Shown here piece after piece: positions 1 through 64,000 of a DNA stretch of 64,000 nt. This DNA comes from Lutimonas saemankumensis (GTDB lineage: Bacteria > Bacteroidota > Bacteroidia > Flavobacteriales > Flavobacteriaceae), in assembly GCF_020171465.1 (NCBI RefSeq), contig NZ_JAIUZR010000003.1:434001-498000 (forward strand). The letters run 5' to 3'. A program made the position numbers and the translations under genes. The notes under the pieces were generated by a model. It worked only from the letters and a program-made list of their open reading frames with translations, was not told where the DNA came from and ran no database searches. The number at the start of each line of letters is the position of its first letter. The first letter of the stretch is position 1.

Positions 1-162
1 CCTGGAGAGAAAGGGTCGATTAAGGTTAAGTTTAACTCAGACAGAAAGCCAAACTTGCAACAGAAGAATATAACTCTGGTTACAAATACGGATCAGGGAA
101 AAGAAATTTTAAAAATAAAGGCTCAGGTTACTCCTAAGTCCAAAGTTCAACAGAATAGCTAA
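1..162 (+). CDS. DUF1573 domain protein, 3' end only
   Basis: The window opens inside this gene. Frame 1 runs to a TAA at 160-162 and gives a 53-residue tail with a beta-strand pattern (GSIKVKF, KNITLVTNTDQG, LKIKAQV). This is the ending typical of DUF1573 proteins, which are secreted or periplasmic Ig-like (ASH-type) proteins of unknown function. In Flavobacteriia a DUF1573 gene usually precedes yajC, and yajC follows here after 5 bases, so both are probably co-transcribed. The N-terminus and any signal peptide lie outside the window, so the assignment rests on a short tail plus gene order. Confidence 0.7.
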   Translation, partial: PGEKGSIKVKFNSDRKPNLQQKNITLVTNTDQGKEILKIKAQVTPKSKVQQNS

Positions 163-167
163 TTGAA

Positions 168-494
168 ATGATATATCAAACTATTTTTTTACAAGCCGGA
201 GGCGGCGGGATAGGGAATTATATTTTAATTCCACTTATGTTTTTGGTGCTGTATCTTTTTATGATCAGGCCACAGATGAAAAGACAAAAAAACGAGAAAA
301 AATTTCAGTCTTCCATTAAGAAAGGGGCTAAGGTAGTTACTACGAGTGGAATTCACGGTAAGATCGTGGATTTGATCGACAGTGACAACACTTGCGTAAT
401 CGAAACGGGAGCCGGAAAGATTAAATTTGAACGATCTGCCATTTCAATGGAGTTAAGCAAAAAATATGCTCCAAAAGAGGTGAAGAAAAAATAA
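168..494 (+). CDS. yajC: Preprotein translocase subunit YajC
   Basis: Accessory inner-membrane subunit that associates with SecDF and SecYEG during protein export. The 108-residue product is of normal family length. It has a glycine-rich N-terminus, one membrane helix (about residues 18-34) and the family motif IRPQMKRQKNEKKFQ right after the helix. The cytosolic domain that follows carries the conserved GAKVVTTSGIHGKI and V-E-T-G-A pattern. ATG at 168 is the only sensible start. It follows the DUF1573 gene by 5 bases and is closed by a strong terminator at 515-560. Confidence 0.96.
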   Translation: MIYQTIFLQAGGGGIGNYILIPLMFLVLYLFMIRPQMKRQKNEKKFQSSIKKGAKVVTTSGIHGKIVDLIDSDNTCVIETGAGKIKFERSAISMELSKKYAPKEVKKK

Positions 495-514
495 ATTTCT
501 CACATAGAATTGTT

Positions 515-560
515 AAGAGGTTATTGTGAAATATGTTTTTCTGATAACCTCTTTTTTTTT
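515..560 (+). terminator. Intrinsic terminator after yajC
   Basis: A perfect 10-bp inverted repeat (AAGAGGTTAT at 515-524 and ATAACCTCTT at 544-553) is followed by an uninterrupted run of T to 560. It lies 20 bases after the yajC stop and separates yajC from ybbR. Confidence 0.9.
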
Positions 561-588
561 ACATTTAGACAAGTAAAACAGAGCCCTG

Positions 589-1554
589 ATGCTGGAATCA
601 AATGGTCCGAATAATACGGAAGTACGTCAAAATCAAAAAAAATTAAAAGTTTTTTTGATTTTTCTTTTGCTGGCAACACTCTTCTGGTCCCTTATAAAAC
701 TTTCCAAGGAATATATTTCTGAAGTTGAATTTCAGCTCTCTTATTCTGATATTCCCAAAAATAAACTTATTCAGAATGAGCCTGAAAAGAAAGTAAAACT
801 TACTTTAAAAACGGTTGGATTCAAATTGCTGAATTATAGTTTTAAAAAAAGGGTTCTTGATTATAGTTTGACTGAGGTAGAACGGAAATCAGGTTCCATG
901 TATTTTAGTGAAACCAGCAAAAACACCAACTTTCTTCAGGCACAGCTTTCCGCAGAAACGATTGTTTTGAATATTGAACCTGACACGTTGTTTTTCGACC
1001 TGGGAGTAAAGAAATCGAAAAAGGTTCCAATCGTTTCAAGAGTGGACTTTGGCTTTAAGACCGGATTTAATTTTGTAGGAAGTTATAAGGTTGATCCTGA
1101 GGAAATTACTATCTCGGGACCTGGAAAGGTTATTGATACCATCAATGAAGTACTGACATCCCCTACGGAATTTAAGGATATTTCTGAGTCATTTGAGTAT
1201 CAGGTTCAACTAGAGGCTCCAAATCAGGTTACCGTTCTTGAAAAGGATTTTGTAGTTGTAAGGGGAGAAGTAGATAAGATTACTGATGGTTCCTATAATT
1301 TACCATTTAAAATCATCAATCTGCCCAGAAATGTTATCATAAGCACCTATCCAAAGGAGGTTAAGGTAATTTATCAGGTGGCGTTGAAAGACTACAACAA
1401 GATTCCGGAAAATGCCTTCAGTGTGCAGGTTGATTACAAGCAGACCATGGATAACAATTTGGATTATCTCATACCGGAACTGATTGAAAAACCAGAGATC
1501 GTGACCAGTGTAAAAATCGTTCCCAACAAAATTGAATTTCTTATAAAGAAATAA
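589..1554 (+). CDS. YbbR-like domain protein
   Basis: Membrane-anchored protein of 321 residues. A basic N-terminus is followed by one membrane helix (about residues 21-38, LKVFLIFLLLATLFWSLI). The rest is an extracytoplasmic region of repeated beta-rich YbbR-type modules, for example around KKVPIVSRVDFGFKTG and EEITISGPGKVID. In Firmicutes, YbbR/CdaR proteins regulate a diadenylate cyclase. No cyclase gene is visible here, so that role cannot be transferred. The gene lies 3 bases upstream of coaE, an arrangement common in Flavobacteriia, and the two are probably one transcript. Confidence 0.85.
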   Translation: MLESNGPNNTEVRQNQKKLKVFLIFLLLATLFWSLIKLSKEYISEVEFQLSYSDIPKNKLIQNEPEKKVKLTLKTVGFKLLNYSFKKRVLDYSLTEVERKSGSMYFSETSKNTNFLQAQLSAETIVLNIEPDTLFFDLGVKKSKKVPIVSRVDFGFKTGFNFVGSYKVDPEEITISGPGKVIDTINEVLTSPTEFKDISESFEYQVQLEAPNQVTVLEKDFVVVRGEVDKITDGSYNLPFKIINLPRNVIISTYPKEVKVIYQVALKDYNKIPENAFSVQVDYKQTMDNNLDYLIPELIEKPEIVTSVKIVPNKIEFLIKK

Positions 1555-1557
1555 CTA

Positions 1558-2172
1558 ATGGCCGGAGGCCCAAAAGAAAAAAACTTGAAAAAAGTTGGCT
1601 TAACAGGAGGAATAGGAAGCGGAAAGAGTACCGTGGCCAAAATGTTTGAGGATCTTGACATTCCGGTATATTATGCTGATGACAGGGCAAAATGGCTCAT
1701 GGTCAATTCTACTGAGTTGAGGCAGGCCATCAAAAATACGTTTGGAAATGAATCCTATACTGATCAGAAATTGAACAGAGCCTACCTTGCGACAAAGGTT
1801 TTTAAGAATAGAAAAGAACTTGATAAGTTAAATGCCATCGTTCATCCTGCCGTAAGAAGAGATTTTAAAGAATGGATTGAGAAGCAAAACGGACCTTACG
1901 TTATACAGGAGAACCCCTTAATTTTTGAAAGTCAGAATGAAAATCAATTTGATGCCGTTATCTCGGTTGTTGCTGATAAGGAAATAAGGATAAAACGAGT
2001 GATGTCCAGGGACGGCCATACAAGAAGCGATGTGATCAATCGAATGAAGAACCAGACTTCAGATGAGGTAAGAAGATCCAAATCTGATTTCGTCATAAAT
2101 AACACAGATATTTCGGACACCCGATCGCAGGTTTTTCGAATTCACCAAAGGCTCCTTATCCTTAATCCTTAA
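1558..2172 (+). CDS. coaE: Dephospho-CoA kinase
   Basis: Catalyses the last step of coenzyme A synthesis, ATP-dependent phosphorylation of the 3'-hydroxyl of dephospho-CoA, in the cytosol. The 204-residue product has the P-loop GLTGGIGSGKST (about residues 15-26), the YADDRAK substrate segment with its Asp, the IVHPAVRR motif (about 93-101), and the lid/RMKNQ segment near 160. Length fits the family. The start is ATG 1558, three bases after ybbR ends. A short in-frame lead of about 12 residues before the first beta strand is slightly longer than in many homologues. Confidence 0.95.
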   Translation: MAGGPKEKNLKKVGLTGGIGSGKSTVAKMFEDLDIPVYYADDRAKWLMVNSTELRQAIKNTFGNESYTDQKLNRAYLATKVFKNRKELDKLNAIVHPAVRRDFKEWIEKQNGPYVIQENPLIFESQNENQFDAVISVVADKEIRIKRVMSRDGHTRSDVINRMKNQTSDEVRRSKSDFVINNTDISDTRSQVFRIHQRLLILNP

Positions 2173-2196
2173 AAAAATCTATATCGTTTTAATTTT

Positions 2197-2269
2197 TTGT
2201 TAAATTAATTGTAATTTTCGTTAACAATTGTTAAAAGATTATTTATAAGCTAAAGAAAACATACATTTG
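2197..2269 (+). promoter_or_regulatory. Promoter and repeat cluster upstream of the two-component operon
   Basis: A Bacteroidota -7 box TACATTTG lies at 2262-2269. This is only 5 bases before the ATG at 2275, so the message would have almost no leader. Upstream, TTGTTAAA occurs as a direct repeat at 2197-2204 and 2228-2235, spaced 31 bp (about three helical turns). The second copy is part of a perfect 14-bp palindrome TTAACAATTGTTAA at 2221-2234. I infer a regulator site, possibly for autoregulation by the OmpR-type regulator downstream. No clear -33 box was found. Confidence 0.5.
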
Positions 2270-2274
2270 TTTCA

Positions 2275-3837
2275 ATGAGTAAACGAATTTTTGTACTTTT
2301 AGTGGTATTGATGGTGATTTCATTGCTTGGAATCATTACGGTTCAGATATTCTGGATCCGGTCTTCTATTGAAATGAGGGAAGAGCAGTTTTCAACAAGT
2401 GTGAAGTTTGCTTTGGCGAGGGTTTCGGAAAATATTCAGAAAAGAGAATTCAAAGACAATATTTCCCGGTATGCACCTATGATCGACAGTATGCAGAAAT
2501 CCAAACAAAGTAATGTCAGGGATTTTGTGTTTCAACAGATTGATACAAGCAGAAATGAAATTTTTACATACAGGCAGAGTATTCTTGAAAATAATTACAA
2601 GTCTCAAATATCTCCTTTTGAAACGGATACTGTCAATTTTAAAACGTTTCTGAGCAGAGAAGAAACTCAGGTTGAAAAAATAGAATTCAATTCAAAGGAT
2701 TTTTCTGAGTTATCACCAAAAGACAGGATGATCAAGGTGGAAAGGCTTGATAAATACGATAAGCTCGAATTAGAAGGTATTTTTAAGAATATTGTGGCGA
2801 GAACACCCATTCATGATCGGGTGAGTGCAAATGAGATTCGAATGAACCTTGACAATGAATTGAGAGCCAGAAATATTCAGACCAAGTTTGAATTTGGGGT
2901 GTTTAATGAGGACCTGATCACGAAAGTAAAATCGGATAGGTTTGTTGAAAAAAGAGGTTATACATATAATGTACCTTTATTTGTTACTGATGATATAGAG
3001 GATTATACTCTGTTTGTAAGTTTTCCTGAAAAGAAGGAATACATTTTATCGACGATTTCATGGATTTTGATTCTCTCGGCCCTGTTTATTTTTATTATCA
3101 TTCTGTCTTTTGCAAGCGCTTTGTATCAATTGATAAAGCAGAAACAGATTTCAGAAATAAAGACTGATTTTATCAATAACATGACTCATGAGTTCAAAAC
3201 GCCAATAGCAACGATTAACCTGGCCATAGACTCGATAAGGAATCCTAAAATTATTGGAGACAAGGAAAAGGTGATCAGGTATTCTCAGATGATTAGAGAG
3301 GAAAATAAAAGGATGCATGCTCAGGTAGAAAATGTACTAAGAATTTCAAAACTGGAGAAGAATCAGTTGGATCTTAGTAAGGACGTGGTGGATTTACACG
3401 ACATAATTGAGGATGCAGTGTCTCATGTAAGTTTGATTATTAAGGACCGCGAGGGTGAAATTACTCTTTCGATGGAGGCGAAGCAAAGTGAGATTTCGGC
3501 AAGTAGATTCCATATGACAAATGTGGTGACCAATATGCTAGACAATGCGATCAAATATTCGGAAGGTTCACCAATCATTAAAATGGAAACTGTTAATGCC
3601 GGAAATTCGATTGTTTTGAAAATTACTGATAAAGGAATTGGCATGTCAAAAAATGTTCAAAGAAAAGTGTTTAATAAATTTTACAGAGAGCAGACCGGTA
3701 ATGTCCATAATGTCAAAGGACATGGGCTTGGATTGTCCTATGTAAAGAGTATTGTTGAAAAACACCATGGGCAGGTTTATGTTGAAAGTGAAAAAGGAAA
3801 GGGAAGTACGTTTACAATGAAACTACCAATAATTTAA
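2275..3837 (+). CDS. Membrane sensor histidine kinase
   Basis: Sensor of a two-component system, 520 residues. Membrane helix 1 spans about residues 5-27 and helix 2 about 258-283, with a 230-residue periplasmic sensing domain between them that I do not recognise. The cytoplasmic part has the dimerisation/phosphoacceptor motif HEFKTPIA (His at about 305), the N box NMLDNAIKYS (about 420), the G1 box DKGIGM and the G2 box GHGLGLSYVKSI (about 482). All key kinase motifs are present. The partner response regulator starts 12 bases downstream, so the signal almost certainly passes to it. The ligand is unknown. Confidence 0.95.
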   Translation: MSKRIFVLLVVLMVISLLGIITVQIFWIRSSIEMREEQFSTSVKFALARVSENIQKREFKDNISRYAPMIDSMQKSKQSNVRDFVFQQIDTSRNEIFTYRQSILENNYKSQISPFETDTVNFKTFLSREETQVEKIEFNSKDFSELSPKDRMIKVERLDKYDKLELEGIFKNIVARTPIHDRVSANEIRMNLDNELRARNIQTKFEFGVFNEDLITKVKSDRFVEKRGYTYNVPLFVTDDIEDYTLFVSFPEKKEYILSTISWILILSALFIFIIILSFASALYQLIKQKQISEIKTDFINNMTHEFKTPIATINLAIDSIRNPKIIGDKEKVIRYSQMIREENKRMHAQVENVLRISKLEKNQLDLSKDVVDLHDIIEDAVSHVSLIIKDREGEITLSMEAKQSEISASRFHMTNVVTNMLDNAIKYSEGSPIIKMETVNAGNSIVLKITDKGIGMSKNVQRKVFNKFYREQTGNVHNVKGHGLGLSYVKSIVEKHHGQVYVESEKGKGSTFTMKLPII

Positions 3838-3849
3838 AATATTTTAAAA

Positions 3850-4545
3850 ATGGCAAATAAAAAAATATTGCTCGTTGAGGATGATCCGAATTTTGGAACC
3901 GTTTTAAAAGATTATTTGGCACTAAATGATTATGATGTTCATCATGCCAAAGATGGTTTAGATGGCTTGATTGCCTTTAAAAATGATGATTTTGATATTT
4001 GTATTCTGGATGTTATGATGCCGAAAAAAGATGGATTTTCTCTTGCTAAGGACATCCGGTCAGTGAATGCTGATATCCCTATCATTTTTTTAACTGCCAA
4101 ATCCATGAAAGAAGATGTATTAAAAGGATATCAGGTTGGGGCAGATGATTATCTGAACAAACCTTTTGATTCAGAGATCCTCTTACATAAGATAAAAGCG
4201 ATCCTTCAACGAAAGGAATCCGATGCTGCTAACGATGATAACCAGTTTGAATTTGAAATTGGAAAATTTCATTTGAATTCAAAACTTCGACAATTAAGTT
4301 TTGATGGAGAAGAGCCGCGTAAACTTTCACCAAAGGAGAACAAATTGCTCAAATTGTTGGCCATGTACAAAAATGACTTGTTGCCAAGAGATCTGGCGTT
4401 GACAAAAATTTGGAGAGATGATAACTACTTTACCTCAAGAAGTATGGATGTTTACATTGCCAAGTTGAGAAAATATCTGAAACTGGATGAGAATGTCGAA
4501 ATCATTAACATCCATGGTGAAGGATTTCGATTGGTGGTGAATTAG
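3850..4545 (+). CDS. OmpR-family response regulator
   Basis: DNA-binding response regulator of 231 residues. The receiver domain covers about residues 4-118, with the acidic pair ED near residue 10, phosphoacceptor Asp54 in ILDVMMPKKDG, the Thr/Lys switch residues in IFLTAK and a conserved NKPF loop. A winged-helix OmpR-type output domain covers about 132-230 (RKLSPKENKLLKLLA, SRSMDVYIAKLRKYL, INIHGEGFRL). It lies 12 bases after the histidine kinase gene and ends the operon at a terminator (4571-4600). It probably controls its own operon through the repeats at 2197-2235; that is inference. Confidence 0.95.
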   Translation: MANKKILLVEDDPNFGTVLKDYLALNDYDVHHAKDGLDGLIAFKNDDFDICILDVMMPKKDGFSLAKDIRSVNADIPIIFLTAKSMKEDVLKGYQVGADDYLNKPFDSEILLHKIKAILQRKESDAANDDNQFEFEIGKFHLNSKLRQLSFDGEEPRKLSPKENKLLKLLAMYKNDLLPRDLALTKIWRDDNYFTSRSMDVYIAKLRKYLKLDENVEIINIHGEGFRLVVN

Positions 4546-4570
4546 AAAGATTTCATTTGAAAAATGAATT

Positions 4571-4600
4571 AGGCCGAATCTTTTTGATACGGCCTTTTTT
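4571..4600 (+). terminator. Intrinsic terminator after the two-component operon
   Basis: Inverted repeat AGGCCG (4571-4576) and CGGCCT (4590-4595), extended by partial AATC/GAT pairing, followed by a T run to 4600. It lies between the response regulator and tsaC. Confidence 0.85.
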
Positions 4601-4633
4601 ATTGTTGTATTTTTACACGGGTAAACCGGTCCT

Positions 4634-5254
4634 ATGTCTAAACTTTTGAAATTATATGAAAAAAATCCTGATCAGAGAATTGTTGATCAGGCCGTTGAAG
4701 TATTAAGAAAGGGTGGGCTTATCATTTATCCAACAGATACGGTATATGGCTTAGGTTGCGATATTACCAAAACAAGGGCTCTGGAACGTGTGGCGAATAT
4801 GAAACAGACCAAACTGGAAAAAGCCAATTTTTCTTTTATTTGCTATGATCTAAGCAATTTATCGGAATATGTACGTCAGATTGATACACCCTCCTATAAA
4901 ATTCTTAAACGGGCCCTACCGGGACCTTACACTTTTATTTTAAAGGGAAATAACAACCTTCCAAAGGCCTTCAAAAAGAAAAAGACTGTCGGAATTCGAG
5001 TTCCTGATAACAATATCATTAGAACCATAGTTAAAGAACTGGGCAATCCGATTGTTTCTACTTCGATTTACGATGAGGATGACGTAATTGAATACACAAC
5101 AGATCCCGAACTAATCCATGAAAAATGGAAGGACAGGGTAGATTTAGTTATCGACGGGGGCTATGGCGGTAATATTGCCTCGACCATTATCGATCTCACT
5201 GGAGATGAGATCAATGTTGTTAGAGAAGGAAAAGGGTCGTTAGATATTCTATAA
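4634..5254 (+). CDS. tsaC: L-threonylcarbamoyladenylate synthase (Sua5/YciO/YrdC family)
   Basis: Makes threonylcarbamoyl-AMP from threonine, bicarbonate and ATP for the universal t6A37 tRNA modification. The 206-residue single-domain protein starts the YrdC fold with VEVLRKGGLIIYPTDTVYGLGCD (shown here only as a motif region, about residues 21-43). It continues with KQTK, the PGPYTFILKG loop (about 96-105), VGIRVPDN and the PIVSTSIY signature (about 138-145). It lacks the extra C-terminal Sua5 domain, so it is the short form. Some short family members (YciO type) lack a proven t6A role, so the exact activity is likely rather than certain. It ends tail to tail with the next gene, overlapping by 6 bases. 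Confidence 0.88.
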   Translation: MSKLLKLYEKNPDQRIVDQAVEVLRKGGLIIYPTDTVYGLGCDITKTRALERVANMKQTKLEKANFSFICYDLSNLSEYVRQIDTPSYKILKRALPGPYTFILKGNNNLPKAFKKKKTVGIRVPDNNIIRTIVKELGNPIVSTSIYDEDDVIEYTTDPELIHEKWKDRVDLVIDGGYGGNIASTIIDLTGDEINVVREGKGSLDIL

Positions 5255-5869
5255 ATTATTTTTACTGGATAAAGCCTTATAATTACTTTTCAATTTTTTG
5301 AGGAAGATTCCATATATAATTCTGTAAAATAACCAAAAAATTGATAGTGCAAGCAGAAGTAGGATGATCGATACGATCCACATGGTGGTCATATTGGCAC
5401 CTTCATTGAGTCCGTTAATAAAATCTTCTGAACTATAGACTGCATAGAACATGTTCAGCCCTATGATTGCCATTATGGTAAGATTATAGTAAATATAGTT
5501 TTTTACGGTTCTTCGTGTTTTTAAAATATTTCCTAACAGTACTTTAACCGTACTTTCTGCCGAGATGTTCCTGTAATTCTTATAAAAAACATAGATAAAC
5601 CCTAAAATGATGACAACGTGAATAATGGAATAAAACATCATAACATTACTCAGGCCGTATTGCTGATAAAAGGCTCTGGTACTTTCAAAATCAGTGAATA
5701 GATAGACTAAATTGGGCAAGATGAACTCAAGTAAACTAATGATCAAAATCCATTTTACTATAGAAGATGATTTTTTTTGAACCATTTTATTGATGTCAGA
5801 TTCTGAAAATCTGATTTTTGATTCCTCCTGATTTTTCCATATGTCTTTTAGGCTATCTAAATTCTCCAT
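5249..5869 (-). CDS. Four-helix membrane protein paired with ECF sigma factor
   Basis: Unrecognised 206-residue protein. The first 37 residues are polar and cytosolic in character (LKDIWKNQEESKIRF). They are followed by about four hydrophobic helices near residues 38-57, 77-98, 128-146 and 160-185, and a basic C-terminal tail. It starts 2 bases after the sigma factor gene stops, on the same strand. A soluble N-terminal segment joined to membrane helices and placed directly after an ECF sigma gene fits a membrane-bound anti-sigma or accessory role. No ZAS-type HxxxCxxC motif is visible, so that role is inference from position only. Confidence 0.6.
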   Translation of the reverse strand: MENLDSLKDIWKNQEESKIRFSESDINKMVQKKSSSIVKWILIISLLEFILPNLVYLFTDFESTRAFYQQYGLSNVMMFYSIIHVVIILGFIYVFYKNYRNISAESTVKVLLGNILKTRRTVKNYIYYNLTIMAIIGLNMFYAVYSSEDFINGLNEGANMTTMWIVSIILLLLALSIFWLFYRIIYGIFLKKLKSNYKALSSKNNL

Positions 5870-5871
5870 AC

Positions 5872-6366
5872 TTACGGATTTAAAATGTTCTTAAGTTTGG
5901 TCTTGGTTCTATTCATTTTCACTCTTGCATTTACCTCGCTAATCCCCAGAGTCGTAGCAATTTCTCTGTAGCTTTTATCTTCCAAATACATGAGGGCCAA
6001 CGCTTTTTCGATGTCGTTAAGACTGTAAATAGCCTTGTAGAGCAGGTCAAGCTGTTTATCTTTTTCATTATCATACCCCTGATATTCCAATTCTTTCAAA
6101 TTGTCATATATCTGGGTTGTCTCAACACTTCTTTTGGATTTTCGATAAAGTGATATTGCCGTATTAAAAGCAACCCTGTACATCCAAGTGCTGAACTTAG
6201 ATTCACCTCTGAATTTGGGATAGGCTTTCCATAACTGAATTGTAATTTCCTGAAAGAGATCTTTGTGCGCCGCTTCATTATTTGTATACGACCTGCATAC
6301 TTTATGAATGATGCTCTGATGCAATTCTAATTCTTTAGCAAATTTCTGTTCAAGTTCCTTGGTCAC
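5872..6366 (-). CDS. ECF-type RNA polymerase sigma factor
   Basis: Sigma-70 family group 4 factor of about 164 residues. Region 2 covers about residues 12-80 (HKDLFQEITIQLWKAYPKF, FSTWMYRVAFNTAISLYRK). Region 4 covers about 108-160 (LNDIEKALALMYLEDKSYREIATTLGIS, split by the helix-turn-helix). No ATG lies near the N-terminus: codons at 6369 (TTG) and 6366 (GTG) are adjacent in-frame candidates, and I chose GTG. A consensus -7 box (TATTTTTG on this strand) lies at 6428-6435. It is co-transcribed with the membrane protein that follows, and its regulon is unknown. Confidence 0.9.
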   Translation of the reverse strand: MTKELEQKFAKELELHQSIIHKVCRSYTNNEAAHKDLFQEITIQLWKAYPKFRGESKFSTWMYRVAFNTAISLYRKSKRSVETTQIYDNLKELEYQGYDNEKDKQLDLLYKAIYSLNDIEKALALMYLEDKSYREIATTLGISEVNARVKMNRTKTKLKNILNP

Positions 6367-6427
6367 CAAAAGCTGATTTACGTATTAGTAGGTTTTTCTT
6401 TAAAAATGTTACGAACTTTTTGAGATT

Positions 6428-6435
6428 CAAAAATA
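6428..6435 (-). promoter_or_regulatory. Putative -7 box for the ECF sigma operon
   Basis: The minus strand reads TATTTTTG, matching the Bacteroidota -7 consensus TAnnTTTG. Transcription would begin near 6422, giving a leader of about 55 bases. No convincing -33 element is spaced correctly, so this is a single-box prediction. Confidence 0.4.
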
Positions 6436-6559
6436 ATTTAGATGATAAAAACTACAGTTCATCCCAAAAAAATGACAGTTGGGTCAGTTAAAATTTATTT
6501 TTCTCCCCCTGGATCGCACATTTGTACCATAATTAATCAATAATACTAAATTTTAAATA

Positions 6560-7012
6560 ATGATACGAATTTTTATTACAGCAGTCATTTATCTAATCAG
6601 TTTATTCAGCCAGGCCCAGGAGAAAAGTGGCCCAATGGAGGTGATTGAAGGTTCAAAATTATACTGTGTGGAGTTAACAATTAACAGGGTTCCTTCTGAT
6701 AAAGGGTATATTTATTTTGCCATGTATGCTTCTGAGGAAGATTTTTTAAACCGAAACATCTATAAGAAAACCAGAGTAAAGGCAAGTAAAGATGGAGTAA
6801 AGATCAGCTTCAACGATGTGCCATCCGGAACCTATGCAGTTACCTGCTACCATGATGCCAATGATAATGGTCGTATGGATTTTTCAAGTGGAGGCATGCC
6901 TGAAGAAGATTATGGCATGACGAATAATGTCATGAGTTTTGGGCCTCCGAGGTTTAGCGATGCAAAATTTGAAGTAAAAAATAAAGACCTTACATTTGAG
7001 ATAGTATTTTAA
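6560..7012 (+). CDS. DUF2141 domain secreted protein
   Basis: Exported protein of 150 residues whose biochemical function is unknown. A signal peptide spans about residues 1-20 and ends at SQAQEK. The mature part is a beta-sandwich with the DUF2141 features: LTINRV near residue 36, YIYFAMYASEEDF, and the signature VPSGTYAVTCYHDANDNGRMD (key residues G-TYA--C-HD-N-NG-MD, about 90-112). It precedes the LytS-type kinase by 14 bases, so it may share its transcript. A role in envelope sensing is possible but not shown. Confidence 0.85.
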   Translation: MIRIFITAVIYLISLFSQAQEKSGPMEVIEGSKLYCVELTINRVPSDKGYIYFAMYASEEDFLNRNIYKKTRVKASKDGVKISFNDVPSGTYAVTCYHDANDNGRMDFSSGGMPEEDYGMTNNVMSFGPPRFSDAKFEVKNKDLTFEIVF

Positions 7013-7026
7013 TCTGATCAGAGACC

Positions 7027-8343
7027 ATGAATAAAACAAGCAAAAATATAATCATCCTTTTCTCAATTGGTACCATCATTTTTATAATCGGCAGCTGGTA
7101 TTTCAACCAGTTCCAATATGAAGGGCTCAATGATGCAGTACAGCAATTTCTGATTTTCCAGCTTTATGCGTTTGTATTGGGAGGGGCTAATATTTTTTTC
7201 TTTAATTATCTGGAGTCTCGTAAATGGGCAGAAGGAACAACATTGCTAAGGATTCTGGCGGGATTACTAGGTTCTTTACTTATTACCATAGTAGGGCTTT
7301 TTATTGTGCGTATGTCAATTGCGCTGATCTTCCAGGATCTGAGTTTTGCAGAGTATATTGCAGACGAACAATTTGGAAATTTTAAGTTTGGTATTTGGTC
7401 CACTTTAACGGTTGTCATCTTTTTTCATGTCATTTATTTTTATAATAAGTATCAGAAAAAGAAAGTCAAGGAATCTCAAATTGTGGCAAAAAACCAAACT
7501 GCCAGATTTGAATCCTTGAAGAATCAGCTGGATCCTCATTTTTTATTCAACAGTTTAAATGTACTTACATCCCTGATAGGCGAGAATCCGGAACAGGCAG
7601 AAAAGTTTACGACTAAACTTTCCAAGGTTTACCGATATGTTCTGGAGCAAAAGGATAAGGACCTCACTTCGCTTTCAGACGAACTTAAGTTTGCAAAATC
7701 CTATATGGAACTTTTGAGAATGCGATTTGAAGATGCCGTTGATTTTGAAATTCTTCAGGCCCCCAGTGATTCGGAGCTTAAAATTATTCCTCTGTCGTTA
7801 CAGTTATTGCTCGAAAATGCCGTGAAGCACAATGTAATCACAACCGAGCAGCCATTAAAAATAAAAATTTATGAGGACAGGGGTTTTCTAATCGTTGAGA
7901 ATACTTTAAATCCAAAGGCATCACTTGAGAAAAGTACCAAGGTAGGATTGAACAATATCAAGCAACGCTATGAACTTGTTTCTTCAAATAAAGTAAGTAT
8001 AGAGAATAATAACAAAAAATTCAGGGTAAAATTACCCCTGCTAAATCAGAAAATAAAAGTAATGAGAACCGAATATTTAGACGAAAGTGCAAAGTACCTG
8101 CGTGCGAAAAAGAAAGTGGAGGACTTAAAGGGTTTCTATGGGAGCCTTACGGCATACTTTATTGTGATTCCCTTTTTAATCTTCATTAATTATCAAACTT
8201 ATTGGCAATTCAAATGGTTTTGGTTTCCGATGCTTGGCTGGGGACTGGGATTGATTTTACAGGCGCTAAATGTGTTTGGTTTGAGAGGAGACTGGGAAGA
8301 AAGAAAAATAAGAGAAATCATGGAAAAAAACAGAAAATATTAA
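7027..8343 (+). CDS. LytS-type histidine kinase with C-terminal 2TM domain
   Basis: Sensor kinase of the LytS/YehU (His_kinase plus HATPase_c) type, 438 residues. Four hydrophobic helices fill about residues 7-140. The kinase core has QLDPHFLFNSLN with phosphoacceptor His at about 171, then LENAVKHN (N box, about 260) and a short G-box region (KVGLNNIKQRY). Unusually, residues of about 355-430 form a complete 2TM domain (LKGFYGSLTAYF, WFWFPMLGWGLG, GDWEERKIREIM) fused to the kinase C-terminus. Two separate 2TM genes and a LytTR regulator follow in the same operon. Confidence 0.92.
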   Translation: MNKTSKNIIILFSIGTIIFIIGSWYFNQFQYEGLNDAVQQFLIFQLYAFVLGGANIFFFNYLESRKWAEGTTLLRILAGLLGSLLITIVGLFIVRMSIALIFQDLSFAEYIADEQFGNFKFGIWSTLTVVIFFHVIYFYNKYQKKKVKESQIVAKNQTARFESLKNQLDPHFLFNSLNVLTSLIGENPEQAEKFTTKLSKVYRYVLEQKDKDLTSLSDELKFAKSYMELLRMRFEDAVDFEILQAPSDSELKIIPLSLQLLLENAVKHNVITTEQPLKIKIYEDRGFLIVENTLNPKASLEKSTKVGLNNIKQRYELVSSNKVSIENNNKKFRVKLPLLNQKIKVMRTEYLDESAKYLRAKKKVEDLKGFYGSLTAYFIVIPFLIFINYQTYWQFKWFWFPMLGWGLGLILQALNVFGLRGDWEERKIREIMEKNRKY

Positions 8344-8353
8344 ATCGTATAAA

Positions 8354-8635
8354 ATGGAAGAAGATAAAAACAAACTGAACGAGGAGTACTTAAGAGCCTC
8401 GGCAAGATTAGATGAATTAAAAGGTTTTTACTCTAATTTGGCGGCATACGTGTTAATAATACCTTTTTTGATTCTGGTGAACTATATGACCTATTGGGAT
8501 TATAAATGGTTTTGGTTCCCTATGATTGGATGGGGGATTGGAGTAGCCATTCATGCCCTGGTAACTTTTGTGCTGGGTAATGATTGGGAAAGAAGGAAGA
8601 TTAAGGAATTAATGGAGAATGATAAATTTAAATAA
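8354..8635 (+). CDS. Stand-alone 2TM domain protein
   Basis: Small protein of 93 residues consisting of one 2TM domain. A polar helix carries LDELKGFYSNLAAYV, then come two membrane helices (about residues 35-50 and 58-77) joined by the aromatic TYWDYKWFWFPM linker, then the C-terminal motif NDWERRKIKELME. It is strikingly similar to the C-terminus of the kinase just upstream, so the two arose by duplication. It is 10 bases downstream of the kinase and 2 bases upstream of the next 2TM gene. Function is unknown; a hetero-oligomeric role with the kinase is plausible. Confidence 0.88.
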   Translation: MEEDKNKLNEEYLRASARLDELKGFYSNLAAYVLIIPFLILVNYMTYWDYKWFWFPMIGWGIGVAIHALVTFVLGNDWERRKIKELMENDKFK

Positions 8636-8637
8636 TC

Positions 8638-8958
8638 ATGGAAAATAATTTTACAGAGGAGGAAAGATACAGAAGGGCTGAAAAAAGGGTCAAAGAGATA
8701 AAGGGTTTTTACTGGCATTTGTTCTGGTACCTTGCCGTGAATATATTTTTGACATTTGGCGGTACGATAAGGGCTTTATTTACTGAAGGAACATTTGAAT
8801 TTACTAATTTCAATTTTGGAAACCTTTCGGTTTGGTTCTTTTGGGGCATCGGTATCGTAGGGCATTGGTTACACGTATTTGGAATGAACATATTTTTTTC
8901 CAAAAACTGGGAAGAACGAAAGATTAAGGAATATATGGACAAGGACAAATTTGACTAA
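8638..8958 (+). CDS. Second stand-alone 2TM domain protein
   Basis: A 106-residue 2TM domain protein, more divergent than the preceding copy. It has RAEKRVKEIKGFYWHLFWYL (key KGFY-H motif, about residues 13-32), two membrane helices and the closing KNWEERKIKEYMDKDKFD. The loop between helices is longer (GTIRALFTEGTFEFTNFNFG). Together with the kinase tail and the preceding gene it makes three 2TM domains in a row. It lies 14 bases before the LytTR response regulator. Confidence 0.86.
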   Translation: MENNFTEEERYRRAEKRVKEIKGFYWHLFWYLAVNIFLTFGGTIRALFTEGTFEFTNFNFGNLSVWFFWGIGIVGHWLHVFGMNIFFSKNWEERKIKEYMDKDKFD

Positions 8959-8972
8959 AAACAATTAATTCT

Positions 8973-9731
8973 ATGATAAAGGTAATTATAATTGAAGATG
9001 AAAAACCATCCGCAAGAAGGCTGGGAAGAATGCTGTCGGGACTTAATATCCAAGCACAGGCCATGTTGCATTCGGTCAGGGAATCGGTGGAATGGTTTAA
9101 AACAAATGAGCACCCTGACCTTATCTTACTCGATATTCAGCTATCGGATGGGTTATCATTTGAAATATTTGAAGAGGTCGAGGTGAACAGTGCCATAATC
9201 TTTACAACCGCCTATGACGAGTATGCCCTAAAAGCCTTTAAGCTGAATAGTATCGATTATTTATTAAAGCCTATTGATGATGAGGAGCTGGAAGTTGCCA
9301 TCGAAAAATTTAAAAGCAATCAACCTGAAAAACACGATTTAATGGTTGATATAAATCAAATTAAAAAACTCCTTGTGAACCCTTTGGAAAGAGAGTATAA
9401 AAGCAGGTTTACCATCAAGGTAGGGCAGCATTTAAGGGTTGTGGATACAAGTGATATTGAATGTTTCTACAGTGATCAAAAAGCTACTTACTGCCATACG
9501 AATCAAGGCAAAAATTATTTGATGGATTTTAGTCTTGAACAAATTGATGATAAATTGGACCCCTCGAAGTTTTATCGCGTAAACAGAAAGTTCCTGATTC
9601 ATATGGAAGCTATCTCAGATATCATCTCATACACAAACAGCCGGCTTCAGATAAAACTAAACCATTTTAATGAACAGGAAATCGTCGTGAGCAGGGAAAG
9701 GGTGAAAGATTTTAAAAACTGGCTCGAGTGA
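8973..9731 (+). CDS. LytTR-family response regulator
   Basis: Response regulator of 252 residues that ends the LytS operon. The receiver domain (about residues 1-115) has IIEDEKPSARRL, phosphoacceptor Asp54 in LILLDIQLSDG, the TTAYDEYALKAF switch region and a conserved LLKPID loop. The LytTR DNA-binding domain spans about 140-250 (FTIKVGQHLRVVDTSDIECF, FYRVNRKFLIHMEAI, VVSRERVKDFKNWL). It is the obvious partner of the LytS-type kinase encoded three genes upstream. Target genes are unknown. It ends 12 bases from the convergent rsmD gene. Confidence 0.95.
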   Translation: MIKVIIIEDEKPSARRLGRMLSGLNIQAQAMLHSVRESVEWFKTNEHPDLILLDIQLSDGLSFEIFEEVEVNSAIIFTTAYDEYALKAFKLNSIDYLLKPIDDEELEVAIEKFKSNQPEKHDLMVDINQIKKLLVNPLEREYKSRFTIKVGQHLRVVDTSDIECFYSDQKATYCHTNQGKNYLMDFSLEQIDDKLDPSKFYRVNRKFLIHMEAISDIISYTNSRLQIKLNHFNEQEIVVSRERVKDFKNWLE

Positions 9732-9743
9732 TTTGAATTTTAA

Positions 9744-10286
9744 CTATTCCTGTTTTTCAAAAAAGCTGAATATATTGCTGCCATACTTTCTTTGTTGTGT
9801 AAGTCTTTTATCTTTTGACAGATCTGTGTTTTTGCTGTGTTCAATAATTAAGGACCCATTCTCATTCAAAAGATCCCTGTCAAAAACAAGATCTACAAGT
9901 TTTTGAAACTTGTTTTGTTCCAGGTCATATGGCGGATCAGCAAAAATCAGATCAAATTTCTGGTTGTTTCGTTCAAGAAATTTGAAGGCATCACTTTTTA
10001 TGGTTGTTAGATTAGTGTCAAGTTCATGGTTGGTACTTTCTAAAAACCTGACACAGGCATGATGTCCGTCAACAGCAGTAATGTCATCACAACCTCTTGA
10101 GGCGAATTCGAAACTAATACTCCCGATACCGGCAAAAAGGTCAAGAACCTTTAAATCTTCTATAAAATATTTATTATTCAGAATATTGAATAATGCTTCT
10201 TTGGCCATGTCAGTCGTTGGTCGGACCGGCAAATGCTTCGGGGCGATAATTCTTCTTCCTTTAAGCCTTCCTGAAACAATTCTCAT
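9744..10286 (-). CDS. rsmD: 16S rRNA (guanine966-N2)-methyltransferase RsmD
   Basis: SAM-dependent methyltransferase for 16S rRNA G966, of 180 residues, matching the family. It opens with the typical MRIVSGRLKGRRI, then VRPTTDMAKEALFNIL, motif I LDLFAGIGSISFE (about residues 48-60) and the catalytic DPPY (117-120). The start codon ATG at 10284-10286 overlaps the stop of the DUF3822 gene upstream, so the two are translationally coupled, a common pairing in Flavobacteriia. Confidence 0.95.
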   Translation of the reverse strand: MRIVSGRLKGRRIIAPKHLPVRPTTDMAKEALFNILNNKYFIEDLKVLDLFAGIGSISFEFASRGCDDITAVDGHHACVRFLESTNHELDTNLTTIKSDAFKFLERNNQKFDLIFADPPYDLEQNKFQKLVDLVFDRDLLNENGSLIIEHSKNTDLSKDKRLTQQRKYGSNIFSFFEKQE

Positions 10287-11137
10287 TAATACTGATTTAG
10301 CAAAGTAAAATGCCTTCTTTTAGACGCGTCATCTATTTGTGAAGGAAATCGAAATTCAGACCTGTTTTCGATAAGGCTGACTTTTCTGATGTAGTTATAA
10401 GCAATTTTGTACAAATCACTATTGGTATTAATATTTCCTACCAAAATAAACTCAAACTCTTCAGGATTTAACTTCAACTGCTCAGCCGTAAACAAAACGT
10501 AGTAAATAAAATCTTCCTTATTCTTGAATTTAAAACTATTCTGGAACAAAAGTTTATTACCGGCAACAACTACCAATTCAAATTGATCCTCTCGAATATG
10601 AGCAAACATATGCGGGTGTTCGCTATACCTGTAAGTATTTAGTATATTGTTGACAAGAATAGTGGTAAAATGTTTATATTCAAAACTTCCAAAGCGCTCC
10701 AAAAGAAAATTATTAACGTTAACAAAAGGGATATAAACATTGATCATGTCATGGTTATCCAGTTCGTCATATACTATGTAATCGTTGGTAAACGTCTTGG
10801 AAGAAAATTTGAGATAATCCCTGATCCGTTCTTTGTCAAACAGGGATCTGGGTACCAGTTCTGACAATTGATTGACGTGGGTAACATTAACAGAACCATA
10901 CCTTTTTTGAAGATGTCTTTCTGTCTTAAAGATCGATTCTACTTTTTGAAGTAATTTTTCAGGGGTCGATACTGCATCCTGAAAGGGAATATACTTCAGT
11001 TTTTCAATCTGTTTTTCAATTCTATGTATTATACAAAATGAAAATCCATCCAAACTAATTTGGATGGATAAATGTTTTTCATGAAGATTGTTAAAATCTA
11101 ATGAGGTATTAGTCTTCTGTTTCTTCTTTAACTCCAT
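10286..11137 (-). CDS. DUF3822 family protein
   Basis: Conserved Bacteroidota protein of about 283 residues with an actin/ASKHA-like beta pattern (KHLSIQISLDGFSFCII near the start, VVVAGNKLLFQNSFKFKNKEDFIYYVLF in the middle, split by charged turns). Function is unknown. It is regularly found just upstream of rsmD, as here. Two in-frame ATGs exist, at 11161 and 11137. I prefer 11137 because the shorter form overlaps the upstream gene by only 29 bases and begins close to the conserved region, but the longer form is possible. Confidence 0.8.
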   Translation of the reverse strand: MELKKKQKTNTSLDFNNLHEKHLSIQISLDGFSFCIIHRIEKQIEKLKYIPFQDAVSTPEKLLQKVESIFKTERHLQKRYGSVNVTHVNQLSELVPRSLFDKERIRDYLKFSSKTFTNDYIVYDELDNHDMINVYIPFVNVNNFLLERFGSFEYKHFTTILVNNILNTYRYSEHPHMFAHIREDQFELVVVAGNKLLFQNSFKFKNKEDFIYYVLFTAEQLKLNPEEFEFILVGNINTNSDLYKIAYNYIRKVSLIENRSEFRFPSQIDDASKRRHFTLLNQY

Positions 11138-11837
11138 CGTAGAAAGGCGGCCAGTTACCATTTGAATTTACATCTTCCAGTGAGCCTACAGCAATGTATT
11201 CACCAGGAACATTGATACCACCTAAAGCTTCTTTTTCCTGACGGATAAGGTCTTTGTCCATTCCATCCAATACGACTGCTTTATCCACTTTAGCTTCAAA
11301 CACAGAGGCTTTCACGCCCTGAACCTTCTCAACTGATCCTGTTTTCAGTTCGAATTTAGCGTCTGTACCAGGAACATTCATCATTTCTTTATAATTTCTA
11401 CCCTCGAAGGAATTTCTCACCATCTCAAACCCTACAGTATCCACAACTCTCTTTTCCACATCGATAGTAATTCTACCTCGCTGTTCGGTAACAACAATAT
11501 TTTTCACTTCAGTAATCGCAAATGAGTCATTTTCAATAAAATTGACCAGGTCCTGATACTTATCTGTGAATTTTCTATTCACTGAAGCATAAGCCAGTTC
11601 AGCATCTCTAATCGTTTTAAGATTTTCAATGACAAGGGCGTAACGTTTCTTTTTTTCTTTGTTGAAATTGATAGGCGTCATAATACTTTGGTAAATCTGA
11701 TAACCAAAATAGACGATAACCACCCACAAAGCAACTGAAACTAAGGGCTTCAACTTGGCTGGTAACTTATTTACAATTAAGTATGCTAATCCTCCAACGA
11801 CAAGAATAGATACTATAATTATTAAAATTGACATCAT
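11109..11837 (-). CDS. Conserved membrane-anchored protein of unknown function
   Basis: Protein of 242 residues that I do not recognise by name. Two hydrophobic helices (about residues 3-23 and 31-52) are followed by a soluble domain. That domain has a helical start (EKKKRYALVIENLKTIRDAELAYA, key residues R-A--A-Y) resembling the N-terminal helix of pilin-like proteins, then a beta-rich region ending NVPGEYIAVGSLEDVNSNGNWPPFYDG. The acidic tail is short. It precedes DUF3822 and rsmD with overlapping reading frames, suggesting one transcript from the promoter at 11868-11875. Confidence 0.7.
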   Translation of the reverse strand: MMSILIIIVSILVVGGLAYLIVNKLPAKLKPLVSVALWVVIVYFGYQIYQSIMTPINFNKEKKKRYALVIENLKTIRDAELAYASVNRKFTDKYQDLVNFIENDSFAITEVKNIVVTEQRGRITIDVEKRVVDTVGFEMVRNSFEGRNYKEMMNVPGTDAKFELKTGSVEKVQGVKASVFEAKVDKAVVLDGMDKDLIRQEKEALGGINVPGEYIAVGSLEDVNSNGNWPPFYDGVKEETED

Positions 11838-11867
11838 TTTGTTGTTTATTTTAAATTACGATTATGG

Positions 11868-11875
11868 CAAATCTA
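11868..11875 (-). promoter_or_regulatory. Putative -7 box for the 11837-9744 operon
   Basis: The minus strand reads TAGATTTG, a full match to TAnnTTTG. The transcript would start near 11862, about 25 bases before the ATG at 11837. Confidence 0.5.
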
Positions 11876-12045
11876 CAAAAATTTTTCAATCAGGAAAGTA
11901 ATATTTTTAGATATTCTGCTAATTTTTTGAAGGTTTTCGGGGCTCTTAAAGTGTTGTCAGATTTAGCTTTAAGAACTTAATATGAACTTATGTTTTTATG
12001 TATAAAATGAAACCACTTAACTGATGATCTCTAGTATATTCTATT

Positions 12046-12053
12046 TATGTTTG
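12046..12053 (+). promoter_or_regulatory. Putative -7 box for the helicase gene
   Basis: TATGTTTG matches the TAnnTTTG consensus. The expected start of transcription is near 12060, which leaves a leader of about 24 bases before the ATG at 12084. Confidence 0.5.
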
Positions 12054-12083
12054 TAGTGGCTGAAGTAAAGTCGTCTAGGAGAA

Positions 12084-13511
12084 ATGAAGAAAACAAATAT
12101 TAATCTTTACAAAGATCTTCTTCAAGGATTTGGATTTGATCCAACTATGAAGCAGAACCTTTTACTAAAGGATCTTTCAGACTTTGTCCTGAGTGGAAAG
12201 CGTTTCAGTTTATTTCTGATCAAGGGATACGCCGGCACAGGAAAAACAACGGTTATAAGCGCCCTGGTTAATCACCTTAACTCTTCTGGTTTTAAGTCAG
12301 TGCTGCTTGCTCCAACAGGAAGGGCAGCAAAAGTCATGAGTTCTTATTCAAATAAAACTTCCTTAACCATTCATAAAAAGATCTATTATCCTAAAAATGA
12401 ACTCGGGGCCGGCCTGAATTTTACACTTCAGCAAAACAAACACAGAAATACAATTTTTGTTGTAGATGAGTCATCAATGATACCGGATGGAAGCTTGGAT
12501 GGAACTATGTTTGGCACCCGATCATTGTTACATGATTTAATGACTTATGTTTATTCGGGCAGAAACTGTAAACTCATTTTAGTGGGCGATACGGCTCAGC
12601 TTCCTCCTGTAAATATGGATTTAAGCCCGGCACTTGATAAAGATCATCTGGAATCTGCATTCAGTATGGAGGTACATACCGTTGAGCTTGATGAGGTAAT
12701 GAGACAACACAAAGACTCAGGTATATTATTTAATGCTTCAAGAATTCGGGATTTTTCCTCTCAGTATAAGCTTAATGAATTTAAATTCAATCTTAATTTT
12801 AATGACGTCGAGCGGTTGACGGATCGATACGATATACAGGATGCGATTTTTTCAGCCTACAGTGAGGGGTTAGATAAAACGGTATTTATCGTGAGATCCA
12901 ACAAGAGAGCTAATCTGTACAATCAGGAGATCAGAAAGAACGTACTGGGTTATGACGGAGAACTTGCTTCCGGAGATTTTGTTATGGTGGTCAGGAATAA
13001 TTATTTCTGGTTGAAAGATGCACCAAAGGTAGGCTTTATAGCAAATGGAGATATTTGTGAAGTTCTCGAGATCTTTCGATTCAAAGATCTTTATGGTTTC
13101 CGTTTTGCAGAAGTAAAGGTCCGTCTTGTAGATTATGAAGATGAACCTCCCTTTGAGGCCGTTTTATTGCTGGATACTTTGCATAGTAACAGCCCCTCTC
13201 TTACCATGAAAGAAGGAAATAAACTGTTCCAGGCCGTTGCTGAGGACTATGCCCAGGAAAGATCAAAATATAAAAGGTTACAAATGATTAAGTCAAACAA
13301 ATATTTTAACGCTCTTCAGGTTAAATTTTCCTATGCCCTCACTTGTCACAAAACACAGGGAGGACAGTGGGAGAATGTATTTGTTGAGCAGCCCTATTTA
13401 CCTGAAGGAGAAGATAATTCGTACCTTAGATGGCTGTATACTGCCGTGACCCGTGCACAGAAAAAATTATTTTTAATTGGTTTTAAGGATTCATACTTTG
13501 AAAATTGTTAA
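12084..13511 (+). CDS. RecD-like superfamily 1 DNA helicase
   Basis: ATP-dependent DNA helicase/AAA protein of 475 residues. Walker A is GYAGTGKTT (48-56), motif Ia region LLAPTGRAAKVM (about 80-91), Walker B VVDESSMIPDG (about 127-137), motif III LVGDTAQLPPV (about 170), and the UvrD_C_2 motif ALTCHKTQGGQWENVFVE with VTRAQKKL near the C-terminus. It lacks the N-terminal accessory domain of full RecD2, so it is the short form common in Bacteroidota, probably a repair or replication-fork helicase. The dacB-like gene overlaps its 3' end. Confidence 0.9.
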   Translation: MKKTNINLYKDLLQGFGFDPTMKQNLLLKDLSDFVLSGKRFSLFLIKGYAGTGKTTVISALVNHLNSSGFKSVLLAPTGRAAKVMSSYSNKTSLTIHKKIYYPKNELGAGLNFTLQQNKHRNTIFVVDESSMIPDGSLDGTMFGTRSLLHDLMTYVYSGRNCKLILVGDTAQLPPVNMDLSPALDKDHLESAFSMEVHTVELDEVMRQHKDSGILFNASRIRDFSSQYKLNEFKFNLNFNDVERLTDRYDIQDAIFSAYSEGLDKTVFIVRSNKRANLYNQEIRKNVLGYDGELASGDFVMVVRNNYFWLKDAPKVGFIANGDICEVLEIFRFKDLYGFRFAEVKVRLVDYEDEPPFEAVLLLDTLHSNSPSLTMKEGNKLFQAVAEDYAQERSKYKRLQMIKSNKYFNALQVKFSYALTCHKTQGGQWENVFVEQPYLPEGEDNSYLRWLYTAVTRAQKKLFLIGFKDSYFENC

Positions 13512-14757
13512 ATATCTTACGGCGCTTACGCTTTTGGTTTTTGTCAGCTGTTCGGTTACCAGAGAACTTGATAAACAACTTGATTCGGTTGATGAGGGCA
13601 ATTCTTTTTTTCAGGGTGTTGTCGTTGCCGAAGCAGAAAGTGGTAAAATAATTATTAACCATAACGGTAAAAAGTATTTTACACCAGCATCTAATGTTAA
13701 AATTTTTACTTTATACGCGGCCTTAAGCTCGATCAAGGATACGATTCCTACTTTTGATTATTCTATTACCAATGATTCCCTTGTTCTAAGAGGCACCGGT
13801 CATCCTTTGTTTCTGGTAGATTCATTAAATGAAAAGGCTTTATCCTTTTTGAATAGCAGTGAGGAAAGGCTTTACCTATCGGATATTTCAATCGAGGATC
13901 GCATTTTTGGGCCCGGATGGTCATGGGAAGATTATTCTTATTCCTACATGCCCGAAAGGAGTATTTTTCCAATGTATTCAAACTTGTTATCGGTAGAAAG
14001 GAAAGGTGCCGAGATAAAAGTTGTACCTGAATTATTGAATGAAAAATTAAATTTCTCCGGTCAGCAGAGAATTTCACGTGATTCTGAAAGCAATGATTTT
14101 TATTTTCCGGATCATGGAGATTTCAAGAGTTTGATTCCGTTTAAGACTTCACTGCAGCTTTCAGCTGACATGCTGGGAGAGATATTGAATAAGAAAGTTA
14201 TACTTATTCCAGAGGATAAGGGACGCGAATACAATTCGTTGAAGGAAATTCCGAATGACACCTTATACAGCCGAATGATGTATGAATCAGATAATTTTAT
14301 TGCCGAACAATTGCTGTTGCGTATTGGATATGAAACTTCTTTAAAATACAATTCCAGGGCAGCCATTGAATACGTCTTGAAAAACTACCTGAATGAAATT
14401 CCTCAACAGCCACGATGGGTGGATGGCTCGGGATTATCCAGGTATAATTTGTTTAGCCCGGAGAGCATTGTATATGTTTTGCACAAACTGTATCGTGAAA
14501 CCTCTGAAGATAAACTTTCATTGTACTTCCCGGAGGGTGGAAGATCGGGAACCATAAAAAATGATTTTCCGGGTCAAAGTTATATCAGGGCTAAATCCGG
14601 TACTCTGTCAAACAATTACTCTTTATCCGGTTATTTAACTACCAGAAAAGGTAAGGTTTTGGTATTCAGTTTTATGAATAATCATTATAAGGGAAGTTCT
14701 GCAAACCGGAAAAAAGAGATGTCTGCATTTTTTAAGCACCTCTATGAGAAATATTGA
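13498..14757 (+). CDS. D-alanyl-D-alanine carboxypeptidase/endopeptidase, PBP4 (DacB) type
   Basis: Periplasmic or lipid-anchored peptidoglycan hydrolase of the S13 family, about 419 residues. The active-site motifs are SNVK (SxxK), SDN (SxN, in ESDNFIAEQ) and KSGT. The start is non-ATG: TTG at 13498 gives a clean lipoprotein signal (KIVKYLTALTLLVFVSC, lipid Cys at 19) and has AAGGA at 13485-13489. A TTG at 13477 would add seven residues. The chosen start lies within the last 14 bases of the helicase gene. The product is slightly short for S13 enzymes and probably has a reduced insert domain. Confidence 0.88.
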   Translation: MKIVKYLTALTLLVFVSCSVTRELDKQLDSVDEGNSFFQGVVVAEAESGKIIINHNGKKYFTPASNVKIFTLYAALSSIKDTIPTFDYSITNDSLVLRGTGHPLFLVDSLNEKALSFLNSSEERLYLSDISIEDRIFGPGWSWEDYSYSYMPERSIFPMYSNLLSVERKGAEIKVVPELLNEKLNFSGQQRISRDSESNDFYFPDHGDFKSLIPFKTSLQLSADMLGEILNKKVILIPEDKGREYNSLKEIPNDTLYSRMMYESDNFIAEQLLLRIGYETSLKYNSRAAIEYVLKNYLNEIPQQPRWVDGSGLSRYNLFSPESIVYVLHKLYRETSEDKLSLYFPEGGRSGTIKNDFPGQSYIRAKSGTLSNNYSLSGYLTTRKGKVLVFSFMNNHYKGSSANRKKEMSAFFKHLYEKY

Positions 14758-14807
14758 TAAAAGTTAATAGATCATGAGTTCGCGCAAAATGCAAGACCAT
14801 TTTGGTA

Positions 14808-16451
14808 TCATTCATAAATGATTCTTTCCTCTGCATCGAACCAGGATCTGTACATGGGTAAATGAATTTTTTCAACCTGAGTCCTTTTAATCTTCAGCGT
14901 TGGTGTTAAAAGCCCATTTTCAACAGACCAGTCTTCTTTCATGATGACTGCCTTTTCAATTTTCTCATGCTTTTCAAGCTGTGGGTTGATTTCAAGTATT
15001 GATTGAAGTAAGCTTTCATTAAGCTCTGATTTACTTTTTATTTTTCCTAGCTCAGAAGGTATTACCAGCATAATAGGCTGTGGGATTCCCATGCCTACAA
15101 TACAAACCTGGCCAATATCTGTATTCTTTGATAGTTCCAGTTCAATTGGAGCCGGGGAAATGTATTTTCCTTTATCCGTTTTAAATTGATCTTTCGCTCT
15201 GCCGGTAATTGTCAGGAATCCGTCATGGTCATATTCACCAATGTCACCTGTTCTTAAATAACCATCCTTATCAAATGACTTGGCAGTTTCTTCAGGGTTT
15301 TTGAAATATCCGAGCATCAGAGAGTTGTTTTTTACACAAATTTCTCCTATTTCAGATAATTTGGCCTGGGCACCATGGGTAAATTTTCCTACGGTTCCAA
15401 TTTTGTTTCTTCCGGGAAGGTTGCAATGGGAAATTATACAATCCTCAGTCATGCCATAGGCCTGAATAATTTCAATCCCCAGTTTTTTATACCATTTCAT
15501 GATATTTACCGACAATGGGGCGGCTCCTGAGGCTATATATTTTGCTTTGGAAAGCCCGAGTTTTGATTTAATCTTCTTCTTAAGTACATTGTTCAGAATT
15601 GGAATATTTAATACGACATTCAACCTTTTCTGAGGAAGCCCTTCCAGTATTTTTTCCCTGAATTTCGCATAGATCCTGGGGACAGCAAAAAACAAATCAG
15701 GTTGTGTCGCTTCAAGGTCCTGGGGAAAAGTTTCTAAAGAATCCGGAAAGGACAGATTACCTCCCATATAAATGGCGGAAGTTTCTAACCCTACTCTTTC
15801 TGCTATGTGTGAAAGAGGTAAGTACGAGAAATAACTTGGATGCTCAACTACCGATAGGGTTCTGAATAAATTATAGGCCGCATTTGCAAAATTTTCATGA
15901 CTGTGCATCACTCCTTTTGGATTTCCTGTGGTCCCCGAAGTATAAATGATCGTAATCAAGTCTTTTGGGTTTGGCAGTTGAACATCTTTGAGGGGTTCGT
16001 TGAGGCCTGTAAGGGATTCCCAGGTTTCCTCTTCAATGATACCATATTTCTCGACACTGATTTTAGGAATATTCTTAAAGGCGCCTTTTTGAGAATCCCA
16101 ATCATCTAACTTACATATAATAACCATTTTAGATTCACTATGCTCAACAACTGGTTGAAGTGACTCTTCGTTCAGTGTAGGGTAAAGTGGTACCGAAACA
16201 TGTCCACTCATCATGATGGCGAGATCAGCTAAAACCCAATAATCGCAGTTACGTGATAACAATGCAATATTACTTTGTGGGGGGAAATTCTTTTTAGCTA
16301 TGGCGGCGGCCATCTTCCTGATTTCCTGTCCACTTTGTTTAAAACTCCAGGTATCTTTTTTCCCTTTGTGAAATTGTTTTAAGAATATTTGATCCGGGCA
16401 CGCTTCTTCCCAATAAAGAAAAGCTTCAAGAGGTGTTTTAAATTGTTTCAT
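14808..16451 (-). CDS. Long-chain acyl-CoA synthetase (AMP-forming)
   Basis: ANL-superfamily enzyme of 547 residues that activates fatty acids through an acyl-AMP intermediate. Motifs: P-loop IIYTSGTTGNPKGVMHSH (about residues 170-187), SYLPLSHIAER, the acceptor motif QAYGMTEDC (about 335), RTGDIGEYDHDGFLTITGR (about 410, key D and R) and the C-terminal lysine region KYISPAPIE. It resembles the FadD15-like long-chain group of Bacteroidota. It is monocistronic on the minus strand, between dacB and miaA. Chain-length preference cannot be told from the sequence. Confidence 0.9.
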   Translation of the reverse strand: MKQFKTPLEAFLYWEEACPDQIFLKQFHKGKKDTWSFKQSGQEIRKMAAAIAKKNFPPQSNIALLSRNCDYWVLADLAIMMSGHVSVPLYPTLNEESLQPVVEHSESKMVIICKLDDWDSQKGAFKNIPKISVEKYGIIEEETWESLTGLNEPLKDVQLPNPKDLITIIYTSGTTGNPKGVMHSHENFANAAYNLFRTLSVVEHPSYFSYLPLSHIAERVGLETSAIYMGGNLSFPDSLETFPQDLEATQPDLFFAVPRIYAKFREKILEGLPQKRLNVVLNIPILNNVLKKKIKSKLGLSKAKYIASGAAPLSVNIMKWYKKLGIEIIQAYGMTEDCIISHCNLPGRNKIGTVGKFTHGAQAKLSEIGEICVKNNSLMLGYFKNPEETAKSFDKDGYLRTGDIGEYDHDGFLTITGRAKDQFKTDKGKYISPAPIELELSKNTDIGQVCIVGMGIPQPIMLVIPSELGKIKSKSELNESLLQSILEINPQLEKHEKIEKAVIMKEDWSVENGLLTPTLKIKRTQVEKIHLPMYRSWFDAEERIIYE

Positions 16452-16521
16452 TGTTGATCGATACGGGTTTTGTGATTACAAGATAGAAAAAATCCATAAG
16501 ATTTCTTGGGAACAGGACTAA

Positions 16522-17433
16522 TCAGGAATTAATTGTATTTGATATAAAATCTATGATCTGACTCACATCTGAATTATAGTCAAACCAGGTGATTTCTTTA
16601 TCTCTTCTAAACCAGGTGCCTTGTCTTTTAGCAAACCTTCTTGTGTTTTTTTTAATTTCTTCTATAGCCAAATCCAAACTGATTTTACCATCAAAGTGAT
16701 CAAACAATTCCCTGTAGCCCACGGTCTGCAGGGCATTTAGATGTTTGTGTTTGAAAAGATCTCGCGCTTCATCCACCAATCCCGACTGGATCATCATATC
16801 AACTCTTTGATTTATTCTGTCATACACTAATTCCCGGTCTGCAGAAAGACCAATTTTAATGTTTGTGAAAGGCCTTTGTTTTTTGGTGATACCGAGATAA
16901 TGTGAATAGGGCTTTCCCGAACCAATGCTCACTTCCAGGGCGCGGATCAATCTTTGCTTGTTCTCAAGATCGATTCGTTCGTAAGATTTTTGGTCCAGTT
17001 TTTTAAGGTCTTTCTGAAGCGATTCGATGCCTTCTTTTTCTAATCTTTTTTTTAAGTCTGATCTTATTCGGGGATCAGTATCTGGAAAGTCATCCAGTCC
17101 CTTGGTAACGGCGTCAACATAAAGTCCGCTACCTCCCACCATGATAACCACATCATACTTGTCAAATAGTTGAGACAGCTTTTGTAATGCATCTCTCTCA
17201 AAGGCACCAACACTGTAGTCTTCAAAAATGGATCTGTTTTGAATGAAGTGATGTTTCACCGTTTGTAGCTCTTCCAATGTGGGGACGGCGGTTCCGATTG
17301 TCATCTCTTTGTAAAATTGTCTCGAATCACAAGAAATTATTTCTGTTTGAAAAGTTTGGGCCAAAAGAATGCTCAACCTGGTTTTTCCAATTCCTGTAGG
17401 GCCTACAATTGAGATGAGATATTTACCTTTCAT
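16522..17433 (-). CDS. miaA: tRNA dimethylallyltransferase
   Basis: Adds a dimethylallyl group to N6 of A37 in tRNAs reading UNN codons. The 303-residue protein has the P-loop GPTGIGKTRLS (about residues 11-21), ISCDSRQFYKEMTIGTA (about 34-50, with the essential Asp), VGGSGLYVDAVTKGLDD (about 99-115), a swinging insert, and the C-terminal RRFAKRQGTWFRRD tRNA-binding motif. All conserved features and the usual length are present. The ATG at 17433 directly follows a purine-rich stretch. Confidence 0.95.
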   Translation of the reverse strand: MKGKYLISIVGPTGIGKTRLSILLAQTFQTEIISCDSRQFYKEMTIGTAVPTLEELQTVKHHFIQNRSIFEDYSVGAFERDALQKLSQLFDKYDVVIMVGGSGLYVDAVTKGLDDFPDTDPRIRSDLKKRLEKEGIESLQKDLKKLDQKSYERIDLENKQRLIRALEVSIGSGKPYSHYLGITKKQRPFTNIKIGLSADRELVYDRINQRVDMMIQSGLVDEARDLFKHKHLNALQTVGYRELFDHFDGKISLDLAIEEIKKNTRRFAKRQGTWFRRDKEITWFDYNSDVSQIIDFISNTINS

Positions 17434-17569
17434 GTTGGGATCAAAAATAGAGAAAATAATCCCATTTAGGCATGAATTTAAGGAATTCGGAACTATTTGG
17501 AAATTGCAATAATTGAATTAATCAAACGTTTCATAATCACTAAGATCAAGTGTATTATTGTTTTAGATT

Positions 17570-20116
17570 ATGTTAAAAAAATTCTATTTATTGTTTTTTT
17601 TAATCTTTGTTACTCCATTTGTTTGGTCTCAAAAGATTGAATTAACAGGAAATGGTATTGAAATTGCCACTGACGGATCCAATTTTCCTTCCACCACTGA
17701 TCTAACCAAATATATAAACGTACCTCCGGGGAACTTCGAGGATCACGTATTTACAATAAAAAATGAGGAGAAGAAAGAAAAAATAGAAATTGTTAGTATT
17801 ACTTCGAGTGCATCTGAATTTGTTGTTGTTAATAATCTCTTCGAACTGGAAAAAAAAGAAGAAGGAAGTTTCCTTGTAAAATTTCAACCCTTTAACACGG
17901 GTTTGGTGAGCTCTCAAATAACAATTACTGTTAAAAAGAAAAATAAAGAAAAGACATATACCTTCAATATTAGTGGAAGTGATACTGATCAGCCTGACCC
18001 TGCTGATCTCATGATTACTCAATATTATGAAAATAACAATCAGGATTTCATCGAAATAAAAAATTTGTCAGAAAAGAATATTAAGGGTAAAACTTATTAT
18101 CTGGTCCATTACGGATCAAAGGATAAACTAACTGATGCTCCGAAGAGAGGGAGGCACGTTGAAATCAAATTGCTTCCTAATGAGGTAAAGGTTTACAAAA
18201 GCTTCGATTTAAAGGGAAATGATATCGTCCTGATATCAACCCGTAAGGATAAAGACTGTTTTGAAAACAGAATAGACCTAATAGGAAAGCAAAATGAATT
18301 CTGGGGACAGTCATTATCCCTTAGCAAAGGAGCATGTGCCAGTGAATCTCCTCACAAGGATTTTGACCCGGTCAACTGGGTTGAGCTAAGTATTCAAGAG
18401 GTAGATGATTCTTCTTCAAATCAGAATATTCATATTGGGGTCTATCAGGAAGGTCCAGTTATCTGGGATGGATCAAAATGGCTTGAAAATGATATTCCGG
18501 ACAGAACCAGAACTGCCATCATTAATGGAAGATATATTACAGATAATGGTGACATTGAGGCCTGTAATTTAGTTGTGAATGCTGAATTGAATTTGAGGAG
18601 TGCAGTGCAAGGAAGTTCTGAGACACGTTCGGTGATTTTGTATGGTGATCTAAGGATCGATGAGGCCTTAGGTACTTTCAAACTAGGAGACAAGATGTCT
18701 CTTGTGATGTATGATGATGAGGCTGAAATTACAGGAGAAATAATAAAATATGAGAGATCTACAAGTTTGAACAGTCAATTTGATTTTACGTATTGGAGCT
18801 CCTCAGTAGCAGCTGCCAGAGTTGAAGATGTTTTTTCAGGAGTTCGACCAGGAAGAATTTATTATTTTGATCAATCCAGGTCAACTTCTTCAGATCCGGA
18901 TAATGATCCCGACGGAACATTTTGGAATGTTTGGGTTCCTGCTGCTGGTGAAATGAAACCTGGAAGAGGATATGCTTCTGAAGCAAGCGATACATCCGAT
19001 AACAGGCATTTGGTAAGTTTTAGGGGACAACCCAATAACGGGGTAATCATAGAACAAATACACTTTAATGATGATGATGATTTGGACAATGATTTTAATA
19101 TGATTGGAAATCCCTACCCCTCAGCTATAGACATTGATCTGTTTTTTGATCAAAATAGTACGATCATTGACCCGGTTATTTATTTATGGACACATTCTAC
19201 ACCAGTTTCTGAACAGACCGGTGATTACTCATTTGATGATTACGCTACCTACAATAGGACGGGAGGAACGGGTGTAGGTAATGGGCCAGTTCCTTCAAAC
19301 AACATTGGTTCCGGTCAAGGTTTTTTGGTGAGGGCAATGAAGTCCGGGGAAGTAAAATTTAACAATGCGATGAGATTGAAAAACAAAAATGATCAGTTTT
19401 TCAAAATGCGAAATGTTAAACATAGAAATAAAATAATAGAAAAAGACCGGATATGGCTCAACCTAACCACTGACCAAGGGGGCTTTAACCAATTGCTCAT
19501 CGGTTTTGTAGAAGGGGCAACTTCTGAATTTGACAGGGGTTTTGATGCTATAAAGAATCAAAAGGCCAATAAAATTGGATTTTATTCCACTCTTGATGAT
19601 CATAAACTTGCTATACAGGGGTTTGAAACTTTTAGTTCGGGCAAAGTGGTACAATTAGGCTTTGACACCAGGGTTGAAAACAGAAATTACACCATAAGTA
19701 TTGGTAATACAGAGGGAAAGCTCAAAAGAGCAGAAATAATCCTTACGGATCATTACTTAGGTTTAAGTCATAATTTGAAGGAAGGAGATTACGTTTTTAG
19801 TCAGAAGGAATCAGGTTCTTTTCCCGGGAGATTTAGTATAAGTCTGAAATCGCAACCAATCGTTGTCCCTATAGAAACAATGGAAGAAAACGAAATCTAT
19901 ATTTACAATGAAGGGGATATATTTAGCATAGAATCACCCATTCAAGTTCAAACTTTCTTGATGTATGATATTCAGGGCAGAGAACTATTAAAACATCATC
20001 CGAATAAAAGATCATTTGAAGTAGCAAATTCCAAATCAAAAAAAGGGGAAGTTTTATATCTTCAGATCATTGGCCAGGATCAAACTGTTAGAAGAAAAAA
20101 AATATATAAACACTAG
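17570..20116 (+). CDS. Large secreted protein with T9SS C-terminal sorting domain
   Basis: Cargo-type protein of 848 residues. A signal peptide spans about residues 1-20 (to VWSQK). An ASH/HYDIN-like Ig domain (about 20-130) is followed by a lamin-tail-like region from DLMITQYYENNNQDFIEIKN to about 265, then a long beta-rich central region. The last 70 residues form a type A sorting domain (IYNEGDIFSIES, MYDIQGRELL, YLQIIG, KKIYKH) that directs export through the type IX secretion system and attachment at the surface. No catalytic motif is seen; adhesion is a reasonable guess. It ends tail to tail with the K+ channel gene, 2 bases apart. Confidence 0.85.
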   Translation: MLKKFYLLFFLIFVTPFVWSQKIELTGNGIEIATDGSNFPSTTDLTKYINVPPGNFEDHVFTIKNEEKKEKIEIVSITSSASEFVVVNNLFELEKKEEGSFLVKFQPFNTGLVSSQITITVKKKNKEKTYTFNISGSDTDQPDPADLMITQYYENNNQDFIEIKNLSEKNIKGKTYYLVHYGSKDKLTDAPKRGRHVEIKLLPNEVKVYKSFDLKGNDIVLISTRKDKDCFENRIDLIGKQNEFWGQSLSLSKGACASESPHKDFDPVNWVELSIQEVDDSSSNQNIHIGVYQEGPVIWDGSKWLENDIPDRTRTAIINGRYITDNGDIEACNLVVNAELNLRSAVQGSSETRSVILYGDLRIDEALGTFKLGDKMSLVMYDDEAEITGEIIKYERSTSLNSQFDFTYWSSSVAAARVEDVFSGVRPGRIYYFDQSRSTSSDPDNDPDGTFWNVWVPAAGEMKPGRGYASEASDTSDNRHLVSFRGQPNNGVIIEQIHFNDDDDLDNDFNMIGNPYPSAIDIDLFFDQNSTIIDPVIYLWTHSTPVSEQTGDYSFDDYATYNRTGGTGVGNGPVPSNNIGSGQGFLVRAMKSGEVKFNNAMRLKNKNDQFFKMRNVKHRNKIIEKDRIWLNLTTDQGGFNQLLIGFVEGATSEFDRGFDAIKNQKANKIGFYSTLDDHKLAIQGFETFSSGKVVQLGFDTRVENRNYTISIGNTEGKLKRAEIILTDHYLGLSHNLKEGDYVFSQKESGSFPGRFSISLKSQPIVVPIETMEENEIYIYNEGDIFSIESPIQVQTFLMYDIQGRELLKHHPNKRSFEVANSKSKKGEVLYLQIIGQDQTVRRKKIYKH

Positions 20117-20118
20117 GT

Positions 20119-20943
20119 TTATAATTCCTCTCCGCATTTGTAACAATATTTGGCGTCATCTTTATGATTATCGGCAGAGCAGGAAGTGCAGGAATTCGTG
20201 TTCATATCAATAGTTTCACCTTTTCCTCTAACCATTTCAACACTAACGATACCTGTCGGAATTGCTATGATTCCGTAACCTAAAATCATGACAAGGCTGG
20301 CCATTAATTGTCCGAAAGCTGTCTGAGGTGCAATATCACCATATCCAACTGTGGTTAGCGTAACAATTGCCCAATAAATACTTCTGGGAATACTGGTAAA
20401 TCCACTCGTATCACCTTCAATCAGATACATTAAAGTACCGATGATAACACAGATGATCAGTACCGCTGAAATAAATACGAATATTTTGTAACGAGAGGCT
20501 ATAAGGGCCTTTCCAAGATTTTGAGTAGCTCCCACAAATCGGACGAGTTTCAGGATCCTGAAAATACGCAACAGCCTCAACGCTCTTAATGCAACAAGGG
20601 CATGGGCTCCTCCTAAAAACAGGGATATATATTTTGGAATGGTCGACAATAAATCAATGATCCCGTAAAAGCTTAAAATGTAAGACCTTGGTTTTTTTAC
20701 CGTAATGATTCTCAAAATGTATTCAATGGTGAACAAAATGGTAATCACCCATTCTGAAATGTCAAAGAATTGATGATACTTAGCATCCAATTCCTTGACA
20801 CTTTCAAGCATCACAAGAATGATACTGAAAATAATGGCAACAATGAGGATAAGGTCAAAATATTTACCAGCACGGGAATCCGCCTCATAGATTATTTCAT
20901 GCCACTTGTCTCTCCAATTATTTGTTGTCTGGTTTTTTTTCAA
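20119..20943 (-). CDS. Voltage-gated-type potassium channel with C-terminal zinc ribbon
   Basis: Six-helix ion channel of 274 residues. The voltage-sensor-like helices include an S4 with regularly spaced arginines (ALRALRLLRIFRILKLVR region, about residues 118-136). The pore carries the K+ selectivity filter TTVGYGD (about 197-203) followed by S6. The C-terminus ends in a double CxxC zinc ribbon (CTSCS and CYKCG). The only in-frame start before helix 1 is TTG at 20943. It overlaps the stop of the DUF3857 gene by 4 bases, so translation is probably coupled. Confidence 0.9.
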   Translation of the reverse strand: MKKNQTTNNWRDKWHEIIYEADSRAGKYFDLILIVAIIFSIILVMLESVKELDAKYHQFFDISEWVITILFTIEYILRIITVKKPRSYILSFYGIIDLLSTIPKYISLFLGGAHALVALRALRLLRIFRILKLVRFVGATQNLGKALIASRYKIFVFISAVLIICVIIGTLMYLIEGDTSGFTSIPRSIYWAIVTLTTVGYGDIAPQTAFGQLMASLVMILGYGIIAIPTGIVSVEMVRGKGETIDMNTNSCTSCSADNHKDDAKYCYKCGEEL

Positions 20944-22922
20944 GAACCGGAAGTTTTGGTTAAAGATATTAAACTATTATTAGTTTTAATTATTTCCTTA
21001 AACATTTCCTTTAGATACTTGTATTTTTCAGCATTATATACGGGATAATTAAGCTGAAGATTTGAATAAATTAGAATTTCATTTTCCTTCTGGGAAAAAA
21101 CCGCTTTATAGAATCCACCATTGTTCGGCAGCCTCTTTATAACTTCCTTAGGCATGGATTTTACAACGTATCCTTCTGGTAATCGAATGGATGTTTTGGT
21201 AACATCATTTAATTTATAGCCAAAATTTACAGGATAGTTCCTATTTTCCAGTTGGAAGGGATTATTTTCATATCTGTATAAAAAGGGGTTCAGGAAGGTT
21301 TCCTCGCCAATATTTTGATTCATCTCTGCCTCAATTTCAAATTTCTCAACAAAGATGGAATCAAGATTTGAAAGGTTTTGATTTCGGTATTTGTCAATAA
21401 ATATATCCGAATCCTCATACCCAAGGAATTCGAGCAGATCATCTTGTGGAACTTCTGCGGCCCTTTGTCTTCTGTAGGAAGCATCGTATCCTTTACTTTT
21501 AATGGTTACCTCGCCGGAGAGTAACCCTTCTTCATCCATTTTCAGTTTAATTTCACGAAGTTCCATTGATTCCACCTTAGGGTTGGTCGTCAGCCAGTAA
21601 CTTCCATTTTCAAAATCGAGAACACGCCCAACGCCGTTTAATGTTTTAAACGGTGTCTGCCCAAAGGTGACATATTTATCAGAGGCATCAAGTAAAATCT
21701 TATTTTCATTGATTTCAACCACTGCCAAGGCATAATTAAAGTCATTCAAAACAGGATGTTGCTTGGTTGGAACTCCATTATCTCTTGTTGAAATAAGCAT
21801 AGGGTGGGACTTCAGCCCGGCTGCCTTTAAGGCATTGACCAAAGCCAGGTTGATTTCGGCTACCGAACCTGCCTTTTCCTCATAGGCTTTTTTTACCCTC
21901 ACATCAGAATAAGGGTTCCTGGAATCACTATTTAAGCTAAAATGGTCCTGGATGTGGTAAAATACCACCATGGCCCGGTCATTATCGTCTTTAATTTTCA
22001 GAATTTCTTTAGGGATTAGCTTTTTAAAGCTACTCTGCAGTTTTAATTGTTTTCCAACACTTTGTTCCTCCTTAAGAACTTTGTCTGCTTCCGACCAGGT
22101 GGTGGTGTATTCCTTTATACTTCCGTCTGGGCGATTCACACGAGATAGCTCAAATTCGATCTTGGCAATGTGGTTCTTTTTTGCCGTACTGTACTTTTCT
22201 TCCAGTTTAAATGCCGGTATATTGGTCATTGTATAGGTTAAATTCTCGCAACTTGCTTTTGCTCCTCTTATTTCATAACAATGGTTTATTACTTCCGATT
22301 TATTTTCAGTAAGCCTTAAGGATCCGTTCAGATGTCGGTTATAATTCCAGAATCCCGGAATTATCGCATGAAATTGACTATAAACCTTGGGGATATCAGA
22401 TTGAAAATTCCAGCCTACCAAATTGTAATAGAATTCAGATTTTATGTCATATTGGTATTCAATCACACTTCCTGGCTTAAGATTTGGGAAGGTGAAAGTT
22501 ACCTCATCATATAGGTCATTATAACTTTTTTCAAAGATTTGCTCAGGCTCTAAAACTGTTTTTTCGTAAGGAGCATTGTAAGTAATCGCCTTTAGATTTT
22601 TTAATCGTTCTTTGTCACCTGAACTACTTTTATACAAATAGATCTTTACAGTGCCATGATCATAACCTTTCTCATTAAAAATTTTAATTCTTTTGTAAAT
22701 GGTATTGACAAAATAATGGTTGTAAGAACCATCTCCATGAAAACTTACATTGCTGTGTTCATAGAGAACCAAGGCATTTGCAGAAGGATCCCGTAGGTAT
22801 TCCTTCATAGATATTTCTTCTGGTTTGGCTTTTCCGAATTCATAGGGTAGGTTAGTTTGTTTTTGTGCTTGGGCATTTTGTAAAATTACCAACAAGACAA
22901 GGATTGATAGCTTTTTCAACAA
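20940..22922 (-). CDS. DUF3857 / transglutaminase-like protein
   Basis: Secreted protein of 660 residues. A signal peptide covers about residues 1-20 (KLSILVLLVILQNAQAQ). The DUF3857 domain covers about 55-240 and a transglutaminase-like core about 300-410 (KAGSVAEINLALVNALKAAG, then PVLNDFNYALAVVE and ILLDASD). The third segment is a C-terminal DUF3858-like beta domain. In the core the usual catalytic Cys is absent: the segment reads AGSVAEIN, while the His/Asp strand positions remain. The product is probably non-enzymatic. The start is a TTG, as no ATG precedes the signal peptide. Confidence 0.85.
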   Translation of the reverse strand: MLKKLSILVLLVILQNAQAQKQTNLPYEFGKAKPEEISMKEYLRDPSANALVLYEHSNVSFHGDGSYNHYFVNTIYKRIKIFNEKGYDHGTVKIYLYKSSSGDKERLKNLKAITYNAPYEKTVLEPEQIFEKSYNDLYDEVTFTFPNLKPGSVIEYQYDIKSEFYYNLVGWNFQSDIPKVYSQFHAIIPGFWNYNRHLNGSLRLTENKSEVINHCYEIRGAKASCENLTYTMTNIPAFKLEEKYSTAKKNHIAKIEFELSRVNRPDGSIKEYTTTWSEADKVLKEEQSVGKQLKLQSSFKKLIPKEILKIKDDNDRAMVVFYHIQDHFSLNSDSRNPYSDVRVKKAYEEKAGSVAEINLALVNALKAAGLKSHPMLISTRDNGVPTKQHPVLNDFNYALAVVEINENKILLDASDKYVTFGQTPFKTLNGVGRVLDFENGSYWLTTNPKVESMELREIKLKMDEEGLLSGEVTIKSKGYDASYRRQRAAEVPQDDLLEFLGYEDSDIFIDKYRNQNLSNLDSIFVEKFEIEAEMNQNIGEETFLNPFLYRYENNPFQLENRNYPVNFGYKLNDVTKTSIRLPEGYVVKSMPKEVIKRLPNNGGFYKAVFSQKENEILIYSNLQLNYPVYNAEKYKYLKEMFKEIIKTNNSLISLTKTSGS

Positions 22923-22958
22923 TTTTGGATTTTAAAGTTTGATTAAAAAATGGAACGA

Positions 22959-22986
22959 TTAAAAGTCGTTAAAAGTATCTTAAAAG
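22959..22986 (-). repeat. Three phased TTAAAAG direct repeats
   Basis: TTAAAAG occurs at 22959-22965, 22969-22975 and 22980-22986, spaced 10 and 11 bases, that is about one helical turn. They lie 37-64 bases upstream of the DUF3857 gene start (minus strand). A regulator-binding array is possible, but the repeat is AT-rich and short. Confidence 0.35.
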
Positions 22987-22999
22987 CCAAGAGAATTGT

Positions 23000-24082
23000 T
23001 CAGAAACGAATGATTTGTTCCACCCGATTCGAAGCGAGGTATTTTTTTACAATTGCATTGTGAACCGCAGATTTTTTACTGCTGATTATCAGTTGTTTCA
23101 AGACGGTCAAATTATTAAACTGGTGCCTGAGTTCGGCATAGGCATATCCTTGATATTGATTGTTTTCAATTAAAACAATTGATTTTTCTCCTTCATTTCG
23201 GCCCTTATCAATCAATATCATGTTTTCATGATTGAAAGAAACCCATTTATAATCAATTTTTTTAGTTCGGTTAAATCTTGGCCTATGCTGTGATAAGGCC
23301 TCTTCGAATTTGAGCCGGGTCAAAAGATCGCTTCCTGTAAGTTCAAAAGTTACCGAGCTCAATTCCCTGACCATGGACCTGGATCGATTCGAAGTTTTTA
23401 AAAATAAATGATTAACCGAACTTTGGATATTTTTTCCTTTTCCCACGTAAAAAACTTCTCCATTGTATTTGTGAAAAAAGAATAATCCAGAGGAAGAAGG
23501 TATCCCCTCCAGCAATTTCAATTGCTTTTCAGAGAGATCTCTTTGATTTCCCTCTTTTATTGTTTTTTTAACAATGAGCTTTTCTCTGTCTTTCTGAAGC
23601 AGAATTTCAAAAAGTTTCAAGGTCGCCAGGGCGTCTCCATTGGCCCGATGCCTGTCACTTACGGGTATTCCTATCGTTCTGCATAATTTGCCAAGGCTAT
23701 AAGATTCCAGGTCCGGAATTAGTTTTTTACTGAGTTCAACGGTACAAAGCGTTGGCATCTCAAAATCATATCCGAGTCTGGAAAATTCATTTCGAATCAC
23801 CCTGTAATCAAAACTGCTATTGTGGGCCACAAGTATACAGCCTTCCAGAATTTCAATCAACCTCTTGGCTATTTCGTAAAATTTTGGGGCATTTCGGAGC
23901 ATTTTATTGTTTATACCTGTAAGATTTGCCACAAAAGGCTGAATTTCTCTTTCAGGGTTGATCAAACTGATAAAAGTATCTGTAATATCAATGCCATCAA
24001 ATCGATGAATTGCGATCTCTGTAATTCCTTCTTCATTGAATTTTCCTCCCGTCGTCTCTACATCTATAATTGCAAAATCCAT
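23000..24082 (-). CDS. DEDDh exonuclease fused to a GIY-YIG domain
   Basis: Two-domain nuclease-type protein of 360 residues. The DnaQ-like exonuclease comes first, with DVETTG (Exo I, about residues 7-12), HNSSFDYRVI (Exo II, about 88) and HRANGDALAT (Exo III, about 141-150), so the DEDDh set is complete. Next is a UvrC/Cho-like GIY-YIG domain (GLFFFHKYNGEVFYVGKGKNI, about 210-230) with YVG, a conserved downstream Arg and a candidate Glu in KFEEAL. The first Tyr of GIY is Phe. The ATG at 24082 gives DFAIIDVETTGG directly. A role in nucleotide repair is inferred. Confidence 0.88.
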   Translation of the reverse strand: MDFAIIDVETTGGKFNEEGITEIAIHRFDGIDITDTFISLINPEREIQPFVANLTGINNKMLRNAPKFYEIAKRLIEILEGCILVAHNSSFDYRVIRNEFSRLGYDFEMPTLCTVELSKKLIPDLESYSLGKLCRTIGIPVSDRHRANGDALATLKLFEILLQKDREKLIVKKTIKEGNQRDLSEKQLKLLEGIPSSSGLFFFHKYNGEVFYVGKGKNIQSSVNHLFLKTSNRSRSMVRELSSVTFELTGSDLLTRLKFEEALSQHRPRFNRTKKIDYKWVSFNHENMILIDKGRNEGEKSIVLIENNQYQGYAYAELRHQFNNLTVLKQLIISSKKSAVHNAIVKKYLASNRVEQIIRF

Positions 24083-24096
24083 CTTCAAAAACTGTT

Positions 24097-25104
24097 CTAT
24101 TTCTTGTCGGCTTCAATCCTTTTATCCCTGTTGGCAATTTCCCATGCCGTATAAAAGATATATTTGGTTCTGAGGGCCAACAGCTCAAAGTCGATCTTAT
24201 CCGCAGTATCCGTTATCCTGTGATAATCCGAATGGCTACCGTTGAAGAAGAAAATAACAGGGATATTCATCTGGGCAAAATTGAAATGATCTGATCTTTC
24301 GTAATAGTTGTTGGGGTCATCAAACTCATTATAGGTATAGTCCAGTTTGAGTTTGGTGTATTTCTTATTGGTATCCTGTGCCAGTTTGTGAAGGTCTTTA
24401 CTAAGCCTGTCAGAACCAATTAGATAAATATATTCCCTTTGATTTATGTGCTTATCGTCAACACGGCCAATCATATCAATATTGAGGTTTACCACGGTAC
24501 TGTCCAAAGAAAAAACAGGGTTTTCAATATAATATTGAGATCCGAAAAGGCCAATTTCCTCACCGGTAAGATGTAAAAACAAGATAGAGCGTCTCGGTCC
24601 TTTACCTTGTTTTTTTGCCAGTTGAAAGGACTGGGCGAGTTCCATGACCGCAGAGGTCCCCGAGGCATTATCATCGGCTCCGTTATACACTTCGTCATTG
24701 CGCATTCCAAGATGATCATAATGAGCCGTAATCACAATGACTTCATTCGGAAATTCGCTTCCTTCTATATAAGCGAGTACATTTGAAGAAGGCCCTTCAG
24801 ATTTACCGTCAAAAAAATCCTTTTCTATTTCCTGGGTGTATTCCGGGTAGCTATTTGGAGCGAGAAGGCCATTGTGATCATAAAAAGCCGTTAAGTAATT
24901 TACGGCCATTTTCTGCCTTTTCTCTCCTGTTTTTCTACCTTCAAGAATATCTGAGGATAAGAGATACAAATGCTCTTTTAAATCTTCAGTCTTGATTTCA
25001 CTTGCATACTTTTCTTTTATAGATTCCCTTTTTTCAGCCTCTGTTTTACCGGCTCCACAGGAAACCAGAACAAATAAAAGTAAGCAGATTACGATCTTTT
25101 GCAT
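24097..25104 (-). CDS. M28 family metallopeptidase, lipoprotein
   Basis: Zinc aminopeptidase-type protein of 335 residues. The lipoprotein signal ends at VSCGAG (lipid Cys at 16). The peptidase domain has ITAHYDHLG (His ligand), YNGADDNASGTSAVME (bridging Asp), LTGEEIGLFGS (catalytic Glu-Glu), NIDMIGR (Asp ligand) and HSDYHRITDT (His ligand), so the metal site is complete. It is likely in the periplasm or on the outer membrane. It stands just after the B12 ABC genes but has its own -7 box at 25122-25129. Confidence 0.92.
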   Translation of the reverse strand: MQKIVICLLLFVLVSCGAGKTEAEKRESIKEKYASEIKTEDLKEHLYLLSSDILEGRKTGEKRQKMAVNYLTAFYDHNGLLAPNSYPEYTQEIEKDFFDGKSEGPSSNVLAYIEGSEFPNEVIVITAHYDHLGMRNDEVYNGADDNASGTSAVMELAQSFQLAKKQGKGPRRSILFLHLTGEEIGLFGSQYYIENPVFSLDSTVVNLNIDMIGRVDDKHINQREYIYLIGSDRLSKDLHKLAQDTNKKYTKLKLDYTYNEFDDPNNYYERSDHFNFAQMNIPVIFFFNGSHSDYHRITDTADKIDFELLALRTKYIFYTAWEIANRDKRIEADKK

Positions 25105-25121
25105 AATTCATGTTTATTTCG

Positions 25122-25129
25122 CAAAAATA
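25122..25129 (-). promoter_or_regulatory. Putative -7 box for the M28 peptidase gene
   Basis: The minus strand reads TATTTTTG, a full TAnnTTTG match. Transcription would start near 25116, about 12 bases before the ATG. Confidence 0.45.
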
Positions 25130-25143
25130 GAAATATATTTTCC

Positions 25144-25935
25144 CTAATTCATGATAAACTGATTAGTTTCTTTGTCAAAATGGATTTTTTTACTATCAAA
25201 AAGAAGATTAATATCCTCATTTTCAATTAATTTAGAAGGTTTTCCTTGAATGATTCCATCTTCAGTCATGAGCCAGAGTTTATCCGAAATCTGAGTGGCC
25301 AGTTGAATTTCGTGGGTGGATATAAGTATGGCCCGATCCAGTTTGTGGGCAATATTCTTCAGAAGCCTGAAGGTCTCTATTTTATGTTGTACGTCAAGAT
25401 GGGCGGTAGGTTCATCCAGAATAATGATTTCGGTATTCTGTGCGAGAGCCCTGCAAATCATGGCTCTCTGTAATTGGCCATCACTTAATTTGTCACACCT
25501 TTCGTGAGCAAGACCTGCAAGATCAGAATTTTCCAAAGCCTTGTTGATCTGGCTGATATCCTCATCGGTCAGTTTTCCGATCCAATTGGTATAAGGCTGT
25601 CTGCCTAAAGCGATAAGTTCGTAAACAGTAAGATTACTGGCAGGGATTTTTTCAGTTAATACCAATCCGATATTTTTTGCGAGTTCAATTCTTGAATACG
25701 TGTCAATATTTATATTATTAAGCAGAATTTCACCTGACAAACGAGGCTGCATTTTGCTCAAAGTCCTTATCAGCGTGGATTTTCCAATACCATTTTTCCC
25801 AATAAGACAAATGAGTTCTCCTTTATTAAGTGTCAGGTCCAGGTTTGTCGAAATTAGCTTTTCGTTCTTTCTACTGTTGTAGCCAATGCTTAATTCGATC
25901 GTTTTTAAAACACTATATGATTCTTTTACTGCCAT
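25144..25935 (-). CDS. ABC transporter ATPase, BtuD/FecE type
   Basis: ATP-binding subunit of a type II metal-chelate/cobalamin importer, 263 residues. Walker A is IGKNGIGKSTLI (about residues 43-54), the signature reads LSDGQLQRAMICRAL (Gly to Asp in the usual LSGGQ), Walker B is IIILDEPTAHLD and the switch His is in ISTHEIQ. It starts one base after the permease gene. The neighbouring riboswitch-controlled BtuB receptor makes vitamin B12 the most likely substrate; by sequence alone a siderophore cannot be excluded. Confidence 0.88.
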   Translation of the reverse strand: MAVKESYSVLKTIELSIGYNSRKNEKLISTNLDLTLNKGELICLIGKNGIGKSTLIRTLSKMQPRLSGEILLNNINIDTYSRIELAKNIGLVLTEKIPASNLTVYELIALGRQPYTNWIGKLTDEDISQINKALENSDLAGLAHERCDKLSDGQLQRAMICRALAQNTEIIILDEPTAHLDVQHKIETFRLLKNIAHKLDRAILISTHEIQLATQISDKLWLMTEDGIIQGKPSKLIENEDINLLFDSKKIHFDKETNQFIMN

Positions 25936-25936
25936 C

Positions 25937-26968
25937 TTACAAAACCATTTTCTTTTTCCTGAGTAATAGCCAAATCACAATCGGGGCTCCAAACAAGGTC
26001 GTTATCGCATTGATAGGAAGGGTATATTCACTTGTTGGCAACTGAGCCACCGTGTCACTGATCAGCATAATATTTGCTCCCAGAAGAGCAGCCGCAGGAA
26101 GAATTATTCTATGCTCAGAGGTATTTAAGATAAGTTTGGTCATATGCGGAGCCGCAAGGCCTATAAAAGCGATTGGTCCGGCAAAGGCTGTTATGACCCC
26201 CGCGAGAAGGCTTGTAGCCATAAGAATCAAATTTTTTGTCATTTTTATATTGATTCCGATACTTTTGGCATAATTCTCACCCAGTAGCAGGCTGTTCAAG
26301 GATTTAATAACAGGTAGCAGCATGAATCCGGCAAGCAGATAAATACCGGTAAAGATCAAAACCTCGTTCCAGGTCAGGTTACCCAGACTTCCAAAACCCC
26401 AGAACATATATTGCTGAAGGTTTTCAGCACTGCTAAAATAGGATAATACGCTTATTATGGCAGAGGTAAGACTACTAAACATTAATCCGATAATAAGAAT
26501 ACTCATGGTGTTTTTGACTTGCCTTGACACAATCATAACAGCAAATAAAACTAAAAAAGCTCCAATGCTTGCCGCAAGCGATATAAAAAGCTGTGACTGA
26601 CCCAAAATTCTCATGCTCCCGCCAACTATGGAAGACCCCATAATCAGCAGTGCCACACCCAGGCTTGCCCCAGAGCTGATTCCCAAGACATAAGGTCCTG
26701 CCAGAGGATTTCTGAACAAGGTCTGCATCAATAATCCGCAAATGGACAAACCTGAGCCTACCAATACCGCAGTTATCGCTTTAGGCAACCGGTAATCCAG
26801 GATAATATAATTCCAGGTTTCACTTGTATCCGAAGATCCGGTCAAACTTTTAAGAACCTGTGAAAGTGGAATATCCACGGAACCCAGACTTATATTGAGC
26901 AAAAAAAGCGACAGCATCAATAAGAAGAATATCAGAAATCTAATTTTATATGTTGAATTGTTCTTCAA
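25937..26968 (-). CDS. FecCD/BtuC-family ABC permease
   Basis: Inner-membrane permease of 343 residues with about ten helices and the family signatures RLPKAITAVLVGSGLSICGLLMQ (about residues 55-77, given in part), NPLAGPYVLGISSGASLG and GLAAPHMTKLIL near the ATPase-contact loop. The start is TTG 26968; no ATG precedes the first helix. The gene lies 51 bases after the binding-protein gene and 1 base before the ATPase gene, making a complete importer. Cobalamin is assigned from the riboswitch and BtuB next door. Confidence 0.9.
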   Translation of the reverse strand: MKNNSTYKIRFLIFFLLMLSLFLLNISLGSVDIPLSQVLKSLTGSSDTSETWNYIILDYRLPKAITAVLVGSGLSICGLLMQTLFRNPLAGPYVLGISSGASLGVALLIMGSSIVGGSMRILGQSQLFISLAASIGAFLVLFAVMIVSRQVKNTMSILIIGLMFSSLTSAIISVLSYFSSAENLQQYMFWGFGSLGNLTWNEVLIFTGIYLLAGFMLLPVIKSLNSLLLGENYAKSIGINIKMTKNLILMATSLLAGVITAFAGPIAFIGLAAPHMTKLILNTSEHRIILPAAALLGANIMLISDTVAQLPTSEYTLPINAITTLFGAPIVIWLLLRKKKMVL

Positions 26969-27019
26969 GTTTACTGTCGATTTGCTATAAATATAATTTT
27001 TTTAATACGATTCAATTCC

Positions 27020-28168
27020 TTAATCCAGTTTTTGAAGAAAGTAAGGGGTGTGATCCGGTAGCAATTCGGGATGAACCACTTTAATTAAATCCTTTAAAAC
27101 AATGTGAGGTCTTAACGGCCCAAATTCAAAATATTCCACCCCTCCGCCGGGTCCCCTGCGTTTTGAAAAGGAATAAATGTTCCCCGTTTCAAAGGCGTTA
27201 AACTTCCGGTAATGCGAATTGGCAGATACCAATTCTTCCATGTTCGTATAATAACCTGACCCGATCCAGTAATCTGCATCACGTCCCTTGTTAAAAACAC
27301 TTTCAAAACTGAGTACCAGGCTTCCCTGGCCTTCTGACTCTTTCCAGAGATAATCAGTATTTGCGTCTTGGAACAATTTAGCCGTAAAGCTTTCACCTGC
27401 AGGTAAATTCCATTTGTCCTTGAACAGGACCCCGGAAATGACAGTTGGAGACTTCTGAGCTCCTTTGGCAATCTCTATTGCCTGCAGATAATCCTTTTCA
27501 ATGGTATTAAAAATGCTGTCCGCTTCCTTTTCCTTATCATAGAGGGCGCCAAAAAACTTGATCCATTCGGCCCGGCCAAGTGGCGAGTCCTCAAGCCAGT
27601 CTCCATTAAAAATTACCGGGATACCATTTTTTTCAATATTGCGATATAATTTATTCGATTTACCCATGGAAAACGCTATTAATACATCAGGCTGTAAACT
27701 GAGAAGCACCTCGGTATTAAAATCCTGCTCATTTCCCAGTTCTTTGACAAGTCCCTTTTCTAATCTTGATACTGTTTTTTCAGAAGAAATATATGATGTG
27801 CCGGGAAATCCCATCAGGCTCTCAGCCTCACCAAGAATTTCAATCATAGGGATATGAGTCGTGGAAGTTGCTATAATTTTCTCTACTGGAACATTGATTT
27901 TGAAACCTCCGTCAAAATCCATTTTTTTATCAGCAATCAAAATAAATTCCTGGTACTGCTCTGCGTCGGGATAGGGAGATTTTATAATCAGTTTTTTATA
28001 GCCATTAAGATCTTGAATATCAAAGCCTCTGGCGTATTTAACAATCTTTTTATTTACTGGGGGAGAGGCTGAAGTTTTTTCTTTTGGCCCCGTTTGATCA
28101 CATGAATGTATGAAAAAGCAGAGAAAAAAGATGAGCAGTAAATTGAGATTATTAGATGTATTTTTCAT
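27020..28168 (-). CDS. ABC transporter substrate-binding lipoprotein, BtuF-like
   Basis: Cluster A-II/TroA-type binding protein of 382 residues. The lipoprotein signal ends FFIHSCDQT (lipid Cys at 23). Two lobes joined by a long helix follow: KIIATSTTHIPMIEIL, LLSLQPDVLIAFSMG (typical TroA loop), IPVIFNGDWLEDSPLGRAEWIKFFGALY, and a C-lobe ending in FEFGPLRPHIVLKDLI. It belongs to the long Bacteroidota subgroup of Fe3+/cobalamin binding proteins. It is first gene of the importer operon and divergent from the cobalamin riboswitch, supporting a BtuF role. Confidence 0.86.
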   Translation of the reverse strand: MKNTSNNLNLLLIFFLCFFIHSCDQTGPKEKTSASPPVNKKIVKYARGFDIQDLNGYKKLIIKSPYPDAEQYQEFILIADKKMDFDGGFKINVPVEKIIATSTTHIPMIEILGEAESLMGFPGTSYISSEKTVSRLEKGLVKELGNEQDFNTEVLLSLQPDVLIAFSMGKSNKLYRNIEKNGIPVIFNGDWLEDSPLGRAEWIKFFGALYDKEKEADSIFNTIEKDYLQAIEIAKGAQKSPTVISGVLFKDKWNLPAGESFTAKLFQDANTDYLWKESEGQGSLVLSFESVFNKGRDADYWIGSGYYTNMEELVSANSHYRKFNAFETGNIYSFSKRRGPGGGVEYFEFGPLRPHIVLKDLIKVVHPELLPDHTPYFLQKLD

Positions 28169-28269
28169 GAACTTCAGACTTCAGGAAGTGTTTTTGAATT
28201 GGAAAAGCAAGTTTACAACAAATTCCAATAAAACCATTCAAAATATTTTTTTAACAGTTCGAAAGCAAC

Positions 28270-28277
28270 TACATTTG
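28270..28277 (+). promoter_or_regulatory. Promoter of the riboswitch-btuB operon
   Basis: TACATTTG is a full match to the Bacteroidota -7 box. The expected start of transcription, about 28282-28284, coincides with the first base of riboswitch stem P1, which supports both calls. I do not see a well placed -33 box. Confidence 0.6.
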
Positions 28278-28280
28278 TCT

Positions 28281-28456
28281 CGCAATTTGGTCCCAGAGAA
28301 TGGGAAGAAAAACGGGAATCTCGTTAAAATCGAGAGCTGTCTCCGCAACTGTAAGCTTAGCCGATTTGTTCGGTGCTTGTTGTTAGAAAAAAGCCACTTT
28401 CAGTTATGAAGGGAAGGCCAACAACAAGACGCAAGCCAGGAAACCTGCCAATTGTG
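28281..28456 (+). promoter_or_regulatory. Cobalamin riboswitch
   Basis: The conserved core is plain: GGTCCC and GGGAA near 28289-28305, GGGAATC, GAGAGCTGTCTCCGCAACTG (28332-28351), GAAGGCCA (28413-28420) and the B12-box end GCCAGGAAACCTGCC (28435-28449). The P1 stem pairs CGCAATTTGG (28281-28290) with CCAATTGTG (28448-28456). The ATG of the btuB-like gene is 34 bases further on. Binding of adenosyl- or another cobalamin should switch off expression of the receptor operon. The short platform has no obvious terminator, so translational control is more likely. This accounts for most of the 28169-28490 intergenic space. Confidence 0.93.
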
Positions 28457-28490
28457 TAGAAGCAAAGTTTTCGGAAGAAAGACTATTGGC

Positions 28491-30311
28491 ATGAAAAAAT
28501 TTATTCTTCTTTTATTTATCTGTTTTGGGACGATTCAGGCCCAGACTGACAGTATCAATCAACTTGATGAAATTGTACTGCGAGGAAATTTTTCGCCAGT
28601 GGTCAACAGTGGCTATGAGGTAAAGGTTATTTCCGATTCAATTTTAAAAAATTCATATTCAAGCCTCGGAGAACTTTTACAGGAGCAGGCTAATTTCTAT
28701 TTTAAGCAAAATGGTTACGGAATGGTTTCCTCAATTTCGCTTCGAGGAACCAGTGCATCTCAAACCGGTGTTTTTTGGAACGGTATCGGAATAAATTCTG
28801 CTTTAAACGGTCAAACTGATTTTAACACGATTCAAGCCAACGGTTTTGACGAATTAGAGGTGAGAAAAGGCGGAGGAAGTGTTCTTTTGGGAAATGGGGC
28901 CATTGGAGGAGCCGTAAACCTCAAGGATCAGGTTAGCTTTTACGATAAAAAAGATTTAAAGGTTCTGCTGGGTGCGGGGAGTTTTGATACTTATTTCGGA
29001 CAAGCCACTGGTACGTTTTCAACCGACCGTTTTTATGCAAAAGTATCAGGAGGACTGCAATATTCCCAAAATGACTATCCTTATCCTGAATCAGATCTCA
29101 GAAATGAAAACGGGGCCTTTGAGAATTACAACCTGAATGCCACATTTGGGTTTAAGTTAAATGAAATGCATTCCATTAAATTGCATTCAGCTTTTTTTGA
29201 AAATGACAGGGAGTTATCCAGAACTCTTACCACTGAGAGTAATAGCAAACTGAAAAACACGGATCAGAGATTTTTGCTTGACTGGATATATGTCGGAAAT
29301 CGATTTACTTCTTCATTTAAGACGGCTTTACTTCATGAAGAATTTACATATTTATTCGATAAAAATAGACCCTCCAACGAATCTGTTGGTTCAAGTAACA
29401 GGTTTATTGCAAAGTATGACCTCAGTTACTTCTTTACAAACAGCCTTTTTTTAAAAGGAGGGGTTGAATTTGAAAATGCAAAAGGCGACGGAAGTAATAT
29501 TGATGATGCGAGCCGAGATGATTTTACGGCCTATGTTCTTATGCATCATGAGCCCTGGGAACGATTCCAGTACAATGTAAGTTTGCGCGCCGGGGCCTCT
29601 TCTGCTTATTCTATTCCGGTTATCTATTCATTAGATGCCCGTTATGGATTATCTGAAAAATTTTCTGTAAGAGCTGCTCTTTCAACAAATTATCGACTTC
29701 CAACTTTTAATGATCTTTATTGGGAACCAGGAGGAAATCCGGATCTAAAACCAGAATTCAGCTCATCTGCCGAAGCTGGTTTAGATTTCTCAAGTAAAGG
29801 GTTTACTCTAAGCGGTACTTTCTATGTTATTAACAGTGAAGACCTTATACAATGGAGGCCAGTTACTCAGGATTTTTGGCGTCCAGAGAATGTCAGTAAG
29901 GCTTCAAACAGGGGTTTTGAAACGACTATGGGGTATAGTAAATCATTTAAGGATCACAGCCTGAATTTTAAGCTTACTTATGATTATACCCTTGCTAAGG
30001 ATAAGGAACTGGATAAGAACCTTATTTATGTTCCTGAACATAAAGCTGCCGGCCTGATCGATTACAGCTGGAAAAAGTGGCGATTCAATTATCATTTGCA
30101 ATATGTTGGGGAAGTCTTTATTACAACAAACAACAGTCAGAGCCTGGATGATTATTTTTTATCCAATGTCTCGTTTAACAGGTTATTCTTAAAGGATATG
30201 CTTGCTGTACAATTCAAAATAAACAACCTGTTTGATACAAATTATCAATCTGTCGCTTACAGGCCCATGCCTGGTAGAAATTATGTAATTCAAATTAATT
30301 TTAAACTATAA
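28491..30311 (+). CDS. btuB: TonB-dependent cobalamin receptor, BtuB-like
   Basis: Outer-membrane receptor of 606 residues. A signal peptide (KKFILLLFICFGTIQAQ) precedes a plug domain (SLGELLQEQANFYFKQNG, SLRGTSASQTGVFWNGI, LEVRKGGGSVLLGNGAIGGAVNL) and a 22-strand-type barrel ending NNLFDTNYQSVAYRPMPGR and a terminal aromatic strand. There is no carboxypeptidase-like N-terminal domain of SusC type, so it is the short BtuB class. ATG 28491 is chosen over an upstream in-frame TTG at 28452 that lies inside the riboswitch. Riboswitch control makes B12 or another corrinoid the substrate. Confidence 0.92.
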   Translation: MKKFILLLFICFGTIQAQTDSINQLDEIVLRGNFSPVVNSGYEVKVISDSILKNSYSSLGELLQEQANFYFKQNGYGMVSSISLRGTSASQTGVFWNGIGINSALNGQTDFNTIQANGFDELEVRKGGGSVLLGNGAIGGAVNLKDQVSFYDKKDLKVLLGAGSFDTYFGQATGTFSTDRFYAKVSGGLQYSQNDYPYPESDLRNENGAFENYNLNATFGFKLNEMHSIKLHSAFFENDRELSRTLTTESNSKLKNTDQRFLLDWIYVGNRFTSSFKTALLHEEFTYLFDKNRPSNESVGSSNRFIAKYDLSYFFTNSLFLKGGVEFENAKGDGSNIDDASRDDFTAYVLMHHEPWERFQYNVSLRAGASSAYSIPVIYSLDARYGLSEKFSVRAALSTNYRLPTFNDLYWEPGGNPDLKPEFSSSAEAGLDFSSKGFTLSGTFYVINSEDLIQWRPVTQDFWRPENVSKASNRGFETTMGYSKSFKDHSLNFKLTYDYTLAKDKELDKNLIYVPEHKAAGLIDYSWKKWRFNYHLQYVGEVFITTNNSQSLDDYFLSNVSFNRLFLKDMLAVQFKINNLFDTNYQSVAYRPMPGRNYVIQINFKL

Positions 30312-30317
30312 ATCAAA

Positions 30318-31376
30318 ATGAAAAAAATTAACTATTTATTCGCCTTATTGTCACTGACAATTGTGTTCAGCTCATGTTCTGACGATAATGATACTCCGGA
30401 TGAACCTAAGGGAGATTATGAAAACGGTTACTTTGTAAGCAATGAAGGGCCGTTTCAAAATGGTAGCGGAACCCTGACATTTGTAGGGAATGATGGAGCC
30501 GTAAGCCAGAATGTATATAAAAATGTTAACGGCGAAGATCTTGGAAACATTGTAAATTCGATGTACATAGAAGGGGATAAGGCGTATATTGTGGTCAATA
30601 ATTCCAGTAGGGTAGTTGTTGTTAACCGTTATACGATGGAGAAAGAAGCTGTAATTGACGGTGAGGATATAAATAATCCAAGGCATTTTGCAGCAGGGAA
30701 CGGGAAAGGATTTATTTCCAACTGGGGCGACCCTTTTGATTCGACTGATGATTTTATCACAGTGGTAAGTCTTGAATCTAATTCAGTTCTGGATAAAATT
30801 TCAGTTGGAGAGGGACCTGAGCATATGATTGTCTCAGGAAACAAATTGTTTGTTTGCCTTCAGGGAGGCTACGGAACCAACAACAAGGTGGTGGCAATCG
30901 ACACATCAGACAACAGTGTTTTAGAAAATATCGAAGTAGGTGACGTTCCGGAGTCTATTGTTACGGATAGCAAAGGATATCTATGGGTGTTATGCTCCGG
31001 TAACCCGGAGTATACAGGAAATGAAACGGCCGGATCTTTGAATAAAATTGATCCATCGGATTACACCCTAACTTCAATGGAGTTTGAAACTGTACAGCAT
31101 CCGTCACTTTTGAATTCAGAACTGGGTGAACTGTTTTATTCCCTGGATGGGCAAGTTTATCTTATGGATGAAGATGCTGCTGAATTGCCTGCTGAGGCCG
31201 TTGATGGTCTCGATGGCTTTTTCTATTCAATGCTGGTTGAGGGAGGCCTTTTATATGCCACGGATGCTAAGAATTACGCAAGCGAAGGCGATTTAAAAGT
31301 TTTTGATATAAAATCAGGGACCAGTTTGGAAACAATTGTGACAGGTATCGTACCGGGTCAGGTTGTAATTCCTTAA
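30318..31376 (+). CDS. Surface beta-propeller lipoprotein, BtuG-like (DUF5074/YncE)
   Basis: Lipoprotein of 352 residues, lipid Cys at 20 followed by the acidic stretch SDDNDTPDEP that resembles a Bacteroidota surface-export signal. The body has repeated four-stranded blades (NIVNSMYIEGDKAYIVVNNS, VISVGEGPEHMIVSGNKLFV-like repeats, VGDVPESIVTDSKGYLWVLC), giving a seven-bladed propeller of the YncE/DUF5074 type. BtuG of Bacteroides is such a propeller, binds B12 very tightly and caps BtuB. Position 6 bases after the btuB-like gene, under the same riboswitch, supports the same job here. Binding residues cannot be checked from this alone. Confidence 0.82.
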   Translation: MKKINYLFALLSLTIVFSSCSDDNDTPDEPKGDYENGYFVSNEGPFQNGSGTLTFVGNDGAVSQNVYKNVNGEDLGNIVNSMYIEGDKAYIVVNNSSRVVVVNRYTMEKEAVIDGEDINNPRHFAAGNGKGFISNWGDPFDSTDDFITVVSLESNSVLDKISVGEGPEHMIVSGNKLFVCLQGGYGTNNKVVAIDTSDNSVLENIEVGDVPESIVTDSKGYLWVLCSGNPEYTGNETAGSLNKIDPSDYTLTSMEFETVQHPSLLNSELGELFYSLDGQVYLMDEDAAELPAEAVDGLDGFFYSMLVEGGLLYATDAKNYASEGDLKVFDIKSGTSLETIVTGIVPGQVVIP

Positions 31377-31405
31377 TTTAGCTTATTTATACTAAGTACC
31401 TGAAT

Positions 31406-31840
31406 ATGCAAAGATCATTATATCTGATAATCTTCCTGGTTTTTACCAGCCCTTTTTTGTCTGCACAGGAAATTGGAGTCAGATTTGGAGATATGTACGG
31501 AAATAATATCGCCCTGGATGCGACAATTCCGATAAAAGATAAAAGAATTCACACGACAGTATCCTTCGGAGATAACATAGGAGTTGATGCCCTTTATGAT
31601 TTTGCTGTTGAATCCATATTTAGAAGTCCGGACCTGCATTATTACGCAGGTGTCGGGCTTTCAACTTTGTTTGCCTCAGAATTCAAACTTGGAGTTATGG
31701 GAGAAGTTGGTATAGAGTATAGTTTTCCGAGAACACCTGTATCACTGAGTCTCGATTACAGGCCCGCCATTATTGTATTGGAGAAAATGGATTTTGTTTA
31801 TGGGAATTTTGGGATGAATGTTAGATACATCTTCAGGTAG
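31406..31840 (+). CDS. Small outer-membrane barrel-like protein in the B12 operon
   Basis: Unrecognised protein of 144 residues with a signal peptide (about 1-20, to LSAQE). The mature part is a series of short amphipathic strands with alternating hydrophobic residues (GVRFGDMYG, HTTVSFGDNIGVDALYDF, YYAGVGLSTLFASEFKLGVMGEVGIEYSF, VSLSLDYRPAIIVL). This pattern suggests an eight-stranded barrel ending in VRYIFR. It follows the BtuG-like gene by 29 bases and is probably the last gene of the riboswitch operon, so a link with corrinoid uptake is inferred from position only. Confidence 0.65.
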   Translation: MQRSLYLIIFLVFTSPFLSAQEIGVRFGDMYGNNIALDATIPIKDKRIHTTVSFGDNIGVDALYDFAVESIFRSPDLHYYAGVGLSTLFASEFKLGVMGEVGIEYSFPRTPVSLSLDYRPAIIVLEKMDFVYGNFGMNVRYIFR

Positions 31841-31865
31841 ACCCTGATTGTCGTTTATTTGGTGA

Positions 31866-32309
31866 TTATTCGTTATCATTCTCTTTAACACGTGTCCAGT
31901 AAAGATTTTTACCAAATATTCGATACCCTACAAACCCTCTTACTTTTAGAAGATCTGGCCCATAAAGGCTTATTTCACACCCGTATTCTTTACCATTTTT
32001 AGCATTTAGAATTTTCGCCCCCTGCCATACGCCATCTTTCAACTTTGCCCCCTCCAGTATGACCATTCCCTTGATAGGTTTATTTTTTCTATCATCTGTA
32101 CATTTTGTGCAGAGATCGTTTCTGTGGTCCTCGGGTATGATTTCATCGATGATAACGTAGAGAGAATTGTTGACGACACTTATAAAAACGATTGACTCAG
32201 CTCTATTCTTATCAAATATATCATAGGTCTTCCATTTGCCGGTCACATCCTGGGCAAAGGTAAACTGGCAACAAAATAGAATCACTAAGAGACCTAAATA
32301 TTTATTCAT
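31866..32309 (-). CDS. DUF2147 family secreted protein, copy 2
   Basis: Exported protein of 147 residues from ATG 32309, which gives a clean signal peptide (NKYLGLLVILFCCQFTFAQ). An upstream in-frame start at 32345 would remove it. DUF2147 features: DVTGKWKTYD, the CxxC-like CTKCTDDRKNKPI segment, GMVILEGAKLKDGVWQGAKILN-type strand, YGCEISLYGPDLLKVRGFVGY. It overlaps the 3' end of its paralogue upstream by 8 bases. Function unknown; the two copies align along their whole length. Confidence 0.85.
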   Translation of the reverse strand: MNKYLGLLVILFCCQFTFAQDVTGKWKTYDIFDKNRAESIVFISVVNNSLYVIIDEIIPEDHRNDLCTKCTDDRKNKPIKGMVILEGAKLKDGVWQGAKILNAKNGKEYGCEISLYGPDLLKVRGFVGYRIFGKNLYWTRVKENDNE

Positions 32310-32739
32310 CAGATTTAACCCGATACCAATATTCTGTTCTGCCAATTAATGAAAATCCAATATAACCTCTTAGTTTTAACTTATCCTCAGATTCGAGGGA
32401 AATATAACATTTGTAGAGCTTCCCATTTTTTGGGTCCAACACTTTTCCACCGGTCCACTCGTCACCTTCTTCACTAAGTCCTCTGACAATCACCAGACCT
32501 TGAATCGGAACATTTTTATCCTTACCCGTGCATTCTGTACAGGTTTTATCTTTGTCCTCTTCATTTAAAATTTCAATGATCTTGCCATAGAGTTTATTTC
32601 CTTCCTTATAAACTTGAATTACAGACTCTTTGGCCCCCGTATCGGGATCGATACTATGCCATTTCCCCAATACGCCCTGTGCCCTTGAAGAAAATGAAAT
32701 CAGGGCAAAAATCATACATACATAAATTACTTTTCTCAT
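32302..32739 (-). CDS. DUF2147 family secreted protein, copy 1
   Basis: Protein of 145 residues with a signal peptide (about 1-20, to SSRAQG). The family pattern is complete: GVLGKWHSIDPDTG, CTECTGKDKNVPIQGLVIV, GGKVLDPKNGKLYKCYISLE, LKLRGYIGFSLIGRTEYW. DUF2147 proteins are small secreted beta-barrel or lipocalin-like proteins of unknown function. It starts within the stop codon region of the YihY gene (4-base overlap) and overlaps copy 2, so the three genes form one transcript. Confidence 0.88.
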   Translation of the reverse strand: MRKVIYVCMIFALISFSSRAQGVLGKWHSIDPDTGAKESVIQVYKEGNKLYGKIIEILNEEDKDKTCTECTGKDKNVPIQGLVIVRGLSEEGDEWTGGKVLDPKNGKLYKCYISLESEDKLKLRGYIGFSLIGRTEYWYRVKSDE

Positions 32740-33668
32740 TGCTTTACTTCTAAATTTTTATGATGCAGTTTTAACAAACTTGCATTCAGTTCGAATCCGA
32801 GCAGCAATATAATAGAATTTAGCCAAATAAAAAGCATGATGACCAGAACGGTACCTATAGAGCCATAAATCTGATTGTACTGACCAAACTTTTCAATATA
32901 AACCTGAAAGATCTTAAAATTAATCAGAAATAATACGATGGTGAGAATGGTTCCAGGAGAAAAAAAAGGACTGTGTCTTCCTTCCCTGGTTCCAAAATAG
33001 TAGAGGAGGGAAATACCCACAAAGAGCATACCCACAAGGATGATGAACTGCAATGAGCTCAACCAGAAATTGGTATCACTGACCACACCTTGTTCATTGA
33101 GAGACTTGATAAAGAATTCTATTAAAATGATCACTCCAACAGTAACTAAAAGCAGAAATGAAAGTACCAATGAAATTCCCAGGGAAACCATGTATTGACG
33201 AATAACGGTACGCGTCTGAATTTGATGATAGGTATATTCAAAGCCACTCAATACTGCGTTAACGCCGTTGGTCATTAAAAAAATAGATAAAATAAAACCA
33301 AAGGAGAGTAGTTCCCCATATTTATTGGTTGCGATGTCATTTAGAACATGAGCCACGGCATCACTTGCATCTTTTGATGGCATCACCGCAAAGACCAGGG
33401 ACATGAAATCATCTTGGAACCCTTCAATGGGAACAAAGGGGATCAGGGTCAATACAAAAAGTGCAAATGGAAATAAAGCGATAAAAAAGCTGAAGGCAAT
33501 ACTTCCTGCTCTTGAAGTCAGGGCCCCTTTAACGATTCCCGCAACATACATCTCAAGAAGGTCGTAAAGATCCATTCCTTCCATTCCCGGAATCTTAATC
33601 TTTTTCAAGGTCTTGACGATCCAGTCGAGTATGGGAAGATCACGCCGTTTTCTAAATCCGCTCATCAT
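32736..33668 (-). CDS. YihY/BrkB family inner-membrane protein
   Basis: Integral membrane protein of 310 residues with about six helices. Family features: AGSIAFSFFIALFPFALFVLTLIPF (about residues 57-80), a conserved helix region LLSFGFILSIFLMTNGVNAVLSGFEYTY, and the end YGSIGTVLVIMLFIWLNSIILLLGFELNA. The family was once called ribonuclease BN by mistake; its function is unresolved. Two adjacent ATGs (33668, 33665) are equally good starts. It lies 3 bases downstream of the KdsC-type phosphatase. Confidence 0.9.
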   Translation of the reverse strand: MMSGFRKRRDLPILDWIVKTLKKIKIPGMEGMDLYDLLEMYVAGIVKGALTSRAGSIAFSFFIALFPFALFVLTLIPFVPIEGFQDDFMSLVFAVMPSKDASDAVAHVLNDIATNKYGELLSFGFILSIFLMTNGVNAVLSGFEYTYHQIQTRTVIRQYMVSLGISLVLSFLLLVTVGVIILIEFFIKSLNEQGVVSDTNFWLSSLQFIILVGMLFVGISLLYYFGTREGRHSPFFSPGTILTIVLFLINFKIFQVYIEKFGQYNQIYGSIGTVLVIMLFIWLNSIILLLGFELNASLLKLHHKNLEVKQ

Positions 33669-33671
33669 TTT

Positions 33672-34199
33672 TTAGTCAAGTTTTGCATCAAAATGATTGT
33701 GCCATTTATCCTGGACTTTTAATACTTGTTCAATGACATCACGAACACAACCTTTTCCACCTCTTTTTTGTGAAATATAACCGGAGATTCTTTGTACCTC
33801 AGGAACAGCATCTTTAGGACAGGCAGGTAATCCGCAAAGTTTCATGACCGGAATATCGGGTATATCATCTCCCATGTAAAGTACATTTTCCGGATTAATA
33901 TCATATATATCAAGGTATTCATCCAGCTGTTCCGTTTTATTATGGGCTCCAAGATAGATGTCTGTAATACCGAGACCCCTTAATCTCGATTTAACTGCCT
34001 CATTTGTTCCACCAGAGATGATACAAACATTAAAGCCCTCCTGAACCGCTGTTTTAAGGGCGTAACCGTCTTTGATATTCATCGACCTTATTAATTCTCC
34101 GTTTGGAAAAACGGTTACCGTACCATCTGTCAGAACTCCGTCAACATCAAATATAAATGTTGTTATTGAAGGCATTAGCTCTTTATAATTTTTTCCCAT
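33672..34199 (-). CDS. kdsC: KdsC-type HAD phosphatase
   Basis: Phosphatase of the HAD IIIA group, 175 residues, predicted to release Kdo from Kdo 8-phosphate for lipopolysaccharide core synthesis. Motif I is FDVDGVLTDG (nucleophile Asp), motif II CIISGGT, motif III Lys in the AHNKTEQL region and motif IV YMGDDIPDIPVM. The product is of normal tetramer-forming length. It overlaps the 3' end of the DUF2520 gene by 17 bases. Related cytidylyl-fused forms act on other acyl sugars, so Kdo specificity is likely but not proven. Confidence 0.88.
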   Translation of the reverse strand: MGKNYKELMPSITTFIFDVDGVLTDGTVTVFPNGELIRSMNIKDGYALKTAVQEGFNVCIISGGTNEAVKSRLRGLGITDIYLGAHNKTEQLDEYLDIYDINPENVLYMGDDIPDIPVMKLCGLPACPKDAVPEVQRISGYISQKRGGKGCVRDVIEQVLKVQDKWHNHFDAKLD

Positions 34200-34962
34200 T
34201 TTCTTCTTTTATTTTAAAGGATTTGATAATTGAATCAGTAATGTTTTTATAGATCAATTTCTTATCACCTTCTAATTGTTCAATATGTCTTTTTATGGTT
34301 TGCTGATCGTTTCTTTTTGCCGGTCCCGTTTGTGACTCAATCGGAGATAAACCCTGAACCTTAATAGCGGTCTCAAGTATCATTGGTTTTAGGATATCAA
34401 ATGAGATTCCAGCTTCTTTGCATAATTCCTCTGCACAGGAAAACATGTAATTACTAAAGTTATTCGCAAAAACAGCCGCAACGTGTAGTTTTTGCCTTCC
34501 TTCAGAGTCCAGTTTATATATTATGTCACTCAATTCAGATGCCAGGTCAGATAATAATTTATAATCATTCTCATTTTCTGTTTCCAAGACAAGAGGGACT
34601 TTTTTAAAATCAATTTTCTTTTCAAGACTAAAAGATTGTGCCGGATACAGAACTCCTCTGCGTAAACTCGGATCAAGAGCGCTCATTGCCACAGTTCCTG
34701 AAGTATGAACCACTAAGCCCCTCAGATGTTTAAGGTTTTTTGAAAGCTTTGCTATGGAATCATCGTTCACGGCCAATACATAGATATCAGCATCGACAAG
34801 GTCTGATAATTCACTTATTACCGGTATGGAAGGGTCAAAATAACTTTTGTTGGTATGGTTTCTGCTAATACGTTGAACGCAGTCCGCTTTAGGAGACTCA
34901 ATCAAAGCCCGAGATAGGTGAGAAGCCAAATTTCCTGAACCGATTAAAACTACCTTGATCAT
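34183..34962 (-). CDS. Rossmann-fold and DUF2520 domain protein
   Basis: Oxidoreductase-like protein of 259 residues. It has an N-terminal NAD(P)-binding glycine motif GSGNLASHLSRAL (about residues 8-20), VDADIYVLAVNDDSI, and VVHTSGTVAMSAL. A C-terminal all-helical DUF2520 domain follows (LHVAAVFANNFSNYMFSCAEEL, GLSPIESQTGPAKRND near 215-230). It resembles ketopantoate/pyrroline-carboxylate reductase folds, but its substrate is unknown. It is first gene of the run leading through kdsC, yihY and the DUF2147 pair. Confidence 0.88.
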   Translation of the reverse strand: MIKVVLIGSGNLASHLSRALIESPKADCVQRISRNHTNKSYFDPSIPVISELSDLVDADIYVLAVNDDSIAKLSKNLKHLRGLVVHTSGTVAMSALDPSLRRGVLYPAQSFSLEKKIDFKKVPLVLETENENDYKLLSDLASELSDIIYKLDSEGRQKLHVAAVFANNFSNYMFSCAEELCKEAGISFDILKPMILETAIKVQGLSPIESQTGPAKRNDQQTIKRHIEQLEGDKKLIYKNITDSIIKSFKIKEENGKKL

Positions 34963-35072
34963 ATAGCGAATATACAGAGCAATGGTTTAAATAAAAAGAA
35001 TTTTTATCCTCGTTTTTAGCGAGATCCTTTTAAAGTAGCATCTGTTTAGATTTTTACTTCTGTATAAAAGTA

Positions 35073-35097
35073 AAAAGGGACAAAATTTGCCCCTTTT
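35073..35097 (-). terminator. Intrinsic terminator after ppdK
   Basis: On the minus strand a hairpin with arms AAAAGGG/CCCTTTT and CAAA/TTTG around one mismatch is followed by TTTTTA. It lies 27 bases beyond the ppdK stop. Confidence 0.75.
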
Positions 35098-35123
35098 CAC
35101 AATTAACTCTAACAAAAATAATA

Positions 35124-37850
35124 TCAAGAAGCCTTGATCTGGGCCTGAGCCGCAGATAAACGCGCAATTGGTACTCTAAATGGAGAACAACTTACATAAT
35201 CCAGATCAGTGTTGTAGCAGAATTCAACAGAGTTTGGTTCACCACCGTGCTCACCACAAATACCAACTTTTAAATTTGGTTTTGTTTTTCTTCCTCTTTC
35301 TGTTCCTATTTCTACCAGTTGTCCAACACCTTCCTGATCCAATATTTCAAAAGGATCTGATGTGAGGATTCCTTTATCGAGATATATCGGCAAGAATTTT
35401 CCGGCATCATCTCTTGAATAACCATAGGTCATTTGTGTCAGGTCATTGGTTCCGAATGAGAAGAAATCTGCCCGTTCGGCAATCTTATCAGCAATGAGTG
35501 TTGCTCTTGGGATCTCCATCATGGTTCCTACCATGAATTCAATTGAATCGTTACGCTCATCGAATACTTGTTGAGCCGTACCTCTGATGATCCTCTCCTG
35601 CTCTAAAAATTCGGCATAGGTTCCAACTAAAGGAATCATGATCTCAGGTTTTGCTTCGATACCTTTTTCTTTTAGGTTTAAAGCGGCCTCGATAATGGCT
35701 CTGGTCTGCATTTCAGTTATTTCAGGATAGGTATTACCCAATCTACAACCTCTGTGACCAAGCATTGGATTGAACTCACTTAAATCAGCAACTTTATTTT
35801 TAACCGCCTGCAATGAGATATGCATATCTTCAGCTAATTCTTTTTGAGTTGCCAGTTGATGAGGAACGAATTCATGAAGTGGTGGATCCAGTAGTCTGAT
35901 TGTTACCGGTAATCCCTCCATAGCTTCAAAAATACCCTCAAAATCTTTTCTTTGCATTGGAAGAAGTTCTTCAAGGGCGTGCTTTCTACCTTTTACAGTT
36001 TCAGCCAGGATCATTTCTCTCATGGCTCTAATTCTGTCTACTTCAAAGAACATGTGCTCTGTTCTGGTAAGACCAATTCCCTGAGCTCCAAAGTTTTTGG
36101 CCACGATAGCATCTTTTGGTGTATCCGCATTGGTTCTGACTTTCAATTTGGAGTATTTATTTGTCAAGTCCATGATTTCAGCGAATTCTCCGCTTAGTTC
36201 AGGTTCAACCGTAGCAACTTTCCCCTCTATAATGTTACCGGTAGATCCGTTCAATGAGATCCAGTCACCTTCATGATATACTTTATCCCCAACACGCAAA
36301 GACCTTCCTTTGTAGTTTATTTTAAGGGCACCGGCACCTGAAACACAACATTTACCCATACCTCTTGCAACAACAGCAGCGTGTGATGTCATACCGCCTC
36401 TTGCCGTTAAGATACCTTTGGCAATGTTCATTCCTTCGAGATCTTCAGGAGAAGTCTCAATTCTACAAAGGATACTGTTTTTGTATTTTCCGGCTTCGTC
36501 AGCGAAGAATACAAGTTGTCCCGTTGCCGCACCTGGTGAGGCTGGTAAGCCCTGAGCAATAACATGAGCTCTTTTCAAGGCCTTAGGATCAAACACAGGA
36601 TGAAGTAATTCATCGAGTTTGTTAGGTTCTAATAGTAATAAAGCTTCTTTTTCATCGATCATTTTACTTTTAAGCAGGTCAATGGCGATCTTTACCATCG
36701 CGGCACCTGTACGCTTACCGTTTCGAGTCTGCAGAATCCATAATTTTCCTTCCTGAATGGTAAACTCCATATCCTGCATGTCACGGTAATGCTTTTCAAG
36801 TTTGTCCTGATAAGCGTCAAGTTCTTTAAAGATCTCAGGCATTTTCTCCTCAAGAGAAGGATAACTGGCAATTCTTTCTTCTTCATCCACCTTAGCCAGT
36901 TCCGCCCATCTTTCAGATCCAAGTTTTGTAATTTGCAAAGGAGTTCTTACACCTGCAACCACGTCTTCACCCTGGGCGTCAATAAGATACTCACCATTGA
37001 ACACGTTTTCACCCGTACCGGCGTCTCTTGTAAAACATACTCCCGTACCTGAATTCTCACCCATATTACCATAAACCATGGCCTGTACATTTACAGCAGT
37101 ACCCCAGTCTGCAGGATAATTATGCATTTTTCTGTAATAAACGGCTCTGTCTCCGTTCCAGCTATTGAATACAGCAATCACGGCGCCCCAAAGCTGATCC
37201 CATGGGTCCGTAGGGAAGTCATGTCCTGTTCTTTTTTTGACAGCATCCTTAAAATCGTATACCAGGTCCTGAAGATCCTGAACCGTGAATTCTGTGTCAA
37301 GTTCAATATGTCTTTTTTCTTTTAGATGTTCCATGATCTCCTCGAAAGGATCAATATCATCTTTAGATTCTGGTTTCATACCTAAAACCACACCACCGTA
37401 CATCTGTATAAATCTTCTGTATGAATCCCATGCGAATCGCTCATTGTTTGTTTTGGCAGCAAGTCCCAGGACAACTTCATCATTCAACCCCAGGTTAAGC
37501 ACCGTGTCCATCATCCCGGGCATAGATACACGGGCACCTGAACGCACTGAGATCAACAACGGGTTTTCCTTGTCTCCGAAGGTAGATCCCATGATCTCTT
37601 CAATGTTTTTAATGGCTTCTTCAACCTCTGGCTTGATCATGGCTATTGTTTCTTCCTCGCCATATTCGTTGTACTTGGTACATACTTCAGTAGTTATCGT
37701 AAAACCTGCCGGAACAGGAATTCCCAGCCAACTCATTTCGGCAAGGTTCGCTCCTTTTCCTCCTAAAAGATTTCTTAGTTTACTGTTACCGTCAGCAGTT
37801 TTGTTTCCGAACTTATACACGTTCATTTTCAGATCTTGTGCTGTCTCCAT
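35124..37850 (-). CDS. ppdK: Pyruvate, phosphate dikinase
   Basis: Reversible ATP- and phosphate-dependent conversion of pyruvate to phosphoenolpyruvate, a cytosolic enzyme of 908 residues, full length. The N-terminal ATP-grasp domain starts LRNLLGGKGANLAEMSWLGIPVPAGF (in part) and includes the phosphate-binding ISVRSGARVSMPGMMDTVLNLG. The swivelling domain holds the catalytic His in GGMTSHAAVVARGMGKCC. The TIM-barrel domain has RTEHMFFEVDR, LDPPLHEFVPH and CGEHGGEPNSVEFC. It is a single-gene unit with its own promoter (37887-37894) and terminator. Confidence 0.97.
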   Translation of the reverse strand: METAQDLKMNVYKFGNKTADGNSKLRNLLGGKGANLAEMSWLGIPVPAGFTITTEVCTKYNEYGEEETIAMIKPEVEEAIKNIEEIMGSTFGDKENPLLISVRSGARVSMPGMMDTVLNLGLNDEVVLGLAAKTNNERFAWDSYRRFIQMYGGVVLGMKPESKDDIDPFEEIMEHLKEKRHIELDTEFTVQDLQDLVYDFKDAVKKRTGHDFPTDPWDQLWGAVIAVFNSWNGDRAVYYRKMHNYPADWGTAVNVQAMVYGNMGENSGTGVCFTRDAGTGENVFNGEYLIDAQGEDVVAGVRTPLQITKLGSERWAELAKVDEEERIASYPSLEEKMPEIFKELDAYQDKLEKHYRDMQDMEFTIQEGKLWILQTRNGKRTGAAMVKIAIDLLKSKMIDEKEALLLLEPNKLDELLHPVFDPKALKRAHVIAQGLPASPGAATGQLVFFADEAGKYKNSILCRIETSPEDLEGMNIAKGILTARGGMTSHAAVVARGMGKCCVSGAGALKINYKGRSLRVGDKVYHEGDWISLNGSTGNIIEGKVATVEPELSGEFAEIMDLTNKYSKLKVRTNADTPKDAIVAKNFGAQGIGLTRTEHMFFEVDRIRAMREMILAETVKGRKHALEELLPMQRKDFEGIFEAMEGLPVTIRLLDPPLHEFVPHQLATQKELAEDMHISLQAVKNKVADLSEFNPMLGHRGCRLGNTYPEITEMQTRAIIEAALNLKEKGIEAKPEIMIPLVGTYAEFLEQERIIRGTAQQVFDERNDSIEFMVGTMMEIPRATLIADKIAERADFFSFGTNDLTQMTYGYSRDDAGKFLPIYLDKGILTSDPFEILDQEGVGQLVEIGTERGRKTKPNLKVGICGEHGGEPNSVEFCYNTDLDYVSCSPFRVPIARLSAAQAQIKAS

Positions 37851-37886
37851 TATATTTTTGTTTTTGATTACTTATTAATTGAGTTA

Positions 37887-37930
37887 CAAAATTAGCAATG
37901 AAATACGGTGCGAAGCATGACATAAGTCAT
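37887..37930 (-). promoter_or_regulatory. ppdK promoter and palindromic site
   Basis: The minus strand has the -7 box TAATTTTG at 37887-37894, predicting a start near 37881 and a 30-base leader. An inverted repeat with arms ATGAC/GTCAT and a 4-bp spacer lies at 37917-37930, centred near -43. Its form resembles sites of CRP/FNR-family regulators, but the regulator is not identified. The remaining part of the 37851-38190 gap holds a small broken reading frame (next entry). Confidence 0.45.
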
Positions 37931-38032
37931 ACAGTGTAAGCTCTGTAAGAAATGTTACATAATATTTAAAAGGATATTTAAAAAAATAAGGTTGTATCTT
38001 GTAGTGATCAATTGAAAGCCCTGTTCTTTAAA

Positions 38033-38182
38033 ATGTTTGTCAAAAAACAAATTAAAGTATTCTTGATTATTCTCGGCATTCTGGCAATGGGTATAAGCCT
38101 GCAATAATCAGGTTTTCATCTTAATAAAAAATCGAAAGTTCCTGATTATTCAGACGACAAAAAGAAAATATTAACTAAATAA
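38033..38182 (+). pseudogene. Possible micro-gene interrupted by an in-frame TAA
   Basis: From ATG 38033 a 24-codon frame begins VKKQIKVFLIILGILAMG, a basic start with one hydrophobic helix. It stops at TAA 38105-38107. The same frame then stays open for 24 more codons (GFHLNKKSKVPDYSDDKKK) to TAA 38180. Read through, this would be a 49-residue signal-anchored basic peptide. It could be a broken gene, a genuine 24-residue membrane peptide or chance. It lies 8 bases before the next gene. Confidence 0.3.
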
Positions 38183-38190
38183 ATGATATC

Positions 38191-38538
38191 ATGAAAATTT
38201 TGAGATTTTTTTCACTTCCGCTACTTATGATTTTTCTCTATTCCTGTTCTTCAGACAGTGATGATGACCCGGGATCTGATCCTCCTGTAAATGATATTAC
38301 CTATACAAAAAATGTAAAACCCATCATCGATGCGCGCTGTATAAGCTGTCATTCAAATCCTCCTACCAATAACGCTCCCATGTCTTTGGTTACCTATAAT
38401 AATGTGAGAAGTGCCGTAACAGGAAGGGATTTGATCGGTTCTGTGGAAAGTGGTGCCATGCCCCCTTCAGGCGCGGATCTTACAAATGCCCAGATCCAAA
38501 TCCTTAAGGATTGGCAAGATGGTGGATTCAAAGAGTAA
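38191..38538 (+). CDS. Monohaem c-type cytochrome-like lipoprotein
   Basis: Lipoprotein of 115 residues. Lipid Cys at 19 is followed by an acidic run SSDSDDDPGSDPP, suggesting export to the cell surface. One haem c motif CISCH is at residues 50-54, in the context TKNVKPIIDARCISCH typical of the small cytochromes common in Bacteroidota. The C-terminus has GAMPPSGADLT with a possible Met ligand and ILKDWQDGG. It is related in design to the monohaem lipoprotein at 49710-50087. It stands alone and is closed by the bidirectional terminator at 38575-38605. Confidence 0.82.
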   Translation: MKILRFFSLPLLMIFLYSCSSDSDDDPGSDPPVNDITYTKNVKPIIDARCISCHSNPPTNNAPMSLVTYNNVRSAVTGRDLIGSVESGAMPPSGADLTNAQIQILKDWQDGGFKE

Positions 38539-38574
38539 TCATGGATTCACATTGTATGTGAAAGGAATGTAAAA

Positions 38575-38605
38575 AAAGAGGTTGCCACAAAACAACCTCT
38601 TTTTT
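38575..38605. terminator. Bidirectional intrinsic terminator
   Basis: Perfect arms AAAGAGGTTG (38575-38584) and CAACCTCTTT (38593-38602) around an 8-base loop have A runs before and T runs after, so it works on both strands. It sits between the converging cytochrome-like gene (+) and the tolC gene (-), ending the efflux operon. Confidence 0.9.
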
Positions 38606-38626
38606 AATATGGTATTATTTTTAGAA

Positions 38627-39955
38627 TCAATAGTCCGCTCCGATCAATTTACCTCCTAACTGCAACAATCTTAGTTCTGCTACTTTTGCTGTGTATTTGG
38701 CCTGATTATAACTATTTATGGCACTTAAAAAGTTGACCTGCGCCAGTCTGAATTCAACCGTTATGATCTGCCCGAGTTTAAATTGTTCTTCACTACGCAG
38801 AAAATTCTGCCTGTTCGTTTCAACGTTCTTTTCTTCTGCGCTCAAAACGAATAATGAATTTTGATAGGTTTCCCATGCATTCGCCACATTTCGCTCCAGA
38901 TCTTTTTCAATAAGTTCTTTTTCAATGTTACTGTTGTCGATAGCAATTTTGGCATTTTGAACCCTGGTTTTAGTTTGTCCACCATCAAAGATGTTCCAGG
39001 AAACGGTCAATCCTCCTACGATTCCCCTCGAGGTCTGAGATGCAAGTAAAAACGGGTTGCTGATATTCGAATCGGTATTGGAATCTCTCCAGTTATAAGC
39101 ACCGTTGATTCCTACATTAGGAACCCAGGAAGACTTATTGATCTTAAGGTCATAATCACTTAAAGTAACATTCTTCTCCGCCTGCAATAGAAGGGTGTTA
39201 TTCAGTTTTGCTGACTGGAGCATATTTTCATAGGTGAGGTCAAGAGCATAAGTTACCGTTGTATCTACCTGAAAATCAATATTTACGTTTCTTCCAAGAA
39301 TGACATTTAAATCTCTTTTAGCATTGGCGAGTTCTCTCTGGATATTTAATAAATTAATACTATCCTGGTTTACGTTTACTTCTGTATTCAATACATCAAG
39401 CTGCGTCTTTTGGCCATACTGATAACCATATTGTTCTCTCAATAACTGGCTTTTTGAAATGGCCAGTGATTGTTCAAGATTCGATTTATTTTCAGTGAGC
39501 CTCGCCACATCGTAATAGGCAATAAGAAGGTCGAGCAGGGTATTTTCAATGACTTGTCTTACTCTGATTTCCGAGATGTTATAGAGTTCCTGTAATTTTT
39601 TATAATTATACTTTCTTCCAAAACCATCAAAGAGAAGGTAATCAATACCCACACTTGCATTAACCGAATTTGTGGTATTTTCAATATCATCCTGAACCGT
39701 TCCGTTCTGAAATTCAATTTCACTTTCATTACTCTGATAATCAGCTCCTCCATTGGCAAAAACCGATGGCAAATATCCGCTATTATAGATGCTGGAGCTA
39801 TTTTTTGCAGCCTCCAAATCATTATTGGAGACTTTTATATCATAGTTGTTTTCAAGCGCAATGTCTACGGCCCCCTGTTTTTCAAGCAATTCTTGCGCAT
39901 TCATTGAGAATCCGAGAAGCAATACCAGTAAACTTAAAACCTTACTTATTTTCAT
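38627..39955 (-). CDS. TolC-family outer-membrane efflux protein
   Basis: Outer-membrane channel of 442 residues, last gene of the efflux operon. A signal peptide (to SMNAQE, about residue 21) is followed by two copies of the OEP repeat: helices starting QGAVDIALENNYDIKVSNNDLEAAK (part) and the second YDLKINKSSWVPNVGINGAYNW, with long alpha-helical hairpins (about 120-220 and 330-430). The start overlaps the end of the RND transporter gene by 14 bases, so translation is coupled. It should complete a tripartite pump. Confidence 0.92.
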   Translation of the reverse strand: MKISKVLSLLVLLLGFSMNAQELLEKQGAVDIALENNYDIKVSNNDLEAAKNSSSIYNSGYLPSVFANGGADYQSNESEIEFQNGTVQDDIENTTNSVNASVGIDYLLFDGFGRKYNYKKLQELYNISEIRVRQVIENTLLDLLIAYYDVARLTENKSNLEQSLAISKSQLLREQYGYQYGQKTQLDVLNTEVNVNQDSINLLNIQRELANAKRDLNVILGRNVNIDFQVDTTVTYALDLTYENMLQSAKLNNTLLLQAEKNVTLSDYDLKINKSSWVPNVGINGAYNWRDSNTDSNISNPFLLASQTSRGIVGGLTVSWNIFDGGQTKTRVQNAKIAIDNSNIEKELIEKDLERNVANAWETYQNSLFVLSAEEKNVETNRQNFLRSEEQFKLGQIITVEFRLAQVNFLSAINSYNQAKYTAKVAELRLLQLGGKLIGADY

Positions 39956-42900
39956 TTTCTTCTAATTTTAATTCTTTAACCGCTCTTGTAACTTCTTCTT
40001 TGGAAGCCATTCTTCCGGTGATTAACCATTTAATTCTAACCGTTAAACTATTATTGATCGACAATAGCAGGGGTAACATTAATAAGGTCAGAAATGTGGC
40101 AATCATGATCCCATAGGAAATTGAGATAGCCATTGGCTTTAAAAACTGGGCCTGCCTGCTCTTTTCCAATAAAAGCGGCATCAAACCGGCAACCGTAGTG
40201 AGGGATGTTAAAAATATGGCCCGGAACCTGGATTTTCCGGCCTCATACATGGCGTCATTAAATTTCATTCCCTCCTTGAGATATGAATTGAATTTACCTA
40301 CGAGTACCAAACCATCATTTACCATAATTCCCACCAAGGCAATTATTCCTAACCAAGATAATATGTTGATGGAAAATCCATGGATATAGTGGCCCCAAAC
40401 GATACCGATCAAACTAAATGGTACCATGATCAACAGTAATAAGGGTTGGCTGTAGGATCTAAAGGTAAATGCAATGACACAATAGATTAAAACCAATACG
40501 ATTCCTCCTACACGAGTTGCTGAATTAATGGTTTTAGCTGCTTCCCTGTTTTGTCCTTCAAAACTAGGCTGAACGCTTGGATACTTAGCCAGTATCGCAG
40601 GAAGCACATTGTCTTTTATATCCGTCATCACATCCGTGGCACTCTCCTTGGGATTCGCCATATCCGCTGTAATCTGAATTTCTCTTCTTCCTTCAAGGTG
40701 ATTAATAGCTACATCTCCACGAGCAATGTCATAGGTAGCAATTTCTGAAAAAGGGACCTTATTTCCGGTAGGCGTAGAGATCCACATGTCGTCCAGGTTC
40801 CGAATGGATGACCTGTCTTCTTTTTCATATCGAACCCAAACCTTAATCTCATCCTGACCGCGCTGAAATCTCTGGGCCTGAAAGCCAAAGAAACCGGAAC
40901 GCACCTGATTCATCACCGACTGCAGGGTAAGTCCAAGTATATATGCGTCGTTTTTCAATTTGATACGAACTTCTTTTATCCCAGCCGGATCGGTATCCGC
41001 AACATCTTTAAGAATCGGGTTGGCCATCAAGGCACTTTTGAGTTCAATCTTTGCTGCTTTGAGTTCATCGATATTATTCCCCAACAGGGAGACAGCCACA
41101 GGGCTACCGCCAAAATTCATTCCCGATCCAAATGTCAGGCTCTCAGCACCATAAATCACACCGGCTTTTTCTCGAATAGCATTAGTGATCTCTCCGGAAG
41201 GAAAATCTCTGTATTCACCGGGAAGCAGATTTATAGTGAGGCTGGCATTGCTCGATCCGGGGCCGATCCTTTTTATAATGTTTTCAATTACGGGGGTGTT
41301 TCCTGTTTGTTTCTCAGTATATTCATTTCCTACAATCCAGGCCGCTTCCTCGATACTTGAAATAATCGAATCCGTAATTCTTTCATTTGTCCCCTGGGGC
41401 ATCGCCAGGTTGATATCTACCCGATCACTGGCCATATTTGGAAAAAAGGAAGTCCTGACAACACGACTTGAAATCCCTCCAATAGAGAAAATCAGCATGG
41501 CAAAAGGGATGGCAAGACCCAGGAACCTGTTCTTTAGAAAGAACTTTAAGTAAGGACCATAAATCCTGTCTCTACAGAATACCAAAAACTGATCCGCTTT
41601 TACGTTGATTTGATTGAATATATAAAAAAGTCCTGAAGTTGGTTTTTTACGGTTTCTTACCAAAGCCTTGGAATGAGCTATATGCGCCGGAAGAATGATC
41701 AAGGCTTCTACCAGCGAAACAGCTAGGGTCAGAATTACAACAGTCGATACTTCCTTAAAGAAATCCCCTATACCTCCATCCAAAAAGAAGAATATGGAAA
41801 AAGCGAGCATCGTTGTCAAAATAGCTGACATAATGGGAGGGATCACTTCTAAAGTCCCGTCTATTGCTGCTCTAACTGGAGATTTCCCTTTTTCATAATG
41901 ATGATAAATATTTTCGCCAATTACAATTCCGTCATCAACGAGAATTCCAATAACAATAATCATCCCAAATAATGACAATACATTTATGGTAACACCCAGG
42001 TTTGCCGCAAATATGAACATTCCCAAAAAGGCTATGGGTAATCCGGCAGCTACCCAAAATGCCAAACGTACATTTAAAAACAAGGATAAAAACAAAAGGA
42101 CCAGCAGAATACCTACAAAGGCATTTTCTGTCAATAAATCTGTTCTTTGTTTTAAAACAATTGATCGGTCACTCGCTACATTGAGCTGAACATTATCGTG
42201 GGTTTTGTTAAATTTCTCTATGTAAATATTAATCGCATCTGCCGAGGCGATCATGTCTTCGCTGTTGGTGTTGTTTACCTGTATACTAATGGCAACCTCA
42301 TCATTGAAAAATAGTCGGTCCGGGTTTTCGTTCCATCGATCTCTCACCGTTGCCACGTCCTTCAGATAGATCACGTTTCCAGATTGGTCCGCTTTGACGA
42401 TCAGGTTATGCAAATCTTCACCGTAATATTGTCTGTTGCGGGCACGAATCAGATAGTCTTCATAATCTGTTTTAATGTTTCCTCCAGATATCAAAAGGTT
42501 GGATCCTTGAACGGCCTGAGCCACATCAGCAAAAGTCAGATCGAAAGCACGAAGATCAATTTCTCTTACGGCTATTTCAATTTCCTCATCCGGAAATCCC
42601 GTTAAAGCAATCTGAGAAATGCCCGGGATGGCCCGTAAATCATTTTCTACGTCTCTGGCATATTTTTTCAAGGTTGTCAAGGGAAGGTCGGTCCCACTAA
42701 CTGTAAAATTGATCGTCGGGGCAATGGCTTCGACTTTCGCAATCACGGGAGGTTCCATTCCAGTAGGAAAGGAAGGCACTCTGTCAACCGCGTTTTTTAC
42801 TTCGGCCAAAACCACGTCTATATCTGAATCTACCACGGTTTCCACACTGATGCTGGCCGAATTCTCCCGAGATACTGAGGTCACTCGATCAATACCTACA

Positions 42901-43124
42901 ATGCCTTTTAAATTGTCTTCAATTTTGAGCACAACCCCTTCTTCCATTTCCTGTGGAGAGGCACCGGGATATACAACAGAGATATTGATAAATCTTGAAT
43001 CGGTCAAAGGGAAAAATGATGATTTCATCGAGAATATCCCAAGGATACCATAGAAAATTACAGCAAGGATTATCACATTTACTGCAACGTGGTACTTAAT
43101 AAAATAGGAAATAACTTTTTTCAT
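39942..43124 (-). CDS. RND efflux transporter, HAE1/AcrB-like
   Basis: Inner-membrane proton-driven pump of 1060 residues, with twelve helices and two large periplasmic loops in the usual AcrB pattern. Visible marks: first helix VAVNVIILAVIFYGILGIF, PGASPQEMEEGV, helix 4 region GMIIVIGILVDDGIVIGENIYHHYEKG (part; conserved acidic pair), second half PFAMLIFSIGG, and helix 10-11 GIIALVGIMVNDGLVLVGKFN and SLTTVAGLMPLL. It belongs with the adaptor just upstream and TolC downstream. The substrate is unknown; MarR control suggests small aromatic or toxic compounds. Confidence 0.94.
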   Translation of the reverse strand: MKKVISYFIKYHVAVNVIILAVIFYGILGIFSMKSSFFPLTDSRFINISVVYPGASPQEMEEGVVLKIEDNLKGIVGIDRVTSVSRENSASISVETVVDSDIDVVLAEVKNAVDRVPSFPTGMEPPVIAKVEAIAPTINFTVSGTDLPLTTLKKYARDVENDLRAIPGISQIALTGFPDEEIEIAVREIDLRAFDLTFADVAQAVQGSNLLISGGNIKTDYEDYLIRARNRQYYGEDLHNLIVKADQSGNVIYLKDVATVRDRWNENPDRLFFNDEVAISIQVNNTNSEDMIASADAINIYIEKFNKTHDNVQLNVASDRSIVLKQRTDLLTENAFVGILLVLLFLSLFLNVRLAFWVAAGLPIAFLGMFIFAANLGVTINVLSLFGMIIVIGILVDDGIVIGENIYHHYEKGKSPVRAAIDGTLEVIPPIMSAILTTMLAFSIFFFLDGGIGDFFKEVSTVVILTLAVSLVEALIILPAHIAHSKALVRNRKKPTSGLFYIFNQINVKADQFLVFCRDRIYGPYLKFFLKNRFLGLAIPFAMLIFSIGGISSRVVRTSFFPNMASDRVDINLAMPQGTNERITDSIISSIEEAAWIVGNEYTEKQTGNTPVIENIIKRIGPGSSNASLTINLLPGEYRDFPSGEITNAIREKAGVIYGAESLTFGSGMNFGGSPVAVSLLGNNIDELKAAKIELKSALMANPILKDVADTDPAGIKEVRIKLKNDAYILGLTLQSVMNQVRSGFFGFQAQRFQRGQDEIKVWVRYEKEDRSSIRNLDDMWISTPTGNKVPFSEIATYDIARGDVAINHLEGRREIQITADMANPKESATDVMTDIKDNVLPAILAKYPSVQPSFEGQNREAAKTINSATRVGGIVLVLIYCVIAFTFRSYSQPLLLLIMVPFSLIGIVWGHYIHGFSINILSWLGIIALVGIMVNDGLVLVGKFNSYLKEGMKFNDAMYEAGKSRFRAIFLTSLTTVAGLMPLLLEKSRQAQFLKPMAISISYGIMIATFLTLLMLPLLLSINNSLTVRIKWLITGRMASKEEVTRAVKELKLEENENK

Positions 43125-43142
43125 GATCTGCTATGGAGCTTA

Positions 43143-44264
43143 TTATTGTTTAGGATCAGAACCATAAATTGAAACTTTCATACCGGGATAAGCACCAGGA
43201 ACTGATCTGCTCAATACATTGGTCCCATCTGCCAATCCTTTAATGACTACTGTTTTATCCGTAAAATAGACTGGGTTTACGTTTACGAGGTCAATAATAC
43301 TGTCTTTGAACACATAAACACTTTCGTTGTTTACCAGAAGCTTTCGCTCCATTTCAAAAGCATTTTCTTCTGCTTTGGCCACTAAGTGGGCTTCCAGATA
43401 AATGCCTTCTTTAAGATCCTTTCCTTCGAGCTGAATATAAGCCTTTACAGTTTGTGATGTTTGATCCACACGTCCGTTCACACGTGAAATCTTTCCTTTC
43501 CAGGTTTGATCGGTGTCCCTGCTTGTAACATCAACTGAATTTCCTTTCTGTAATAAGTCGATATACTTGGCATTTACCGCAACTTCCATTTCATATATCT
43601 TGGGATTGATGAATTCACCTAATTTTTGGCCTGAACGGATCAAGGAACCCGGATTGACCATTGCATCTGTTAAAATTCCGTCATATGGTGCCCTGATGGT
43701 ATATTTTGTCAACCTCACTTCCATATTTTTAACATTATAATACGTGGTGTAAATGTTTCTCCCGGAAATAAAGAACTTCTCCTTTTCTGAACTTATTTCG
43801 GGAAGCGTCGGAGTAGGCTTGTCAAAATCAAAATCTCTTAAATACTGTTCCCATTTTTCATATTCTTCCGGAAAATCAAGTCGTATATCGGGCATGATTG
43901 ACGTTATTGAATTGTAAAGGTTACTTTTTTGTGCCTGTAGATTTGCGTAGTGCTCCTCACTGTTAATTTTTAAAATCACTTCTCCTTTTCTGTATGAATT
44001 CCCGGGTCTGAATTCTTTTGCCGTCGGCTGAAGAACCCCCTGAACTTCGGAATAGATCTCGATCTTATTTTTGGCTACCAAATTTCCATTTGCTGTAATT
44101 GTAATGGGAATTGTACTGTTTTTCACCTCTTCGACAAAAACTGTTTTAACGATTTTAACCGGTGCCTTATCGGGTTTCTTATTTAAAATGCCCATAACAT
44201 TTACCAGCCAAAATGCCAAGGCAATCAATAAAATTCCAAGTACTATATTTATATATTTTCTCAT
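43143..44264 (-). CDS. RND periplasmic adaptor (HlyD/AcrA family)
   Basis: Membrane fusion protein of 373 residues. One N-terminal helix (about 5-24, without a lipid Cys) is followed by a barrel-sandwich/lipoyl half (VAKNKIEIYSEVQGVL, FRPGNSYRKGEVILKINSEEHYAN), a helical hairpin (about 110-175), the second lipoyl half YTIRAPYDGILTDAMVNPGSLIRSGQ, and a beta-barrel domain. It links the RND pump with TolC. It starts 8 bases after marR and precedes the pump gene by 18 bases. Confidence 0.92.
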   Translation of the reverse strand: MRKYINIVLGILLIALAFWLVNVMGILNKKPDKAPVKIVKTVFVEEVKNSTIPITITANGNLVAKNKIEIYSEVQGVLQPTAKEFRPGNSYRKGEVILKINSEEHYANLQAQKSNLYNSITSIMPDIRLDFPEEYEKWEQYLRDFDFDKPTPTLPEISSEKEKFFISGRNIYTTYYNVKNMEVRLTKYTIRAPYDGILTDAMVNPGSLIRSGQKLGEFINPKIYEMEVAVNAKYIDLLQKGNSVDVTSRDTDQTWKGKISRVNGRVDQTSQTVKAYIQLEGKDLKEGIYLEAHLVAKAEENAFEMERKLLVNNESVYVFKDSIIDLVNVNPVYFTDKTVVIKGLADGTNVLSRSVPGAYPGMKVSIYGSDPKQ

Positions 44265-44271
44265 TGTGTGA

Positions 44272-44733
44272 TTACTTTATTGAGGTTTTTTTATTAATGT
44301 TTTCTTGAATTTTTTTTAGCACATTTTGTGCGACCTGAAGATCTTCTTCAGAAATATTTTTTTGAAGTTCTTGAATGATGTTCATGAAATAAGGTAGGGA
44401 CGTGTCCCATACGATTCTCCCTTTATCGGTAAGAAACACATTGTTTATTCGCATATCTTCAGAGGAAACACTTCGCGATACAAGTCCTTTCTTTTCCATC
44501 GTCTGAATTAGTCTTGTCAAAGCTGTTTTGGACCTGTTCGTGATAAAAGCTAAATCGTTCTGTTTCCTTCCATCCTGCTCATGCAGATGTTTTAAAACAA
44601 TAAACTGTTCTTTGCTGATGTTCACCCCATGGCTTTTCATCACATCAGAAATGTAATAGTCCATGAACTTGGCTGTCTTGCCAATCCACGGGATGAGGGT
44701 AACTGTATCGGTATCTTGAAAAAGTTTTGACAA
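44272..44733 (-). CDS. MarR-family transcriptional regulator
   Basis: Winged-helix regulator of 153 residues and first gene of the efflux operon. Marks: SKEQFIVLKHLHEQDGRKQNDLAFITNRSKTALTRLIQTMEKKG (HTH about residues 55-85, shown in part), then the wing with RSVSSEDMRINNVFLTDKG (D-R and T-G conserved). The start is TTG 44733, since the first ATG is at codon 24 inside helix 1. A perfect palindrome at 44772-44789 overlaps its promoter and is the likely operator, so it probably represses the operon until it binds a small ligand. Confidence 0.92.
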   Translation of the reverse strand: MSKLFQDTDTVTLIPWIGKTAKFMDYYISDVMKSHGVNISKEQFIVLKHLHEQDGRKQNDLAFITNRSKTALTRLIQTMEKKGLVSRSVSSEDMRINNVFLTDKGRIVWDTSLPYFMNIIQELQKNISEEDLQVAQNVLKKIQENINKKTSIK

Positions 44734-44748
44734 ATCCTAAAATTTTGC

Positions 44749-44789
44749 CAAAAATACAAAAAGAAGAAAATTAGTTGCACATGCAACTA
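44749..44789 (-). promoter_or_regulatory. MarR operator and promoter of the efflux operon
   Basis: A perfect inverted repeat with 8-bp arms TAGTTGCA / TGCAACTA and a CA spacer lies at 44772-44789. The -7 box TATTTTTG (minus strand) is at 44749-44756, so transcription should begin near 44743. The palindrome covers about -29 to -46, where a bound MarR dimer would block RNA polymerase. The sequence is of the known MarR type (TTGCAnnTGCAA). Confidence 0.75.
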
Positions 44790-44861
44790 TGTTAATGTTT
44801 TCATAAAAAAGTTGAACAATATGAATATCAGTAAGTTAAATCTTAAAGCCTATAAAAGACA

Positions 44862-44890
44862 AAAAAAACCATTGAAATTTATTCAATGGT
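44862..44890 (-). terminator. Terminator of the cytochrome operon
   Basis: On the minus strand the arms ACCATTGAA (44882-44890 side) and TTCAATGGT (44868-44876 side) enclose a 5-base loop and run into eight T. It lies 26 bases past the stop of the last cytochrome gene. Confidence 0.9.
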
Positions 44891-44915
44891 CTTTTCATAG
44901 TAACAGATTCAATAT

Positions 44916-45314
44916 TTATTCCGCCAGTGTTCTCATGTAATTGACAATCAGCCACCTGTCTTCATCGTCAGGCATTTTCTTTGTGTATTCCGGCATGTCA
45001 TCACGACCAAAAGAAGTTTTGTAAAATAACTCACCGTCCGTCTGGGCCTGAAACTCTTCCGAAGAGAAGTCTCCCAGATCTCCTTCAACTTCATTGGCTT
45101 TTTTTCCATCACCATATCCTTCCTTGCCATGGCAGGACTGGCAATGTTTTGCATAAAGTGATTTACCAATTTTAAGATCTACTTCCGGATCAGTCGGGTT
45201 TTTCATGTTGACATATTTTTCAGGCACAACCCATTCATCCTGAATTATTCCAGTGAATGAAATAAATGCGAAGGATAAAATGCTTAAAACTATCAACTGT
45301 TTAAATTTTTTCAT
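44916..45314 (-). CDS. Soluble-type monohaem cytochrome c
   Basis: Exported class I cytochrome c of 132 residues, last gene of the respiratory operon. A signal peptide or anchor covers about residues 5-24. The haem motif CQSCH is at 58-62, preceded by GKSLYAKH and followed by GKEGYGDG. The Met ligand is probably in FGRDDMPEYTKKM, and the C-terminal helix is DEDRWLIVNYMRTLA. It could accept electrons from the Fe-S/NrfD pair (like ActE of alternative complex III) and pass them on to an oxidase. That partner is inferred. Confidence 0.9.
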   Translation of the reverse strand: MKKFKQLIVLSILSFAFISFTGIIQDEWVVPEKYVNMKNPTDPEVDLKIGKSLYAKHCQSCHGKEGYGDGKKANEVEGDLGDFSSEEFQAQTDGELFYKTSFGRDDMPEYTKKMPDDEDRWLIVNYMRTLAE

Positions 45315-45325
45315 GTCTGATTAAA

Positions 45326-46198
45326 TTAAGATTTAAAGATTCTGACTAAGTTAATAAATAAATAAATAAAAAGGCCCCAAACAACAATAATAAATGAGTA
45401 GGTTACCCCCAAAAGGAAATAAGGTGTTTTACCCCGCGGTGACCACATGGTTCTGCTGTCATAGGTCGATTCGTCAACAATAACAGTGCCTACTGGGGCG
45501 GTAATTTTCGAAATCACTGTTCCGTAATCATCGCTTTCCGATAGCACCACTTCAATATTCAAGTTGCCATCCACACCCGGAATGCCATCTTCGATTTCAA
45601 CCTCAATTTGCCCCATTTCATCTGTTTCATAGTAATCCTCTCCAATAGTCAAAGGCCTGAATATTCTTTCAACTCTTACTTTTAATGGCATTTCCATTAA
45701 GGCACTGTCTGATATTTTTTCTACCAACGTGGCCCTTATGTAATTCAAACTGTCTTTTTGTATCCATTCTGCGGTTAAATCAACATCCTTGAAGTCGACT
45801 TCTCTCGATGCTTTTCTAAAACTTTCATTTCCATCAAAACCAACCAATATGTGGTACATACCTAAGCTGTCGGGTTTAAGATCGTTGAAGTTTTTAAAGA
45901 TATATTTGCTCAACCCTGCAGAATTGGTTCTTGTAACGCCAAGTTCAACCTCTTCTTCATCAACTAATTGGTAAATGGTCAGGTCAAGATCGGCAAGCTC
46001 AACCGTTTTTCTGTCTATACGTGCCGAAGCCTTGATATTAAGGTAGTGTTCTCCGCCAACAACTTTTACATAATCTGCATTAATTCTGGCTCTGTCCTTT
46101 TTTTTAGTTTGAGCACTGAGTTCATTAAGATTGAAGCAGAATCCTGATAAAAGGATCAGTATTGACAAGCCCGTTGTTGTAATTTTAAAATTTCTCAT
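45326..46198 (-). CDS. Signal-anchored beta-sandwich protein of the cytochrome operon
   Basis: Unrecognised protein of 290 residues. A signal peptide covers about 1-29 (to ELSAQT). Two or more beta-sandwich domains follow (about 40-145 and 150-245), the first with a CNA-B/transthyretin-like pattern (VELGVTRTNSAGLSKYIF). One membrane helix near the C-terminus (about 259-284, FLLGVTYSFIIVVWGLFIYLFI) leaves a short basic tail inside. It has no haem or Fe-S motif. Its ATG overlaps the NrfD stop by 4 bases, so it is made together with NrfD and probably forms a structural periplasmic part of the complex. Confidence 0.72.
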   Translation of the reverse strand: MRNFKITTTGLSILILLSGFCFNLNELSAQTKKKDRARINADYVKVVGGEHYLNIKASARIDRKTVELADLDLTIYQLVDEEEVELGVTRTNSAGLSKYIFKNFNDLKPDSLGMYHILVGFDGNESFRKASREVDFKDVDLTAEWIQKDSLNYIRATLVEKISDSALMEMPLKVRVERIFRPLTIGEDYYETDEMGQIEVEIEDGIPGVDGNLNIEVVLSESDDYGTVISKITAPVGTVIVDESTYDSRTMWSPRGKTPYFLLGVTYSFIIVVWGLFIYLFINLVRIFKS

Positions 46199-47511
46199 GA
46201 CTTACTCTTTTTATCATTATCCTCAATCCCACTTTCATCAATGGATCTTTGAATACCTACAACAGGAAGGTATCTGACCAGTAAAGTTAGTATCAACAAT
46301 GCAGTCGCCAGGTTACTACCGGTTATGATCCATTCATGAAGACTAGGAAAATAGTCTCTCCACGATTCCGGGACACCCTGAATTGGCAGATAGGGATGAA
46401 GCAGTGTCGGAGTAACAATGATGTAACGTTTCCACCAGGAAGCCAGAACAACAAGCATGGCAACCCAAAACATGACAACGGGTGACCTTCCTTTTTTAAA
46501 CATCAAAATAATAACCGGAACAATTAACCCTCCAATGGTTACAAACCAAAACAGGGTAGAATAGTGGCCGGTGAACAACGTTTCGAGATGAATCTGTTCA
46601 TTCACTGTTGAAGCATAAGCCGGCATCAGGTATTCATTGATATTGAAATAGAGATATACCAGACAGGCCAGGGCCAGGAACTTACCCATTTTGTCAAAAT
46701 GAAAATCTGTGATATAATCTTCTAAGCCTTTTACTTTTCTGATCACATAAATGGTAACAACGAGGGTCCCAACTCCTGCTACAAAAGCACCCGAGGTAAA
46801 ATAGGGTCCAAAATTAGTACTGTTCCATCCAATTCTGTAGGTTGAAGAAAACAACCAGGCATCTATGGTTTGGAGGATCAGTCCTAAAGGAAGTACTAAA
46901 ACCGCAATGATCCTGATCGATTTTTGCTGGATTAGTTTTTGGGCTTTGGTCCCTTTCCAGTTAAGCGAAAGTTTTCCATATAATTTGCTTAGCCCTGGTT
47001 TACTTTTGCTATAGTACTTTTTGAGTATGGCCAGGTCCGGTAGCAGAGGAAAATATAACAGGAAGAATATCGCAATCAAATAACTTGGTATGATAATCAC
47101 ATCCCAGGTAATCGGTGACTGAAATCTGGCGTAGATAATAGTATACAAAGCTCTGTCTGGCCGGCCTAAGTCAATAATAATGGTTATACCAGCCATAATA
47201 ATTGCAGCGAGCGATATGATTTCAGCAATTCGGACCAAAGGGGTTCTCCAGGTATTCCCGGTCAACCTTAAGATAGCAACTGTTGCGGCCCCTACAAAAC
47301 TCGTAGCGATAAAGAAAACAAAGTTTGAAATGTAGATTCCCCAAAGGGCATAGTCATTCAAATTTGTAACCTGTAAGCCTGATCTCACCTGATCAACATA
47401 GGCAATAAATCCGGCAATAACCATAAATACGAGCAATCCAACCCAGATTTTTTCAGCCTTTGTAAACTTCTTTGGGGCAAGATCCTTAATAAACTGTTCA
47501 CGTGATTTCAT
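46195..47511 (-). CDS. NrfD/PsrC-family quinol-interacting membrane subunit
   Basis: Integral membrane subunit of 438 residues with about ten helices, the long form seen in ActC of alternative complex III rather than the eight-helix PsrC form. Marks: NDYALWGIYISNFVFFIATSFVGAATV (helix 2 region, in part), IIDLGRPDRALYTII, the SPITWDVIIIPSYL helix, and LHEWIITGSNLATALLIL near the end. Such subunits exchange electrons between menaquinol and an Fe-S partner. The Fe-S gene is 2 bases upstream. No proton-pathway claim can be made here. Confidence 0.9.
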   Translation of the reverse strand: MKSREQFIKDLAPKKFTKAEKIWVGLLVFMVIAGFIAYVDQVRSGLQVTNLNDYALWGIYISNFVFFIATSFVGAATVAILRLTGNTWRTPLVRIAEIISLAAIIMAGITIIIDLGRPDRALYTIIYARFQSPITWDVIIIPSYLIAIFFLLYFPLLPDLAILKKYYSKSKPGLSKLYGKLSLNWKGTKAQKLIQQKSIRIIAVLVLPLGLILQTIDAWLFSSTYRIGWNSTNFGPYFTSGAFVAGVGTLVVTIYVIRKVKGLEDYITDFHFDKMGKFLALACLVYLYFNINEYLMPAYASTVNEQIHLETLFTGHYSTLFWFVTIGGLIVPVIILMFKKGRSPVVMFWVAMLVVLASWWKRYIIVTPTLLHPYLPIQGVPESWRDYFPSLHEWIITGSNLATALLILTLLVRYLPVVGIQRSIDESGIEDNDKKSKS

Positions 47512-47513
47512 AA

Positions 47514-48485
47514 TTATTCAGGTTTAGCAACAGATTCATACTCCATATAGTTTTCAAGTCCGTCCTCAAAGTCAACCAGTCGGTCAGTTGGCGGCAGGTA
47601 ATACACGCTTGGCTCGGTACCAAGAGATTCCATAAATCGGTAACCTGCTTTATCTTCAAGTAATTGACTTAATCGAAGCGATTCTTCTCCATTCGTCACC
47701 GTATCCTCATACTTGTCTCCAAAATAGAATACCCCGTTAGGGCATGCGGTAACACAATGAGGTAATTCATTATTTTTAATGGCATGCGGGCAAAAATCAC
47801 ATTTATCTACAGTTCCCATTTTACTTGGCATTCCGGCGTGTTCCGGTGTTGGGTTATGGTGAGACATATCCATGTCAACATAGATTTCTCCCTGATCGGG
47901 TTCTTTCCAGTTAAATACTCTAATAGAATAAGGACAGGCCGCCATACAAAAACGGCAACCTATGCAACGTTCATTGTCAATAAGTACCAGTCCGTCTCTT
48001 CTTTTAAACGTGGCATCTACAGGGCAAACCGTAACGCAGGCAGGTTGATCACAATGCTGACAAGTAACAGGCATCCAGTAGGGTGCCGTATCTTTTGACT
48101 CCTGCATATTGTATATCTTGATCCAGGCGTTGTCTCCTGTTACATAATGATGTTTGTTACATGCACTTTGACAGGCCAGCGCATTTTTACATTTGGCCAG
48201 ATCGACAACCATTACGAATTTACGATTAGGCATCCCTTCCCTGACATTGTATTTTTCGTCATGATCCGAAGAATGCTCCATCGGAGCAACATCTGATGTG
48301 TCCACTTGTATAATATCGCCGTTGGTATTCATCAGTTCCATAGTGGAACCTGAATGATGGTTTGTATTTGCATTAAGTTTGGAAGCAACCTTTGATATGC
48401 CAAAACCACTTAAAGCCGTTATAAATCCCAGCTTTAATCCTTTATCCAGAAATTTTCTGCGTGTATTTTTATTCGATTTCCCCAT
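47514..48485 (-). CDS. Four-cluster ferredoxin-type Fe-S subunit with Tat signal
   Basis: DmsB/NrfC/ActB-C-terminal-like electron-transfer subunit of 323 residues. A twin-arginine signal NTRRKFLDKG (residues 7-16) and hydrophobic stretch direct it across the membrane folded. Cysteine groups are at 99/105/109, 142/145/150/154, 174/177/180/184 and 229/232/244/248, that is 15 rather than 16: residue 102, normally the second Cys of group I, is Ala (CKNALACQSAC). One cluster may therefore be [3Fe-4S]. It is coupled to NrfD (2 bases). No molybdopterin subunit is encoded nearby. Confidence 0.9.
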   Translation of the reverse strand: MGKSNKNTRRKFLDKGLKLGFITALSGFGISKVASKLNANTNHHSGSTMELMNTNGDIIQVDTSDVAPMEHSSDHDEKYNVREGMPNRKFVMVVDLAKCKNALACQSACNKHHYVTGDNAWIKIYNMQESKDTAPYWMPVTCQHCDQPACVTVCPVDATFKRRDGLVLIDNERCIGCRFCMAACPYSIRVFNWKEPDQGEIYVDMDMSHHNPTPEHAGMPSKMGTVDKCDFCPHAIKNNELPHCVTACPNGVFYFGDKYEDTVTNGEESLRLSQLLEDKAGYRFMESLGTEPSVYYLPPTDRLVDFEDGLENYMEYESVAKPE

Positions 48486-48502
48486 GATTTAGAACTTTTG
48501 AA

Positions 48503-48751
48503 TTAAAGCTTTTTACCCAGCCAGTTCATAAAACCCTTATTTGATATTTTTTTCTTTAAGACCCTGGCATTTTTAAGACTGCTCTTTTTGACTTTAACCG
48601 GAGTTCCGTCTGGTTTAATCAATATTTCATAAGTTTCATCTTCAACCGTTTCAGATTCTAACACCGCTGCCTTTCCTAGAAAGGGCAGTAGAAAACTACT
48701 GCCCAATATTGGTATGACACTTCTTCTTGTAAATTTATTTTTCTGTCCCAT
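48503..48751 (-). CDS. Small Tat-signal-like protein of the cytochrome operon
   Basis: Unrecognised 82-residue protein. The start ATG at 48751 gives GQKNKFTRRSVIPILGSS, with an RR pair and a hydrophobic stretch very like the Tat leader of the Fe-S subunit that follows (GKSNKNTRRKFLDKG). An earlier TTG at 48757 is less likely. After the leader it has an acidic stretch (ESETVEDETYEI), LIKPDGTPVKVKKSSL and a basic tail ending NWLGKKL. It has no metal motif. It lies 17 bases before the Fe-S gene and could be a small accessory or assembly subunit. Confidence 0.65.
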   Translation of the reverse strand: MGQKNKFTRRSVIPILGSSFLLPFLGKAAVLESETVEDETYEILIKPDGTPVKVKKSSLKNARVLKKKISNKGFMNWLGKKL

Positions 48752-48771
48752 GATCAATAGTTTCTGTGGTT

Positions 48772-49692
48772 CTAGAAATTATAGATCCTTGTGATGTTGA
48801 ATCCTAGGAGTATGTCTCCACTAAAGAAATCATTTTTGTTCCACATATAATTCTCCTGAGGAACGATACCTGAATAGTTCGAGATGAATAATTGAAAGGC
48901 ATGTCCTGAGGTACCAAATTCAAATCCCAAGCTTAAACCTGGATGATTTGTGTATCGCGTTTCTTTAATCAATTCACCCTCTGAATTTGGTTTTGAACTC
49001 GTATCAAATTGCGTGAGAGGTTGACTATAATCAACGAGAATTGCTGTATTCGGGGTTATTTTGTACCTGCCTCCCAACGAAAAAGCCCATCGATCATTTT
49101 GCATTCCATCATAAACAGCGTTATAATGCGAGACACTGGTGGTAAATTGCATTGAAAATTCTGGTGTAAATCTTTTCGCCAGAATCAATTGATGGAAAAA
49201 TGAATAACGATCCTGATGGTAATTAACCGGAGGTACCATGGTTTCGGTTTGCTCCCTTGCATCATAAGCGAAGTCGCCAAAATAACTTAAGTTCACCGGC
49301 ATACTATTGGAACGAGTTTGTCTGAGAATAGCTACTTTGGCATTAACATCGAGGAGCATCTTATTTTTTGTTGCTCCAAATCCTAGAGTTACTCTTTCAT
49401 GGACACCATAGGCCCCTGCTAATCTTATGTTGGCATTGGGTCCATAAATTCCTTGAAGGTCCGACCAGTCACCCATCTTAGCGAATCTGTGTTGCATCTG
49501 AACCTCTAAAGCTCTTGGACTTAGTACAATATTAGTTGGATTATCTACAATGTAGGAGCTCTCAAAAGCTGCTCTTTCGAGTTTTTCTTTTTTCTTTGGA
49601 ATTGTATCCTGTTCTACTTCTTCACTTTCCTGTGCCAATGCTACAAAAGGCATTACCAAAAGAACAAGTAGTATGTATATATATTTTTTCAT
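48772..49692 (-). CDS. DUF5777-type outer-membrane beta-barrel protein
   Basis: Predicted barrel of 306 residues. A signal peptide covers 1-20 (to VALAQE), then comes a short acidic/lysine-rich linker (EEVEQDTIPKKKEKLER). A series of amphipathic strands follows, including LEVQMQHRFAKMGDW, RVTLGFGATKNKML, FSMQFTTSVSHYN, WAFSLGGRYKI and the closing LLGFNITRIYNF with terminal Phe. The DUF5777 name fits the pattern of barrel proteins found beside cytochrome genes in Bacteroidota; the role is unknown. Within this operon it may be an outer-membrane anchor or conduit for the haem lipoproteins. Confidence 0.78.
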   Translation of the reverse strand: MKKYIYILLVLLVMPFVALAQESEEVEQDTIPKKKEKLERAAFESSYIVDNPTNIVLSPRALEVQMQHRFAKMGDWSDLQGIYGPNANIRLAGAYGVHERVTLGFGATKNKMLLDVNAKVAILRQTRSNSMPVNLSYFGDFAYDAREQTETMVPPVNYHQDRYSFFHQLILAKRFTPEFSMQFTTSVSHYNAVYDGMQNDRWAFSLGGRYKITPNTAILVDYSQPLTQFDTSSKPNSEGELIKETRYTNHPGLSLGFEFGTSGHAFQLFISNYSGIVPQENYMWNKNDFFSGDILLGFNITRIYNF

Positions 49693-49709
49693 TTTTTTGC
49701 TCTTAAAGG

Positions 49710-50087
49710 TTAATTATCTAAGGCTCCTTGATCGATCCAAGCCTTTACTAACTCAGTCTTGGATGCCGGCCATCGTTCTGTAGGTGTTGGCATTGGAGAA
49801 ACACCGTCGGCATGGATTAGTGACAAGTATAAGATGCTGTTTTCAGAATCAAACTCTTCAACAAAACCGTTTAAAAGACTTTCATAGGAATTCTCAGGTG
49901 TAAGATCAGGAGGTATTGCTCCGTTGTGGCAACTGACACATTGACCTTCCCAGAGCGGCATAATATCATTTGAATATGAAACTACATCGGGGATATCCAC
50001 TACATCAGGAGGAAATTCGTCATAATAACATGATCCCACAAATAACCCCATAGTTATCAATGCCATTATTATTTTTAAATTTTTCAT
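49710..50087 (-). CDS. Monohaem c-type cytochrome lipoprotein
   Basis: Lipoprotein of 125 residues from ATG 50087. A longer frame to 50162 would translate through a terminator hairpin and spoil the signal peptide. Lipid Cys is at 20 (LFVGSC), followed by an acidic region YYDEFPPDVVD. The haem motif CVSCH is at 50-54 in the context NDIMPLWEGQCVSCH. The C-terminus has a possible Met ligand in GVSPMPTPT and a final helix ELVKAWIDQGA. It resembles the lone lipoprotein at 38191-38538. It lies 17 bases before the barrel gene. Confidence 0.85.
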   Translation of the reverse strand: MKNLKIIMALITMGLFVGSCYYDEFPPDVVDIPDVVSYSNDIMPLWEGQCVSCHNGAIPPDLTPENSYESLLNGFVEEFDSENSILYLSLIHADGVSPMPTPTERWPASKTELVKAWIDQGALDN

Positions 50088-50122
50088 GTTTGAAATTTTA
50101 AATGAAACTTTTAAACATTTAG

Positions 50123-50154
50123 AAAAAATGCAGATAATGGTATCTGCATTTTTT
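50123..50154 (-). terminator. Terminator between the hexahaem gene and the rest of its operon
   Basis: Perfect arms of 14 bases (AAAAAATGCAGATA and its complement at 50141-50154) with a 4-base loop end in six T on the minus strand. It begins 8 bases after the hexahaem gene stop and 36 bases before the next ATG. Partial read-through would make the hexahaem protein in excess over the other subunits. Confidence 0.85.
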
Positions 50155-50162
50155 CTTTCCAT

Positions 50163-51281
50163 TTAATTACCTTGTAAAGCTTCTATAGAGTTTCTTACTA
50201 AAGCCTTTGCGTATTTAGGGTTGTGAAGACCTTTACTGTGGTCATAATAGATCATACGGTAGTTCCAAAGGGCCTGGGCTGGAATTAAATCGTATGTTCC
50301 GCCAACCGGGCTCACACTTCCGTCATCATTTAATTTGAGTAAGCCTTCGGCAAGGAGAAGATCCTCTAATGTTTTTATATCCTCAACGAGGAAATCTCCG
50401 CTTGGAATACCACTTGTATGACATTGGACACATGAAGTTTCTGTTGGTATGGTACTGTGCAGGCCATCAATATTACCTGTGCTCTCTCCCATATGGCAGG
50501 AAGTACAACTTGAACCTCTTCTATGGGCCGCAGATGCTGGCTCTTCATAAGGCAAGGAACCTGCCACTTCTGCTCCTTGAATTCCTTCAAGAAGACTTGA
50601 CTGTGCTCCGTAATGTGGTCCAAAGCGACTGTTTACTGCGATCTTACCATCTTCATTAGGAAGCGGGAATACGGATCTTGGCTGGTGGCAAGTCGCACAT
50701 GTGTGACTGGTCATTCCGTCTTTACCATAGTCTATTGTAACCGAAGCATCTGCCAATAGGGTTACAGGAGCAACTACTCTAAGAGCATAATCGTAACCAT
50801 CATTTTCAAAGTCGAAACTCGTATGATTTCCATGACAGGTGTTACAAGTGATTGTTTGGGTACCCGGATAAATCGGACCAACACCGTCTCCAGTTAGGGC
50901 AGTTCCTTTTTCCGTCCAGTCTATATAGCCGTCACTGGTATGGCAAGCTGTACATGTGCTGGTACCGAAATTGGGACCAAAACCTCGGTTACCGTATCGT
51001 GAAAGTGGTACGAAAGGAGCATCCGGCCCCCCTCCAGGTTCTTGATGATCCATGTTTTCATTGTAATGAGCGGAGAACAGATAAGAAGCGTGGACTTCTT
51101 CTGCAGTCGACACATTGTGACATGCTGCGCATTCAGCTGTTCCGCTGGCTCCGTCTGCTCCGTCCATACCGTCCATTCCGTCTTTACCGTCTTCCCCGGG
51201 AATAGGGTCTGTTGTACACTGGACAAGTAACATACTTGTCGATACAATTAATAAGAGATTTATAAGCTTGATAATTTTCAT
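50163..51281 (-). CDS. Hexahaem c-type cytochrome lipoprotein
   Basis: Multihaem protein of 372 residues, first gene of the respiratory operon. Lipid Cys is at 22 (LLVQC), followed by a collagen-like Gly-Xaa-Asp run (about 29-48: GEDGKDGMDGMDGADG). Six CxxCH motifs begin at Cys 51, 110, 146, 195, 259 and 284. The C-terminus (LIPAQALWNYRMIYYDHSKG, then HNPKYAKALV) resembles the end of NrfA/HAO-type multihaem reductases. There is no CxxCK motif, so it is not a classical nitrite reductase. It is probably surface- or outer-membrane-anchored and may be an electron carrier or terminal reductase. Confidence 0.88.
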   Translation of the reverse strand: MKIIKLINLLLIVSTSMLLVQCTTDPIPGEDGKDGMDGMDGADGASGTAECAACHNVSTAEEVHASYLFSAHYNENMDHQEPGGGPDAPFVPLSRYGNRGFGPNFGTSTCTACHTSDGYIDWTEKGTALTGDGVGPIYPGTQTITCNTCHGNHTSFDFENDGYDYALRVVAPVTLLADASVTIDYGKDGMTSHTCATCHQPRSVFPLPNEDGKIAVNSRFGPHYGAQSSLLEGIQGAEVAGSLPYEEPASAAHRRGSSCTSCHMGESTGNIDGLHSTIPTETSCVQCHTSGIPSGDFLVEDIKTLEDLLLAEGLLKLNDDGSVSPVGGTYDLIPAQALWNYRMIYYDHSKGLHNPKYAKALVRNSIEALQGN

Positions 51282-51593
51282 GGTATTTGAAATTTACGTG
51301 TTAAAAAAGTGTTAAGTAAATTTAAAATCAAACCAACTTATAAATCATGATAATTGTCAGTTTTAAAAATATTTAAAACACTGAAAATCAGTGGATAAAA
51401 TTCAAAATATGATAAATGTCATTTTAACTATGTGACTTTAGTAACTAAAAATGGAAAAATTTTTGACCAAAATGAGTGCAAAATTTGAATCATTAATGAT
51501 TCCAAAAAATAAGTGGTTGATTCTCAAATTTTTTAAAATTTCATGAATGATTTTTTATTAAATTTGCATTCGATATCACACAATTTGCTTTGA
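51282..51593. promoter_or_regulatory. Divergent control region of cytochrome operon and ccsBA
   Basis: This 312-base non-coding space separates two divergent operons. A perfect 16-bp palindrome GAATCATTAATGATTC lies at 51487-51502, flanked by partly symmetric AAATTTGAATC and GATTCTCAAATTT. A -7 box TAAATTTG at 51559-51566 would start the ccsBA transcript about 22 bases before its ATG. I found no TAnnTTTG match for the hexahaem side, where a different sigma factor or an activator may act. The rest is very AT-rich and shows nothing else. Confidence 0.5.
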
Positions 51594-54500
51594 ATGAAAA
51601 AAGTTATAAGTTATTTGTCTTCAATGCGGTTTACCGCGGTTTTGTTTTTCCTTTTTGCGGCCGCTATGGCCATTTCAACTTTTATTGAGAATGACTACGG
51701 CACTCAAACGGCCAAGGCGCTTGTTTACAATGCCTGGTGGTTCGAACTGATCATGTTGCTTTTTATGGTCAATTTTATTGGAAACATCAAAAAATATGAA
51801 CTTCTTCAAAAAAAGAAACTTCCTGTTTTAATGTTTCACCTTTCCTTTGTTTTAATTATTCTTGGTGCGGGCATTACCAGGTACGTCAGTTATGAGGGTA
51901 TTATGCCCATCTTTGAAGGTGAGACTACCAATAAAATTTTGTCGGATAAAGCCTATATCGATATACACATTGATGATGATAAGGAGCAGAAAGCACCCAT
52001 GTATGAGCATTATTTATTTGCCTCAACTTACGGTAACAGCAGTAATTTCATTTATAACACCTCGAGATTTCTGAACTGGATACGTGGTGGTAATGATTTT
52101 TCAATAAAGACCGATTTCAAAGGTGAGCCGGTAGAGATCAATTATGTGGATTATATCCCGAACGCCTATGAGGAGTTTCAACGGGATGAAAATGGCCAGG
52201 ATTACCTTAAAATTGTTGAATCCGGTGGTGACGGAAGGCACGAACACTACATCAGGTCAGGACAAACTCTGAATTTGCATAACTCTCTTTTCTCTTTTGA
52301 GAACCAAACCAAAGGAGCAATAAATATTTTTACGGTTAACGATACCTTAAGAATTCAGGCCCCTGCGAACGGTGAGTTTATGATCATGGCGAGTCAGACA
52401 CAAGGCGCCGTTGTTCAAGATTCCATCCAGACATTTAACCTTAGGTCCTTATATCGAATAGGAGGGAATCAATTTGTTGTTCCCGAACCAGCCATCAAGG
52501 GAAAAATGGCCCTGGTTTCAGGGAACAAGGATGAGCATCCAAATGATATGGTAGAAGTTGAGGTGATTACAAAAGAAACCAGCCAAAAAATTAAATTGTT
52601 TGGAAATTCTTTGCAGGTCTCTCGTCCTATCGTTTTTTCTCAGGACGGGTTGAATTTTAGATTGCGTTATGGATCAAAACAATTTCAGATACCTTTTTCA
52701 GTAAAATTGCGAGATTTTCAGTTGGAGCGCTATCCGGGTTCCATGAGTCCAAAATCCTATGCAAGCGAGATCACGGTTGTTGATGGTGAGGATGTTTTTG
52801 ACTTTAGAATATTTATGAATCATGTGCTGGATCATAAAGGATACAGATTCTTTCAGTCCAGTTATAATGATCAGGGAGAAGTGGAGCAGACCTTCTTATC
52901 TGTTAATTACGATACCGCAGGAACATGGACCTCTTATGTAGGGTATTTCTTCTTATTTCTTGGCCTGATTCTTTCACTTATGACAAAAGACACGCGATTT
53001 GGTTCCTTAAGAAAGAATCTGAAAAAATTAAAGAAAAAGAAGGCAAAGCTGGTTATGATCTTTCTTTTAGTCTCGGGAGTTGCCTTTTCACAAAACGGGC
53101 AAAGTTCTTCTCAGGCAGAATTACAGGAGCAAGAACAAGAACATAACCATGATCATGAGCACGTGCAGGAACCGGTCAATTCTGATGAATCGCAGGACGC
53201 TCACGCTGCACATTCAGCAGCCGACCATCAATCGCATGAACAACAATACAGGATCATTGATTCTATCATTGAAGTTCAGACCAGTACCAAGGAGCATTCC
53301 AGAGAATTTGGTAAACTGGTTATTCAGGATGAAGGAGGCAGAATGAAGCCGTTAAACACCTTTGCATCGGAATTATTGAGAAAGGTTAGTAAAAAGGACA
53401 CCTACAAAAATATGGATGCCAATCAGGTGGTTGTTTCCATGTTGACCAACCCCAGAGCCTGGTATTTTGTACCCTTTATTTATATAAAAAGAGAGAACAC
53501 TAAGGTCAGAGACCTGATAGGTATTCCTCATGAACAGAAGTACGCTCGGTTTTCAGATCTTTTTACAGAAAGGGGAGAGTATAAGTTAACAGAAGAAGTT
53601 GGGAAGGCTCATAAGAAAAAGATCAAGGATAAATATGAGGAGAGTATCTTAAATATTGATGGAAGAGCCAACCTGTTGTTTGGCGCCCTTGGAGGATCCA
53701 TATTTAAATTTTTCCCTTTACCAAATGACGAGAATAACAAATGGTTTTCATTCATTGAAGTCAGGCATTCCGGCTTCAAGGGAGAGGATTCTCTTTACGT
53801 GAGCAATATTATACCGTTATATGCCGGCGAAGTGGTAGAGGCTGCCAAGACCAAAGATTATTCAACTGCAGAAGAGTATCTTGAAAGTATTCATAAATAT
53901 CAGCAGCGATACGGTTCAGAGGTTATGCCTTCAGAACGAAAAGTTGAGCTTGAACTTTTTTATAATGAGTACGATATTTTTAAGTCGCTGTTTGCTTATT
54001 ATATGTATGCCAGTTTACTTATGTTCATCGTGGTGATTGTTAACATTTTTAATGATAAAAAACTCATCCGTATTCTGATAAAGGTATGTACAGGAATCAT
54101 TCTGTTGTTGTTTGTCTATCATACCGTAGGATTAGGCATCCGATGGTATATTTCTGGCCATGCTCCCTGGAGTAACGGTTATGAATCAATGATCTATGTG
54201 TCCTGGGCAACAATGTTCTTTGGAGTTATCTTTGGTAAAAGGTCACCACTGACCCTTGCAGCAACAACATTTGTAACCTCGATGTTGCTAATGGTAGCGC
54301 ACTGGAACTGGATGGACCCGTCCATTGGAAATCTTGTGCCCGTGCTGGATTCGTATTGGTTGATGGTACACGTAGCTATTATTGTTGCAAGTTATGGGCC
54401 ATTTACCATTGGCATGGTGCTGGGAATGCTGGCATTGATCCTCTACATATTCACCACAAAGAAGAACAAGAAAAAGATGAACCTCGCCATTAATGAAATC

Positions 54501-54926
54501 ACAACCATTAATGAAATGTCGTTAACCATTGGTTTGGTTTTACTGACCATAGGAAATTTCCTTGGAGGAATCTGGGCCAATGAAAGCTGGGGTCGATATT
54601 GGGGATGGGACCCAAAGGAAACCTGGGCCCTGATCAGTATCATGGTCTACTCATTTGTTCTGCATATGAGGCTGATCCCGGGATTGAAAAGTAAATACAC
54701 CTTTAATATGGTTGCTGTATTCGCGTTTGCCTCGATTTTGATGACCTATTTAGGTGTGAATCATTTACTATCCGGTTTGCATTCTTATGCTGCTGGTGAG
54801 TCGGCTGCGGTTCCAAACCAGATCTGGGGATGGTTACTTATATCTTTGATTTTAAGTATCTTAGCATACTTTAAATTCAACAGGTTTTACAAAAAAAAGG
54901 CAAAGAAAAAAACTAAGAAAAAATGA
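51594..54926 (+). CDS. ccsBA: Fused ResB-CcsA cytochrome c maturation protein
   Basis: System II haem exporter and cytochrome c synthase, 1110 residues. The ResB half (about 1-480) has N-terminal helices, a large periplasmic domain and a return helix. A second signal-like helix (about 483-500) is followed by a His- and acid-rich linker (about 515-555, HNHDHEHVQE then HAAHSAADHQSHE). The CcsA half from about 790 has GHAPWSNGYESM, LMVHVAIIVASYG and the haem-handling motif WGRYWGWDPKETWALI (Trp at about 999). It would mature the cytochromes encoded divergently. The glutathione peroxidase gene overlaps its stop by 4 bases. Confidence 0.93.
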   Translation: MKKVISYLSSMRFTAVLFFLFAAAMAISTFIENDYGTQTAKALVYNAWWFELIMLLFMVNFIGNIKKYELLQKKKLPVLMFHLSFVLIILGAGITRYVSYEGIMPIFEGETTNKILSDKAYIDIHIDDDKEQKAPMYEHYLFASTYGNSSNFIYNTSRFLNWIRGGNDFSIKTDFKGEPVEINYVDYIPNAYEEFQRDENGQDYLKIVESGGDGRHEHYIRSGQTLNLHNSLFSFENQTKGAINIFTVNDTLRIQAPANGEFMIMASQTQGAVVQDSIQTFNLRSLYRIGGNQFVVPEPAIKGKMALVSGNKDEHPNDMVEVEVITKETSQKIKLFGNSLQVSRPIVFSQDGLNFRLRYGSKQFQIPFSVKLRDFQLERYPGSMSPKSYASEITVVDGEDVFDFRIFMNHVLDHKGYRFFQSSYNDQGEVEQTFLSVNYDTAGTWTSYVGYFFLFLGLILSLMTKDTRFGSLRKNLKKLKKKKAKLVMIFLLVSGVAFSQNGQSSSQAELQEQEQEHNHDHEHVQEPVNSDESQDAHAAHSAADHQSHEQQYRIIDSIIEVQTSTKEHSREFGKLVIQDEGGRMKPLNTFASELLRKVSKKDTYKNMDANQVVVSMLTNPRAWYFVPFIYIKRENTKVRDLIGIPHEQKYARFSDLFTERGEYKLTEEVGKAHKKKIKDKYEESILNIDGRANLLFGALGGSIFKFFPLPNDENNKWFSFIEVRHSGFKGEDSLYVSNIIPLYAGEVVEAAKTKDYSTAEEYLESIHKYQQRYGSEVMPSERKVELELFYNEYDIFKSLFAYYMYASLLMFIVVIVNIFNDKKLIRILIKVCTGIILLLFVYHTVGLGIRWYISGHAPWSNGYESMIYVSWATMFFGVIFGKRSPLTLAATTFVTSMLLMVAHWNWMDPSIGNLVPVLDSYWLMVHVAIIVASYGPFTIGMVLGMLALILYIFTTKKNKKKMNLAINEITTINEMSLTIGLVLLTIGNFLGGIWANESWGRYWGWDPKETWALISIMVYSFVLHMRLIPGLKSKYTFNMVAVFAFASILMTYLGVNHLLSGLHSYAAGESAAVPNQIWGWLLISLILSILAYFKFNRFYKKKAKKKTKKK

Positions 54927-55522
54927 AAAAATCAATTTTAGTGCTTTCACTTATCCTTGTGGTATTGGGCGCTTGCAAGAAAGAAACCAAGGAGGATCAA
55001 AAAGCAGAGGTGATGAAAGAAGAAACTGCAAACCAGGACACTGAAAACATTTATCAGTTTCAGGTGGAGGACCTTTACGGGGAGGCATTTGACTTTTCTA
55101 ATTTAAAAGGAAAGAAAATTATGGTGGTTAATACAGCATCAGAATGTGGTTTGACCCCTCAGTATGCCGAGCTTCAAAAATTATATGATACCTATAAGGA
55201 TCAAAACTTTGTGATAGTAGGGTTTCCGGCAAATAATTTTGGAGGCCAGGAACCAGGAACCAATATGGAAATAGCATCGTTTTGTAAAGAGAATTATGGA
55301 GTGACCTTCCCGATGATGTCGAAGATTTCAGTGAAAGGAGCTGACATGCATGAGGTTTATCATTTTTTAACCGAAAAAAGTAAAAACGGATTACAGGATT
55401 CTGAGGTTTCCTGGAACTTTCAAAAATATTTATTAAATGAAAAAGGTGAGCTGGCGATGGTTTTAGAGCCACGGACCCTACCAACCGATTCTAAAGTTAT
55501 AGATTGGATCGAGACCAAATAA
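54923..55522 (+). CDS. Glutathione peroxidase family lipoprotein
   Basis: Thiol peroxidase of the GPx family, 199 residues. The lipoprotein signal has lipid Cys 18 (VLGACKK), followed by a charged linker. The GPx domain starts near residue 43 (IYQFQVEDLYG), with the active site NTASECGLTPQY (peroxidatic Cys 75 in place of selenocysteine), FPANNFGGQEPG (Gln), and VSWNFQKYL (Trp-Asn), so the catalytic set is complete. It probably uses thioredoxin-like reductants. It is coupled to ccsBA (ATGA overlap), suggesting protection of the envelope during haem handling or respiration. Confidence 0.92.
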   Translation: MKKSILVLSLILVVLGACKKETKEDQKAEVMKEETANQDTENIYQFQVEDLYGEAFDFSNLKGKKIMVVNTASECGLTPQYAELQKLYDTYKDQNFVIVGFPANNFGGQEPGTNMEIASFCKENYGVTFPMMSKISVKGADMHEVYHFLTEKSKNGLQDSEVSWNFQKYLLNEKGELAMVLEPRTLPTDSKVIDWIETK

Positions 55523-55565
55523 AAGACGGTACATACAGGATTCAGATTGCTTTTAAAAAATCAAG

Positions 55566-55594
55566 ACACCTTCAAAATTCGGAGGTGTTTTTTT
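55566..55594 (+). terminator. Intrinsic terminator after the GPx gene
   Basis: Arms ACACCTTC (55566-55573) and GGAGGTGT (55581-55588), one G-T pair, 7-base loop, then T to 55594. It closes the ccsBA-gpx operon. Confidence 0.85.
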
Positions 55595-55680
55595 GTCATT
55601 AATGTTTGTAGAAAAGCCATAAACCCATTAGCTTCGTAATTCATCCTAATCCTGAATAAATAAATTTTATAAACGTCATA

Positions 55681-58104
55681 TTGCCCATTCCCCTGCAAAA
55701 GTTGTTTACCTATAAAATAACTGAGGCAGAGGCTGATTTTATAGAAATCGGAACCAGGGTGGCTGTTCCGTTTGGAAAGTCAAAGATCTACACAGCGATT
55801 GTTTTTGAAAAGCACCAGGAAGAGCCTACAGCGTACGAGGCCAAAGACATCTATCAGATACTGGACGAATTCCCATTAGTGACCCAATCACAGTTACAAC
55901 AGTGGGAATGGATCGCTTCCTATTATATGTGCTCTCTTGGCGATGTATTGCGTGCAAGCCTTCCTAAAGCTTTTTTGCTTGAAAGCGAAACGCTGGTGCT
56001 GAAAAGAGTAGATTTTGATCAGGAAGAAACTCTTAATGATGAAGAATACATGATATGGGAGGCTTTGGAGCAAGAGGCCAGGTTAAAGATTCATGACATC
56101 AGTAAAATTCTGGATAAGAAAGGTGTTTTATCCGTTATCAATGGCCTTTTAGCCAAAGATGCCATTGAAGTCAAAGAAGAGATCTTTGAACAATATAAAC
56201 CGAAGTATGTTAAATATGTGGATCTTACTTCGAGGTATCAGTTGGAAGAAGAATTACACCAATTACTAGATGGCTTGGGTAGGGCCCCTAAACAAAGAGA
56301 GATAATGCTAAATTTTTTTCAGCTCAAACAGGGGACAAAGGAACCGGTTTTATTGAAAGAGTTAAAGGAAAAAAGCCAGGCTTCTTCAGGTGTAATAAAA
56401 AGTCTTGTGGACAAGGGGATTTTTGAAATCATTGAGGTCAGGGAAGACAGGGTTTCGTTTCAAACCGAATCTCGTCCCATCCATGAGCTGAATGACTGGC
56501 AGTCAGACGCATTAGGAAAAATAAGGGAAGTTTTTAAAGAAAAGGAAGTCTGTTTGTTACACGGTGTGACTTCAAGCGGTAAGACGGAAATCTACACCCA
56601 TCTGATCGCTGATGCCCTTAAGAAGGGTAAACAGGTGCTTTACCTGCTACCTGAAATCGCTTTAACAACCCATATCATAAGCAGATTGCAGCTTTTTTTT
56701 GGGGAGAGCATCTCTGTGTTTCACTCCAGGTATTCTGTTGACGAAAGGGTAGAGGTCTGGAATAATTTATTGAACAATTCTGAAAAAGCGCAAATAGTAC
56801 TTGGAGCTCGCTCCTCAGTATTGCTTCCATTTAGCAATTTAGGTTTGATCATTGTTGATGAAGAGCATGAATCCTCGTTTAAGCAGTTTGAGCCTGCTCC
56901 CCGATATCATGCCCGTGATACAGCCATTTTACTCGGTAAAATTCACGGTGCAAATGTAGTTTTGGGAAGTGCCACACCTTCTATCGAAACTTTTTATAAT
57001 GCTCAACAGGGTAAATACGGTTATGTAAGGCTGGACAGGCGTTATGGAGATGTTTTGCTTCCGGAGATTGAGTTGGTGGATATCAAGGAAAAGCACAGAA
57101 AGAAGCGAATGAAGGGGCATTTTTCTGATCGATTACTAGCCCTGATGGAGGAAGCGCTTTCTGAAAAGGAGCAGATTATACTTTTTCAAAACAGGCGGGG
57201 TTATTCCCCGGTTGTGGAATGCAGTACCTGTGGCGTTGCCCCCCAGTGCCCCAACTGCGATGTAAGTTTGACCTATCACAAATTCAATAATGAATTAAAA
57301 TGTCACTATTGTGGCTATCAGCAAGGGCTTCCACGAACCTGTCCTGCCTGTGAAAACCCTACGCTTGATACCAAAGGTTTTGGAACCGAGCAGATAGAGC
57401 TTGAATTGCAGGAACTGTTTCCTGATTCAAATATTGCGAGAATGGACCTTGATACCACCAGAGGTAAATACAGTTATCAAAAACTTTTAAGATCCTTTCA
57501 TGAACGGGATATTGATATACTGGTGGGAACCCAAATGCTTACCAAGGGCCTAGACTTTAAGAATGTGACCCTTGTTGGCGTGCTGAATGCTGACAACCTA
57601 TTGAATTTTCCTGATTTCAGGGCCCATGAAAGGACCTATCAACTTATGGTTCAGGTTTCAGGAAGGGCCGGCAGAGATCAGAAAAGGGGTAAAGTAGCCA
57701 TTCAAAGTTTTAACCCCTATCATCAGATTCTTCAACAAGTCACAACACATGATTATAAGGGAATGTATGAGGATCAGATGAATGAACGCCATCAGTTTTC
57801 TTACCCGCCATTGGTTCGACTGATTCGTATTACCTTAAAACATAAAGACTTGATCAAGGTTGATGCTGCCGCTAACTGGATGGGAAAATCACTCAGTAAT
57901 AGCTTTGGAGATCAGATTCTGGGGCCAACCAGCCCTTCGATAGGAAGAATCAGAAATAAGTATTTAAAAACCATTTTGATCAAGCTCCCTGCCAACAAGT
58001 CTTTAAATGCGCCAAAACAACTTATCTCAACAATAAAGGACTCATTTATGGCGATATCAGAATTCAGGTCGGTTCAGGTTATTATCGATGTAGACTGTTA
58101 TTGA
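55681..58104 (+). CDS. priA: Primosomal protein N' (PriA helicase)
   Basis: Replication-restart helicase of at least 807 residues. Walker A is LLHGVTSSGKTE (about residues 292-303), DEEH box IIVDEEHESSFKQ, an eight-Cys zinc module between CSTCG and CPACE (about 517-560), VGTQMLTKGLDF and VSGRAGRDQKRG. The first accepted start codon is TTG 55681 (PIPLQKLFTYKI). The family N-terminus appears to continue upstream in frame (NFINVI) to an ATA at 55660, where homologues have Met, and a TAA at 55657 closes the frame. The true start may be ATA or a mutated ATG. Confidence 0.94.
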   Translation: MPIPLQKLFTYKITEAEADFIEIGTRVAVPFGKSKIYTAIVFEKHQEEPTAYEAKDIYQILDEFPLVTQSQLQQWEWIASYYMCSLGDVLRASLPKAFLLESETLVLKRVDFDQEETLNDEEYMIWEALEQEARLKIHDISKILDKKGVLSVINGLLAKDAIEVKEEIFEQYKPKYVKYVDLTSRYQLEEELHQLLDGLGRAPKQREIMLNFFQLKQGTKEPVLLKELKEKSQASSGVIKSLVDKGIFEIIEVREDRVSFQTESRPIHELNDWQSDALGKIREVFKEKEVCLLHGVTSSGKTEIYTHLIADALKKGKQVLYLLPEIALTTHIISRLQLFFGESISVFHSRYSVDERVEVWNNLLNNSEKAQIVLGARSSVLLPFSNLGLIIVDEEHESSFKQFEPAPRYHARDTAILLGKIHGANVVLGSATPSIETFYNAQQGKYGYVRLDRRYGDVLLPEIELVDIKEKHRKKRMKGHFSDRLLALMEEALSEKEQIILFQNRRGYSPVVECSTCGVAPQCPNCDVSLTYHKFNNELKCHYCGYQQGLPRTCPACENPTLDTKGFGTEQIELELQELFPDSNIARMDLDTTRGKYSYQKLLRSFHERDIDILVGTQMLTKGLDFKNVTLVGVLNADNLLNFPDFRAHERTYQLMVQVSGRAGRDQKRGKVAIQSFNPYHQILQQVTTHDYKGMYEDQMNERHQFSYPPLVRLIRITLKHKDLIKVDAAANWMGKSLSNSFGDQILGPTSPSIGRIRNKYLKTILIKLPANKSLNAPKQLISTIKDSFMAISEFRSVQVIIDVDCY

Positions 58105-58155
58105 TCAGGAAGCATGCTTAGGGATCAGTCATCACTTTTAAAGATCCGTCAGCAC

Positions 58156-59073
58156 TTACTGACCTGCAGATGCTTTTTTATTTTTGATCCATTCTTTTCT
58201 GAGATCGGAAGACACCATCCCGGTTCCGTCGTGCTTCCACCCGGGAGGTTTAATCAGGTAGAGCAGTTTGTTGCCAAACGAAGTTTTGGAACTTACCACA
58301 TCTTTAAACATCAGATACCATTCCAAAAAGGCTATTTTAACGGGGTTGTAGGTGTCAATGTTCTTGACCAGCCCATAAACCGGTTTTTCTACTTCGGGCT
58401 CAAAAGTTCCAAACATTTTGTCCCAGATAATCAGAATTCCTGCATGGTTTCGATCTAAATACTGTGGATTGGTGGCATGGTGAACACGATGGTGCGAAGG
58501 TGTATTGAAAACAGCTTCAAACCACGAGGGTAATTTTTTGATAAGCTCAGTATGAATCCAGTATTGATAGAGCAAACTGATGGACATTTGTGCCAAAATC
58601 ATTATCGGATGGAAACCAAGGACAGCCATGGGCAGCCAAAATACGAAGGACATAAAACTCCCGGACCAGGTTTGCCGAAGTGCTGTACTTAAGTTGTATC
58701 GGCGCGAAGAATGATGCACCACATGGGAAGCCCAGAAAAATCGGTTTTCATGGCTTATCCTGTGAAACCAGTAATAACAGAGGTCATCAGCAAATAGCAC
58801 CAGGATCCAGCCCCACCACACGAAAGGAATCGTAAATATTCTGAAATTCAGGTAGACAAAAGTAAGTATCCCAAAAACCATGGCTTTTGCCAGCAGGCCA
58901 ATAAATACATTGCCCAGGCCCATGGTAATAGATGCCGCTGCATCTTTAAAAGTATAGGCTTTCATTTGATTTTTACTTGTCACAATGATCTCAATGATCA
59001 GCGTCAGAATAAAAAACGGGATCGCATAATGTATCAGGTTTGGAATTTCAGGGATGTTTATTGTTTCTGTCAT
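58156..59073 (-). CDS. Sterol desaturase / fatty acid hydroxylase family protein
   Basis: Membrane di-iron oxygenase-type protein of 305 residues with about five helices. The histidine boxes are complete: WFHRISHENRFFWASHVVHHSS (HxxxH and HxxHH, about residues 102-122), HTELI, and HRVHHATNPQYLDRNHAG (about 191-210), followed by WDKMFGTF. Substrates in this family include sterols, carotenoids, sphingoid and ornithine lipids, so the substrate is open. It is monocistronic on the minus strand, converging with priA. Confidence 0.9.
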   Translation of the reverse strand: MTETINIPEIPNLIHYAIPFFILTLIIEIIVTSKNQMKAYTFKDAAASITMGLGNVFIGLLAKAMVFGILTFVYLNFRIFTIPFVWWGWILVLFADDLCYYWFHRISHENRFFWASHVVHHSSRRYNLSTALRQTWSGSFMSFVFWLPMAVLGFHPIMILAQMSISLLYQYWIHTELIKKLPSWFEAVFNTPSHHRVHHATNPQYLDRNHAGILIIWDKMFGTFEPEVEKPVYGLVKNIDTYNPVKIAFLEWYLMFKDVVSSKTSFGNKLLYLIKPPGWKHDGTGMVSSDLRKEWIKNKKASAGQ

Positions 59074-59150
59074 ATCTCATTCGTCATTCAATTTTACAAT
59101 AATTAATGCGAATATAAAAAGAACCAAATAAATTTCTGCATCCACAAAAA

Positions 59151-59175
59151 AAGCCGGATTAGTTACTAATCCGGC
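59151..59175 (-). terminator. Terminator of the rpsF-rpsR-rplI operon
   Basis: Perfect arms GCCGGATTAG (59153-59162) and CTAATCCGGC (59166-59175) around a 3-base loop. On the minus strand it runs into TTTTTTT. It is 40 bases beyond the rplI stop. Confidence 0.92.
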
Positions 59176-59186
59176 CTTTATATTAA

Positions 59187-59204
59187 AAAGGTTTTCGAAC
59201 CTTT
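59187..59204 (-). other. Short hairpin directly after rplI
   Basis: Arms AAAGGTT (59187-59193) and AACCTTT (59198-59204) enclose TTCG (CGAA on the minus strand). It lies 12 bases after the rplI stop and just before the main terminator; it may protect the 3' end of the transcript. Confidence 0.5.
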
Positions 59205-59216
59205 AATCTTTAGTTG

Positions 59217-59666
59217 TTATTTTTCAGCAACAACTTCAAACGGTAGATCAACAATGACATCTCTGTGCAATCTGACAGATGCATTGTATTTTCCAAGTCT
59301 TTTAACCAATCCACCGGCGATTGAGATGAATTTCTTCTCAATTTCCTGACCTTCAGTCGCCAATGCTTCAGCAACATTCGCATTACTTACAGATCCGAAA
59401 AGTTTATCACCTTCACCAGTTTTGGCAGTAATCTTTAATTCAAGTGCTTTTAAAGCTTCTGCAGCCTTATTCGCCTCTTTAACAATATTCTGCTCTTTGT
59501 AGGCTCTTTGCTTCAACGTTTCAGCCAAAACTTTTTTAGCTGAACTGGTAGCTAATACTGCATATCCCTGAGGGATCAAATAGTTACGTCCGTAACCACT
59601 CTTTACAGTTACCACATCATCTTTAAATCCTAAATTAGCTACGTCTTGTTTTAATATTAGTTCCAT
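59217..59666 (-). CDS. rplI: 50S ribosomal protein L9
   Basis: Ribosomal protein of 149 residues, normal length. The N-terminal rRNA-binding domain begins MELILKQDVANLGFKDDVVTV (motif region), with GYGRNYLIPQGYA (about 24-36). A long connecting helix (about 45-75) leads to the C-terminal domain with GEGDKLFGSVSNANVAEAL. It is last gene of the rpsF-rpsR-rplI operon, 15 bases after rpsR. Confidence 0.98.
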   Translation of the reverse strand: MELILKQDVANLGFKDDVVTVKSGYGRNYLIPQGYAVLATSSAKKVLAETLKQRAYKEQNIVKEANKAAEALKALELKITAKTGEGDKLFGSVSNANVAEALATEGQEIEKKFISIAGGLVKRLGKYNASVRLHRDVIVDLPFEVVAEK

Positions 59667-59681
59667 AATCGATCCGGTTTA

Positions 59682-59978
59682 TTATTTTAACATATCACCT
59701 ACATATGGCATTAAAGCCAAATGACGCGCTCTTTTAATTGCCTGAGAAACTTTACGCTGGTATTTCAACGAAGTCCCGGTAAGTCTACGAGGAAGAATTT
59801 TACCTTGCTCATTTACCAAATACATCAAGAAATCAGCATCCTTGTAATCAATATACTTGATACCATTCTTCTTGAAACGACAGTACTTTACTTTTACCTT
59901 AGTATCGATTTCCAAAGGAGTAAGATATCTTATCTCTCCTTTGCTTCCTCCTTTAGCTTGTTGTTCTAATGTAGCCAT
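59682..59978 (-). CDS. rpsR: 30S ribosomal protein S18
   Basis: Ribosomal protein of 98 residues. It has the Bacteroidota-type N-terminal extension ([20 protein letters not shown]), then [51 protein letters not shown] (core, shown in part). It overlaps the rpsF stop by 1 base, so translation is coupled. Confidence 0.98.
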
Positions 59979-60325
59979 TATTTTTTCGGATTACCAGATT
60001 TAACTCTTTCTTTTCTCTTCTCAGCCCAGGCAGCAGCATGCTTGTCTAACTTTACAGTCAGGTATCTCATGATACTGTCATCTCTTCTAAATTCAAGTTC
60101 AAAAGGTGCGATTGCATCTCCAGGACATTTGAATTCGAACAAATGATAAAATCCGGTCTTTTTCTTTTGGATTGGATAGGCCAGTTTTTTTAAGCCCCAA
60201 TCTTCTTTCCAAATCATTTCGGCACCTTTAGAAACCAAGTAGTCCTCAAACTTCTTTACTGTTTCCTTTACCTGAGTATCAGATAAAACGGGATTCAAAA
60301 TGAAAACAGTTTCGTAATGATTCAT
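59978..60325 (-). CDS. rpsF: 30S ribosomal protein S6
   Basis: Ribosomal protein of 115 residues, first gene of the operon. Marks: [16 protein letters not shown] at the start, [23 protein letters not shown] (about 43-65, in part) and [13 protein letters not shown]6 pairs with S18 on the 16S rRNA platform, in keeping with the adjacent genes. A -7 box lies at 60359-60366. Confidence 0.98.
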
Positions 60326-60358
60326 AATACTAGTATTAATTGTTAAATTTTAAGCGTG

Positions 60359-60366
60359 CAAATATA
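60359..60366 (-). promoter_or_regulatory. Putative -7 box of the rpsF operon
   Basis: The minus strand reads TATATTTG, a full TAnnTTTG match. Transcription would start near 60353, about 28 bases before the rpsF ATG. I did not find an S6:S18 autoregulatory leader structure in that short leader. Confidence 0.5.
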
Positions 60367-60459
60367 CAATATTATTTTTGTTTTTATTTACTTTTGCAAC
60401 TTTAAAATTGAATAATCGGTTCTTTTCGGCAAAGGATTGATTTAAAGAAGATAAGAAGG

Positions 60460-60942
60460 ATGAAATATACCAAGCTCAGCAAAGAACAGTTTGAGGAATT
60501 GAATGAAGAATTTGCAGTATTTCTTGCCGCTCAGAGTATTGATGTCAAGGAATGGACAAAGATCAAGGCAGAGAAGCCGGAACTCGCAGATAAGGAGATG
60601 GAGGTTTTTAGTGATTTTGTATGGGAAAAAGTCTTGAGCAAGGCTGGTTATCTTGAACATTTTTCAGCAGATTCACTGAATCTTTTTAAATGTGGGGAAG
60701 AAGCGATTCACAGAATCGTGGTCAAGGTGAATAAAGAAGGAGTTAATTTATTGGAGTCAAAGGACTTTGAATGGCTGCTTGATAACTCAAAGGATCCTCG
60801 TATTGAATATTTAAAAGGTAAAAAGGGATATTCACAAGAGCGTAATATGGAAATTTTTGATTTGATCCAAAAGGGGAGTGTCGTTTCCGATGGAAAATTA
60901 TTTGAAGCGATCCATTCTATGATCTCTGCTCAAAGCAACTAA
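60460..60942 (+). CDS. DUF6495 family protein
   Basis: Cytosolic protein of 160 residues, conserved in Flavobacteriia, function unknown. It opens MKYTKLSKEQFEELNEEFAVFLAAQ (in part) and contains WTKIKAEKPELADKEMEVFSDFVWEKVL (about 32-60, in part), a mixed region with LFKCGEEAIHRIVVKVN, and a helical tail with GYSQERNMEIFDLIQKG. No signal peptide, membrane helix or catalytic motif is visible. It is a single gene between the rpsF operon and the tandem repeats. The family name is from memory of the N-terminal motif. Confidence 0.75.
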   Translation: MKYTKLSKEQFEELNEEFAVFLAAQSIDVKEWTKIKAEKPELADKEMEVFSDFVWEKVLSKAGYLEHFSADSLNLFKCGEEAIHRIVVKVNKEGVNLLESKDFEWLLDNSKDPRIEYLKGKKGYSQERNMEIFDLIQKGSVVSDGKLFEAIHSMISAQSN

Positions 60943-60984
60943 GCCCCTAACATTTTATTTAGGAAAGAATAATCATTCAGACTA

Positions 60985-61080
60985 TTTTGATCATTTGGTC
61001 ATCTTTTTGATCATTTAGTCATCTTTTTGATCATTTGGTAATCATTTTGATCATTTGGTAATCATTTCGACCATTTTTAA
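60985..61080. repeat. 20-bp tandem repeat array, about 4.8 units
   Basis: Units start at 60985, 61005, 61025 and 61045, each TTTTGATCATTTxGTxATCx, with a fifth degenerate copy at 61065-61080. Units 3 and 4 are identical; units 1 and 2 differ by one base. The last two units overlap the 3' end and stop codon of the sirtuin gene (minus strand), where the repeat supplies its last codons (EMITK and TGA). It probably arose by slippage duplication of that gene end. No spacers, so it is not a CRISPR. Confidence 0.9.
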
Positions 61081-61734
61081 GACGCCTGTTCCTGCCTTTT
61101 CAGGGATAACCGTTAGATTATCAAATTGATGATGTGAAACCGCAGGCTTAGGGTCAATAAAGTAGATGGGCGTATTTTCCTGTACATAATTGATCAGGCT
61201 TGCTGCAGGATAAACCTGCATTGACGTCCCGATAATTACTAAAATATCGGCTTTAGAAGTTGATTCTGCCGCTATATCCAGAAGAGGAACAGATTCTCCA
61301 AACCATACGATATGGGGCCTTAACTGACTTCCTAATTCACAAAGATCCCCCGTGATCAAATCTTTTTCCCAGTCGTAAACCAGTGATTCGTCCATGGTAC
61401 TTCTGACTTTCAGAAGTTCCCCGTGCAGATGAACAACCTTGGAACTCCCCGCTCTTTCATGCAGATTATCAACGTTTTGGGTAATGATTTCCACCTCGAA
61501 TTCCGTCTCAAGATCCGCCAGTAAAAGATGCCCCTTATTAGGTTCAACTTCGAATAACTGCTTTCTTCGCTGGTTGTAAAAATCAAGTACCAATTCCTGA
61601 TTTTCATACCAGCCTTGCGGAGAAGCCACCTGCATTACGTCATGGCCTTCCCAGAGTCCATTGGCATCCCTAAACGTGTTGATACCACTTTCTGCGCTCA
61701 TTCCGGCTCCTGTCAAGACAACTACTTTCTTCAT
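61051..61734 (-). CDS. SIR2-family NAD-dependent protein deacylase
   Basis: Sirtuin of 227 residues. NAD-binding motif GAGMSAESGINTFRDANGLW (residues 9-28), QNVDNLHERAG (86-96), catalytic His 104 in HLHGEL, and IGTSMQVYPAASL. Tyr53 and Arg56 form the Y-x-x-R pair of class III enzymes (SIRT5/CobB-like) that remove succinyl and malonyl groups. The zinc module is reduced: between residues 105 and 140 only Cys132 remains of the usual four. The last codons lie in the tandem repeat. It starts 23 bases after the GlmU-like gene stop. Confidence 0.92.
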   Translation of the reverse strand: MKKVVVLTGAGMSAESGINTFRDANGLWEGHDVMQVASPQGWYENQELVLDFYNQRRKQLFEVEPNKGHLLLADLETEFEVEIITQNVDNLHERAGSSKVVHLHGELLKVRSTMDESLVYDWEKDLITGDLCELGSQLRPHIVWFGESVPLLDIAAESTSKADILVIIGTSMQVYPAASLINYVQENTPIYFIDPKPAVSHHQFDNLTVIPEKAGTGVLKMVEMITK

Positions 61735-61757
61735 ACTCTTTGGGTTCCAGCCAATTT

Positions 61758-62930
61758 TTATTTTGCTCTGTACTTTGATGTTATTTCAAATACATGTGCC
61801 ATGATATCCTTATCAAGATCTGAAAAGTCTTCATTCTTTCGTTTCATAACCAGGTCAGCCGTTTCGAAGGCCTTTGCCTTGGAATAAGTGGTAAAACCTG
61901 CTGCACCACCCCAGGAAAAAGAAGGAATGAAATTCCTTGGAAAATTACTTCCGTATATATTTGCGCTGATTCCTATTACGGTCCCTGTATTAAACATGGT
62001 ATTTATGCCGCATTTGGAATGATCACCCATGATCAGGCCACAAAATTGAAGCCCCGTATCGACAAACCTTTCTTTACCATATTCCCAGACTTTTACATTG
62101 GCATAATTATTTTTCAAATTTGAGTTGTTGGTATCTGCTCCAAGGTTGCACCATTCCCCAATCACTGAATTTCCCAGGTATCCGTCATGACCCTTACTGC
62201 AGTAGCCGGACATAATGGTATTGTTCACCTCTCCTCCAATTTTACTTTTAGGACCCAGGGTGGTTGGCCCGAAAACTTTGGCACCCATTTTAACCACGGA
62301 ATGCTCACCCATGGCAAAGGGTCCTCTGATCATGGCTCCTTCCTGTACCTCTGCGTTTTTCCCAATATAAATGGCACCCTTTCTCGCATTTAAAACGCCT
62401 ATTTCAATATCAACTCCTTCTTCCAGAAAGATTCTTTCGGGGTTCATACAATGAACCGAATCAGGTATTGGTGCTGATATCCTGTCTTTGGTGATCAGAT
62501 CAAAGTCAGCCTCAAGTGCTTCTCCATTGAAAGAAAAAAGATCCCAGGAATTTTTAATCTGGATGAGGTTATCTGAATATTCAATGGCTGTGAAAGCTTC
62601 TAAATCAACTTCCTGGCCCTCCTTGCAGAAAAAGGCCAAAAGTTCATTTTCTTTATACAGTGCCTGGTTTTCCTTTAGATTTTTAACGGCTTCCACCAGG
62701 TTTTCATTGGGAAGAACAGAGCCTTTGATCATGACATTTTCCTCCAGTTCCACCATGGGAAATTTCTCGGAAAGATAATCTTCGGTAATCGTTGTGGTGG
62801 TTGATTGTAAATATTTCTCCCATTTTTCTCTGATGGTCAAAATTCCGATCCGAAGGTCGGCTACCGGCTTGGTATACGTAAGGGGAAGCAGGTTTACGCG
62901 GTATTCTCCATCAAATAAAATATAGTTCAT
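61758..62930 (-). CDS. GlmU-like sugar nucleotidyltransferase/acyltransferase family protein
   Basis: Protein of 390 residues of the Bacteroidota GlmU-related type. The N-terminus YILFDGEYRVNLLPLTYTKPVADLRIG (in part) is a shortened nucleotidyltransferase-like region with RIGILTIREKWE. The C-terminal half (about 170-345) is a left-handed beta helix made of hexapeptide repeats (IGVLNARKGAIYIGKNAEVQEGAMIRGP, shown in part; later VIGEWCNLGADTNNSNLKNNYANV). The classical GlmU pyrophosphorylase motif LAAGxGTRMxS is missing, so its reaction is uncertain. It may act in aminosugar nucleotide synthesis. Confidence 0.85.
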   Translation of the reverse strand: MNYILFDGEYRVNLLPLTYTKPVADLRIGILTIREKWEKYLQSTTTTITEDYLSEKFPMVELEENVMIKGSVLPNENLVEAVKNLKENQALYKENELLAFFCKEGQEVDLEAFTAIEYSDNLIQIKNSWDLFSFNGEALEADFDLITKDRISAPIPDSVHCMNPERIFLEEGVDIEIGVLNARKGAIYIGKNAEVQEGAMIRGPFAMGEHSVVKMGAKVFGPTTLGPKSKIGGEVNNTIMSGYCSKGHDGYLGNSVIGEWCNLGADTNNSNLKNNYANVKVWEYGKERFVDTGLQFCGLIMGDHSKCGINTMFNTGTVIGISANIYGSNFPRNFIPSFSWGGAAGFTTYSKAKAFETADLVMKRKNEDFSDLDKDIMAHVFEITSKYRAK

Positions 62931-63078
62931 GAGTCAATTTTTAAACGACAAATATAAGTTATTATTTAAAAAAAGAGATACGGAGACGAATCCGGAAAAA
63001 AGTTGTCAGGTCTTTCCTGAATTAGGAATAAGAATTAAAAAAATCCTTATTTTTATGAAAAATTAGGAAAATCAATTT

Positions 63079-63684
63079 ATGGAAACATTTACAAAAGAAT
63101 TACAGTCAAGTTTAAGTCCTCAAGATGCCATTGACAGACTTAAGGAAGGAAATAAGCGATTTGTTGATAATAAAGGTTTGGAAAGAGATTTGTTGACGCA
63201 GGTCAATATTACAAGCGGTGGTCAGTTTCCATTCGCGGCTCTCTTAAGCTGCATTGACTCCAGAGTACCGGGCGAAATGGTATTTGATGAAGGAATAGGT
63301 AGCGTGTTTAATGTGAGGGTAGCAGGGAACGTGGTCAACGAAGATGTTCTGGGATCATTGGAATATTCTTGTAAAGTTGCCGGGTCAAAGGTTATTGTTG
63401 TCCTGGGGCATACAAAATGCGGAGCGGTAACAGCGGCCTGCAAGCATGTTGAACTGGGTAATATCACCCACCTGCTTAGCAAGATCAAACCTGCTGTTGA
63501 CCAGGTAATGGAAGGTGAAGCCGATCCAGAAACGATTGAAAAAGTTGCTTTGAGAAATATTGAAGTATCCATTGAAAGAATCAGAGCTGAAAGCCCTATT
63601 CTGGCTGAAATGGAATCAAACGGAGAGATTGCAATTGTTGGTGCCGTGTACGATGTGGCCAGTGGTGCGGTATGCTTTATGTAA
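63079..63684 (+). CDS. Beta-class carbonic anhydrase
   Basis: Zinc enzyme of 201 residues interconverting CO2 and bicarbonate. The zinc ligands are Cys58 (with catalytic Asp60-Arg62 in SCIDSRVP), His111 and Cys114 (VLGHTKCGAVTAA). Other marks: FDEGIGSVFNVRVAGN and GSLEYSCKVAGSKVIVVLGH. There is no signal peptide, so it is cytosolic. It is monocistronic and shares the bidirectional terminator at 63749-63778 with carB. Bicarbonate supply to carbamoyl-phosphate synthase (converging neighbour) is an attractive but unproven link. Confidence 0.95.
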   Translation: METFTKELQSSLSPQDAIDRLKEGNKRFVDNKGLERDLLTQVNITSGGQFPFAALLSCIDSRVPGEMVFDEGIGSVFNVRVAGNVVNEDVLGSLEYSCKVAGSKVIVVLGHTKCGAVTAACKHVELGNITHLLSKIKPAVDQVMEGEADPETIEKVALRNIEVSIERIRAESPILAEMESNGEIAIVGAVYDVASGAVCFM

Positions 63685-63748
63685 GATGTATAATTATTTA
63701 TATATAAGACATTTAGATCACTTTATTTAAATATATAATAGAAATAAA

Positions 63749-63778
63749 AAACCCCGAAAACGTGTTCGGGGTTTTTTT
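63749..63778. terminator. Bidirectional intrinsic terminator
   Basis: Arms AAACCCCGAA and TTCGGGGTTT around a 6-base loop, with A run before and T run after. It lies between the converging carbonic anhydrase and carB genes and should stop transcription from both. Confidence 0.9.
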
Positions 63779-63794
63779 AATTTTGAATCAAAAT

Positions 63795-64000
63795 CTATTT
63801 GGTCAAATACATTTTTCTTCTCGAATATAATTCGTAAAACTCATCATCTTTTAAACTGTCGATAAACAAAATGCTCTCTCCTGTTGATTTCATTTCAGGG
63901 CCTAAACGCTTGTCAACATTTGGGAACTTGTTGAAGGAAAATACAGGCTGTTTGATGGCGTATCCGCTTAGCTGAGGATTGTACTCAAAATCAGTAACCT
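63795..64000 (-). CDS. carB: Carbamoyl-phosphate synthase large subunit, 3' end only
   Basis: The last 67 codons are present, ending in TAG at 63795-63797; the rest lies outside the window. The translated segment [20 protein letters not shown], followed by [12 protein letters not shown], is the highly conserved CarB motif near the end of the second ATP-grasp half. Here it is followed by a short tail ([17 protein letters not shown]) and no allosteric MGS domain. Either this segment precedes a lost domain or the allosteric domain is absent after this point, as in some Bacteroidota CarB proteins. Identity is firm; full architecture cannot be seen. Confidence 0.9.

Follow-up and report, generated by a model that had tools for sequence, protein, structure and literature searches.

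A candidate menaquinol dehydrogenase module associated with outer-membrane redox lipoproteins in Lutimonas saemankumensis

Gene content of the locus

The 3.58 Mb genome of Lutimonas saemankumensis carries, within the 64,000-nucleotide stretch that we analysed (the window), eight co-directional genes that an initial annotation had read as a quinone-linked electron-transfer module. All eight open reading frames (ORFs) were found in place on the minus strand, and the haem counts first assigned to them held. The first gene, HexC (50163..51281), encodes a hexahaem lipoprotein of 372 aa with six CxxCH motifs, which we call the module ‘head’. In the gap between the head and the core genes is a terminator-like 16-bp hairpin (50121..50156, minus strand; z -5.2); the scan found its plus-strand form, and the nearly palindromic stem also folds on the minus strand. 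Next come MonoC (49710..50090), a monohaem cytochrome c lipoprotein of 126 aa with one CxxCH and its lipid Cys in the context CYYDE, and a DUF5777 protein (48772..49692; 306 aa) predicted to be an outer-membrane beta-barrel. The start of MonoC most likely lies at 50090 and not at 50162, because the Met at this position opens the lipoprotein signal and marks where the alignment with relatives begins. A small RR-leader protein (48503..48757; 84 aa) precedes the Fe-S subunit (47514..48485; 323 aa), which has an RR (Tat-type) leader, four cluster motifs and 15 Cys, and this is followed by a membrane quinone subunit of the NrfD/ActC type (46195..47511; 438 aa). The family labels DUF5777 and NrfD were both confirmed by Pfam (PF19089, E 1.2e-66; PF03916, E 5.4e-25). 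The last two genes encode an anchored beta-sandwich protein (45326..46198; 290 aa; signal, beta domains and a C-terminal helix) and CytC (44916..45314), a class I monohaem cytochrome c of 132 aa with an export signal and one CxxCH (PF13442, E 6.6e-11; PF00034, E 2.2e-9), after which the scan found a terminator-like hairpin with a T-rich tail (44862..44896, minus strand; MFE about -16). The divergent plus-strand neighbour, a ResB-CcsA fusion for cytochrome c maturation (51594..54926; PF01578, E 2.2e-39; PF05140, E 1.5e-21), was left out of the module. A separate alternative complex III cluster is located elsewhere in the genome (L008), and the module is therefore an addition to that complex.

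Core and head genes in relatives

We compared the locus with 80 named relative loci, the best by NrfD similarity (at least 585). The order MonoC, DUF5777, small RR protein, Fe-S, NrfD, beta-sandwich, CytC recurred among them, and core pairs were adjacent in 97–100% of cases (MonoC/DUF5777, 66/66; small RR/Fe-S, 59/59; Fe-S/NrfD, 78/79; NrfD/beta-sandwich, 78/80; beta-sandwich/CytC, 76/78), except for DUF5777/small RR at 75% (53/71). Co-conservation had been proposed for all eight genes; order is indeed kept for the seven core genes, but the hexahaem gene is exchangeable. On this comparison, the unit that is conserved comprises the seven genes that follow the hexahaem gene, itself one of several heads. 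Some relatives carry tandem sets (FeS2-NrfD2-bSand2-CytC2) that have no barrel of their own and in which the second NrfD comes after its own FeS. In three genomes of the same class (L065-L067) CytC is found between the DUF5777 and FeS genes, L063 lacks a CytC in the expected place, and in the distant relative L068 the NrfD (36% identity) is accompanied by Mo and Act-type subunits.

A molybdopterin subunit in every homologous locus would have spoken against the initial annotation. BLASTP of the 80 loci with this genome's own NapA, PsrA, molybdopterin part of ActB, Mo9A, ActA, ActD and ActF gave matches in 46; outside the ORFs labelled NrfD, FeS, HexC or CytC no molybdopterin subunit was matched, and the one match there was ActA-like (L087). 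This filter cannot tell ActF from NrfD; the window operon has one NrfD-type gene. The module lies near multihaem clusters in one congeneric genome and in L150, and the congener's 11-haem protein had no match in this genome (a search run without a positive control), so the congeneric cluster was dropped as a part of the module. A 652-aa ORF of L223 had no Pfam match, and to label it a barrel would be guesswork. Metal-efflux and NorBC-like genes stand near some relatives, with no consistent link.

The head position was occupied in relatives by a hexahaem, an EB_dh-type or a dihaem lipoprotein. Of the 62 loci in which a head was recognised, 28 had no HexC; with at least three alternative heads found, HexC was given up as a fixed part of the module. 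Heads with no mutual relationship carry the same lipid-anchor tag, C-T-[HSTN]-D; in the window HexC the lipid Cys is followed by TTD. Asp was found at +4 after the lipid Cys in 65/68 MonoC, 25/31 HexC and 19/20 EB_dh proteins when counted with a wider lipobox pattern (a first, narrower one missed most HexC; the wider one left 5/36 HexC and 4/24 EB_dh unassigned and mis-assigned at least one of each), and in 11/13 dihaem heads. Neither the tag nor Asp at +4 occurred in any of 62 control ORFs (Asp or Glu in 6/62), which, unlike the module proteins, were selected for K or R close to the start, and which may include false ORFs. The tag resembles the surface export signals of Bacteroidetes, with acidic residues right after the lipid Cys, as given in the accessible portion of PMC5080379. 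Under the narrower lipobox pattern, at least two acidic residues fell within positions +2 to +6 in 2/7 HexC, 12/31 MonoC and 18/18 EB_dh proteins. The published signal is thus matched only in part, and the module lipoproteins may therefore face the periplasm.

In a 35-sequence alignment of HexC, six extra His residues are kept (72 in 34/35; 153, 223, 253, 275 and 353 in 35/35 each). HexC is likely to hold six bis-His haems, since six haem motifs are accompanied by six conserved spare His. Its profile matches the octahaem nitrite reductase 8rv0 (E 1.2e-12) and NrfA. The CxxCK haem of 8rv0 aligns with a CxxCH of HexC, the Tyr of CAQCHVEY with the Arg of Q-P-R, and the His of QHPE with a consensus Tyr, and we take these 8rv0 features to be the catalytic ones. 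With the active-site residues unmatched and six bis-His haems likely, HexC as an ordinary nitrite reductase was ruled out.

The inner-membrane half and known complexes

The Fe-S subunit gave several 4Fe-4S Pfam matches. Of the four-group subunit first described, the four cluster motifs stand, but 15 Cys rather than 16 are conserved in 100/100 aligned sequences, tandem copies included. Because there are 15 conserved Cys, three [4Fe-4S] clusters and one [3Fe-4S] cluster are expected. The small RR protein is homologous to the N-terminal extension of this subunit (HHalign probability 95.6%, E 1.1e-8).

A PDB profile search with NrfD up to E 0.01 returned ActC and ActF chains only (best 6f0k_C, E 5.4e-69). 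NrfD also grouped with ActC in a tree, separated by a split at 97 from the genome's other NrfD proteins of the Psr, Mo9 and Nap types, and ActC was again nearest in own-genome BLASTP. Its Asp114, Ser132 and Asp137 align with His139, Ser164 and Asp169 of Rhodothermus marinus ActC, whose quinone-site roles are described in PMC8076601 (cited here and below from its accessible portion); the same source lists Asp at the first of these positions for DsrP, QrcD and others. Three of the four ActC quinone-site positions are kept or conservatively replaced, and Asp253 is not kept. Ten helices had first been given for NrfD; a simple hydropathy count in the relatives gave 8–10. The beta-sandwich protein had no Pfam or NCBIfam match, and its alignment had no PDB profile match up to E 1. 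Its AlphaFold2 model (pLDDT 90.0) returned, among the 50 Foldseek matches listed from the PDB, only general Ig/Fn3-like folds at query TM of at most 0.31. In two relatives (L054 and L056) part of this protein is joined to NrfD in an NrfD2-bSand2 gene fusion.

The module shares with alternative complex III (ActABCDEF) an ActC-type NrfD, a class I cytochrome c, whose profile also matches cytochromes of alternative complex III clusters, and an Fe-S component with four cluster motifs. It differs in that the operon lacks the ActB molybdopterin-like domain, ActA and ActD, and in that the missing cluster Cys belongs to motif I here and to motif III in the genome's own ActB. The initial annotation was right that neither a molybdopterin subunit nor ActD is among the eight genes. 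From Qrc the module is set apart by a HexC score of 19.6 against a QrcA cutoff of 180 and by the lack of a Mo-type (QrcB) ORF in the operon. Membership in either complex was ruled out, no Mo-like subunit being found in the operon or, outside the ORFs labelled NrfD, FeS, HexC or CytC, in the 80 named loci. The best NCBIfam models were DsrO for Fe-S (180.4 bits) and DsrP for NrfD (107.4 bits), and NrfD shares with DsrMKJOP the Asp at the TMH2 quinone position. Both scores nevertheless fall below the cutoffs (200 and 350 bits), which rules out membership, and DsrM, DsrK and DsrJ are absent from the eight genes; at 412.3 bits, the genome's own Nap-linked NrfD passes the DsrP cutoff.

In description the module also resembles SirCD of Shewanella and Cbc4 (CbcSTU) of Geobacter, in which a Mo-free Fe-S protein and a membrane subunit, of the NrfD/PsrC type in SirD, pass quinol electrons to cytochromes (PMC11434368, accessible portion). 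According to that source, SirCD can stand in for CymA with ferric citrate, and insoluble metal oxides bring upregulation of cbcT; compared by description, its accessible portion mentions for them neither a barrel nor a monohaem lipoprotein, and neither a beta-sandwich subunit nor an exchangeable head. In having no Mo subunit and three of the four quinone positions, the module shows the features of Mo-free dehydrogenases of the SirCD, MccCD and Cbc4 kind. By analogy, the inner-membrane half belongs to a known kind, that of Fe-S/NrfD pairs serving such routes. The module had been called undescribed, and we found no description of it in the accessible literature on NrfD, alternative complex III and extracellular electron transfer in Bacteroidota; Mo-free Fe-S/NrfD pairs for metal or surface respiration, however, are known (PMC11434368).

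The barrel and the proposed electron route

The AlphaFold2 model of DUF5777 (pLDDT 89.6) has 12 long strands. Its Foldseek matches include FapF, NanC, Tsx and OmpG, of which FapF, NanC and Tsx are solved barrels of similar size. Like MtrCAB/Pcc conduits and Cyc2, the module encodes an outer-membrane barrel together with cytochromes c; it differs in the 12 predicted strands, contrasted here with the barrel sizes of Mtr and Cyc2, in its separate monohaem protein and in having no multihaem plug. As modelled, the barrel does not look wide enough for an Mtr-type haem wire, and an MtrAB-like wire through DUF5777 was ruled out by the strand number.

PF19089 matched in 62 of 148 phylum genomes sampled. 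Outside the module, a MonoC-like, Rieske, cupredoxin or DOMON gene was nearby in 36 of 40 phylum loci, compared with 0 of 20 control tiles, several of which were chosen around respiratory genes and which omit window positions 38001-55000 (the module and a lone MonoC-like gene at 38191). YceI was nearby in 33 of the 40, versus 1 of 80 module loci. The cupredoxin and DOMON neighbours that were checked carry type IX secretion tails; the profiles for these tails and for Rieske, cupredoxin and DOMON were built from one to three seeds. Our literature search found no paper on DUF5777 and none on YceI with Bacteroidota cytochrome c, Rieske or the outer membrane. Where YceI stands beside the barrel/MonoC pair, it is presumably an alternative electron input. 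More tentatively, and possible rather than probable, DUF5777 and a small redox lipoprotein could form the core of a widespread Bacteroidota outer-membrane electron-transfer system distinct from Mtr/Pcc and Cyc2. Its inputs would be interchangeable (YceI in most loci, an ActC-type menaquinol dehydrogenase here), as would its outer partners (hexahaem, EB_dh, dihaem, or type IX-secreted cupredoxin/DOMON), with the lipoprotein heads sorted by a common lipid tag.

From sequence, we propose with a probability of about 0.6 that the module works as a menaquinol dehydrogenase delivering electrons to redox lipoproteins of the outer membrane, perhaps of its surface. NrfD, with the beta-sandwich protein as a subunit of its complex, would oxidise menaquinol at the periplasmic face, and electrons would pass through the Fe-S clusters to CytC. 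CytC would carry them across the periplasm to MonoC, itself docked on the DUF5777 barrel. From MonoC they would reach HexC, the head lipoprotein, whose place may be the cell surface, and from HexC an extracellular acceptor. The head would determine the partner, and in this proposal heads are swapped between loci for that reason. The Mo-free order and co-conservation in the 80 named loci speak for this route, as does the common Asp +4 lipid tag with its absence from controls. Against it, a 12-strand barrel would not be able to house a cytochrome. The exchange between menaquinol and a surface or periplasmic acceptor suggested at the outset is backed in part, by the co-conserved order, three of four quinone positions and the shared tag; the modelled barrel does not resemble an Mtr/Pcc conduit.

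Reverse flow is unlikely, although the same parts can work both ways: here the redox lipoproteins would take electrons from an external donor (a reduced metal, sulfur compound, organic or partner cell) and Fe-S/NrfD would reduce menaquinone, as Qrc does with periplasmic cytochrome c3. ActC, the closest NrfD of solved structure, belongs to a quinol-oxidising complex, and no gene in the locus names a donor enzyme; on the other side, several named carriers are described as aerobes, and the family of the EB_dh heads is named after a dehydrogenase subunit. Qrc and Nhc, with NrfD subunits, are also listed as running from cytochrome to quinone (PMC8076601). An improbable alternative is a pared-down complex, related to alternative complex III, that does no more than supply electrons to periplasmic cytochrome c and so to a terminal oxidase; the barrel and lipoproteins would then be unrelated in role. 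The ActC-type NrfD, the CytC profile and the tandem sets without a barrel are consistent with it, but the unbroken MonoC/DUF5777 adjacency, the redox neighbours of DUF5777 elsewhere and the alternative complex III cluster that the genome already has argue against it. A very improbable reading, given the alignment, the six spare His and the loci without HexC, places HexC in the NrfA/octahaem nitrite reductase superfamily as a terminal reductase whose active site has been remodelled, the rest being an Nrf- or Mcc-like quinol supply; in its favour, besides the profile matches, NrfCD and MccCD are Fe-S/NrfD pairs that feed multihaem reductases (PMC8076601).

Should the proposed reading hold, the module would offer a testable route for electron exchange with the outside in Bacteroidota, and a first role for DUF5777 and for the Pfam-less beta-sandwich subunit, in an operon that keeps its inner machine and exchanges its outer redox protein. 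Bacteroidota are common sediment bacteria and, to our knowledge, are not usually counted among the bacteria that exchange electrons with the outside. An NrfD of the module kind (at least 47% identity) was present in 7 of 296 genomes.

A conserved gene set around an ActC-type subunit

Eight ORFs run from 51281 to 44916 on the minus strand of the window, and the observation of eight co-directional genes (44916-51281) stands. In order, they encode a hexahaem lipoprotein (HexC, 372 aa, six CxxCH), a monohaem lipoprotein (MonoC, 126 aa counted from Met 50090, one CxxCH), a DUF5777 protein (306 aa), a small RR protein (84 aa), an Fe-S protein (323 aa), NrfD (438 aa), a beta-sandwich protein (290 aa) and a cytochrome c (CytC, 132 aa). 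The seven genes from MonoC through CytC lie -4 to +17 bases apart. HexC is set apart, 72 bases ahead of MonoC and separated from it by a 16-bp hairpin (50121-50156), and a terminator-like hairpin follows CytC on the same strand (44896-44862). Divergently upstream, Pfam identifies a gene in which ResB and CcsA, which serve cytochrome c maturation, are fused.

Counting the window's own genome, we matched the beta-sandwich protein in 9 of 120 family genomes and NrfD, at ≥47% identity, in 7 of 296 phylum genomes. At E ≤1e-20 NrfD matched in 219 of the 296, and the weaker matches that we inspected (L068, L069, L070, L072) had contexts like alternative complex III. The gene set was present in all six other genomes of the ≥47% group: its order was exactly that of the window in L062 and L064, CytC was not in its place in L063, and in L065-L067 CytC sits between DUF5777 and the Fe-S gene. 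A scan of named genomes then yielded at least 585 relatives, from which we retained the best 80 loci by NrfD similarity, a set thus selected for similarity and with many loci cut by contig ends. Robiginitalea, Muriicola and Lutibacter strains are among the cultured carriers (L127, L090 and L104). Within these best 80, profiles detected NrfD in 80, Fe-S in 79, beta-sandwich in 78, CytC in 76, DUF5777 in 71, MonoC in 66 and small RR in 59. Neighbouring pairs were kept in 66/66 (MonoC-DUF5777), 53/71 (DUF5777-small RR), 59/59 (small RR-Fe-S), 78/79 (Fe-S-NrfD), 78/80 (NrfD-beta-sandwich) and 76/78 (beta-sandwich-CytC) cases. The exact seven-gene order was found in 48 of the 64 loci containing both ends; of the eight genes treated as one module by the initial annotation, these seven form the conserved unit. 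Many of the best 80 loci carry a second Fe-S-NrfD-beta-sandwich-CytC set in tandem, and L115 has a third.

The molybdopterin (Mo) subunit said to be lacking was not found in these relatives either: BLASTP with the genome's own Mo and Act proteins gave matches in 46 of the best 80 loci, and outside ORFs labelled NrfD, Fe-S, HexC or CytC the only match was an ActA-like protein in L087. The 3.58 Mb genome has five PF03916 genes, and only the module NrfD has no Mo-type neighbour. The others belong to alternative complex III, whose cluster continues into oxidase-like genes (L008), to a Nap cluster that brings its own Fe-S/NrfD pair (L007), to a Psr/Phs-type cluster (L006) and to a further Mo enzyme in which Fe-S and NrfD are fused (L009); these names were assigned by eye from ORF lists and are partly backed by family-model scores. 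At L007:9627-11946 the Nap cluster encodes a DsrP-type NrfD, scoring 412.3 bits against a cutoff of 350, together with a DsrO-like Fe-S protein at 193.5 bits (cutoff 200), and this pair is likely its quinol dehydrogenase.

A record titled Bifidobacterium breve MAG (L137) contains a flavobacterial module and is probably a mislabelled bin. NorC/NorB-like genes lie near the module copy of L063 (14160-15906) and, in L217, near an EB_dh-MonoC-DUF5777 set without NrfD; the COX1 Pfam match was confirmed for L063 only. Elsewhere in the window, a cobalamin riboswitch (28270-28466; RF00174, 86.6 bits) precedes a gene at 28452 that by eye resembles a TonB receptor; the opposite strand carries genes of binding-protein and ABC type.

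Subunits at the inner membrane

A NrfD profile built from 16 sequences had no PDB matches to E 0.01 other than ActC and ActF chains (best 6f0k_C, E 5.4e-69), in agreement with the naming of this subunit as NrfD/ActC-like. BLASTP within the genome gave E 3e-46 for ActC and 3e-19 for the Nap NrfD. In the NrfD tree, a 97% split placed ActC and the module NrfD on one side and Psr-, Mo9- and Nap-type NrfD on the other, with a third paralogue clade nearer to ActC; its details are unsure because branches are long, DsrP-like proteins are represented by one row and a reference DsrP is missing. Asp114, Ser132 and Asp137 align with Rhodothermus (R.) marinus ActC His139, Ser164 and Asp169, quinone-site residues according to excerpts of PMC8076601, which do not name the module among their complexes; the quinone-site residue Asp253 of ActC is not retained.

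All of 100 aligned Fe-S protein sequences share 15 invariant Cys. The cluster Cys that they lack is one of motif I, which is also where the Nap Fe-S protein lacks one; in the genome's own ActB, of alternative complex III, the loss is in motif III instead. Homology links the small RR protein to the N-terminal extension of the Fe-S protein. The beta-sandwich model (pLDDT 90.0) comprises beta domains and a C-terminal helix, and in two relatives a beta-sandwich part is fused in a single ORF with NrfD2, the NrfD of the tandem set (L054:2069-3988, L056:7849-9783), which argues that this protein is a physical subunit with NrfD.

Exchangeable heads, lipid tag and outer-membrane barrel

Upstream of MonoC, the best 80 of at least 585 loci carry HexC alone (25), HexC with an EB_dh protein (9; EB_dh is PF09459, with haem motif CxxxCH), EB_dh alone (15), a dihaem class I cytochrome lipoprotein (13) or no recognised head (18). 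In 14 of these last 18, DUF5777 is absent or preceded by fewer than three ORFs. In L067 a YceI lipoprotein occupies this position, and in L065-L067, three genomes of the same class, the MonoC motif is CxxxxCH instead of CxxCH. The head of the module is thus exchangeable, and the hexahaem lipoprotein, present in the window as first described, is one of several alternatives.

The head families belong to different Pfam families and share the same residues after the lipid Cys. Among the best 80 loci, the tag C-T-[HSTN]-D was found in 24/31 HexC and 17/20 EB_dh proteins with an assigned Cys, CTHD in 10/13 dihaem heads, and D at +4 in 65/68 MonoC. Of 62 other lipoprotein-like ORFs from the same loci, none had the tag or D at +4, and six had D or E there. 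The surface export signals described in PMC5080379 have their acidic residues chiefly at +4 and +5, which makes surface exposure of the module lipoproteins plausible. A lone second monohaem lipoprotein in the window (38191-38538) has a strongly acidic start, CSSDSDDDP; its homologue in a congener (L053) adjoins YceI-like and DUF5777 genes.

Hairpins with z<-2 recur between genes in the best 80 loci: after the head in 20/26 HexC and 23/23 EB_dh gaps, after CytC and before the tandem set in 21/22, between DUF5777 and Fe-S in 8/14, between HexC and EB_dh in 6/9, and after dihaem heads in 2/11, two further gaps being too short. The head-core hairpin is strong in the window (50121-50156) and in HexC and EB_dh relatives but not in dihaem loci, and may set differing amounts of head and core.

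The DUF5777 model has 12 long strands (pLDDT 89.6). Among its Foldseek matches are FapF (query TM 0.50), NanC (0.48), Tsx (0.46) and OmpG (0.40); by E-value a porin ranks first, with a TM of 0.28. In profile comparison HexC is similar to octahaem nitrite reductase, but a 35-sequence alignment keeps six spare His, as many as there are haems, and this fits a role in electron transfer rather than catalysis.

We take the unit, judged from sequence, to be a quinol dehydrogenase of ActC type that is conserved and has no Mo subunit, and whose genes stand together with those for an outer-membrane barrel and for redox lipoproteins bearing the lipid tag. In our working model, to which we give a probability of roughly 0.6, electrons would pass from menaquinol to the outer-membrane lipoproteins, the direction being predicted and the acceptor putative. 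This retains much of the proposed quinone-linked module reaching the outer membrane, but the hexahaem head is not a fixed part, and a barrel of 12 strands, as modelled, should not enclose a cytochrome. SirCD and Cbc4, quinol dehydrogenases of the same general build as the module's, are linked to metal respiration in PMC11434368, so the principle of the module is already known.

DUF5777 loci and multihaem clusters

PF19089 matched in 62 of 148 phylum genomes and in 0 of 14 control genomes. In a first set of 30 DUF5777 loci with 1.5 kb flanks, 23 had a MonoC-like gene and 18 a YceI gene. Of 83 PF19089 places listed, seven were the module; from the other 76 we took 40, mostly better-scoring and overlapping the first 30, with about 4 kb each side. 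At least one MonoC-like (32), Rieske (4), cupredoxin (2) or DOMON (4) gene was present in 36 of these 40, as against 0 of 20 control tiles; the four without were L189, L212, L213 and L214, the last with a barrel itself missed by the DUF5777 profile. Several loci come from related genera and are therefore not independent. A cupredoxin (L158 = L188) and a DOMON protein (L165 = L194), both identified with Pfam, carry type IX secretion tails, and a profile flags such tails on three more of these proteins (L191, L197, L201), which suggests secreted redox partners. A YceI gene occurs in 33 of the 40 non-module loci and in one of the best 80 module loci (L140), as if the quinol dehydrogenase takes YceI's place; outside these 80, further exceptions are L067, with YceI as its head, and the congener L053, where YceI, DUF5777 and MonoC genes form a set of their own about 7 kb from the module.

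In this congener (L053, L223) the module is followed by a second CytC gene, a 201-aa gene and an NHL protein, and then by 11-haem, 4-haem, 358-aa, 9-haem, 652-aa (no Pfam match) and 10-haem products, haem numbers being CxxCH counts. The 11-haem protein had no match in the window's genome, and L150 starts similarly to the congener's post-module cluster. Adjoining the module in these Flavobacteriaceae, the NHL/multihaem clusters (L223:1229-10445, L150:10744-17326) look like an undescribed outer-membrane conduit.
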